32,802 nt of DNA from Marinitoga hydrogenitolerans DSM 16785 (GTDB taxonomy: Bacteria > Thermotogota > Thermotogae > Petrotogales > Petrotogaceae): contig NZ_FQUI01000025.1 in assembly GCF_900129175.1 (NCBI RefSeq), positions 1 to 32,802 of the forward strand. The letters run 5' to 3'. Below, piece by piece: positions 1 through 32,802 of this stretch. How positions within the stretch are numbered: position 1 is the stretch's first letter; each line of letters begins with the position of its first letter. The translations under genes were made by a program, and so were the position numbers. The notes under the pieces were generated by a model. That model was not told the origin of the DNA. It worked only from the letters and a program-made list of their open reading frames with translations, and did no database searches.

Positions 1-173
1 CTGGTATTAGCCATCGTTTCCAATGGTTGTCCCAGTCTGGAGGATACTTTCCTACGCGTTACTCACCCGTTCGCCACTAGTACTACTCTCCGAAGAGAGC
101 CTCCTCGTTCGACTTGCATGTGTTAAGCACGCCGCCAGCGTTCGCCCTGAGCCAGGATCAAACCCTCCATCCA
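1..173 (-). rRNA. rrs: 16S ribosomal RNA, 5' end (partial)
   Basis: Read on the minus strand, this is the start of a bacterial 16S gene. It contains the universal 27F-type segment GTTTGATCCTGGCTCAG, then GCGAACGCTGGCGGCGTGC, the ACATGCAAGTCGAACG helix and GTGAGTAACGCG. The gene runs off the left edge. The 5' end near 173 is estimated by aligning AGGGTTTGATC with the E. coli numbering; the mature end may differ by a few bases. The moderately GC-rich RNA in very AT-rich surroundings fits a thermophile. Confidence 0.97.
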
Positions 174-234
174 AGATTTCGAGTTCGATCACTTAACTCT
201 CTCTTTTTACTTCCGCTGGGTGTCTCTGTTCACT

Positions 235-246
235 TGTCAAGGAGCT
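235..246 (-). promoter_or_regulatory. boxA-like antitermination element in the 16S leader
   Basis: The minus strand reads AGCTCCTTGACA, which matches the rRNA boxA consensus TGCTCTTTAACA at 9 of 12 positions. It lies between the rRNA promoter and the mature 16S end, where NusB/NusE-type antitermination signals are found. The sequence just after it (AAGTGAACAG) resembles processing-stem leader sequence seen upstream of 16S in other bacteria. Assignment is by consensus and position only. Confidence 0.45.
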
Positions 247-308
247 TCTTCCTTATTTCCCTTTTCCTTCTTTTCCTCCCGCGGCTCTTCGTCCGCGTCC
301 GAGTATAT

Positions 309-337
309 ATATTACCACCTTTCTCTTGCTTTGTCAA
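309..337 (-). promoter_or_regulatory. rRNA operon promoter
   Basis: On the minus strand a perfect -35 TTGACA (332-337) is followed after exactly 17 bases by TAATAT (309-314). Transcription would begin near 302, giving a leader of about 130 nt before 16S. The first transcribed bases include a GC-rich hairpin (CGCGG/CCGCG, 280-297). The A-rich stretch upstream of the -35 (338-360) could serve as an UP element. No terminator separates this promoter from the preceding gene, which ends at 403. Confidence 0.85.
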
Positions 338-402
338 CTTACATCTTCGTTAATTTTGTTAATCGTTTGTGAATTGATTGGAATTAGCTTTGTTACTGTG
401 TT

Positions 403-1272
403 TTATTCCACTAACCATTTTATAATATTTATCATTAATTCTCTATTATCTCCATAATAATAGCCATCATATAATTTATCTCCAGATGTCCCTGTTCCAT
501 CATCAATCGGTGATGAATCACCTATAGCAACAAACTTACCGCTTCCATATCTTCCAGAGATTACATAAGCTCCCCATGTTTCTTTACTATAATAAATAAT
601 TCCACTTATATTTTCATTATCAATTATATATTCTGATGTCCCAGCCCATGCTCCTGTTTCCTTTATTCCTTTAGTTATTTCATGTTCTTTTATCTTTACT
701 ATAGGGCTTTCAGAATATTGTTTTTCTCTAAATCTAAAGCCTAGTCTTCCAACAAAATCATCTGAATATATTTCCTTAGTTTCTATTATATGTTTCTCTT
801 TCAAAAATCCGTTGAATATTTCTACTGCATCCCATCCATCATTATTTCTATCTGCAACAATATGATCAGCAATAAAGAAAACACTTCCTCCATTTTTAAT
901 ATACTTTATTATTGCATTTTGTTCATCTTTTGTAAAAGGAATATTAGGTTCTGGTATTACATATACTTTATATTTTGATATTACTTCATAAGTAATAGGT
1001 GAATCATCATCTCTTTGATTACTTCCATATTCATCATTTCCCCATTCATTAACATTAGCTCCACGATTTTTCAAATCATCAGCAAAATCAGAAAATCCCC
1101 CTCTAATAGTCCAATCAGCATTACCTGCTGTTTGTGAATGCGCATTATCAAAAAGAATAGCTTCATTATTGAAAATTTTATCAAATTTATCAATTCTATC
1201 TTTCGTAAGACATCCTGAAAATATGAATAATACTATTATTAAAACAAAAAATAAACAACTTACTTTTCTCAT
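403..1272 (-). CDS. lipoprotein with glutamine-amidotransferase-like (DUF4350/GldG-like) domain
   Basis: A 289-residue protein with a lipoprotein signal peptide: Met-Arg-Lys, a hydrophobic stretch, then FSGC with Cys21 as the likely lipidated residue. The rest resembles the class I amidotransferase-like fold found in GldG/DUF4350-type proteins. It opens with an ILFDNAHSQ strand, followed by YVIPEPNIPFTKDE and a helix-turn IIKYIKNGGSVFFIADH typical of the flavodoxin-like core. No nucleophilic Cys motif is seen, so it is probably a binding domain rather than an amidotransferase. The start is supported by a GAGGAGGT ribosome binding site. A terminator separates it from the upstream OB-fold lipoprotein, but the 51-base gap leaves little room for a separate promoter, so readthrough is likely. 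Function unknown; a role with the neighbouring OB-fold and nuclease lipoproteins is inference. Confidence 0.8.
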   Translation of the reverse strand: MRKVSCLFFVLIIVLFIFSGCLTKDRIDKFDKIFNNEAILFDNAHSQTAGNADWTIRGGFSDFADDLKNRGANVNEWGNDEYGSNQRDDDSPITYEVISKYKVYVIPEPNIPFTKDEQNAIIKYIKNGGSVFFIADHIVADRNNDGWDAVEIFNGFLKEKHIIETKEIYSDDFVGRLGFRFREKQYSESPIVKIKEHEITKGIKETGAWAGTSEYIIDNENISGIIYYSKETWGAYVISGRYGSGKFVAIGDSSPIDDGTGTSGDKLYDGYYYGDNRELMINIIKWLVE

Positions 1273-1292
1273 TTTTACCTCCTCACTTTTTC

Positions 1293-1321
1293 AAAAAAGA
1301 AAGCCTAAACGGGCTTTCTTT
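1293..1321 (-). terminator. intrinsic terminator (or attenuator) after the OB-fold lipoprotein gene
   Basis: The stem AAAGAAAGCC/GGCTTTCTTT (1296-1305 with 1312-1321) has a 6-base loop and is followed on the minus strand by a run of T. It starts just past the stop codon at 1324 and lies only some 20 bases before the next gene's start, so it may act as a partial terminator between co-oriented genes. Confidence 0.8.
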
Positions 1322-1323
1322 AA

Positions 1324-2706
1324 TTATTTTGCTGTTACAAAAGAAGAATCTCCTACATACACTTTAAATCCATAATTATAACCAATAACACCTTTAATTT
1401 CATATAGATTGCCAACTTGAATTCCTGCACTATTCATCGCATCAGAAGAATATTTAATCACTTTTAAATCACTTTGGCCATCGTTATCAAGATCAAAATC
1501 ATAGTGATTAAATTCATCTTGTCCTAAATATTTACCTTCAAAAATAACCAAATTACCAAAATTATTCATTCCTGGTAAATTATCAATAGTTAATACATCC
1601 GCCTTATCCCAAGGAATAGTCCCATTACTACTTGTTACTGTTGCTGATTCATCCGAACGAGTTGTATTAAATCTATATTCAAAATAACTATTAGTTGCGT
1701 CACGCTCTGTATAATAAGGTCTTCCAGTTGCTGAAATAATTTCATTAAGGCTTATATCCAAATCGGCAGAAACCTTCACATAAATACCTGTTCCGTCATC
1801 ACTTACAACATATACATATTCATAATCTGAAGCATCATATACAACTATTGCATTTTCTATTTTCCTTAATGGTACTATTGAGGTATCTCCTGTATTCCAT
1901 CCATCTGTACCAGCATCATAATTTTCTTTAATTTCATTTTTTATTTCTGCTATTGTTGACGCTTCAACAGTCGGTTGCGGCTGTTCTTCAGCTGTTGCAA
2001 CTACTGTTACCCATGATTCATCAGAAACAAATACTCTATACCCATAATTTTGACCAACAACACCTTTAATAGTATATGTTGAATTAAGCGTTAAATCTGG
2101 TAATACTGAGTGAGAATCTATTTTTAATTCAAAATTACTAACAGAAAATTCTTTATTATTAAAATCATCTTCTCCTATATATTTTCCTGTAAATTCTACT
2201 AAATTACCAAAGTCTCCTCCTGATAGTTCTGAATTTATTAATTCTGCTTTATTTAATGGAACTCCAACGTTTTTTTCAACAACAGTTATTTCTCCATAAT
2301 TATCTATATCCATTCTCAATTCATAAACATTAGGATCATTCCATGTTTTATAATACGGTATTCCTTTTACCTTTATTTTATCACCAATACTATATTTACT
2401 GTCATGATTTTCTGCTTTTAAATATGTTAACTTTAAACCATTTCCATTTTCATCTACAATATATATATAATTTTTTGTTGGATCTGAATTTGAAGTATAT
2501 TGATATGCAACTATGCCTTCCGTTTCATATACAGTTTCATGTGAATCATAATCATTCCAAATATTTTTATTTTCTAATATTTTCTCTCTTAACTCTGATA
2601 AACTTAAAACTGTCTTCTCATCATCAATCTTCTCTTTTACCAAACACCCTGTCAACAAAAACAATCCCAAAATAGATATCAACAAAAATACCAAACTCTT
2701 TTTCAT
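1324..2706 (-). CDS. lipoprotein with duplicated OB-fold-like domains
   Basis: A 460-residue protein with a lipoprotein signal peptide (LFLLTGC, Cys21). The mature part is an internal duplication: residues ~33-243 and ~250-459 align. Matching blocks include FGNLVEFTGKYIGEDDF with FGNLVIFEGKYLGQDEF, and YTIKGVVGQNYGYRVFV with YEIKGVIGYNYGFKVYV. Each half seems to hold two OB-fold-like units, with strands such as IGDKIKVKGIPYY and LNEIISATGRPYY. OB-folds of this type occur in secreted nucleases (YhcR-like) and bind nucleic acid, but binding here is inferred. The start has a strong AAGGGGGT site, and the gene follows the beta-barrel gene by 16 bases, so the two are likely co-transcribed. A linker with EEQPQPTVEAS joins the halves. 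Confidence 0.75.
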   Translation of the reverse strand: MKKSLVFLLISILGLFLLTGCLVKEKIDDEKTVLSLSELREKILENKNIWNDYDSHETVYETEGIVAYQYTSNSDPTKNYIYIVDENGNGLKLTYLKAENHDSKYSIGDKIKVKGIPYYKTWNDPNVYELRMDIDNYGEITVVEKNVGVPLNKAELINSELSGGDFGNLVEFTGKYIGEDDFNNKEFSVSNFELKIDSHSVLPDLTLNSTYTIKGVVGQNYGYRVFVSDESWVTVVATAEEQPQPTVEASTIAEIKNEIKENYDAGTDGWNTGDTSIVPLRKIENAIVVYDASDYEYVYVVSDDGTGIYVKVSADLDISLNEIISATGRPYYTERDATNSYFEYRFNTTRSDESATVTSSNGTIPWDKADVLTIDNLPGMNNFGNLVIFEGKYLGQDEFNHYDFDLDNDGQSDLKVIKYSSDAMNSAGIQVGNLYEIKGVIGYNYGFKVYVGDSSFVTAK

Positions 2707-2722
2707 TCCACTACCCCCTTAT

Positions 2723-3874
2723 TTAAAATATAATATTCATTAATGACCTTTCTGTAATTAAAAAATCTGTCCAGGTTGTAAAACTCAATACCATTCTTTG
2801 ATTCCCACTTGCTCTTCCATTTATATCCTCAGCAGAAACTGTTAATGTTATGTTCTCTCCGTTTATTTTAATTCCATAATTTGTTACGTAATCTGTCAAT
2901 ATTCCATCATCTAATGAATTTCCTTGGACAAAAAATTCTATTGACCACGGTCTTGGCAAATAATATCCTGCTCTTAATTCATATAACCATGTTTTGTTTT
3001 GAGGATTATTTGTTACAGCATCAATGTCAAGATAATATAAATTTTTATTTTCATTATCCATGTTGTAATATATTAAGCCCTTTAAATATACTGGATAATA
3101 ATTTATTTTCCCACCAAAAGTCATTTTAGGATTTGGTAAAATTTCAATTAAATCATTAATGTTAGAGGTTATTCCTGATATTGATTGCACTTCTGATGGA
3201 ACAGCATAACCTATTCCATAATATAATTGTGTTATTAATTTTCTATTCCATTTAATTGAATTATACCCTGCAAATGATGCTGATAATTTGTTATATCTAT
3301 TATCCTGAGACATATAGAACATATATTTAGTATATCTTTCATCAAGACCAAAATATGCATAAATCGAACTATCTTCTAAATTGTATGCTCCACCTATTTT
3401 AATTTCCCCAACTGGTTTTATATATCCTCCAATTGCCATTTTCATTGGATTAAGAGTATAATCCATATCTCCAAGATCATCTCTAAATCCACCGACTCTA
3501 AATCCATAATCTCTTCTTAAATCATATGGATAATCTCTGAATTTGAACTTTCCAATCATTAATAATGTATCATATCCAACTCTATATTGTAAATAATAGT
3601 ATCTTGGAAGTTTAAAGTTTAATGTTTCATTATCATTAAACTCGTATGTAAGCGCTGATGAAGATAAAGTTAAATAATCATTGAATCTCAGTGTAATATT
3701 ATCAGTTAATCCTATATCAAAATAACCAATAGGAAATACATCTATGAAATTGTTTAAATCATCTAAATTCATTGTATAAATACCTAATACAGAAAATTTT
3801 GTTCCACTAAAAGCTCCAAAAATAGTTATAAAAGTTATAAGAACAAATAGCATAGTCGTTAATACTTTTTTCAT
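2723..3874 (-). CDS. probable outer-membrane beta-barrel protein
   Basis: A 383-residue protein with a Sec signal peptide ending near FGAFS. The mature sequence is rich in alternating aromatic and polar residues in short strands (for example YYYLQYRVGYDTLLMIGKF, MAIGGYIKPVGEIKIGGAY and YELRAGYYLPRPWSIEFFV). It ends in phenylalanine, as many outer-membrane barrels do. There is no SLH domain or coiled coil of the major toga anchor type. It is probably a porin-like or surface protein of the outer sheath; the specific substrate is unknown. A GGAGGGGTTTTT site precedes the ATG. It heads the transcript that continues into the OB-fold lipoprotein and is divergent from the nuclease lipoprotein gene. 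Confidence 0.65.
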   Translation of the reverse strand: MKKVLTTMLFVLITFITIFGAFSGTKFSVLGIYTMNLDDLNNFIDVFPIGYFDIGLTDNITLRFNDYLTLSSSALTYEFNDNETLNFKLPRYYYLQYRVGYDTLLMIGKFKFRDYPYDLRRDYGFRVGGFRDDLGDMDYTLNPMKMAIGGYIKPVGEIKIGGAYNLEDSSIYAYFGLDERYTKYMFYMSQDNRYNKLSASFAGYNSIKWNRKLITQLYYGIGYAVPSEVQSISGITSNINDLIEILPNPKMTFGGKINYYPVYLKGLIYYNMDNENKNLYYLDIDAVTNNPQNKTWLYELRAGYYLPRPWSIEFFVQGNSLDDGILTDYVTNYGIKINGENITLTVSAEDINGRASGNQRMVLSFTTWTDFLITERSLMNIIF

Positions 3875-3960
3875 AAAAACCCCTCCTAAAATCGAATGTA
3901 TTTTTTACCAACTTATTTCATTATAATTTTCATTTGTTACGTATATTTTTACATTTTTTA

Positions 3961-3969
3961 TGTTATAAT
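3961..3969 (+). promoter_or_regulatory. extended -10 promoter for the nuclease lipoprotein gene
   Basis: TGTTATAAT matches the extended -10 consensus TGnTATAAT. It lies about 64 bases upstream of the ATG in the AT-rich divergent region. There is no convincing -35. The same nine-base motif recurs at 30141-30149 before another secreted-protein gene. A possible minus-strand -10 (TATAAT, complement of 3920-3925) for the barrel gene lies nearby but lacks a -35. Confidence 0.5.
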
Positions 3970-4032
3970 AATTCAGTAGCTTGACTTTAACATGACATTA
4001 TATCACATTTTTTTATTAGGAGGAATGTTAAA

Positions 4033-4854
4033 ATGATAAAAAAACTATATATATTTGTTGGTATTCTAATCTCTTTACTTCTTATTACTTCTTGTTCAAA
4101 ACAAACACAAATTAATAAATCTTATATTGAAAAAAATTATTATGTGAGCAAAGTAATTGATGGTGACACAATAAAAGTATATTATGATGGCGATGAAACT
4201 TCCGTTAGATTAATAGGAATAGATACTCCGGAAACACATAGTGGAGATAAACCTGTTGGAGAGTTAGGAGATACAGCATATTGGTTCGTTAGAAATAAAA
4301 TATATTCTGAAAATTCAAAAAAATCATATGTTTATTTAGACTTCGATACTGACAAATATGGGTATTATGGAAGATTACTAGCTTATGTTTATTATAAAGG
4401 TAAAGATGGAAAAATTCATTTTTTAAATGAAGAAATTATACAAAACGGTTATGCAAGGCCTCTTTTTTATTCTGATACTTCAAAGCATAAAGAAACCTTT
4501 ATTGAAGCTTATGTTTATGCTTATGAAAACAGAAAAGGAATTTTCCAGTTTTATGACGATGATAACAGAAAAATTTATGAAAATGATCTTTCTGATTTGG
4601 ATATTGGAAAGATTAGATGGGTTCGTTTTAAAGTTAAAAGTATTTCGCGTTCTGGTTCCTTTTACCATATTTACTCAGAAAATAATAAAGTATATATAAC
4701 TATTAGAAGTGATGAGTATAAAGCTTTTTTTAAAAATTTAAATATATATGATCTTGATAATAAAGAAATAGAAGTGTATGGTGAAGTTTGGAAAGATAAT
4801 GGGATTTATGAAATTTTAGCTCGAGCTGAATTTGAATTTAGAATAATAAAATAA
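4033..4854 (+). CDS. SNase-type (thermonuclease-like) lipoprotein with C-terminal OB-like domain
   Basis: A 273-residue lipoprotein (LLITSC, Cys21) with a staphylococcal-nuclease-like domain at ~35-165. The family's calcium and catalytic residues are visible: the VIDGDT block (41-46), Arg59 in VRLIGIDTPE, Asp64 and Glu67 in the same block, and Arg114 in YYGRLLAYVY. These match Arg35, Asp40, Glu43 and Arg87 of the S. aureus enzyme, so it is likely active as a calcium-dependent nuclease on the cell surface or in the periplasm. Residues ~185-270 look like an OB-fold (VRFKVKSISRSGSFYHIYS, then IEVYGEVWKDNGIYEI), perhaps for nucleic-acid binding. The start has a strong TAGGAGGAAT site. Lipid-anchored nucleases can supply nucleotides from external DNA; that role is inferred. 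Confidence 0.9.
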   Translation: MIKKLYIFVGILISLLLITSCSKQTQINKSYIEKNYYVSKVIDGDTIKVYYDGDETSVRLIGIDTPETHSGDKPVGELGDTAYWFVRNKIYSENSKKSYVYLDFDTDKYGYYGRLLAYVYYKGKDGKIHFLNEEIIQNGYARPLFYSDTSKHKETFIEAYVYAYENRKGIFQFYDDDNRKIYENDLSDLDIGKIRWVRFKVKSISRSGSFYHIYSENNKVYITIRSDEYKAFFKNLNIYDLDNKEIEVYGEVWKDNGIYEILARAEFEFRIIK

Positions 4855-4874
4855 GCCCTTATCGGGCTTATTTT
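4849..4874. terminator. bidirectional terminator between the nuclease gene and priA
   Basis: The stem AAATAAGCCC/GGGCTTATTT with loop TTATC is flanked by A-rich sequence on the left and T-rich sequence on the right. It can therefore end transcripts from both convergent genes. It overlaps the nuclease stop codon. Confidence 0.85.
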
Positions 4875-4880
4875 ATTATT

Positions 4881-7166
4881 TTATATTAATGTTGTTGGTG
4901 GATTCAAGAAAATATGCATTTTTTTATTATAATTTTTAATAATTTCATAAAATTCATCATGATCTATATTTCCTTTAATTACTATTTGATATCTATATTG
5001 TCCTCTTAATTTAGGTATTAATGGTTCTGTTGGTTCTAATAATTCTACATTTAAATCTTTATTTTTCAATATATTAAAAAATTCTTCTGATTCTTTCAAT
5101 GCCGTTTCAAATTTCGGATTAGAAAATATAATCATTAATAATTCTGAATATGGTGGGTATTTATATTTTTCCCTATTTTTTAATTCTAATTCAACAATTT
5201 TATCATAATTATGTTCTTTTACAAATTTAAAAAAATCACTTTCAGATTTAAATGTTTGAAGTAAAACTTTTCCTTTTTCTTTTCTTCCAGATCTACCTGC
5301 AACCTGAATTAACAATGAAGCTGTATGTTCTTGAGATGTGTATTCAGGGAAATTTAAATATCTATCGCTATCAAGGATTACTACCAATTTAATATCTTCT
5401 ATATCAAGACCTTTGGTTATCATTTTAGTTCCAACGATTATAGCCGGTCCTTCTTTTTTTATTTCTTCAAAAGCTTTATTTAACTCTTCATGTGTTTTTA
5501 TTACTTCTCTATCCATTCTAATAATCTTATTAGATAGAAAAAATTTCAACAACTCATTTACCACTCTCTCTGTTCCATACCCTCTAAGTTGTAATTCTGG
5601 ATTTCCACATACTGGACATGAATTTGGAACCTTTTTTTCTATACCACAATAATGGCATTTTAACTTATTTTCATAGCGGTGATACGTATAAGATACATCA
5701 CAATTGTCGCATTTTAAAACATTTCCACAATTTGTACATATTAAATAATTTGCATATCCTTTAGTTGGAGAAAAAATAAGTACTTTTTTATTATTTTTTA
5801 AGATTTTATTTATTTCCTCTAAAACTTTTTTAGTAAAAATCCAGCTTACCTTTTCTTCTTTTTTCAAATCAATAACTTCAATATCTGGCATTTCTGTAAA
5901 AACTCTTTCTTTTAATTCTAAAAGATTAATTTCTCCTTTATATGCCTTTTTCATTTCTCTCAATGTTGGTGTTGCTGAAGATAATATTAATTTTATTTTT
6001 TCTATTTTTGCTCTTAAATATGCTATTTCTACAGCATCATATGAAATCTGATCAAATTGATATAGTGATTGGTCATGTTCTTCATCTATTATTATCATTC
6101 CAAGATCTTTTAATGGAATCCAAACAGCACTCCTCGTTCCAATAATAATATCTATATTTCCATTTACAGCATCATACCAGGTTTTTGTTCTTATGGAACT
6201 ATTTATACTTGAATGATACACACCTATATTTTTAGCTGGAAATCTTTTTTTTATACGAGAAACAAATTGTGGTGTTAATGAAATCTCTGGTATTATAATC
6301 ATTATTTTTTTATTCTTAATCAAATATTCTTCCATAACTTCGAAAAATATCTCTGTTTTTCCACTTCCAGTTACACCATATAAAAGATCTATTTCATCTT
6401 TATTTTTTAGTATTTTTTCTTTCAATTCTTTCTGTTTATCTGTAAGTTCTACTATAAACGGTTCTTCATTTACCTCTTCTTCATCAATAATTTCTATAAT
6501 TCCTTTTTTTATTAATGTTTTTAAAGCTGTAGAAGATCGCGAAATTATTTTTTGTTCATATAGTTCATTTTCATATATTTTATTATTTTTTTCATTAATA
6601 TAATTTACAACTTTTATACCGCTATTGGATATTTTTTCATTTAATACTTCAATTATATCTTTTTTCAATATAACTACTTTTCTTTTCTTTTTTAATTCTT
6701 TCTTTATATGTATATTCAATTCAACAATGTTTTCTTTTATCATTTTTTTTAATGCTTTATTTGCTGCTTTTTTAGTTTTGAATTTTCTATAATATTCATT
6801 TAAAAATATAGGTTTTTCTATATTCGACAAAGGGGATTTAGGTATTATTTTTATTTTTATTTTATCTGAAGAAGCCGGGGGAAATATTAATTTCCCCATT
6901 TCACTTATAGGAACAAGAAATTTTTTTGATGCATTTTTTATTAATTTTATATGTTCATTTTTTATCAACGGTTTATAATCCACAACCAATTCTATTTCTT
7001 TCACATTATAATTTTTTTCATCGGTTTCTGAAATAATTACACCTAATTTTTGCTGATTTCTAAAATCAATTAGCACCCTTTGGCCAGGTGATAATTTTTC
7101 TTCATAAGTATATGTAAATGTATCATATGTATATGTTCCAAAAACCGCTATTTCATAATAATACAT
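4881..7166 (-). CDS. priA: primosomal protein N' (replication restart helicase PriA)
   Basis: PriA is the superfamily 2 DNA helicase that reloads the replisome at stalled forks. The 761-residue protein has the N-terminal 3'-end-binding domain (start MYYYEIAVFG, LSPGQRVLIDF). Walker A GVTGSGKT is at 264-271, a DEEH box at 361-364 and LILSSATPT nearby. The zinc-binding insert has eight cysteines at 477, 480, 486, 489, 504, 507, 517 and 520. Motifs TKMITKGLDIEDIKLV and QVAGRSGRKEKGKV follow. Length and motif order are normal. It is the last gene of the panD-tmcAL-GH13-priA group, starting four bases after the GH13 stop, and ends at a bidirectional terminator. The ribosome binding site (AAGG) is weak, which suggests translational coupling. 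Confidence 0.97.
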   Translation of the reverse strand: MYYYEIAVFGTYTYDTFTYTYEEKLSPGQRVLIDFRNQQKLGVIISETDEKNYNVKEIELVVDYKPLIKNEHIKLIKNASKKFLVPISEMGKLIFPPASSDKIKIKIIPKSPLSNIEKPIFLNEYYRKFKTKKAANKALKKMIKENIVELNIHIKKELKKKRKVVILKKDIIEVLNEKISNSGIKVVNYINEKNNKIYENELYEQKIISRSSTALKTLIKKGIIEIIDEEEVNEEPFIVELTDKQKELKEKILKNKDEIDLLYGVTGSGKTEIFFEVMEEYLIKNKKIMIIIPEISLTPQFVSRIKKRFPAKNIGVYHSSINSSIRTKTWYDAVNGNIDIIIGTRSAVWIPLKDLGMIIIDEEHDQSLYQFDQISYDAVEIAYLRAKIEKIKLILSSATPTLREMKKAYKGEINLLELKERVFTEMPDIEVIDLKKEEKVSWIFTKKVLEEINKILKNNKKVLIFSPTKGYANYLICTNCGNVLKCDNCDVSYTYHRYENKLKCHYCGIEKKVPNSCPVCGNPELQLRGYGTERVVNELLKFFLSNKIIRMDREVIKTHEELNKAFEEIKKEGPAIIVGTKMITKGLDIEDIKLVVILDSDRYLNFPEYTSQEHTASLLIQVAGRSGRKEKGKVLLQTFKSESDFFKFVKEHNYDKIVELELKNREKYKYPPYSELLMIIFSNPKFETALKESEEFFNILKNKDLNVELLEPTEPLIPKLRGQYRYQIVIKGNIDHDEFYEIIKNYNKKMHIFLNPPTTLI

Positions 7167-7170
7167 ATGA

Positions 7171-9162
7171 TCACTGCCTTATTAATATTCTAAATGTTAA
7201 TCCTGATATTTTTTCAATTGTTTTTATTTTTTCGCCTGTAAAATAATCTATATAATCCCCATTTAGTTCTATATTTGCTTTTACAGGTATTTTTCTTGAA
7301 TTGGATATTATAATTACTTCATCATTTTCAGTATATCTTCTATATATCAAAGCGCCTAATTTTGTTTTTATTACTTCATATTCTCCATATCTTAATGCTT
7401 CATGTTCTTTTCTAAGTTTTATAAGAGATTTATAGTAATTATATATATCCATATTCCAAAATTCTTCATCCCATGGAAATGGTTTTCTACACCAAGGATC
7501 TCTTTCACCTGTCAACCCTATTTCATCTCCATAATATATAACTGGCGCTCCAATAAAGGTCATTTGAATACCAACTGCTATTTTAAATTTATCAATATCA
7601 TCATTTAATTCTGTAATTGCTCTTGGTGTATCATGACTATCTAATAAATTCCATAATGTATGAATTATTTGAGGCGGATACTTTTCTAAATAAGCATTTG
7701 TGTTTTTTACAAAATTATAAGCACTTCCGCCTTTTGCATATCCCAAAGCTGCATCTCTAAACAAATAATTCATAACAGTATCAAAAGCTGGTTTTTCGAA
7801 ATATTGAGTAGAATCTTTCCAGTATTCACCACTAATAACAGCATTTTCATTTATCCCTTTTACTATAGGATAAAAGAAATTTTCCCAGAATGAATTTTTC
7901 ACTTGATCTACTGCATCTAATCTCCAACCATCAATGCCATATTCCATCCATTTTCCTAAGACAGTGGTAATATAAGCTTTTACTTCAGGATTTTCTAAGT
8001 TTAATTTAGGAAGGTCCGCATATCCCCACCATGATTCATAGCTATCTGCAGACTTTGTAACTGGAAATTTCTTTATAAAATACCAATCTAAGTACTTAGA
8101 TCTTTTTTGATTTCTAAATATATCCTGCATGGCAAAAAATTCATCACCTGTATGATTAAAAACTCCATCAAGAATTATTTTTATATTGTTTTTCTTTAAG
8201 TCCTTAACCATTTGGATAAATGTTTTGTCATCACCAAAATGTGAATCTATTCTTAAATAATCTTTAGTATCATATTTATGACTAGAAACTGATTCGAAGA
8301 TTGGATTTAAATAAATTGCCTCTATTCCTAAATTTTTTAAATATTCTATTGATTCTATAATACCTTTTAAATCTCCACCATAAAATCCATTAGAACCTAA
8401 TGATGATGATGTATAATTACCATACCATTCATATGTATATGCTGGATCATTTGTTTTATCTCCATTTCTAAATCTTTCTGGAAATATTTGATAATATATT
8501 CTACCTTTTGTCCAATCTGGTACATCAAAATATTTTATTATTGGTTTATTAAAATCAAATTCAAAATAATCTAAATTAGGATATTCGATACTATTTTCAC
8601 CATCTTTTATAATAAACTTATATCTCAATACATTAGCAGGTGTTTTCACATGGAATCTATATAATTCTGTTTTATCAAATGTTAATTTCTCTTTTTTTAC
8701 GATTTTTGCATTACCAACAAAATATACATCTTCAATATCTTTTTTTTGCACTTCTATTGATAAATAAATATCTCCAGGTTTTACTGGATTTATATATTTT
8801 CTTTCTTTTTCATGTTTTATAAATCCAACTTTTCCATCACCTATAGATGGGTAATATGTTTTTTCTTCTTTTATTATGAGTAATGAATATAATTTTCCGT
8901 TTGAATAAACAGTGTTTGTATTTTTATAATCCAGAATCTCCTTTCCATCTACTAAAAATAAATATTTATATTCCCCTTCTTCTAATTCAAAAGTTTTTTT
9001 CCATAATCCCGTATTTGTTTTTTCCATTTGAATAGGTTCATCTGAAAAATCCCCTATTATTGAAACATTTGAAGCACTTGCAGTATAGTATATAACACTT
9101 TTTATTGAAAATGACATTGTAAAAATTAATATTAAAAATATAAACATAAAAATTTTTTTCAT
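7171..9162 (-). CDS. secreted GH13 alpha-amylase family enzyme (neopullulanase/cyclomaltodextrinase-like)
   Basis: A glycoside hydrolase acting on alpha-glucans. I place the start at the ATG (9160-9162), giving 663 residues, because a GAAAGGGG site lies just before it and a signal peptide follows; an upstream GTG at 9181-9183 overlaps the previous stop. After the signal peptide comes a CBM48/E-set-like domain (~20-90), a second beta domain (~100-215) and the GH13 barrel. Catalytic residues are Asp416 (WRLDAVDQ), Glu446 (SGEYW) and Asp511 (LLDSHDTPR). The DGVFNHTGDEF and LPKLNLENP regions resemble the neopullulanase/cyclomaltodextrinase subfamily (GH13_20, typical MPKLN). It probably cleaves imported malto-oligosaccharides, cyclodextrins or pullulan in the periplasm. 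It lies 17 bases after tmcAL. Confidence 0.93.
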   Translation of the reverse strand: MKKIFMFIFLILIFTMSFSIKSVIYYTASASNVSIIGDFSDEPIQMEKTNTGLWKKTFELEEGEYKYLFLVDGKEILDYKNTNTVYSNGKLYSLLIIKEEKTYYPSIGDGKVGFIKHEKERKYINPVKPGDIYLSIEVQKKDIEDVYFVGNAKIVKKEKLTFDKTELYRFHVKTPANVLRYKFIIKDGENSIEYPNLDYFEFDFNKPIIKYFDVPDWTKGRIYYQIFPERFRNGDKTNDPAYTYEWYGNYTSSSLGSNGFYGGDLKGIIESIEYLKNLGIEAIYLNPIFESVSSHKYDTKDYLRIDSHFGDDKTFIQMVKDLKKNNIKIILDGVFNHTGDEFFAMQDIFRNQKRSKYLDWYFIKKFPVTKSADSYESWWGYADLPKLNLENPEVKAYITTVLGKWMEYGIDGWRLDAVDQVKNSFWENFFYPIVKGINENAVISGEYWKDSTQYFEKPAFDTVMNYLFRDAALGYAKGGSAYNFVKNTNAYLEKYPPQIIHTLWNLLDSHDTPRAITELNDDIDKFKIAVGIQMTFIGAPVIYYGDEIGLTGERDPWCRKPFPWDEEFWNMDIYNYYKSLIKLRKEHEALRYGEYEVIKTKLGALIYRRYTENDEVIIISNSRKIPVKANIELNGDYIDYFTGEKIKTIEKISGLTFRILIRQ

Positions 9163-9179
9163 ATTAAAACCCCTTTCAA

Positions 9180-10478
9180 TCACTTAAGAATAATTATTTT
9201 TGCTTTTTTATCTATTTCTCCTCTAGAAAATTCTTTATTTTTATAATACATTGAATATACATTAGATACTTTAAAATCATATTCTATCATTTTAAAATAT
9301 AAATTCTTTTTTATTTCCCATTCTTTGCGTTTATTATCTAAATCCCTTTCAATATTTTTTATAATAGAAATATAATTTGATGGCGTGACAATTATTGGAT
9401 ACGCTACTTGTTCTCTCATTACTGATAATAATTTTCTTCCTTTTTTTGTAAAACCCAGAACTCTTAAATATTGAGGGCCGTATTTATTAGCATCATATAT
9501 CAAATCTTTTTTTAGTCTAAAATAAATACTTAAGAGTGTCCTTTTTATTCTAGTATAAGTAAATCTTTTAGCTTTTACTAAACGGTAAAATTCTATTATA
9601 GATGCACTTTGTTTTGCAGCTTCTATTATTCTTTGTTCCAAACCTTCATTAATTCCAAAAATTTCTTGAATATCATCCCTATTTAATGTTCTTAAAAAAG
9701 ATAGTAAAGATATTTCATAATCTTCAATAAATATTGGAGCTTTACCTAAATTCTCTTCCCTTTTTAATATTTCATATGTTTTCTGTGGAACTGATTCTTT
9801 TATTAATTCATACATTTCTTCTTTCCACAATTTTCTAATGGCTGTAGCACTAGAAAAATTACCTTTAAATTCTTCATCATTATAATTTGCCCCCTGTCGT
9901 TGTATCACATGTGGGACGATTTTAGAATTATAATATTTTAAAGCTTTTAAATATTCCAATCCTAATATATCATTAGATTTTTCAATAGCCAAAACTTTTT
10001 CTTTTTTTAAGATATTATTTTTTTCAAAAAAATGAATTAATGCGTATTTTCTCGCATTCGGAAAAGAATATCCTTCTTTTAGATATTTTTTTAAAAGATT
10101 TTTAAACTTATCTGGTTGCTTATATATTATATCAGAAATAATATTTAATGTTTCAATATCTGCTGATTCGCTCCCAAATACTATATCTGTTACAACTTTT
10201 GTCCTTTCTAAAATCCCAATAGACCCCAATGCAAAACCATTTGCATCTTGAATAGAATACACAAAGGGTAATTCGATAACAATATCTATTCCCATATTAA
10301 GCGCAATTTCTGTTCTGGCAAATTTATCTAGAATTGCTGGTTCTCCTCTTTGAACAAAATTTCCACTCATCACCGCAATGGTGAAGTCAGGTTTTACTAT
10401 CTCTTTAGCTTTTTTTAAGTGATATAAATGTCCATTATGGAATGGATTATATTCAACGATTACCCCTAATACTTTCAA
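9180..10478 (-). CDS. tmcAL: tRNA(Met) cytidine acetate ligase
   Basis: TmcAL (formerly YlbM) uses ATP and acetate to form N4-acetylcytidine at the wobble position of elongator tRNA-Met. The N-terminus GVIVEYNPFHNGHLYH has the nucleotidyltransferase HxGH-like motif, and MSGNFVQRGEPAILDKFAR follows as in the family. The longest frame begins at a GTG (10485-10487). I prefer the TTG at 10476-10478, because GGAG sits eight bases before it and the product MKVLGVIVEYNPFHNGH then matches the usual family start (432 residues). It begins two bases after the panD stop, so the genes are almost certainly co-transcribed. A tRNA-Met(CAT) gene, a candidate substrate, lies elsewhere in the window at 29828. 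Confidence 0.93.
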   Translation of the reverse strand: MKVLGVIVEYNPFHNGHLYHLKKAKEIVKPDFTIAVMSGNFVQRGEPAILDKFARTEIALNMGIDIVIELPFVYSIQDANGFALGSIGILERTKVVTDIVFGSESADIETLNIISDIIYKQPDKFKNLLKKYLKEGYSFPNARKYALIHFFEKNNILKKEKVLAIEKSNDILGLEYLKALKYYNSKIVPHVIQRQGANYNDEEFKGNFSSATAIRKLWKEEMYELIKESVPQKTYEILKREENLGKAPIFIEDYEISLLSFLRTLNRDDIQEIFGINEGLEQRIIEAAKQSASIIEFYRLVKAKRFTYTRIKRTLLSIYFRLKKDLIYDANKYGPQYLRVLGFTKKGRKLLSVMREQVAYPIIVTPSNYISIIKNIERDLDNKRKEWEIKKNLYFKMIEYDFKVSNVYSMYYKNKEFSRGEIDKKAKIIILK

Positions 10479-10480
10479 AT

Positions 10481-10858
10481 TTAGCACTCCGTTCTAGGTT
10501 CTTCATGATTTTTTAGAATTTTTGGATTATTTTTATCATCTACTACAACTATTTTCGGATTACTTTTTTCTTCTTTGGAATACAACCCATATGCCATAAT
10601 TATAACTTTATCCCCTAATTCCACCATTCTTGCTGCAGCACCATTTAATCCTATAATTCTTGAGCCTCTCGGACCTTTAATAACATATGTTTCAAATCTG
10701 GCTCCATTATTAATATCTACTATTTGAACTAATTCATTTTCTTCGATACCTGAAAGTTCCATTAATTCTTCATCTATCGTGACACTTCCTTCATAATGGA
10801 TATTTTTTTCCGTAACTGTTGCCCGATGAATTTTTCCTTTTAATAATATTCTAAACAT
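10481..10858 (-). CDS. panD: aspartate 1-decarboxylase (pyruvoyl enzyme)
   Basis: Converts L-aspartate to beta-alanine for pantothenate and coenzyme A synthesis. The 125-residue proenzyme shows the self-cleavage site Gly24-Ser25 in YEGSVTID; Ser25 becomes the pyruvoyl group. Lys9, Tyr22, Arg54, Thr57 and Tyr58 sit at the family's active-site positions. [22 protein letters not shown] is the conserved C-terminal core. A GGAGGGG site precedes the ATG. It heads the probable panD-tmcAL-GH13-priA operon; no other pantothenate gene is in the window, though coaE lies at 26964. Confidence 0.97.
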
Positions 10859-10893
10859 TTAATTCCCCTCCTATAATAATTGTTTATATTTTT

Positions 10894-10902
10894 ATTCTAC
10901 CA
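10894..10902 (-). promoter_or_regulatory. possible extended -10 for the panD operon
   Basis: The minus strand reads TGGTAGAAT, one mismatch from the extended -10 TGnTATAAT, 36 bases before the panD start. No clear -35 is seen. Confidence 0.35.
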
Positions 10903-10957
10903 TTAAATATTGTATTTTTGGTTTAAAAATATAGAATTTTTTAATAAATTTATTTTG

Positions 10958-10966
10958 TGGTATAAT
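10958..10966 (+). promoter_or_regulatory. extended -10 promoter for the P-loop kinase-like gene
   Basis: TGGTATAAT (10958-10966) is a perfect extended -10, about 32 bases before the ATG. The AAGGGGTGA site follows. The -35 region is only T/A-rich. Confidence 0.6.
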
Positions 10967-10998
10967 TGCATTGAAAATACAAGATAAGGGGTGATTTT

Positions 10999-12765
10999 AT
11001 GTCAAGAACTGTTTTAATTGATGGTAGTGTGTCTTATTCATCAAATGCTCAGATTATTCACAGTAAAATATTAAAAGAATTGGTTATGGAATTTCTAAAG
11101 GATTTAGAAGAAAGAAATGAAAGTTTAATTACTTTTTTTTCACTTTTTTTAAAAAATGAAGATGCTGTAGATATTGATGAAAGATATGATTTAGATCAAA
11201 TAATAAAAATGCTATTCGCTTTATCTGCAGAAAAAATTGATGAAATTGATTCTTCGCCATTTTATAGTTTCCCAAAATTAAGTGATAAAAAGGAGCAAAT
11301 TACAAAGTTTGTTGAAAGAATATATAACTTATGGAGGAACAAACATAGATTTATGATACAAAAAAGCGAATATGTTTCTAATGGTATTCAAAAAATATAT
11401 AAAGAAATGATTCTTGTAAGGAACAATACTGACTTTAAAAGTTTAATTACTAATTTTTATCGCCAAATATTAATTAATATTTCTGACGATAGATTAAAAG
11501 TTTTAAGACAATTACCAAGTGGTGCTCAAGTCGCATTTTCTGTTGATAATCCAAAATTTAAAAATGATGTTCTTAATGGAAAAGATAATTTGTATAAAGT
11601 TCCATTTGTTTGGGGAGTTGTTTTCGAACCACCTGTTATTTTTTATACAAATTCAAATAAACGAAAAGGTGTTTTTAAAGTTATAGATTCTCCTATCCTT
11701 GATAATATTGATTTAGAAAATCCTAAAGATTGGTTTGCTTTTCCTATTCATGTTGGAAAAAAATATATTTTAGTTTATGTATATAAGGAATACTTAGCTA
11801 TGGCCGCTGGTTTAACAAATTTATTTGAATTAGCGGGATTTGGAATAGTTCAAAGAAAAAAACCCGATGGTATATATTTCTTTGGTTTAGAAGATAAGTT
11901 TTTTGAAAAACCTGAATATAAAAATGGCGTTATTTACAAAGAAAAAGACGGAACTTATATAAGTCTTTTAGGAAGAGACAAGCATCTTGACTATTTTGGT
12001 TATATGAAAAAAATGATATTAACAAATCATAATTTAAGAATTATAGACGAAAATAATCTTCCTATACACGGGGCATTAGCTGAAATTGTTTTAAGAAACG
12101 GAAAAAAGGCAAACATAATGTTAATAGGAGATAGTGGAGCTGGGAAGTCTGAAACATTAGATGCTTTAAATAGGCTTTCAAAAGAAGTATCTGAAGTCAA
12201 CATTTTAATAGATGATATGGGTTCATTAGAAATTGATGATAGTGGAAATGTTGTAGCTTTCGGAACTGAAACGGGTGCTTTTGTAAGATTGGATGATTTA
12301 CAACCAGGATACGCTTATTCTGCTATAGATAGAAGTATTTTTATGAATCCTAATGAGATAAATGCAAGGGTAATTGTTCCATACTCAAATTATAAAGAAA
12401 TTATCAAACCAACAAAAATTGATTATTTCTTTTATGCTAATAATTATGTCAAAGTTGAAGACAATAATTATATTGTTTTTTATGATGATTGGAAAAAAGC
12501 ATATGATGTTTTCTCAAAAGGTGCAAGAATGGCAAAAGGTACTACTGCAGAGGTTGGATTAACTTATAGTTATTTTGCAAATCCTTTTGGTGCTGTTCAA
12601 AGAAAAGAAAAACATGAAATTATAGCCCAAAGATTTATAAAACAGATGATAAAAACTAATGTTAAAGTTGGTGAAATCAAAACTCAATTAGGGATTAACG
12701 GATTTGAAGATTTAGGACCTACTTTAGCTGCAAAATCTTTATTACGTTTAATAGATGAGCAATAA
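10999..12765 (+). CDS. P-loop protein resembling HPr kinase / PEP carboxykinase
   Basis: A 588-residue cytoplasmic protein without signal or membrane segments. The C-terminal half carries GDSGAGKSE (377-385), the form of Walker A seen in HPr kinase/phosphorylase and related to the PEP carboxykinase P-loop. LIDDMGSLEIDD (403-414) follows, corresponding to the kinase-2 metal-binding acidic pair. The segment FGTETGAFVRLDDLQPGYAYSAIDRSIFMNP resembles the PEPCK-like core. The N-terminal ~330 residues are unassigned. It is much longer than HPr kinase (~310) and does not follow the ATP-PEPCK layout, so the substrate is unknown; it may be a small-molecule or protein kinase, or have a metabolic sensing role. 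It is monocistronic: its own promoter lies divergent to panD and a strong terminator follows. Confidence 0.7.
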   Translation: MSRTVLIDGSVSYSSNAQIIHSKILKELVMEFLKDLEERNESLITFFSLFLKNEDAVDIDERYDLDQIIKMLFALSAEKIDEIDSSPFYSFPKLSDKKEQITKFVERIYNLWRNKHRFMIQKSEYVSNGIQKIYKEMILVRNNTDFKSLITNFYRQILINISDDRLKVLRQLPSGAQVAFSVDNPKFKNDVLNGKDNLYKVPFVWGVVFEPPVIFYTNSNKRKGVFKVIDSPILDNIDLENPKDWFAFPIHVGKKYILVYVYKEYLAMAAGLTNLFELAGFGIVQRKKPDGIYFFGLEDKFFEKPEYKNGVIYKEKDGTYISLLGRDKHLDYFGYMKKMILTNHNLRIIDENNLPIHGALAEIVLRNGKKANIMLIGDSGAGKSETLDALNRLSKEVSEVNILIDDMGSLEIDDSGNVVAFGTETGAFVRLDDLQPGYAYSAIDRSIFMNPNEINARVIVPYSNYKEIIKPTKIDYFFYANNYVKVEDNNYIVFYDDWKKAYDVFSKGARMAKGTTAEVGLTYSYFANPFGAVQRKEKHEIIAQRFIKQMIKTNVKVGEIKTQLGINGFEDLGPTLAAKSLLRLIDEQ

Positions 12766-12775
12766 TATTAAAGCG

Positions 12776-12799
12776 GGGAGCCTTTCGGCTCCCTTCTTT
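12776..12799. terminator. bidirectional terminator between the P-loop gene and flagellin
   Basis: The stem GGGAGCC/GGCTCCC with loop TTTC is followed by TTCTTT on the plus strand and preceded by AAAG. It serves the upstream plus-strand gene well and the convergent flagellin gene less strongly. Confidence 0.85.
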
Positions 12800-12805
12800 A
12801 ATCAA

Positions 12806-13618
12806 TTATGGAGATTGTAAGATATTAAAGATCGATGTTGCATTTAACTGGCCAGTTTGAGTTAATAGCATGGAGGTCATTTGCTGAAGATTTTGATTCC
12901 TTAAATATTCTGCCATTGTCTTCGCCATATCAGTGCCTGCAATCCTTTCTTCTGCTGCACCTGTGTTTTCTGCTGCATTTAAAAGATTTTCTGCTGCTGT
13001 CCCTAATCTATTTACATATGCTCCTACCTGCGTCCTTGTATTTGTAACCTGTTCTGCTGCATTATCTATCACTGTTAATGCCGCCTCTGCACCCTCTTGA
13101 GTTGTTAAATCAATATTTTCAAGATTTAATGCTTCAGGTCTCATATCTTGAATTTCTACATTTAAATTGTTTCTTCCACTTGCATCTAAGGGCAATTTTA
13201 CCTGAAATTCTCCATTTAATAATTGTTGATTATTATATTCCGTATTTCTTACTGTATCGGTAATTCCCTGTCTTAATTGGTTAAACTCCTCCTGTATAGC
13301 GCTTCTTGCCTCTTCTGGTAAGGTATCATTTGCTGCTCTTACCGCAAGTTCTCTCATACGACCAATTGTATCATTTATTGAAGAAATACCTTGATCTGCA
13401 ACATTTAGCGCACCAATTCCATCGTATATATTTCTTACTGCTTGATATGCTGATCTAAATTGTGTGTTTAATCTTTGTGCCATCGAAAAACCTGCTGGAT
13501 CAACAGCTGAATTTATTAATCTATTCCCACTTGAAAGTTGTTGTGATCTTTGAAGTAATAAATTTGATAAGTTAGATAATCTATTCGTTTGATTTAAATA
13601 ATTATTCCCAATTCTCAT
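12806..13618 (-). CDS. fliC: flagellin
   Basis: The filament subunit of the flagellum, exported by the flagellar type III system, hence without a cleaved signal peptide. The N-terminal D0/D1 region is clear: LSSGNRLINSAVDPAGFSMAQRL at ~27-49, then GALNVADQGISSINDTIGRMRELAVRAANDT. The C-terminal D1/D0 helix is QVGAYVNRLGTAAENL to the end, finishing NATSIFNILQSP. At 270 residues it is near the minimum for flagellins, with almost no variable D2/D3 domain; only ~145-180 is non-core. A GGGAGGGA site supports the start. It stands alone here, with no other flagellar gene in the window, and points away from the large lipoprotein operon. Confidence 0.95.
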   Translation of the reverse strand: MRIGNNYLNQTNRLSNLSNLLLQRSQQLSSGNRLINSAVDPAGFSMAQRLNTQFRSAYQAVRNIYDGIGALNVADQGISSINDTIGRMRELAVRAANDTLPEEARSAIQEEFNQLRQGITDTVRNTEYNNQQLLNGEFQVKLPLDASGRNNLNVEIQDMRPEALNLENIDLTTQEGAEAALTVIDNAAEQVTNTRTQVGAYVNRLGTAAENLLNAAENTGAAEERIAGTDMAKTMAEYLRNQNLQQMTSMLLTQTGQLNATSIFNILQSP

Positions 13619-13707
13619 CTAGGGTTCCCTCCCTTATTAATATATCCTCATTTATTAAGACTTGTTTTTTATAAAAAAGTTCAAAATTTACATTTTATTA
13701 ACGAACT

Positions 13708-13715
13708 TTATCGTC
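13708..13715 (-). promoter_or_regulatory. possible sigma-28 -10 element upstream of flagellin
   Basis: The minus strand reads GACGATAA, one mismatch from the flagellar sigma -10 consensus GCCGATAA, about 90 bases before the flagellin start. The expected TAAAGTTT-like -35 at 11-12 bases upstream is poor, so this is tentative. Confidence 0.3.
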
Positions 13716-13784
13716 TGATAGAGGTCTAAATGATTAAAAGATTAATATTGTTTTAATTTATATTTAATTCAAGGGGGTGGAATA

Positions 13785-15779
13785 ATGGTTAAAAAAATCT
13801 TTTTTTTGTGTTTAATTTTCATTTTGCTGTTCTCCTTATTTTCATGTGATCGTCTCCAACCTACAGAGGAAGGTAGTTTAAAATTTGTTGTAAAAGATAA
13901 AAACACAAACCTTCCTATTTCTGGTGCTCAAATAAAAATTACACAAAATGGTATTTTAAAAATCACCGCTCTTACTGATGAAAATGGAGAATACCTTTTT
14001 ACTTCAGATGCGGGAGAGTATAATTATGAAGTTTCAAAAATCTATTATCTTCCAACAAATGGTAACGCTAAAGTATATGCTAAAGAGCTGCGTTCAGTTA
14101 ATATTTTTTTAGAACCAACAGAAAATAACCCACCAAATTTCATAGGATACATTTCTCCATTAAATAATCAAATAGTTAAAGAAAAAACTGTTGATTTCCA
14201 ATGGAATGCTCAGGACATCGAGAACGATGCTATTTATTATAACATTTATCTAAAATATGTAGGAAATGAATTTCAAAAATTAAATACTCTTCCTTTAACA
14301 AATACACAATATACATATGAGCCACCATTTAAAGGAACATATCAATGGAGAATTGAACTCTGGGACAAACCAAATGAAAATTATAAAATCATAGTTTATG
14401 AAGCTCCACAATTTGATTACCAGCCCACATCCGATTCAACTATTAATCACAAACCAGAAATTTATTTAATATCTCCAGTTAATATAATAATTGAAAAATC
14501 AAATGTTACTTTCACATGGGAAGCTTCAGATCTGGATAAGGATCCTTTAACATTTGATCTCTTTCTCGGAAAATCTCAAAATAGCCTGGCAAATATTGTA
14601 TCTGACTACAATAAAACATCTTACACATACTCCCTCAGTTCTGTTGGAACATATTATTGGAAAATATTAGCCTATGATGGTAAAGAAACTTCTGAATCAA
14701 ATGTTTCTTCCTTTGAATATCTTCCTCCAGAGAATAACCCACCAATGATTTCACTTATAAGTCCAACAGATTATGCCACATTTGATACAAATGACATTCA
14801 ATTTAGTTGGATAGCTACTGATACAGACAATTCAACACTAAATTATAAATTATCGATTGGAAAAACAAATGCAAATATGACAGAAGTACTCTCGTTAGAT
14901 GAAGAAGATGAAAAAGAAATATCTTTTACATACAGATTACCGGAACCCGGTGATTTTTATTGGAATATTACAGTATCTGATGGAATTAATCCTTATGTGA
15001 ATAGTGAAATAAGAAAATTCACTATTATTTCTAATAATAATCCGCCTGTTATTGATGATAATCATAAACCAGATGTTGATACTGTAGTTGGAACACAGGT
15101 TTCATTTGAATGGAATGCATATGACCCAGAAGGTACACCTTTAACCTTTGATTTTTATCTCTCTGATATATATGATGAAGTAAACAATCTAATAGAAAAT
15201 ACCTATACTAGCACAAATTTAAATACAAAATTCTTAAAAGATGTAATTTTAGATTATTCTTCAACATATTTCTGGAGAATTGTTGCAAAAGATGGGATGT
15301 ATGAAATACCAGGCCCTATTTGGAGCTTTAATTTTATAAAAAAAGAAGAAGGAGCTTTAGCAGATTTATATTTCAATCCTGAAACATTGAACTTGAGTAA
15401 AAATTCAACAACTTCCTTCATAATAAAATCTTCATTTATCGAAAATATTTATGGTTTTGATATAAGAATTGGATATGATCCACTCTTTATTACAATAAAC
15501 CCTGATGAATGTTTGGAAAATAATGTCTTTAATAATGGTGATTTTCATATTATTAAAAAAGTCATAGAATATGATGACCATAATGAATTTATTTTTAGTA
15601 TTATTTCGAATTCCAATAACTTTAAAATACCAGAAAACATAATAGAAATCACATTACATTCTATTAATGATGGAAATACAAAAATAAAATTTGAAAAATC
15701 AACATATATTTTTGGACCAAATGAGCCAGAAATAATATTCTCAACAGGTGACTCTATAAAAGTCACCATCTCGGAATAA
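13785..15779 (+). CDS. lipoprotein with Fn3/Ig-like repeats and C-terminal cohesin-like module
   Basis: A 664-residue protein with a lipoprotein-like signal (LFSLFSC, Cys21; Phe at -2 is unusual for a lipobox). Residues ~30-110 form a carboxypeptidase-regulatory-like beta domain (SLKFVVKDKNTNLPISGAQI, then TDENGEYLF). Four Fn3/Ig-like repeats follow at ~115-213, 221-312, 317-414 and 419-518. They are marked by NNPP starts, FxW in strand B and a YxW motif near the end of each. The last ~140 residues (524-663) look like a cohesin: SFIIKSSFIENIYGFDIRIGYDP, then FSIISNSN and IIEITLHSINDG. It may present that cohesin on the outer surface to a dockerin partner; the next two genes each encode a candidate. 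A strong AAGGGGGTGG site is present. First gene of the operon; no convincing promoter was found in front of it. Confidence 0.78.
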   Translation: MVKKIFFLCLIFILLFSLFSCDRLQPTEEGSLKFVVKDKNTNLPISGAQIKITQNGILKITALTDENGEYLFTSDAGEYNYEVSKIYYLPTNGNAKVYAKELRSVNIFLEPTENNPPNFIGYISPLNNQIVKEKTVDFQWNAQDIENDAIYYNIYLKYVGNEFQKLNTLPLTNTQYTYEPPFKGTYQWRIELWDKPNENYKIIVYEAPQFDYQPTSDSTINHKPEIYLISPVNIIIEKSNVTFTWEASDLDKDPLTFDLFLGKSQNSLANIVSDYNKTSYTYSLSSVGTYYWKILAYDGKETSESNVSSFEYLPPENNPPMISLISPTDYATFDTNDIQFSWIATDTDNSTLNYKLSIGKTNANMTEVLSLDEEDEKEISFTYRLPEPGDFYWNITVSDGINPYVNSEIRKFTIISNNNPPVIDDNHKPDVDTVVGTQVSFEWNAYDPEGTPLTFDFYLSDIYDEVNNLIENTYTSTNLNTKFLKDVILDYSSTYFWRIVAKDGMYEIPGPIWSFNFIKKEEGALADLYFNPETLNLSKNSTTSFIIKSSFIENIYGFDIRIGYDPLFITINPDECLENNVFNNGDFHIIKKVIEYDDHNEFIFSIISNSNNFKIPENIIEITLHSINDGNTKIKFEKSTYIFGPNEPEIIFSTGDSIKVTISE

Positions 15780-15791
15780 GGGGGTGAAAGT

Positions 15792-18700
15792 ATGAAAAAA
15801 AGAACTTTATTTTTAATTGCGTTATTAATAATTTTTCTATTAACTTCTTGTTTTAATTTTAGAAATTCAGAAAATACTACAAAAGAAAATTTAAATTCTA
15901 TCCTTGTTGAAAAAAATGGTGATGAGTTTATAGTGAAATCAAATATAGAAGCTGATTCTTTTGAACTAACAATAGAAAATATAGATGCAAAAAATATTTA
16001 TATCCCTTCGGAATTTCTAAAAATAATAAAAAAAGAAAAATATTTAAAAATTGCTATTTCTTCACCAAAAACTATTCGTTCTGGAGATATTATTATGAAA
16101 ATAAATACGAGCAATTTTAAAATTAATAATGTTGAAACTTATAACAGATTTTCCATTACAAAAAATTTTGATTACTATGATAAAGGAGTTTCTTTTGGGT
16201 TATTAGGCGATTTTGATTTTGATGGTAGCGTCGGAATAAGTGATTTTTCATCATTTACAGTATTTTATGGCAGTGAAAGATCCAATTTTGATGGCAATAT
16301 GAAAGATTTTGATTTAATTGATATTGGCCCCGCTAAAAATTTCTCTCATAAAGGCATATGGAATGATATTTTTGATTTGGCAGTTCCTGATGGAAAAATT
16401 AGCTTATCAGATTTTTCTATTTTTGCATTTAATTATAGTAAAAATATTATTTCTTCCCAACCAACCATCGTAGTAAATGCAAATACTGATATTTCTGAAA
16501 TCCAGGATAATATAGAAAAAAATATTGTCAAGGGACTAAAACAAATTCCTACATTAATTAGCACTATTACAGATTTCATAACGAACAATCCTGATCTTAT
16601 AAACTCAATTTCATCTTCTTTTTTAACAGAAAGTTCTACACCAATTATAAAATATTTAATCAATATGACGGAGGCTACTGAAACTGCATTATTAACGATA
16701 ATAGAAGATATAAATGAATTTTCTAATCTACTTGGAAGTGTACAATATGGATATTTATATAATGATATTAAATTTGAAATAAATAATTTCGATTGGGATG
16801 GTGATGGAACCATTGAAGAAACTTCACCATTAATGTTAAAAATTAAAAATGATGATGGCAGTATTACAAACATGGAATTTTATAAACTTTTCAAGATATA
16901 TCCTGCTCCTCAAATTGTTGGAATTGATCAAAATGGTGGAGATGCTGTATTTGATTATGAATTATTTTTTGATGAGAATATAGATGAAAATTATACTCCT
17001 TCATTTGATAATAATGACTATCTGTTAATAGACGAAGGAACTGTTTCTGGTATAAGTTTAGTCACCAACATTATTGGTATTATAGGAAAAGCTTTATTTA
17101 TATATGATCTTAATAATCCTTCTTTAAATATCAAAAATGCTATAAATAATGATGAAAACTTGAAAAAATATATTTCTAATCTCTTAATTGATTTATTAAA
17201 AAACCCTCCTCCTGCTGATTCAGAAAAAATTTTGGGAGAAGAATTACAAAATTCAATATTTGGAAATATGTTAATCTTTAGAGATTATAATAAATCTATT
17301 GAATTAATTAACAACATCAAAAATGATTTATTGTCTCTTAATAAATTAATTAATGTATTTTTTGAAGATAAAATTATGGATTATATTGAAAATTCTCATG
17401 ACATAACTTCTGGTGAAAAACCTCCTGTTCCAGATTATATATTTAATAATTCAATGAATTTTTTAAAACAAATGGAAGATTTGGCTAATCTTATTAACAA
17501 TCCATCAGAAAGTGTAGAAATACCTATTGGATATAATCAATCTTTCAATTTATATCCGGGTATATATTTTGATAATCCCACAGATTTTTCAGATTTAAAT
17601 ATTTTCTTACCTGATATCTCTCTTATTTTAACTTATGATTCAACAGAACTTTTGTTCGAATTACCTGATTCTACATTTAAAGGTCTAATAGAAGGTTTAG
17701 ATTCAACATTTACTATTAATATAGAAGATTTAGGGAAAGAACAATATTTCATATATCAAGACGATATAAGCATTATTGGAACTTCTGTTACTTTAAGATG
17801 GCATTTATCCCCTGATTTAAATGCTACAATCACTTATGAAGTATTAATTGATACAAGTGAAGTAAATATTTGGAATTATATAGATGAATATATCAATTCT
17901 CAAGATCTGTTAAAATTTATCAAAACGTCTAATACACAAATTACTATTAATTTAAATGAAGGCGATTATTTCTGGGCTGTTATAGGATATGCTGATTTTG
18001 GAAATGGTAAAATCGAGAAAATATATCCTGAAAACCCTTATTGGTTTAGTGTATTTTCAGAAGAAAATTATTATTTCATAGATCTTATAAAACCTGAATA
18101 TGATAGACATTTCACAGAGTCACCAACTATTATTAATTTTGAATGGCAAGCATATTTTCATCAAAATAATGAAAATATTAATATCGATGCGGATTACTAT
18201 ATACTTCATATTGAACAATTAACTGAACCTTGGAATTACTATGATTATCAACTAACTACGACTTCAATTTCTCTTGAATTAGAAAGTGGTATATATGGCT
18301 GGTGGGTTGAAGGATACTACACTAATCCAGATACATTTGAAAATATAGACTTGGATAGCCAATATAATAAATTTAAAGTCGGAACCGTTGAGGAAGTTAC
18401 ATATTTTTATCCTATAGAACCTCCAGAATTTATTCAAGCACCTATTGATACTACATCTATGGAAATATATTTCAAATGGGGGGTTAATAATTTACCTACA
18501 GAAAAATCATCAAATGATATATTTAAATTATATTATAGAGATGAAGATTCTGAAAATTGGCAAGTTTTTGAAGATATTGATACAATTCGGAACGATGAAT
18601 TTGGAAATTATGAAGCTGAAGCCTTCGTTGATGGATTTTTACCTAATACCTCATACGAATGGAAAATACGAGCTTATATCAATGATAGTGATTATATTGA

Positions 18701-20426
18701 AGGCCCAATATGGTATTTCTATATTGAAGAAAGCATATTACTATTAGATTTACATTCAATTCATCCTCTTGATGGGGAAGCAACCACAACTTTAACAAAT
18801 GAGATAGAATTTATATGGGGATATGATCCTGAATATATTGGAAATTTTGAATTACATATAAAACCTATTGATACATGGGATAACACATATGATACAATAG
18901 TAACTCCAACAGATTATGCAACAGATACAGATCCTGTCACCGGAGAAATAACCTTTAATTTTACAAAGATCTTGCCTGATGGCATTTATAAATGGTGGGT
19001 ATCTATTCCTACTGAAAATTATGATAATTATAAAGAAACAGAACATAGATGGTTATTTGTTAACACAGATGCTTATAAAGTATTATTGGATTATCCAGAA
19101 CCAATGTCTATATTTGATTATTATACTATTTCATTTGGTTGGCATACTAATTATTTTATTACTGAACATTTAAATGATTTAATTTTTGAAATAATGGATG
19201 AAGATGGTAATATTATATATTCAGAACCAACAAATAGCGATAATTGGACTTATGTTACATTTGAAAATGAAGGTTTATATTCATGGTATTTAAAAGATTT
19301 TAATGAAAATATTGTTAGTGCCAAATTTGCTTTTGAAATACAAGATTGGTGGTCTCCAACTGAAGAAAATATAATAAATCTATACAATCCGCTAAATGGT
19401 GAAATATTTATTTCTACTGAACCATATACAAATCTAACTTTTTCATGGGAAAATATTGATAATATTTATGATTATTCATTCCAGCTCACATCTGCAAAAA
19501 AATTCATCGAGACTTCAGTTGGTTATATTGAAAATTTCGATTATCCACAAAATAATTACTATAACTTGGAATTAAAAGATGGAATTTACCTGTGGTTAGT
19601 TGAAACAAATGATCTTGAATACAGCAAGTATTATATATCTCCTATAAGAAGTTTTAATATTTTAAAAAATAATGATTTAAAACTAGATATAGATGGACCT
19701 TCTAATATGGAAAGATCTACTCCTTTAGATAAAATATCATTTATTGCAACAAGTTTATCAAATTCTCAGATAAAGTATTATGTTTTAATGATGAATGATT
19801 GGGGTGAAGTATCCACAAAACCAAATATTTTTGAAAATGATTTAATTGGTAATTCTGGTGATATTATGGAAATAGAGTTATGGGAACTATTTAACGGACA
19901 AGAATATGATGGTATTTATTACTATGCTGTAATAGCTGATGATGGAAATAATATAATAATTTCACCTGTAAAATCATTTATGTATGATAACACGTTATAT
20001 AATAATTTTGTTAGATTTAGTAAAGATCAAATTAATTTAACTGACACAGCCACCTTTTCTATTATTACACAAGGAAATGATATAAATGATGTGAGAGGGT
20101 TAGAGATTTATTTAAAGGTTGATCCAGAATCAATATCTATTGATTCCAGTTCTTTGAAAATTGGTTCTAATAATGGTTTTATTAAGTCATCTATTAAATC
20201 AAATAATTGGAATAATGAGGAATATATGGAGATTATCATTTCTATATATTCAGATTCAAGTTTTGATTTATCCAATACAGAAATTGCAGAATTTGAAATA
20301 AGTAAAAAAGGACTTTTTGCTAATACTTTTATTGATATTATTGATGGTTTTGTATTATTCAAAGATAATACTACACCTATTAGACTTGAAATTGAAAACA
20401 ATATAGAAATAACAGATTCAGAGTGA
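15792..20426 (+). CDS. large lipoprotein with N-terminal dockerin-like and C-terminal cohesin-like modules
   Basis: A 1544-residue lipoprotein (LLTSC, Cys20). A short beta-rich module (~36-122) precedes a dockerin-like doublet at ~137-218. The first calcium loop is complete: Asp140, Asp142, Asp144, Gly145, Val147, Asp151. After a DIGPA insert, the second loop (PDGKISLSDF) keeps Asp200, Gly201, Ile203 and Asp207 but not positions 1 and 3. Another acidic loop, DWDGDG, is at 334-339. Residues ~220-650 are homologous to the next protein. About seven Ig/Fn3-like repeats (~655-1400) follow, often ending in a YxWxV-type strand. The C-terminal ~140 residues (from ~1404) resemble a cohesin (ATFSIITQGNDINDVRGLEIYLKVDP). 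It starts 12 bases after the previous stop with an AAGGGGGTGA site. It could be an adaptor bridging two partners. No catalytic motif was recognised. Confidence 0.78.
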   Translation: MKKRTLFLIALLIIFLLTSCFNFRNSENTTKENLNSILVEKNGDEFIVKSNIEADSFELTIENIDAKNIYIPSEFLKIIKKEKYLKIAISSPKTIRSGDIIMKINTSNFKINNVETYNRFSITKNFDYYDKGVSFGLLGDFDFDGSVGISDFSSFTVFYGSERSNFDGNMKDFDLIDIGPAKNFSHKGIWNDIFDLAVPDGKISLSDFSIFAFNYSKNIISSQPTIVVNANTDISEIQDNIEKNIVKGLKQIPTLISTITDFITNNPDLINSISSSFLTESSTPIIKYLINMTEATETALLTIIEDINEFSNLLGSVQYGYLYNDIKFEINNFDWDGDGTIEETSPLMLKIKNDDGSITNMEFYKLFKIYPAPQIVGIDQNGGDAVFDYELFFDENIDENYTPSFDNNDYLLIDEGTVSGISLVTNIIGIIGKALFIYDLNNPSLNIKNAINNDENLKKYISNLLIDLLKNPPPADSEKILGEELQNSIFGNMLIFRDYNKSIELINNIKNDLLSLNKLINVFFEDKIMDYIENSHDITSGEKPPVPDYIFNNSMNFLKQMEDLANLINNPSESVEIPIGYNQSFNLYPGIYFDNPTDFSDLNIFLPDISLILTYDSTELLFELPDSTFKGLIEGLDSTFTINIEDLGKEQYFIYQDDISIIGTSVTLRWHLSPDLNATITYEVLIDTSEVNIWNYIDEYINSQDLLKFIKTSNTQITINLNEGDYFWAVIGYADFGNGKIEKIYPENPYWFSVFSEENYYFIDLIKPEYDRHFTESPTIINFEWQAYFHQNNENINIDADYYILHIEQLTEPWNYYDYQLTTTSISLELESGIYGWWVEGYYTNPDTFENIDLDSQYNKFKVGTVEEVTYFYPIEPPEFIQAPIDTTSMEIYFKWGVNNLPTEKSSNDIFKLYYRDEDSENWQVFEDIDTIRNDEFGNYEAEAFVDGFLPNTSYEWKIRAYINDSDYIEGPIWYFYIEESILLLDLHSIHPLDGEATTTLTNEIEFIWGYDPEYIGNFELHIKPIDTWDNTYDTIVTPTDYATDTDPVTGEITFNFTKILPDGIYKWWVSIPTENYDNYKETEHRWLFVNTDAYKVLLDYPEPMSIFDYYTISFGWHTNYFITEHLNDLIFEIMDEDGNIIYSEPTNSDNWTYVTFENEGLYSWYLKDFNENIVSAKFAFEIQDWWSPTEENIINLYNPLNGEIFISTEPYTNLTFSWENIDNIYDYSFQLTSAKKFIETSVGYIENFDYPQNNYYNLELKDGIYLWLVETNDLEYSKYYISPIRSFNILKNNDLKLDIDGPSNMERSTPLDKISFIATSLSNSQIKYYVLMMNDWGEVSTKPNIFENDLIGNSGDIMEIELWELFNGQEYDGIYYYAVIADDGNNIIISPVKSFMYDNTLYNNFVRFSKDQINLTDTATFSIITQGNDINDVRGLEIYLKVDPESISIDSSSLKIGSNNGFIKSSIKSNNWNNEEYMEIIISIYSDSSFDLSNTEIAEFEISKKGLFANTFIDIIDGFVLFKDNTTPIRLEIENNIEITDSE

Positions 20427-20441
20427 AAGGGGGGATTTTGA

Positions 20442-23078
20442 ATGCGCAACTATAAAATTATATTATTTATTGTAATAATAGCATTATTATTAATAGGTTG
20501 TGTAAGAGAAACCAATAATTTAAAAAATAATTTAGATAATAATATAACTAATATTATTTATATTGAGTCTTTTGAAAATATTTCTTTCATTAAATCAAAA
20601 ATAGAAGCAGATTCTTTTGAATTTTTAATTGAGAATATCACATCTGATAAAATTGAAATCCCACCATCTTTTATGAGTATTATAAAAGAAAAGGACGGAA
20701 AGATACTTGTGGCTGTTTCTACCTCTGGAATTGCAGAAATTGGGGATACACTTTTAAAAATTCATTCAAAAAATTTCAAAATAGAAAAAATCAATTACTT
20801 TTCAAGGACTTCTATAAATAAAGATTTTGAAGAATGGAACCCTTATAATTGGAAGTGGGGTGGATTACTTGGAGATTTCAATTTAGATGGAAAGGTTGGT
20901 TTAACCGACTTTGCTTCGTTTATATACTATTATGGAATGGACCCATGGGAAGAAAATGTACCTCCTGAATTTTCAAGATTTGATATAGGACCTGCATTAA
21001 ATATTGTTAAAAAAGATATATGGTCTAATATATATGATTATAAATTAGAAGACTGGAAGGTTAATATAATAGATTTCTCAATTTTTACAGCTAATTTTGG
21101 TTATGATATTACGTTAATTCCTACACCTGAAATAATAACTTTAAACTCAAACACTGATATTTCTGCTATCTCAACAGAAACTTATAGAAATATCGCTTAT
21201 GTGTTTTTAAATACTCCATCATTAGCGAATGATGTCATGTCTATTTTAAATAATCATAGTAATTTTATAAATTCAATATTCTTATCTTTAGAAAATAATG
21301 ATATTTTCGAATTAATTACAAATATAATTAATATGCCTGATTCGCTTGAAACCTCTATAATAAATTTAATAGAAAAGATTGGCAACTATGCTCAAAATTT
21401 AAAGCTAGATAATTATCTTGATGCAAATTTTAAATGGGAAATAAATGATTTTGATTGGAATGGTGATGGTATAATTAATAATGATATTGAACTACATATT
21501 GAAGCAACTGTAACATATACCGATAATCCTGAACCACAAAGAAAAAGTTTAGGTTTATATACAGATCTAATATTAAAAGATTACCAAAATATTGAAAGTA
21601 TAGAATTTATTGGCATTGATAAAAACACCTTGGGTGATGCTATATTCGATTGGGAATTACTAGAACAATTTAAAAACCAGGGATTTGCTGATGATGGATA
21701 TTCCCCAACATTTGATACTAACGACTATTTAATCATTGATGAAGGATTTATCTCCATGCTATCTTTTATATTAAACAATATTTATATTCCAAGTAAAGGA
21801 CTATTCTTATATAATCTGACTACACCTTCTGCAACATTTACAGATATTATCGCATCAGAAACACCAGAAGCTTCATTCATGGAGTTATTTTATAATCTGA
21901 CTGATGATTATATTATTACTAAGGAAGAATTAATAAACAATATTTTAGGGAATATGTTAAACGCAAGGGATAATTTATTTGAAACAAGTGTTGCATCTAT
22001 TCAAAATTCTATACTTTCTTTAAAAGATTCTATAAATTATAGTTTACAGGATTCCATAATGGATTATTTATATCAAGATCATGACATTACATCTGGACCA
22101 ATGGATTTATTTTCAACGTGGGAACTATTTTATCAAAATATTACAAACTTAGCAATTACGGATATAAATTATCCAATGCATATAGGGGGTAATGTTATAT
22201 TATACCCTGCAGTATTTTTTGAAAATCCAGAAAAATTTAAAGATTTAAATATATACTTGCCAGAAATAACATTAGAAGGGACTATGAATGTAGAATCGAT
22301 AGAAATAGAAACTATAACCATTAATTTCCCCAATGCTCATTTTGGAGGATTAATCAGCGGAATTGAAAATCCATTAATAATATCTACTATTGATTTCAAT
22401 CAACAAAATATGCAAGAACCTCAAATAACAGATTATGAAATAGAGGGTATAACAAGAATACGACCAGATGAATTTGGTAATCCCACTCCAGAATTAGCTT
22501 TAAGATTTGATGTAAATATTTCTAATCCTGAAAACGTAAAAAATGTCGAAGTATGGAAAAATGACGTATATATAACTGATTTATATTTTGAAAAAGATAA
22601 TTATTATTATAATGAAAAAATTTTTGATGTTTCTAATTTAAACTCTTATGAAAATACTAATTATACTATAAAAGTGTACGATTATAATGATAATATAGTT
22701 GATACAAAAAACATATATTTAGGTGCATTATATCCAGAAAACACTTTGGAAATAACATCCCCAAATAATTTTAATACATATTATTACGGAGAATCCATCA
22801 CCCTTCAATGGAATAATAACTTAACTTTATTTTATGAAGGTGCTGAAATTAATGTAGCAAAAATTGATGAAACAACATATATGGTTGATTGGGAAAATAG
22901 AATAAGAGTTGCTGATGATTATGATCCAGATACTCCAAATTTTTCAATAACTGATCTATCTTATAATATTCCTGCTAATATTTTTGATTCGTCAGGTATG
23001 TATTTAGTTGAATTGGTTATTTATAATTGGTCGGAAAACACTTCATTTGAATACCATATAATTATAAATATACTATAA
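20442..23078 (+). CDS. lipoprotein with N-terminal dockerin-like module, paralogue of the preceding protein
   Basis: An 878-residue lipoprotein (LLIGC, Cys20), paralogous to the first ~650 residues of the preceding protein; blocks such as IEADSFE, SNTDIS, SPTFDTNDYLIIDEG and DHDITSG are shared. The dockerin-like doublet is at ~141-220. Loop 1 is complete (Asp145, Asn147, Asp149, Gly150, Val152, Asp156). The second (LEDWKVNIIDF) has Asp204 and Asp211 but Trp replaces Gly. DWNGDG at 338-343 corresponds to the extra acidic loop of its paralogue. The C-terminal ~215 residues hold Ig-like segments (ALRFDVNISNPENVKNVEVW and ITSPNNFNTYYYGESITLQW). There is no cohesin-like end, so it could be a terminal component of the assembly. 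It begins 15 bases after the previous stop with an AAAGGGGGGAT site and ends at a strong terminator. Confidence 0.75.
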   Translation: MRNYKIILFIVIIALLLIGCVRETNNLKNNLDNNITNIIYIESFENISFIKSKIEADSFEFLIENITSDKIEIPPSFMSIIKEKDGKILVAVSTSGIAEIGDTLLKIHSKNFKIEKINYFSRTSINKDFEEWNPYNWKWGGLLGDFNLDGKVGLTDFASFIYYYGMDPWEENVPPEFSRFDIGPALNIVKKDIWSNIYDYKLEDWKVNIIDFSIFTANFGYDITLIPTPEIITLNSNTDISAISTETYRNIAYVFLNTPSLANDVMSILNNHSNFINSIFLSLENNDIFELITNIINMPDSLETSIINLIEKIGNYAQNLKLDNYLDANFKWEINDFDWNGDGIINNDIELHIEATVTYTDNPEPQRKSLGLYTDLILKDYQNIESIEFIGIDKNTLGDAIFDWELLEQFKNQGFADDGYSPTFDTNDYLIIDEGFISMLSFILNNIYIPSKGLFLYNLTTPSATFTDIIASETPEASFMELFYNLTDDYIITKEELINNILGNMLNARDNLFETSVASIQNSILSLKDSINYSLQDSIMDYLYQDHDITSGPMDLFSTWELFYQNITNLAITDINYPMHIGGNVILYPAVFFENPEKFKDLNIYLPEITLEGTMNVESIEIETITINFPNAHFGGLISGIENPLIISTIDFNQQNMQEPQITDYEIEGITRIRPDEFGNPTPELALRFDVNISNPENVKNVEVWKNDVYITDLYFEKDNYYYNEKIFDVSNLNSYENTNYTIKVYDYNDNIVDTKNIYLGALYPENTLEITSPNNFNTYYYGESITLQWNNNLTLFYEGAEINVAKIDETTYMVDWENRIRVADDYDPDTPNFSITDLSYNIPANIFDSSGMYLVELVIYNWSENTSFEYHIIINIL

Positions 23079-23082
23079 TATA

Positions 23083-23121
23083 AAAAGTATAGCTTCTGCT
23101 TTTTGCAGAAGCTATACTTTT
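23083..23121. terminator. long bidirectional terminator closing the lipoprotein operon
   Basis: A perfect 17-base stem (23083-23099 with 23105-23121) has a five-T loop. It is followed by T-rich sequence on the plus strand and by TTTATATTATAG on the minus strand. The stop codon of the convergent DUF47 gene (23112-23114) lies inside the right arm. Confidence 0.9.
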
Positions 23122-23756
23122 CTTTTATATATGATAATTTGGATCCTATCAGAAACATCTTCAGACGTATCGGAAATGTCAGCAATCCTGTGAACTAATT
23201 TTTTTAATTGTATTTTTTCTGCAAGAGATATATTTAAAGAAAAGATCTTTCTAATAATATCTCTTTCAATAATATCTGTTTCATGTTCATAATTTTCTGT
23301 CTTTAATATCATTTCATTTGCTTTTTCGAAATCTTCAAACATTTCTTTAGCGGCTTCTTTTACTGCTTTATATGTTACCTGGGACTTTTTTATTAATTCT
23401 TCTAGATCTGATAATATCTCATCTGGAACTTTTAAATTTTGCAATTCGATTTCATCAGCTACACTTTCTGCCTTATTAGCAATTCTATCCATCGATTCTA
23501 CAGTTCCCAGTAGATCTCCTCTAAAATTAGGTAGAAATGCTCCAGAATACATTTCTAATTCTGCCTGCCTTCTAATCTTATCTGCTTCTGTTTCTGCATT
23601 CCTAACCTCATCCGCTAATTCTTTTATTTTTTCTGTTCCTTTATCTAAATTAATTATCAAATCCTCTAATTTTTCGATAGTATTATCAACAGCTTCAAGA
23701 TGTTCGTTGAATAATTCAATAATTTTTTTCTCTTTTTTTCCAAAAAATAAACCCAT
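23112..23756 (-). CDS. DUF47 / PhoU-like phosphate transport accessory protein
   Basis: A 214-residue, fully helical cytoplasmic protein of the TIGR00153/DUF47 family, distantly related to PhoU. Characteristic features are the opening FFGKKEKKIIELFNEHLE, the RNAETEADKIRRQAE metal-binding-type helix and MDRIANKAESVADEIE, followed by a second copy of the E/D-rich helix motif (ENYEHETDIIERDI). Such proteins are usually paired with Pit-type phosphate permeases and are thought to modulate their activity. Here it follows the permease gene by 13 bases on the same strand. Its last codons overlap the terminator shared with the lipoprotein operon. Confidence 0.93.
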   Translation of the reverse strand: MGLFFGKKEKKIIELFNEHLEAVDNTIEKLEDLIINLDKGTEKIKELADEVRNAETEADKIRRQAELEMYSGAFLPNFRGDLLGTVESMDRIANKAESVADEIELQNLKVPDEILSDLEELIKKSQVTYKAVKEAAKEMFEDFEKANEMILKTENYEHETDIIERDIIRKIFSLNISLAEKIQLKKLVHRIADISDTSEDVSDRIQIIIYKRKV

Positions 23757-23769
23757 AACAATACCTCCT

Positions 23770-24708
23770 TTATACGGCTACTTTAAATATTACTTTTAAT
23801 ACAAAATATATCAATGCTGTGATTAGTCCAGCGGATATCGGTGTATTAACCCATGCACTTAAAATTTTTAATAAAACCTTTTTATTTGTTAATCTAGAAC
23901 CTCTTGCATATCCTGCACCTATTACAGCACCAACTATAGCTTGGGAAGTTGATACTGGTATTCCTAATAAAGCATATATCCATACAGTTATTGATTCACC
24001 TAAAACAGCAATAGCAGCTGAGAAATAATCTAATTCAATTATTTGTGTTCCAACTGTCATCATAACTTTATAACTATATGTTAATACACCAAAAGATATA
24101 GCCAAACCACCAACTAATGCCGCCATTGGTACTCCTATTGTACTCGCAAACACACCTGTTATATTGGCAACATTATTTGCACCTAAAGAATAAGCTCCAT
24201 AAGCTCCTATAATAAGTGTAGCTATTTGAACAACCCTTTCTTTTGCATATATAGACTTAATTTTATTAAAAGGTATAGAAAGAAACTTATAAGAAATATA
24301 GCCAAAAATCATTCCCCCAATAGGAGTCCCAATCCAGGCTAGTACTAATTTTAAAATTATTCCCCAATTAACACCACCCTCAATTAATCCAACTGCCATT
24401 ATAGAACCTACTATTGCTTGTGAAGAGGAAACTGGGACGCCAAGATAAGTCATTATTGTCATTGTTATTGCTGCAGATAAAACCGAGATAGATCCAGATA
24501 TCAGACTCTGAGCAGTTACATTGCTAATTGTTTCAATACCTTTAGCACCACCAATTATCGCTCCTATAAGAATAAAAATTGCAGAAATAATTGTTGCTAC
24601 TCTATACCTTACAATTCTATTTGATACAGCTGTCCCAAAAATATTTGCTGCATCGTTTGCACCTAAAGACCATCCAAAAAAAACTGCTGGTAACAAGTAA
24701 AAAAACAT
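23770..24708 (-). CDS. pit: Pit-family inorganic phosphate permease
   Basis: A 312-residue polytopic membrane protein of the PiT/PHO4 family, which imports phosphate or metal-phosphate using an ion gradient. Both halves carry the family's inverted-repeat signatures: GANDAANIFGTAVSN near the start and GANNVANITGVFAS in the second half, with SSSQAIVGS and STSQAIVGA at the matching later positions. About nine to ten hydrophobic segments fill the sequence. It is short, like other bacterial PiT proteins without the large central loop. It is transcribed with the DUF47 gene from a promoter near 24750 and separated from the upstream tetR gene by a terminator. Confidence 0.96.
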   Translation of the reverse strand: MFFYLLPAVFFGWSLGANDAANIFGTAVSNRIVRYRVATIISAIFILIGAIIGGAKGIETISNVTAQSLISGSISVLSAAITMTIMTYLGVPVSSSQAIVGSIMAVGLIEGGVNWGIILKLVLAWIGTPIGGMIFGYISYKFLSIPFNKIKSIYAKERVVQIATLIIGAYGAYSLGANNVANITGVFASTIGVPMAALVGGLAISFGVLTYSYKVMMTVGTQIIELDYFSAAIAVLGESITVWIYALLGIPVSTSQAIVGAVIGAGYARGSRLTNKKVLLKILSAWVNTPISAGLITALIYFVLKVIFKVAV

Positions 24709-24745
24709 GATTCCACCTTCTTTACTACGACTTATATAATACTGT

Positions 24746-24774
24746 ATTATACTATAGTATTTTGTTTTTTTAAA
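24746..24774 (-). promoter_or_regulatory. pit promoter with a palindrome in the spacer
   Basis: On the minus strand TTTAAA (24769-24774), 17 bases and TATAAT (24746-24751) form a plausible sigma-70 promoter with a weak -35. A perfect 12-base palindrome, ATACTATAGTAT (24749-24760), covers the spacer and part of the -10 and could be an operator. Confidence 0.55.
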
Positions 24775-24845
24775 ATCTAAAAAAAAGGTGTAACTCTCAA
24801 TTACAATTAGTTAAATCTAAATATTCACGTAATACTTTTTTTCTT

Positions 24846-24876
24846 AAAAAAAAAATGAGGAAAATTTTTCCTCATT
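24846..24876 (-). terminator. tetR terminator
   Basis: The stem AATGAGGAAAA/TTTTCCTCATT is followed on the minus strand by ten consecutive T (24846-24855). It directly overlaps the tetR stop codon. Confidence 0.9.
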
Positions 24877-25447
24877 AAAAACCTTTAATATCTGGCAATT
24901 CTTCTTTTTTATTAAAAAAGTTCTTTAAATTAGCTAATTCAGTATCTAAAATATCTGGATTAACAATAATTTTAAAACTCAATCCAATTAAAAATGTTTT
25001 TATCAATTCCGAACTCCTTTCAATATCATCTAATCCAATTTCATGAATTTTTAAAAATTCTTTGATTACATTAGTAAAATTCATATCTAAAAATTTTGCT
25101 TTTCTTGAAACACTTTTTTGTCTATATGGATGCGTAAGAATTTGAGAAAATGCTATCATATATTTTGGTGGTGTAAATATTCTTCTTATTTTTTCTTCTG
25201 CTGTTATTGTTTTCTTTTTCAATATTTCACTAATCCATTCATCCAAAATTCCTTCACCTGTTGCCACTAAAGCACCGTCTTTAGAACCAAAATAATAATG
25301 TAATGATGCTATTGTCAAATTAGACATTTCAGAAATATGCCTTGTTGTAGCCTCCGATATGGATTCCTCGTTTATAATTTTTATTATAGATTGCATTAGG
25401 TTTTCTTTTCTTTTAGCTCTTAAAGTTGGGTTTGGCCTTCTTGCCAT
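24875..25447 (-). CDS. TetR-family transcriptional regulator
   Basis: A 190-residue repressor-type protein. I place the start at the ATG (25445-25447), nine bases after AGGAGG; an in-frame ATG 24 bases upstream precedes that site. The N-terminal helix-turn-helix (~32-56: SEATTRHISEMSNLTIASLHYYFGSK) is the standard TetR form, with the HYYF recognition-helix ending. The ligand-binding domain (~70-190) is not assigned to a compound class. Its own promoter carries an inverted repeat over the -35, so it probably represses itself. Neighbours are pit downstream and an orphan sugar-binding protein upstream, each with its own promoter and terminators, so the regulon cannot be told from context alone. 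Confidence 0.92.
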   Translation of the reverse strand: MARRPNPTLRAKRKENLMQSIIKIINEESISEATTRHISEMSNLTIASLHYYFGSKDGALVATGEGILDEWISEILKKKTITAEEKIRRIFTPPKYMIAFSQILTHPYRQKSVSRKAKFLDMNFTNVIKEFLKIHEIGLDDIERSSELIKTFLIGLSFKIIVNPDILDTELANLKNFFNKKEELPDIKGF

Positions 25448-25482
25448 AAAAATTAACCTCCTTTTTATCATTTTATAAACAA

Positions 25483-25516
25483 ATTATATCATCATTTTAT
25501 ATGATTGTCAAATCAT
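25483..25516 (-). promoter_or_regulatory. tetR promoter with overlapping operator-like inverted repeat
   Basis: A perfect -35 TTGACA (25506-25511), exact 17-base spacer and perfect -10 TATAAT (25483-25488) on the minus strand. The -35 is the centre of an inverted repeat ATGATT-GTCA-AATCAT (25501-25516, plus-strand reading). A second, ATCAT-ATAAA-ATGAT on the minus strand, lies in the spacer. This arrangement suits autorepression by TetR. Confidence 0.8.
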
Positions 25517-25560
25517 CTGATATATTTAAATGGTTAATTTTTTGTAACAATTGTCGAACG

Positions 25561-25590
25561 AAAAAAATTGAGGCGCGTTAACGCCTCAAT
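25561..25590 (-). terminator. terminator after the solute-binding protein gene
   Basis: The stem ATTGAGGCG/CGCCTCAAT (25567-25575 with 25582-25590) is followed on the minus strand by seven T (25561-25567). It lies 10 bases past the stop codon. Confidence 0.9.
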
Positions 25591-25600
25591 AAAAGAAAAT

Positions 25601-26896
25601 TTATTCTGCTAATTCTTCATTTTCAATAAGTAAGTTTTTCATTTCTTCAACCATTCTATTATATGCTTCTTCTGCTGTTATTTTATCATATAAGAAATCA
25701 CTTGTAATTGTTCCTAATGCTCCTCTAATATCATACCATGCTGCTGGTTTTGGATCTGGAACTGCTGTTTTTAATGAATTCAATGCTATTGTTGGTTTTT
25801 CATCATTTGCAACATATGATTTCCATTGTGGTGTTTCTACTACATCTTTTCTAACAGGAACATATCCTGTATTTACTGCCCAATATGCCTGATTTACTTT
25901 ATCTAATAAGAAATTCATAAACATCCATGCTGCTTGTTTTTGTGCATTTGATGCCCAAGCAAACATAATTAAATCTGTTCCTGCTATTGGTGAATGTGGC
26001 ACGCCATCAACTGAAGGTAATGGTGACCATGACCATTCATATTTTCCTTTAATGGATTTTTCCACATATGGTTTTCCTGCTATTGTTCCCATGTACATTG
26101 CTATTTGGCCATTTCCAAATGGATCATTTAAGTATCCACCTTGAACAAATGCTACTTCATCAGATTTCAATTTATACATAAAATTAAGAGTTTTTACTGT
26201 TGTATCTTTATCTAAAACTATTTTCCACTTTCCATTACCTGCATATTCTAATACTTTTCCATTCATTGCATATAAGAATGTTTGGAAATCATCTACTGTT
26301 GTTCTAAATCCTAAACCATACTGATCAATCTGTCCATCACCATCTACATCTTCTGTTAACTGTGTTGCCACCTCATATAATTCATCTAATGTTTTTGGTG
26401 GTTCTACTCCATATAAATCGAATAAATCTACGTTATAATAATTTGTGTAAACACTTTTGTTGAATGGAATAGAATAAATAGTGTCTCCCCATGTACAAAT
26501 ATCTTTAAATACTTGATAAATTTGATTTTCCCATACTTCTTTAAATTCCGCATCACCATAAATAAATTTATTTAATGGTTCAACAATGCCTTCACTTTGA
26601 AGATATTTTGATGTCCAATTTGAATATGCTTGAGCAATAACTGGTAAATTATCCCTTGTTCCTTCGTTATAAGCAACAACTGTACTTAACAATTTTCTTG
26701 ATAAAGCACCATAATTTCCTACATATACAGGTACAACTTCAACATAAGGATTTTCTCTATTAAATGCTGCAACTAATTCTTCTAATGTTTTTCCATGACC
26801 CCCTCCCATAGCATGCCAAAATTCCACTTTGATTTTTTCACCAAATGAAAATACCATAACAAATAATAACAAGGTTACTAAAAGTAACTTCTTCAC
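25601..26896 (-). CDS. ABC transporter sugar-type solute-binding protein (family 1, UgpB-like)
   Basis: A periplasmic receptor for carbohydrate-type ABC uptake. The start is a GTG (26894-26896), eight bases after GGGAGG. This gives 431 residues beginning with MKKLLLV, a clean signal peptide ending near FSFG-EK. The mature protein opens with IKVEFWHAMGGGHGKTLEELVAAFN, typical of the UgpB/MalE-like group, with VEPLNKFI, YSIPFNKSVYTNYYNVDLF and IAGTDLIMFAWASNAQKQAAWMFMNFLL as further family blocks. An acidic DVDGDGQID loop (~184-192) may bind calcium. No permease or ATPase gene is adjacent, so it is an orphan that must share a transporter encoded elsewhere. The ligand, perhaps a glycerol-phosphate or oligosaccharide compound, is unknown. 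Confidence 0.93.
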   Translation of the reverse strand: MKKLLLVTLLLFVMVFSFGEKIKVEFWHAMGGGHGKTLEELVAAFNRENPYVEVVPVYVGNYGALSRKLLSTVVAYNEGTRDNLPVIAQAYSNWTSKYLQSEGIVEPLNKFIYGDAEFKEVWENQIYQVFKDICTWGDTIYSIPFNKSVYTNYYNVDLFDLYGVEPPKTLDELYEVATQLTEDVDGDGQIDQYGLGFRTTVDDFQTFLYAMNGKVLEYAGNGKWKIVLDKDTTVKTLNFMYKLKSDEVAFVQGGYLNDPFGNGQIAMYMGTIAGKPYVEKSIKGKYEWSWSPLPSVDGVPHSPIAGTDLIMFAWASNAQKQAAWMFMNFLLDKVNQAYWAVNTGYVPVRKDVVETPQWKSYVANDEKPTIALNSLKTAVPDPKPAAWYDIRGALGTITSDFLYDKITAEEAYNRMVEEMKNLLIENEELAE

Positions 26897-26932
26897 CCGT
26901 AACACCTCCCGAATAGATTTGATTAACATTAC

Positions 26933-26962
26933 ATTATACTACATCGAATAATATAAAATCAA
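26933..26962 (-). promoter_or_regulatory. promoter of the solute-binding protein gene
   Basis: On the minus strand TTGATT (26957-26962), 18 bases, then TATAAT (26933-26938). It lies immediately after the coaE stop codon, so the binding-protein gene can be expressed independently of the apt-pgi-coaE operon. Confidence 0.7.
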
Positions 26963-26963
26963 A

Positions 26964-27527
26964 TTAAATTTTATGAAGTATCTTTAATAATTCATTTTTA
27001 ATTGTATATAATCCGTTATTATTAACTATTTTAAAGTTATATTTGTATTTTAATTTTTTTTGTGAATTAATTATTTTTTCAGCCTTCCAAAGAGGCATCT
27101 TTCTCAGTTCAGTTAATCTTTTTAGCCTATTTTCTTCAGAAGATTCGACAAAGATAATATAATCACATATTTCATCTAAACCTATTTTTTCAATTAATGC
27201 TCCATCAATAAAAACTATTTCCTTATTAATTTTTTTTATTTTTTCCTTCACTTTTTCTTTTATAATTGGATGTAATATATTATTTAATAATTCTAGTTTA
27301 TCATTATTTTTAAAAACAATTTCAGATAATCTATCTCTTTTTATTTCTCCTTTTTCAAATATAAATTCTCCAAAAACTGATTTTAATTTCTCTTTTACTT
27401 TTTTCTCCTTAAGAATTTCATGTCCTACTTTATCCAGGTCAACAACACTATAGCCAAGACTCTTTAGAATCTTGGCTATAGTGCTTTTACCACTCCCGGC
27501 ATACCCAGTTATACCTATTATTTTCAT
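26964..27527 (-). CDS. coaE: dephospho-CoA kinase
   Basis: Catalyses the last step of coenzyme A synthesis, ATP-dependent phosphorylation of the 3'-hydroxyl of dephospho-CoA. The 187-residue protein has the P-loop GYAGSGKST at 8-16, then VVDLDKVGHEIL with the substrate-contacting Asp. LNNILHPIIKEKV holds the conserved HP motif, and VFIDGALIEKIGLDEICDYIIFVE follows. Lid-region RLKRLTELRKMPLWKAEKIINSQ fits the family. The ATG overlaps the pgi stop by four bases (ATGA type), so translation is probably coupled. No terminator is seen between its stop and the next promoter. Confidence 0.96.
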   Translation of the reverse strand: MKIIGITGYAGSGKSTIAKILKSLGYSVVDLDKVGHEILKEKKVKEKLKSVFGEFIFEKGEIKRDRLSEIVFKNNDKLELLNNILHPIIKEKVKEKIKKINKEIVFIDGALIEKIGLDEICDYIIFVESSEENRLKRLTELRKMPLWKAEKIINSQKKLKYKYNFKIVNNNGLYTIKNELLKILHKI

Positions 27528-28891
27528 AATATAAATTTTTCCTTTTTCTCAACTTTTTCTTTTACTTCTTTTGCAAATTCTTCGTATCCTTCTCTTCCCA
27601 TAAGTGCATATGTGACTTTTTTACCTAATTCAACACCTGGTTGATCATAGGCATCAATTTCTAATAACTTTCCCATAATTGCTGTCTGAAATTCATATAC
27701 AAAGAAAAATTGACCTACGTTAAATGCATTAATTTCAGGGAATATAATTTTCATATTAGGTTTCCCATGTTCTGTTAATGCATATTCTGTTCCAAATAAT
27801 TCTGTATTTAACAATTCAGATAATGTTTTTCCACCCAAATATGAAAGAGCAGAATATTCTTCATGTACTTTAGGGATTTTAATATCTCTTTCAAATTTTT
27901 CTAATTTTATTAAAGTTATAATTTTATCATCTGGACCTTCATTATATAATTGAACTTGAGAGTGCTGATCTGTAGCTCCTAACGCTTTTACTGGTGTTTG
28001 CCCAACATTTACAACTTCACCATTTATATTATATTTTTTACCTAAACTTTCTGCCCATAATTGTCTATACCAATCTGCTAATAAGAATAATTTATTGGAA
28101 TATGGCATCATCACTGAAATATTATAACCATTTTTATAATATAAAAAGTGTAATAAGGCATTTAAAGCTGCCGGATTTTCATATATATTTTTGTTTGAAA
28201 CTTTTTCAAGCATTGATTTTGCACCATTTAATAAATCAATAACATCGATGCCCCCAGCTAAAGCAGATAATAATCCAACTGGAGTTAAAACACTAAACCT
28301 TCCTCCAACTTCAGGTGGAATTTCTAACGTTTCAATTCCTTCTTCTTTTGCTATTTTCCTTAAAATACCATTTTCAGGATCTGTGGTAAATATAAGGTGT
28401 TTTTTTGGATCTAATCCATAACTTTCGATTATTCCTCTAGCAATTAAATAATTTGACATAGCCTCTGCTGTAGTTCCAGATTTAGAGATAACGTTAAATA
28501 ATGTAGTATGCGGATCAATCTGATCTAAAACAGATGCAACAAAATCCGGATCAACATTATCAACTATAAATATCTTTGGAGTTTTTCTATTATTCATATT
28601 ATTATAATTCAATGGGTTTAATGTTGTTTGTAAAGCTATATTTCCTAATGCAGATCCTCCAATACCTAAAACCACAAAATTGTCAAATGATTGTATCCAT
28701 TCTTGTATATCTAATATTTTATCTAGATATTTTGTGTTTTTTAGAAGTTTAACAAATCCTGGTTCTTCCTCCAAAATTTCTGAAATTATTTTTTCCATCT
28801 TATTTTTATATCCATTGATGTCTTCATATTTTATTCCTTTTTCTATATTAGGATAAAACATATTTGTAAAATCAAATTTTATACCTTTCAT
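27524..28891 (-). CDS. pgi: glucose-6-phosphate isomerase
   Basis: Interconverts glucose 6-phosphate and fructose 6-phosphate in glycolysis and gluconeogenesis. At 455 residues it matches the compact bacterial form. The sugar-phosphate-binding SIS folds are evident: VLGIGGSALGNIALQTTL, then FNVISKSGTTAEAMSNYLIA. PPEVGGRFSVLTPVGLLSALAGG includes the catalytic-region signature, and DQHSQVQLYNEGPDDK and the final FQTAIMGKLLEIDAYDQPGVELGKK are family blocks. A GGGAGGGG site precedes the ATG. It lies 25 bases after apt and overlaps coaE, forming one operon. It connects with the GH13 enzyme and sugar-binding protein in the general sense of sugar catabolism only. Confidence 0.97.
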   Translation of the reverse strand: MKGIKFDFTNMFYPNIEKGIKYEDINGYKNKMEKIISEILEEEPGFVKLLKNTKYLDKILDIQEWIQSFDNFVVLGIGGSALGNIALQTTLNPLNYNNMNNRKTPKIFIVDNVDPDFVASVLDQIDPHTTLFNVISKSGTTAEAMSNYLIARGIIESYGLDPKKHLIFTTDPENGILRKIAKEEGIETLEIPPEVGGRFSVLTPVGLLSALAGGIDVIDLLNGAKSMLEKVSNKNIYENPAALNALLHFLYYKNGYNISVMMPYSNKLFLLADWYRQLWAESLGKKYNINGEVVNVGQTPVKALGATDQHSQVQLYNEGPDDKIITLIKLEKFERDIKIPKVHEEYSALSYLGGKTLSELLNTELFGTEYALTEHGKPNMKIIFPEINAFNVGQFFFVYEFQTAIMGKLLEIDAYDQPGVELGKKVTYALMGREGYEEFAKEVKEKVEKKEKFIL

Positions 28892-28916
28892 ATTTTCCCC
28901 TCCCTTTTAGCAAAAG

Positions 28917-29429
28917 TTAATATATCAATATGCTATCTACTTTGATATTTGACAATTTTTCTCTTGGATTTAAAAAGCTCAGTTCTATTAAACATAAAAT
29001 CCCAGAAACTTCTGCATCAAGTTTTTTTACTAAAGTCTCAATTGCCTTTATTGTTCCACCTGTAGCTAAAACATCATCCACAATTAAAACTTTTTCTCCT
29101 TTTGATAATGCATCTTTATGCATTTGTATCCTTGTTTCTCCATATTCTAAAGAATATGAAACTTCAACAATATCATATGGAAGTTTTCCAGGTTTTCTTA
29201 CTGGAACTAATTTTTTACCTAACTTATATGCTAGGGCTGAACCGAATAAAAACCCTCTAGCCTCAGGAACTATTATTGTATCAAAATCTGAATCTTTAAC
29301 TTTATCTGCCATAGTATCAATTACTTCTTTAAAAACTTTTGGTGTAGCTAATAATGGCGTAATGTCTTTAAATATTATACCTGGCTTTGGAAAATCAGGT
29401 ATATCTCTAATATAATCTTTAAAATTCAT
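28917..29429 (-). CDS. apt: adenine phosphoribosyltransferase
   Basis: Salvages adenine to AMP with PRPP. The 170-residue protein begins DYIRDIPDFPKPGIIFKDITPLL, the standard Apt N-terminus with flexible-loop residues. EARGFLFGSALAY provides the pyrophosphate-binding region, and VRKPGKLPY is the purine-side hood. The PRPP motif VLIVDDVLATGGT is at 114-126. A GAAGGAGGAAT site supports the ATG. First gene of the apt-pgi-coaE operon, with its own promoter at 29463-29490. Confidence 0.97.
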   Translation of the reverse strand: MNFKDYIRDIPDFPKPGIIFKDITPLLATPKVFKEVIDTMADKVKDSDFDTIIVPEARGFLFGSALAYKLGKKLVPVRKPGKLPYDIVEVSYSLEYGETRIQMHKDALSKGEKVLIVDDVLATGGTIKAIETLVKKLDAEVSGILCLIELSFLNPREKLSNIKVDSILIY

Positions 29430-29462
29430 CTCTATTCCTCCTTCGAATTTATTAACAAAGGT

Positions 29463-29490
29463 ATTTTACCATATTTTTTTTAAAAAACAA
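29463..29490 (-). promoter_or_regulatory. promoter of the apt-pgi-coaE operon
   Basis: On the minus strand TTGTTT (29485-29490), 16 bases, then TAAAAT (29463-29468) preceded by TGG as an extended -10. It lies 34 bases before the apt start. Confidence 0.6.
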
Positions 29491-29521
29491 CATTAAACAT
29501 CATAAATTTTATAAAAATAAA

Positions 29522-29549
29522 AAGACCCCATATTAATCAATGGGGTCTT
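29522..29549 (-). terminator. terminator of the small omega-like gene
   Basis: The stem AAGACCCCAT/ATGGGGTCTT has an eight-base loop and TTTTTATTTTTAT following on the minus strand. The final codons and stop of the small gene lie within the hairpin. Confidence 0.85.
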
Positions 29550-29749
29550 CTTTTTTCTTTAATATTATAAGAATAATTTAATAGAAAAATTATTTTCTTT
29601 TCTAATTCAACTAAAGTTACTTTATTTCCCTCTTTCAAAGTTTCAAATGCAGCTTTTAAAACAAGAACTCTTGGATATTTATTTAATGTTATTTTAATTG
29701 GATCTAGATTATTAAAATTTTCTTTACTTTCAACATCTAATGTTTTCAT
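29537..29749 (-). CDS. small protein, possibly a divergent RNA polymerase omega subunit
   Basis: A 70-residue protein if started at the ATG (29747-29749) that follows an AGGGAGTGA site; longer readings add residues with no better site. The core NKYPRVLVLKAAFETLKEGNKVTLVELEKKI recalls the omega-subunit pattern (KY..VL..A...L followed by a V.L.EL..KI helix). However, the usual Arg-Ala-Arg block is absent, so this is a suggestion only. Its last residues (RRPH) are encoded by the arm of the terminator hairpin. The gene is divergent from the tRNA-Met gene and separated from apt by the terminator. If it is not omega, it is an uncharacterised small helical protein. Confidence 0.55.
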   Translation of the reverse strand: MKTLDVESKENFNNLDPIKITLNKYPRVLVLKAAFETLKEGNKVTLVELEKKIIFLLNYSYNIKEKRRPH

Positions 29750-29778
29750 TTTTTTATCACTCCCTTCAAAAAAACCCC

Positions 29779-29807
29779 TTGACAAAAATTAAATTAGATG
29801 TTATAAT
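29779..29807 (+). promoter_or_regulatory. tRNA-Met promoter
   Basis: A perfect -35 TTGACA (29779-29784), exactly 17 bases and a perfect -10 TATAAT (29802-29807), also preceded by TGT as an extended -10. An inverted repeat TTAGAT-GTTATA-ATCTAA (29794-29811) overlaps the -10. Transcription would start near 29814. Confidence 0.92.
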
Positions 29808-29827
29808 CTAATCGCTTAAATCATATA

Positions 29828-29904
29828 GGGCTCGTAGCTCAGTTGGTGAGAGCTTCCGGCTCATAACCGGGAGGTCGGTGGTTCGAATCCACCCGAGCCC
29901 ACCA
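29828..29904 (+). tRNA. tRNA-Met (anticodon CAT), elongator type
   Basis: A complete 77-base tRNA. The acceptor stem GGGCTCG/CGAGCCC is followed by A and an encoded CCA. The D-arm is TAGCTCAGTTGGTGAGAGC, the anticodon arm TCCGG-CTCATAA-CCGGG, and the T-arm ends GGTTCGAATCC. The anticodon is CAT. The paired G1-C72 and the lack of three consecutive G-C pairs next to the anticodon loop argue against the initiator. A CAT tRNA can also be the isoleucine ATA reader (after lysidine modification by TilS); the body favours elongator Met, but sequence alone does not settle it. If Met, it is a likely substrate of TmcAL encoded at 9180. Confidence 0.93.
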
Positions 29905-29905
29905 T

Positions 29906-29934
29906 ATCGGGGTTTAAAAGCCCCGATTTTTTTA
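29906..29934 (+). terminator. tRNA-Met terminator
   Basis: The stem ATCGGGG/CCCCGAT with loop TTTAAAAG is followed by TTTTTTT, two bases after the CCA end. Confidence 0.92.
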
Positions 29935-30140
29935 TACCTACTTATTATTTTAATATATTTTATTTTTTTTGTCAAGTTTTTTTGATTTTTATGTTAATTT
30001 TTTAATTCTTAAATTGCACATTCTATCTTACTTACACCTATTAACTTTTAAGTAACTTTTTGTTAACTAAAAAATTACTTTGTATTATTCTTTCAACATC
30101 ACTTATCCCTTTTATTGCTATTCAATTTCAATTAACTTTA

Positions 30141-30149
30141 TGTTATAAT
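30141..30149 (+). promoter_or_regulatory. extended -10 promoter of the beta-propeller gene
   Basis: TGTTATAAT lies 42 bases before the ATG, with a poor -35 (TTCAAT at 30121-30126, 17 bases upstream). The rest of the gap from 29935 to 30140 is AT-rich and holds nothing recognisable apart from short TTAACTTTT-type direct repeats (30041-30066). Confidence 0.5.
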
Positions 30150-30190
30150 ATTTATTGATCACTTGATATATTAATAAAAGGAGTGTTTTT

Positions 30191-31987
30191 ATGAAAAAAT
30201 GGTTAATTTTATTTTTGTTATTTGTTAATTTCACATATCTGTTTGGAGTGAAAATAATTACAACATCTAATGATTCTTTAACTGGGACTTTTCTTTCTAT
30301 TAATGCTTATCAATTATTTTTTAAAATTGAAAACAAGGTTAATAAATTACCAATCAACGAAATAAAAACTATAGAATTTACTCCAACAGAAAAATCAAAT
30401 ATGTTTTTTTCTCTAAAAAATTATTATACTTTTAAAGGGTATCTTGAAAAAATAGAAAAAGATTATTTTATATTCAAAGATTCTAATATATTATTTAAAA
30501 TTTATAAAAGTGATTTAAAAATAGCTGTTTCTAAAAATAGAGTTACAACAAATAGAATTTCAACTAAATTCGGAAATTTTCATTTTTCTCCAATTGAGAT
30601 TATATCTGATAAGTTCTGGAAAATAAAAACAGAATATGGTGAAATGATCCTTCCTTCTATTGTTATAGAATCATCATTTAGACCAAATATTTCAAGTGAA
30701 AATAAAAATATTCTTTATTTGAATAATGGTGATTATTTTTTCTATGATACTGTTAATTTAAAAAATTCTTTATTTGATTTTTTTATTTACAATTTTTATA
30801 TTCAAATTCCAAAAGAAAAAATTTTATTTTTAAAAAATCATTCTTATATCCCCAAAAAAGTAAAATCAAATAAACTTTATAGATTAAATATTAACGACAA
30901 AGATTATTATATAGACGATTTTGATATTAAAGAAAACAAAATTTATATTGAAAATAAAATTATAGAAACTCCTAAAATTAAATTTCTTTCTCAAGCAATA
31001 TTAAATTTATACATTATAAATGATATCTTTTATAGTGGTGTTTCTGCAAATAATAATTCTTTATTCATTTCCGGTTATTCAAAAAAACTTTATAAATTAG
31101 ATTTAATAAATGGAATAAAAAATATCTATGATTTAAATTCTTATTCGTATGATTTCCCAGTAATTTATAATAATAAGATTTTTCTTTCTGGTTTTAGAAA
31201 TAATTTGATTGTTATTAACAATGAGAAATCTTTAAAAGAATTTAATGTTGGAGAGTTATATTCAGGAGTTACTATTTTAAATAAAGACAAATATTTAATG
31301 CATTTGTGGTCTGACAAATTACTTGTTTTTAATTCAAAAAATGAAACCATTAATAGTTTTAAAATTAAAACCTCAAAAAGAAGTCCTTTAATAGATTATG
31401 AAAATAATATTATAGATCTCGATATTTTTGGAAATTTGTATAAATTTGATAATAACTTAAATCCTATTTTTCATATTAGTTTAAATGGAAAAACTGACTA
31501 TTTCAATATTGATACTAAAAATAATATTTATATATCTGGACCCGATAATAAATTCACAATATTGGATAAAAATGGTAATTTGCTGTTTTCATATAATTTA
31601 GATGATATTCCTTATTCTTTTCCATTAATTGATGAATTTGAAAATACAATATACATTGCTTTAAAAAATAAATTTTTATATGCTCTGAATAATGGAGAAA
31701 TTTTATGGAAAACTTATGTGGGATATGCTCCTGGTACAGGTGTGTTAACTAAAAAATATATTATTCTTACTACTTTAAATCATAATATTATTTTTGTTAA
31801 TAAAGAAAACGGAAAGATCGAAAAGGAGTATAAACTAGGGTATTCTACTAATTTATCCATGGATGAAAATGGTTTTTTATATTCCGCATCTTCAAAAGGC
31901 GTTGTTTCTATTATTGACGTAAATGATAAAGTTGTAAATCAATATAAATTTAATGCACAGCATACAGGTAACCCAAATATAAAATAA
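30191..31987 (+). CDS. secreted PQQ-like beta-propeller protein
   Basis: A 598-residue exported protein with a signal peptide (MKKWLILFLLFVNFTYLFG). Residues ~25-260 contain repeated short beta domains (for example LTGTFLSINAYQLFFKI and FKGYLEKIEKDYFIFKD) that may be a membrane or cell-wall interaction part. The rest (~280-598) is a beta-propeller of PQQ/BamB type: blades show patterns such as LYKLDLINGIKNIYDL, FLYALNNGEILWKTYVGYAP and IIFVNKENGKIEKEYKL. The end NQYKFNAQHTGNPN matches the usual PQQ-like close, so the protein is complete. Such propellers often scaffold outer-membrane or envelope complexes. It has its own promoter and terminator. Function unknown. Confidence 0.7.
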   Translation: MKKWLILFLLFVNFTYLFGVKIITTSNDSLTGTFLSINAYQLFFKIENKVNKLPINEIKTIEFTPTEKSNMFFSLKNYYTFKGYLEKIEKDYFIFKDSNILFKIYKSDLKIAVSKNRVTTNRISTKFGNFHFSPIEIISDKFWKIKTEYGEMILPSIVIESSFRPNISSENKNILYLNNGDYFFYDTVNLKNSLFDFFIYNFYIQIPKEKILFLKNHSYIPKKVKSNKLYRLNINDKDYYIDDFDIKENKIYIENKIIETPKIKFLSQAILNLYIINDIFYSGVSANNNSLFISGYSKKLYKLDLINGIKNIYDLNSYSYDFPVIYNNKIFLSGFRNNLIVINNEKSLKEFNVGELYSGVTILNKDKYLMHLWSDKLLVFNSKNETINSFKIKTSKRSPLIDYENNIIDLDIFGNLYKFDNNLNPIFHISLNGKTDYFNIDTKNNIYISGPDNKFTILDKNGNLLFSYNLDDIPYSFPLIDEFENTIYIALKNKFLYALNNGEILWKTYVGYAPGTGVLTKKYIILTTLNHNIIFVNKENGKIEKEYKLGYSTNLSMDENGFLYSASSKGVVSIIDVNDKVVNQYKFNAQHTGNPNIK

Positions 31988-32011
31988 AAAAGCCCTTTTA
32001 AAGGGCTTTTT
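31987..32011. terminator. bidirectional terminator between the propeller gene and the small helical protein gene
   Basis: A nearly perfect palindrome, AAAAAGCCCTTT-T-AAAGGGCTTTTT, with A/T tracts on both sides. It starts at the propeller stop codon and faces the convergent gene ending at 32021. Confidence 0.88.
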
Positions 32012-32020
32012 ATAGTATTT

Positions 32021-32446
32021 TCACAATATTAATCCACCATTACCTTTATTAGTTTTTTTCATTTGATCCAATTGATTTAACAAATCTGGTGGAGCAACGC
32101 TAATATCTGGCGTTTCTGCTTGTTGTAACATTTGTTTTAATTGTTCTTCATATTCTTGCATTTTCTTTTTCATTTCTTCCAAATCTATTTTTATCCAATT
32201 TAAAATATCTTTAGACATTTCTTTAGCCTTTTCATCAGGTAACTCTAATCTTTTACCTTCTAATTCTGTATGCGCTTTAAATTCATCTTTAATTGCTTCA
32301 TTTAAATTCTCTTCTGTCAATAATTCATTTTTATAAAGAATTCTAAGAGCTATATTAGTTCTGAATTTTAAATCTTCCATAGACATTTCCAATCCTTCCA
32401 ATTTTGCCATTATAACATTTATAAGCTGATCTAATGATACTTGCAT
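32021..32446 (-). CDS. conserved-looking small coiled-coil protein of unknown function
   Basis: The likely start is the ATG at 32444-32446 after AGGGAGGT, giving 141 residues (MQVSLDQLINVIM); the longer reading starts before that site. The sequence is mostly helical and charged. A central coiled coil, WIKIDLEEMKKKMQEYEEQLKQML, is followed by a low-complexity tail (APPDLLNQLDQMKKTNKGNGG). No signal peptide, membrane segment or catalytic motif is seen. It does not match a family I recognise. The insertion sequence on its right begins close to its upstream region, so its promoter may be affected. Confidence 0.7.
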   Translation of the reverse strand: MQVSLDQLINVIMAKLEGLEMSMEDLKFRTNIALRILYKNELLTEENLNEAIKDEFKAHTELEGKRLELPDEKAKEMSKDILNWIKIDLEEMKKKMQEYEEQLKQMLQQAETPDISVAPPDLLNQLDQMKKTNKGNGGLIL

Positions 32447-32541
32447 TTTATTACCTCCCTTTCTCTTTCTTAATACCATCTTCAAAAATTCTAAAACCCT
32501 ATTGTTTACAATACTTTCATATTATCTTTTTAAGAGGTTTG

Positions 32542-32618
32542 CCTCCCTGGTGTATAATACAATTAGTTAAATTATCGTTTAATTCGGTAAAATTAAACTA
32601 TACACTTTTACAGGGAGG
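32542..32618 (+). repeat. inverted repeat that can mask the transposase ribosome binding site
   Basis: CCTCCCTG (32542-32549) is the reverse complement of CAGGGAGG (32611-32618), which contains the transposase Shine-Dalgarno. TGTATA (32551-32556) pairs with TATACA (32599-32604), extending the stem. A -10-like TATAAT (32553-32558) lies inside the left arm, so a transcript from that promoter would lack the left arm, whereas readthrough RNA from outside would contain both arms. Confidence 0.75.
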
Positions 32619-32625
32619 TTAAACC

Positions 32626-32802
32626 ATGAGTAATAATCCTAAACAATTTTATCTCGATTTTGTCTATGATGAATATATGAAATCTAATTCTTCTTTTGCT
32701 TATATCCTTACCATTTTTGATTATATTGACTGGTCTCTTGTTCCTGAGATTAAAAACCCTGGTGTTGGTAGAACTGGTTATTCTCCTGTTTCTATGATTA
32801 AA
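32626..32802 (+). CDS. IS transposase, N-terminal fragment (IS5/IS1182-like)
   Basis: The first 59 codons of an open frame cut by the window end, starting at ATG 32626-32628 after CAGGGAGGTT. The sequence MSNNPKQFYLDFVYDEYM, then IDWSLVPEIKNPGVGRTGYSPVSMIK, resembles the DUF772-type N-terminal region of IS5/IS1182 family transposases, where a G-x-G-x-x-Y-x-P-x-x-M/L-I-K motif is common. The catalytic DDE part and the right end of the element lie outside the window, so whether it is intact cannot be told. Confidence 0.75.
   Translation, partial: MSNNPKQFYLDFVYDEYMKSNSSFAYILTIFDYIDWSLVPEIKNPGVGRTGYSPVSMIK

Follow-up and report, generated by a model that had tools for sequence, protein, structure and literature searches.

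A three-gene lipoprotein operon with cohesin and dockerin modules in Marinitoga hydrogenitolerans

The window that we analysed (the whole 32,802-nucleotide stretch of Marinitoga hydrogenitolerans contig NZ_FQUI01000025.1) contains three adjacent open reading frames on the same strand, here called P1, P2 and P3, whose lengths and parts are listed in Table 1. They are separated by 12 nt (P1-P2) and 15 nt (P2-P3), a G-rich Shine-Dalgarno-like stretch lies upstream of each start, and a terminator-like hairpin closes the operon after P3; this layout is that of a single transcription unit. The flanking genes are ordinary and lie on the opposite strand, a flagellin gene before the operon and genes for a PhoU-like protein and a phosphate transporter after it. 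A signal peptide and a lipobox were found at all three N-termini (motifs LFSC, LTSC and LIGC, all within residues 1-21, with the cysteine at C21 in P1 and C20 in P2 and P3), so that the products are predicted lipoproteins, and the lipobox is retained in the orthologs that we read. The residue at lipoprotein position +2 is acidic in P1 of the window and in its orthologs (D or E, followed by RLQ; Asp in the window), Phe in P2 and Val, Leu or Ile in P3. Elsewhere in the window, a 598-aa protein (30191-31987, + strand) has a beta-propeller match and bears neither cohesin nor dockerin.

Table 1. Features of the operon, with the second cohesin/dockerin locus of the same genome. Positions are those of the window unless a locus is named.
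Feature	Residues	Position	Strand	Basis
P1, 664-aa lipoprotein: CarboxypepD_reg, four Ig/fn3-like repeats, C-terminal cohesin		13785..15779	+	
P1 carboxypeptidase-regulatory-like domain	35-109	13887..14111	+	PF13620, 34.9 bits (cut-off 32.3)
P1 Ig/fn3-like spacer repeats, about four	118-515	14136..15329	+	Pfam and sequence reading
P1 C-terminal cohesin	520-664	15342..15776	+	hhalign, model, profile A8
P2, 1544-aa lipoprotein: X module, dockerin, module M, fn3-like repeats, C-terminal cohesin		15792..20426	+	
P2 X module, beta-sandwich ahead of dockerin	33-125	15888..16166	+	Family and model strands
P2 dockerin, two EF-hand-like repeats, long DIGPA linker	137-218	16200..16445	+	Profile A6
P2 module M, FDWDxDG motif, common to P3	225-660	16464..17771	+	P2/P3 identity
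P2 fn3/Ig-like repeats, about seven	661-1395	17772..19976	+	Weak Pfam fn3; sequence reading
P2 C-terminal cohesin	1400-1544	19989..20423	+	hhalign, model, profile A8
P3, 878-aa lipoprotein: X module, dockerin, module M, two C-terminal beta domains		20442..23078	+	
P3 X module	35-130	20544..20831	+	Thermotogota family
P3 dockerin, second loop degraded (DG to DW)	142-222	20865..21107	+	Profile A6; loop alignment
P3 module M	225-655	21114..22406	+	Similarity to P2
P3 C-terminal beta domains, sole part retained in G006	660-878	22419..23075	+	
Intrinsic-terminator-like hairpin, 17 pairs and T-run		23083..23121	+	
Second cohesin/dockerin lipoprotein pair		L056 (contig 8 of the same genome) 8885-13771 and 5037-8609	-	

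Pfam and NCBIfam named no cohesin or dockerin in P1, P2 or P3, and profile and structure tests were therefore needed to call the modules. In hhalign comparisons with seven further cohesins of the Thermotogota, the majority Pfam-supported, the C-terminus of P1 scored 96.1% and that of P2 90.6%, and the two scored 94.7% against each other. A pooled cohesin profile of 24 sequences (A8) placed cohesins at ranks 1-19 of its PDB matches (best 2.9e-7), and in the Marinitoga genome it found the P2 cohesin at an E-value of 3.5e-29 and the P1 cohesin, which is among its builders, at 4e-39. Orthologs of P1 matched PF00963 at 8.9e-5, 0.0015 and 0.0098, all under the Pfam cut-off, and PDB sequence searches with P2 alone, or with small profiles of the P1 and P2 cohesins, found nothing useful. 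The AlphaFold model of the P1 cohesin, with a pLDDT mostly above 90, matched 4uyp_A at Z 14.7 (rmsd 2.5 over 133 residues), and that of the P2 cohesin, with a lower pLDDT of about 42-74 by block, matched 2vo8 at Z 15.4 (rmsd 2.5 over 131 residues). A generic Ig fold for these C-termini was ruled out both by the hhalign controls (0.4% when the Ig repeats of P1 were set against that cohesin profile, and 0.1%) and by the structure rankings, where about 44 cohesin entries precede unrelated Ig-like chains in the P1 and P2 lists alike.

The dockerins of P2 and P3, which share 43% identity, were identified with a profile of 19 sequences (A6), all 19 of whose 19 PDB matches are dockerins. In the Marinitoga genome it matched the P3 dockerin at 2.4e-31 and the P2 dockerin, one of the sequences from which it was built, at 7e-31. 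Both modules show a duplicated EF-hand-like loop-helix repeat akin to that of known dockerins. The first calcium loops of P2 and P3, DFDFDGSVGISD and DFNLDGKVGLTD, are canonical; the second loops are not, being a variant lengthened by one residue to 13, and that of P3 has also lost its Gly through a change from DG to DW. Given canonical first loops and altered second loops, each dockerin likely has one strong calcium site. Pfam Dockerin_1 (PF00404) had no match in the Marinitoga genome at E 0.001, a distant relative matches it at 0.0029, and the C8 paralog matches NCBIfam dockerin_GC at 2e-4, under the cut-off. We regard the identity of the cohesins and dockerins as near certain. The original prediction had described three adjacent co-directional lipoprotein genes with a cohesin-like C-terminus in P1, a dockerin-like N-terminus and cohesin-like C-terminus in P2 and a dockerin-like N-terminus in P3, which has no cohesin, with intact first-loop calcium motifs and Ig/fn3-like spacers; all of this agrees with the gene layout and with the profile and model tests, the spacers being seen as Pfam Big_7 in P1 (24.6 bits, cut-off 24.1; other Ig families fell under their cut-offs), as weak Pfam fn3 in P2 and as repeats read in the sequence.

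Two kinds of module had been overlooked in that prediction. Ahead of each dockerin stands an X module, about 95 residues long and conserved in this position across the Thermotogota. It had no match among PDB sequences, no relation to the cellulosomal X was detected by sequence, and when it was compared by hhalign as a possible shortened cohesin, the result was 1.4% or 46.8%, depending on the profile. The other, module M, comprises the roughly 430 residues that follow the dockerin and is common to P2 and P3, which are 37% identical over their N-terminal ~657 residues. Module M is also present in stand-alone lipoproteins of about 600 amino acids that lack X-Doc, in another family of the same order; these lie at L066 408-2213, L009 1474-3282 and L008 1353-3224 and have the calcium-loop-like FDWDxDG motif, and a weak EF-hand match was all that Pfam returned for the L066 protein. 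The C-terminal beta domains of P3 were modelled with a pLDDT of about 75-93 by block.

In the genome as a whole, sensitive profiles found four cohesins and three dockerins, all in two sets of adjacent genes, and none of the proteins that bear them has a glycosidase. The second set, on contig 8, which the original prediction had also overlooked, adds two cohesins and one dockerin to those of the operon; one member, a 1628-aa lipoprotein, ends in a Pfam cohesin and also has a propeller and fn3 repeats, and the other is a 1190-aa lipoprotein with X-Coh-Doc and an LVIVD repeat. The cohesin-bearing gene of contig 8 is present in seven of the seven genus members examined, beside an ABC-transporter-like gene set. 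A cellulosome was ruled out, there being neither a multi-cohesin scaffoldin nor a dockerin-bearing glycosidase. The expectation of a non-cellulosomal operon in which no catalytic module is recognised was thus upheld, with a single cohesin per operon protein and three dockerins genome-wide. The description of the operon as self-contained proved only partly right: the second pair elsewhere in the genome makes cross-docking possible.

The three-gene order recurs in four further species of the genus. Frame breaks affect P1 or P2 in two draft assemblies (P1 of G001, L057 around 11400; P2 of G003, L058 around 5490), which could reflect either decay or sequencing error, the G003 assembly being the less complete. 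Dockerins of this type are present in 39 of 103 Thermotogota genomes. Among the Thermotogota loci examined, a cohesin gene lies within 400 bp of 28 of the 32 genes with an N-terminal or internal dockerin, a count that is inflated because some loci were chosen through cohesin matches; two of the four non-adjacent genes are on contigs that end nearby. For loci chosen by the dockerin alone, five of eight are adjacent, and two of the misses again lie on contigs ending nearby. The paired genes are on the same strand in Coh-Doc or Doc-Coh order, and in one case convergent. None of six dockerins classed as C-terminal, one of which is merely cut by a contig end, adjoins a cohesin gene. The order of modules, unfamiliar to the original prediction, remains so in its three-gene form, but two-gene adjacent forms occur across the Thermotogota.

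One species, G006, has at the operon site (from the PhoU-like gene to flagellin) a single 263-aa lipoprotein (L061 6506-7297) that corresponds to the C-terminal region of P3 alone. It matches P3 residues 664-878 at 40% (tblastn); X, dockerin and module M are absent from it, and P1 and P2 are gone. Because G006 is sister to the operon-bearing G001 (support 100/100), its state is most simply read as a loss, counted as one event, that would have removed the two cohesins together with the two dockerins and spared the C-terminal payload of P3.

We infer from these features that P1, P2 and P3 rather probably form a non-cellulosomal lipoprotein assembly of the envelope, in which the P1 cohesin would bind the P2 dockerin and the P2 cohesin the P3 dockerin; the pairing, the membrane location and the role are all part of this inference. 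Docking in sequence, as originally proposed, is probable in view of the phylum-wide gene adjacency and the co-loss in one species. Each gene's cohesin would engage the dockerin encoded by its downstream neighbour, and P3 would terminate the chain; the canonical first calcium loop would make dockerin folding calcium-dependent, the Ig/fn3 repeats would be extended spacers, and module M and the C-terminal domains of P3 would be the working payload. Since the dockerin lies within about 200 residues of the lipid anchor and the cohesin at the far tip of the rod, docking would fasten the rod tip of one lipoprotein to its neighbour's base close to the membrane, and the outcome would be an envelope lattice or tether and not a free-hanging enzyme carrier. 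As the recognised domains (CarboxypepD_reg, Ig and fn3) include no enzyme, a structural or adhesive role in the envelope is the most economical reading.

All of the AlphaFold models described here came from two fused chains, built by translating through the in-frame stop codon(s) from one gene into its neighbour, each stop being taken as a residue. The P1 cohesin with the P2 N-terminus (378 aa) and the P2 cohesin with the whole of P3 (1029 aa) gave pTM values of 0.53 and 0.44; the domains fold and their relative placement is not confident, so that the models give the pairing no structural support. The top multi-domain Foldseek matches of the first fused chain were the CipA Coh-X-Doc chains 3kcp and 4fl4, with which its module order agrees.

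Instead of a defined three-part chain, there might be a mixed network in which the cohesins (four genome-wide) and dockerins (three) cross-bind between the two loci, or P2, which bears both a dockerin and a cohesin, might polymerise head-to-tail. The two additional cohesins and one dockerin of the second locus speak for such mixing, as does the relatedness of the P1 and P2 cohesins (94.7%) and of the P2 and P3 dockerins (43%). However, the two cohesins are strongly diverged in sequence (about 24-30% identity), which suggests different partners, and cohesin and dockerin genes remain paired by locus across species, and we consider this outcome unlikely. We think it highly improbable that the cohesin and dockerin folds are ordinary spacers or calcium-stabilised structural modules whose mutual binding has been lost. 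Their sequences are indeed far from cellulosomal ones, Pfam recognises neither module in the operon and the second loop of P3 is degraded, but the lasting adjacency of cohesin and dockerin genes across the Thermotogota and their joint loss in G006 are better explained by binding.

Another arrangement, to which we give little credence, would place P1 in the inner membrane with its cohesin reaching P2 and P3 in the outer membrane, thereby linking cell body and toga. A cohesin at the tip and a dockerin at the base would suit an antiparallel linkage of facing membranes, and the acidic +2 residue of P1 and its orthologs differs from those of P2 and P3. In E. coli, Asp at lipoprotein position +2 is an inner-membrane retention signal; however, Pfam found no LolA in the Marinitoga genome, so that the E. 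coli rule may not apply, and outer-membrane sorting by that rule was dropped. Moreover, other cohesin lipoproteins of the phylum have no acidic +2 residue, and P1, with about six domains, would by our estimate extend roughly 25 nm, less than the toga gap of ~50 nm reported for T. maritima (PMC3387000).

The chain of docked lipoproteins that we favour has several relatives among known systems. Both bacteria and archaea have cohesins and dockerins outside cellulosomes, and these are numerous in ANME genomes (PMC9012536); that paper, which cites Peer et al. 2009, describes archaeal cohesin-dockerin binding as verified and its roles as unclear. Like the operon, such archaeal and bacterial systems, that of Archaeoglobus fulgidus among them, have few cohesins and dockerins and are unconnected with cellulose degradation, and both cohesin models, P1 and P2, match the A. 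fulgidus structure 2xdh with a Z of about 13. The operon differs from these archaeal and bacterial systems in its three lipoprotein genes, in a middle protein with an N-terminal dockerin and a C-terminal cohesin, and in the long DIGPA linker and X module of its dockerins. The Clostridium perfringens cohesins (2vo8, 2jh2, 2w1n), which are the closest folds to P2 (Z 15.4 and 14.7) and are also non-cellulosomal, belong to secreted glycoside hydrolases, of which the operon has none. In CipA (type II), with its anchoring scaffoldins, an X module likewise stands directly before the dockerin, and the dockerin plus cohesin of P2 recalls an adaptor scaffoldin; in contrast, the X-Doc of the operon is N-terminal beside the lipid anchor, its X has no detectable sequence relation to that of CipA, each protein has at most one cohesin, and there is no CBM or glycoside hydrolase.

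The nearest counterparts are the A/B pairs of the Thermotogota (on contig 8 and in the same order and class), where the C-terminal cohesin of A adjoins the N-terminal X-(Coh)-Doc of B. The operon departs from these pairs in having a third gene, in lacking an internal cohesin and in bearing a C-terminal cohesin on its middle protein. B proteins usually have an internal cohesin and other payloads; one (L068 5064-9806) has a Pfam caspase (C14) domain behind X-Coh-Doc, and others bear LVIVD or PQQ propellers or beta-helices, a variety that suggests that the payload may be exchangeable. As a tentative extension, it is possible that an enzyme-free cohesin-dockerin system organises or tethers envelope lipoproteins throughout the phylum, perhaps joining the cell body to the toga, with exchangeable payloads on a conserved X-(Coh)-Doc plug.

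Non-cellulosomal cohesins and dockerins being already known, what would be new is a lipoprotein relay that has no enzyme and whose middle member bears an X-Doc at its N-terminus and a cohesin at its C-terminus. A limited literature search, itself weak evidence of absence, retrieved no account of a cohesin or dockerin from these genera. With just four cohesins and three dockerins, all in two compact gene sets that have no glycosidases, this genome is close to the simplest natural setting for measuring binding partners and the function of the complex. The modules could yield thermostable plug-socket pairs for biotechnology and could give a molecular handle on the construction of the toga envelope.

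A scan of named genomes with P3 and a plasmid search with the X-Doc of P2 gave no match, and the same genome scan with X-Coh-Doc matched two Thermotogota MAGs and, weakly, one Bacillota MAG. A dockerin of this type lies at positions 7001-7222 of L130 (JAUZPS010000118.1), in a MAG labelled as Bacillota, as a result of either transfer or mis-binning. C-terminal dockerins end proteins of about 530-920 amino acids in other families, with no neighbouring cohesin gene (L108 5507-8275, L110 3826-6534, L117 4037-6565, L119 608-3295 and L127 5921-7504).

Follow-up and report, generated by a model that had tools for sequence, protein, structure and literature searches.

The window analysed here, a stretch of 32,802 nucleotides from the heat-loving marine bacterium Marinitoga hydrogenitolerans DSM 16785, contains three consecutive genes (A, B and C) for predicted lipoproteins, two of which encode near their N-termini a doublet resembling a dockerin. 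The locus raises the question of whether these doublets are dockerins, how many calcium ions they would hold, and which partner they would bind. All three genes lie on the plus strand and, counted from the stop codons, are separated by gaps of 12 bases (A-B) and 15 bases (B-C):

13785..15776, + strand: gene A, 664-aa predicted lipoprotein, lipobox LFSC; stop codon 15777-15779
15792..20423, + strand: gene B, 1544-aa predicted lipoprotein, lipobox LTSC; stop codon 20424-20426
20442..23075, + strand: gene C, 878-aa predicted lipoprotein, lipobox LIGC; stop codon 23076-23078
23083..23121, + strand: terminator-like hairpin of 17 pairs, directly 3' of C

The hairpin search returned 3 structures against 2.3 expected by chance, which makes this signal weak when taken alone, and found none in the A-B and B-C gaps; promoter-like sites (89 against 82.3 expected) were not above chance. 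Protein A contains tandem Ig/Fn3-like modules and no dockerin was found in it. B bears a dockerin at its N-terminus and a cohesin-like domain at its C-terminus, and C a dockerin at its N-terminus, with no cohesin detected in a cohesin profile scan. None of the three carries a glycoside hydrolase domain above the Pfam cut-off, the Glyco_hydro_94 match in the cohesin region of A being sub-threshold (15.5 bits vs a cut-off of 27). The three proteins are presumably located at the envelope surface. The A-B-C set is preserved in five Marinitoga genomes, the source genome included (other loci L035-L038). Orthologous ORFs in genomes G040 and G041 are broken into pieces (L037:8804-13521, L036:5034-11693, L051:2949-7516), and in G040 the break of the B orthologue, be it a sequencing error or real, sits inside the second dockerin loop. 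B and C also share a 430-residue body (16464-17744 and 21123-22415, respectively) without any Pfam match, which is present in 14 of 103 Thermotogota genomes, several of them without a detected split dockerin.

Single-sequence searches of Pfam, NCBIfam and the PDB with the window proteins revealed no dockerin (for B and C in Pfam, none at E<=10), and the two modules scored below threshold in PF00404 (12.1 bits vs a cut-off of 22.9). A seed profile was built from three paralogues of the source genome, namely B, C and a third protein encoded on contig C8, and its relatives were found in 33 of the 103 Thermotogota genomes (E<=0.001). Four fragments, comprising two broken or cut genes (L037_8804 and L027) and two L051 pieces, were dropped from the 49 family members, and 29 of the remaining 45 were chosen as the rows of alignment A2; wider relatives beyond Thermotogota were gathered with a 7-row alignment (A3). 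Only the family profile of 29 rows found dockerins, matching the solved structures 2y3n_B (E 6.6e-9), 6kg9 (5.9e-6) and 2b59 (3.3e-5), and 21 of these 29 rows matched PF00404 with E<=1, the lowest value being 1.1e-5. The proposal of an earlier note that both paralogues contain a dockerin-like doublet, located N-terminally, was therefore borne out by profile searches against PDB dockerins and PF00404:

16200..16448, + strand: dockerin module of B, residues 137-219
20862..21107, + strand: dockerin module of C, residues 141-222

An N-terminal dockerin is unusual among classical cellulosomal enzymes, and to that extent the emphasis placed on this location was justified, but within the Thermotogota split-loop family it is the common arrangement, with 35 of the 45 modules N-terminal or mid-protein and 10 C-terminal. 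We filed the modules as variant dockerins rather than canonical type I, a split second loop being already accepted in dockerins of R. flavefaciens.

The doublet had been described as one complete and one degenerate calcium loop, the latter devoid of positions 1 and 3. Loop 1 indeed shows all the acidic or Asn positions (1, 3, 5 and 12) in both B and C. In loop 2, the absence of position 1 proved to be a misreading: this ligand is the Asp of a conserved 'DIGP' (D177 in B, D181 in C), which sits 30 residues ahead of position 12 because a 19-residue insert splits the loop:

16209..16244, + strand: calcium loop 1 of B, DFDFDGSVGISD, 12 contiguous residues (D140/D142/D144/D151)
20874-20909, + strand: calcium loop 1 of C, DFNLDGKVGLTD (D145/N147/D149/D156)
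16320..16328, + strand: loop 2 of B, first part, DIG, positions 1-3 (D177)
16329..16385, + strand: 19-residue insert in loop 2 of B, residues 180-198, modelled as a hairpin (pLDDT ~68-83)
16386..16412, + strand: loop 2 of B, second part, PDGKISLSD, positions 4-12 (D200 and D207)
20982-20990, 20991-21047 and 21048-21074, + strand: loop 2 of C, consisting of DIG, the insert and EDWKVNIID

Among the 45 Thermotogota members, an Asp occupies loop-2 position 1 in 44, position 5 in 38 and position 12 in all 45, counts that include close relatives and hence rows that are not independent; B and C have all three. The outer ligands (positions 1 and 12) are conserved about as well as the ligands of loop 1. 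In the ten C-terminal-type members, position 5, where their alignment is less certain, is Asp in only 5. The insert measures 14-24 residues across the family and 19 in both B and C, and the family consensus reads 'YDIGPA...W..IYD...PDGKI...DF'. Canonical relatives (Latescibacterota and others) lack the insert and align with the loop parts flanking it, the DIGP Asp falling on position 1 and PDG on positions 4-6; L067 (Latescibacteria), for instance, has the canonical second loop 'YDLDKNGRIGLGDF'. The remaining observations on loop 2 hold: position 3 offers no side-chain ligand (Gly, Ala, Tyr or Ser in 44 of 45 members, Asn in one), and Gly is replaced by Trp in C (W205), which is not a sequencing error since the Trp is conserved in 4 family sequences, all of the C type. 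The two loops are thus asymmetric as stated, but the second is interrupted by an insert, not degenerate. Conservation of two full loops among homologues, which would have pointed to errors here, was found by half, both sites being kept and the second in split form.

Split second loops also occur outside Thermotogota. Three loci of the bacterium CSMAG_2043 (L072, L073 and L109) show DIAP followed by about 12 extra residues, and L116 (genome G104, Latescibacterota) probably carries a split loop as well. A split-loop pattern run over the outgroup gave 23 canonical, 0 split and 3 neither (two of these look canonical by eye), besides further rows without a loop-1 match, a zero that means little as the pattern missed the CSMAG_2043 and L116 rows by its loop-1 rule and caught only 35 of the 49 family members. 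The dockerins of papain-like proteases of Thermotogota read 'DISFPEDG' or 'DIGYPKDG', with just two extra residues in loop 2, small inserts that make a stepwise origin of the longer one possible. In the third paralogue, on contig C8 (L054:5040-13849), loop 1 contains about 7 extra residues (GDFDDISRGLSKDKVVNINDF), indicating that this loop can be split too.

Candidate partners were found in the two proteins encoded upstream of the dockerin genes:

15357..15776, + strand: cohesin-like domain at the C-terminus of A, residues 525-664
19977..20423, + strand: cohesin-like domain at the C-terminus of B, residues 1396-1544

All 5 orthologues of A matched PF00963 over the C-terminal 140 residues with E<=1, the lowest value being 3.9e-5; the domain encoded in the window stayed below the cut-off (E 0.24, 12.0 bits vs 24.1). 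Profile-profile comparison (hhalign) aligned it at 96.9% with the Pfam-recognised cohesins adjoining C8-type dockerin genes, 8 of 9 of which matched PF00963. None of 5 orthologues of the B C-terminus matched PF00963; by hhalign this region scored 95.1% to the domain of A and 88.9% to the C8-type cohesins. Its AF2 model (pLDDT 83.0, pTM 0.80) was closest in Foldseek to the cohesin 4dh2_A (E 2.1e-7), and VIA placed it on 2vo8 with a Z of 14.8 and an rmsd of 2.2 A over 131 aligned residues, the leading rows being all cohesins. The B C-terminus is, as modelled, a cohesin fold. Against PDB sequences, the domain profiles of A and B found no cohesin and those of the C8-type domains a weak match (best E 0.0015).

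We then asked how often a dockerin gene follows a gene ending in a cohesin-like domain, using two cohesin profiles built from 10 and 33 sequences and counting only dockerin genes with an upstream same-strand ORF in view. This was so for 29 of the 34 dockerin genes of the N-terminal/mid type, compared to 6 of 184 control pairs in which the downstream gene is not a dockerin gene (Fisher's test 4e-25, on related genes and with training sequences included). Eighteen of the 34 upstream domains belonged to the profile training set, and outside it 11 of 16 were positive, one of them within a broken gene (L051). The five negatives were the second genes of L042 and L044, L047, one L051 piece and L084. 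Among C-terminal-type (Thermotoga-like) dockerin genes the upstream cohesin appeared in 1 of 11, that one being a contig-truncated N-type gene. At the genome level, all 16 Thermotogota genomes with a PF00963 match fell among the 33 of 103 with a dockerin (chance 5e-10), the same protein often carrying both domains. Two other arrangements were seen: in three loci of family f7 (L083-L085) the cohesin lies in the downstream gene instead, and in another Marinitoga genome (G041, L043:4273-11000) a C8-type dockerin gene faces the cohesin gene, as if inverted.

The reading that we favour, and regard as rather probable when taken as a whole, is that of a split-loop calcium dockerin that binds the cohesin of the upstream protein and links A, B and C into a chain. 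The split loop 2 would keep its ligands D177, D200 and D207 (positions 1, 5 and 12), with backbone oxygens at positions 3 and 7 presumably completing the calcium site, and by analogy with the insert-bearing ScaA dockerin the module would very likely bind two calcium ions. As a guess based on gene order, each dockerin would most likely bind the C-terminal cohesin-like domain of the preceding gene's product, so that the A cohesin would pair with the B dockerin and the B cohesin with the C dockerin. The gene-order rule gives A-B-C as the simplest wiring, and A, with just a cohesin, B, with both domains, and C, with just a dockerin, could then form a three-link chain of fixed length made of co-expressed envelope lipoproteins. 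The geometry of the lipid anchors counts against this chain: the lipoboxes are N-terminal and the dockerin lies about 115 residues from the lipid, so that a cohesin at the C-terminus would have to fold back towards it or extend from another membrane. The loop-2 hairpin would mark one face of the dockerin, where it would exclude a second binding mode or else act as a buttress for the preceding module. A single binding mode is plausible by analogy, yet asymmetry alone does not imply it, because the two helix faces of the B dockerin are still partly alike (6 of 14 positions identical) and because type III dockerins, in which the second canonical loop is absent, still show dual-binding behaviour according to the accessible portion of a 2025 review (PMC12484212). 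A bolder extension, which we consider doubtful, is a non-cellulosomal system throughout the phylum Thermotogota, where split-loop dockerins and C-terminal cohesins of consecutive genes would join lipoproteins head to tail; in Marinitoga the chain would have exactly three links, since it would start with a protein that has no dockerin and end with one that has no cohesin, and the N-terminal lipid anchors could connect inner membrane and toga.

The structure predicted for the N-terminal region of B bears on the best of the rival explanations. An AF2 model of residues 21-228 (13 rows; pLDDT 82.7, pTM 0.80; model number k is B residue k+20) shows a seven-strand module, a linker with a pLDDT of about 50 and three dockerin-like helices (129-138, 150-156 and 185-194 in model numbers). 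Two isolated bridge residues, 126 and 182, fall one in each calcium loop, as in paired EF-type loops; the insert forms a hairpin closed by two short strands, 161-162 and 176-177. Foldseek (best E 4.7e-3, moderate) and VIA matched the seven-strand module only. The module is cohesin-like in fold, with moderate VIA matches to 2vo8, a C. perfringens cohesin (Z 8.4), and to 2xdh (Z 7.5):

15894..16154, + strand: membrane-proximal beta module of B ahead of the dockerin, cohesin-like fold, shorter than a cohesin

A cohesin-like module likewise precedes the dockerin in C, by homology, and in many homologues. The dockerin might therefore pack in cis on this module, forming an X-module/dockerin dyad with the insert as a buttress and no partner among the neighbours, as the pTM of the two-domain model and the description of the CttA loop insert as an X-module buttress (available text of PMC5934362) would suggest. 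We judge this unlikely as a full account: the linker is poorly defined in the model, and an upstream C-terminal cohesin is kept in L045, L046, L078-L080 and L082, where the dockerin protein lacks a full cohesin in cis. Packing in cis and binding of an upstream partner are in any case compatible.

Less probable still is the version put forward earlier, a degenerate dockerin holding one calcium ion, with a dead loop 2 and a single binding mode. The missing side chain at position 3, the Trp at Gly6 in C and its relatives and the loss of contiguity would fit a dead loop, in which the near-invariant Asp residues at positions 1 and 12 (44/45 and 45/45) are unexpected. Moreover, the crystal structure of the insert-bearing ScaA dockerin, as given in the accessible part of PMC5934362, coordinates two calcium ions. 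That the doublet is an EF-hand-like module serving structure only, stabilised by calcium and lacking any cohesin partner, might be suggested by the Thermotoga-type relatives that carry the module without an upstream cohesin gene, but is very improbable because cohesin genes recur beside dockerin genes in other lineages.

Returning to the split-loop dockerin with an upstream partner, its nearest known parallel is the ScaA dockerin of R. flavefaciens (5n5p), whose loop 2 contains an insert of 12 residues and which coordinates two calcium ions and is reported to be single-mode (PMC5934362, sections accessible). Both have Asp at n and at the equivalent of n+11, have lost the n+2 side chain and invite the inference of a single mode; they differ in insert length (12 there, 19 here and 14-24 in the family), in the n+4 acid, absent from ScaA and kept here in 38 of 45 members, in the cellulosomal scaffoldin nature of ScaA, and in the DIGP motif, which the accessible sections of that paper do not report. 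The CttA X-dockerin (4iu2/4iu3), to which the family profile gave a weak match (4iu2_B), carries a 13-residue insert in the same loop and a module ahead of the dockerin, but has two further inserts and binds the ScaE cohesin in a cellulosome; according to the same sections, the ScaA and CttA inserts share no significant identity. With type I dockerins (PF00404) the modules have in common loop 1, the helices as predicted, the outer ligands of loop 2 and the DF..FA.NYG core, and they differ in the split of loop 2 and in scoring below the Pfam cut-off. The B C-terminal fold resembles the non-cellulosomal cohesins of Archaeoglobus fulgidus (2xdh) and Clostridium perfringens (2vo8, 2w1n) with VIA Z values of 13.4-14.8 at only 6-11% identity; those of C. 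perfringens are parts of glycoside hydrolases, whereas B has no such domain by Pfam. A cellulosome combines a scaffoldin bearing several cohesins with carbohydrate-active enzymes that carry dockerins; as A and B end in one cohesin-like domain apiece and no glycoside hydrolase scored above cut-off, the locus does not qualify as one.

Neither the insert nor the N-terminal location is new in kind, given the ScaA and CttA inserts and the N-terminal dockerin of R. flavefaciens Rf GH16_21 (PMC12484212, accessible portion). In the open-licence literature, no paper naming both 'dockerin' and 'Marinitoga' was found, and none of those naming dockerin and Thermotogae dealt with Thermotogota dockerins as far as their titles and the beginnings of their abstracts tell. 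What appears to be new relative to that literature is that a split-loop family whose outer ligands are conserved extends across a lineage and is tied to C-terminal cohesins of neighbouring genes outside cellulosomes. An EF-type calcium site may thus accommodate a hairpin that interrupts its loop midway. The misreading of loop 2 corrected here would be repeated by motif searches, because Pfam misses both modules of the window. Candidate cohesin-dockerin pairs encoded by gene order, outside the cellulosome and in a phylum with an unusual envelope, can also be tested.

Other dockerins were observed in Thermotogota. In a second type of cohesin-dockerin gene pair, the gene of a lipoprotein ending in a cohesin immediately precedes that of a papain-like protease ending in a dockerin:

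L096:33-2968, + strand: lipoprotein/papain-like protease pair (cohesin PF00963 E 7e-7, protease PF00112 8e-26, dockerin PF00404 6e-8)
L098:3416-6297, + strand: lipoprotein/papain-like protease pair
L097:3301-6113, + strand: lipoprotein/papain-like protease pair

In Marinitoga, the protease occurred in only one of 7 genomes (G042). C-terminal split dockerins of the 'YDIGPRxDF' type were found in proteins of about 850-936 aa (L049, L050, L086, L087, L089-L092 and L094), whose upstream same-strand ORFs, of 511-610 aa where in view, had no detected cohesin-like domain, that of L049 showing Ig-like Pfam matches. Finally, a split dockerin ends an M6-type metallopeptidase (L093:5924-7519, - strand; PF05547 E 6e-26), which a piece at L048:2521-3294 (- strand) resembles by eye.
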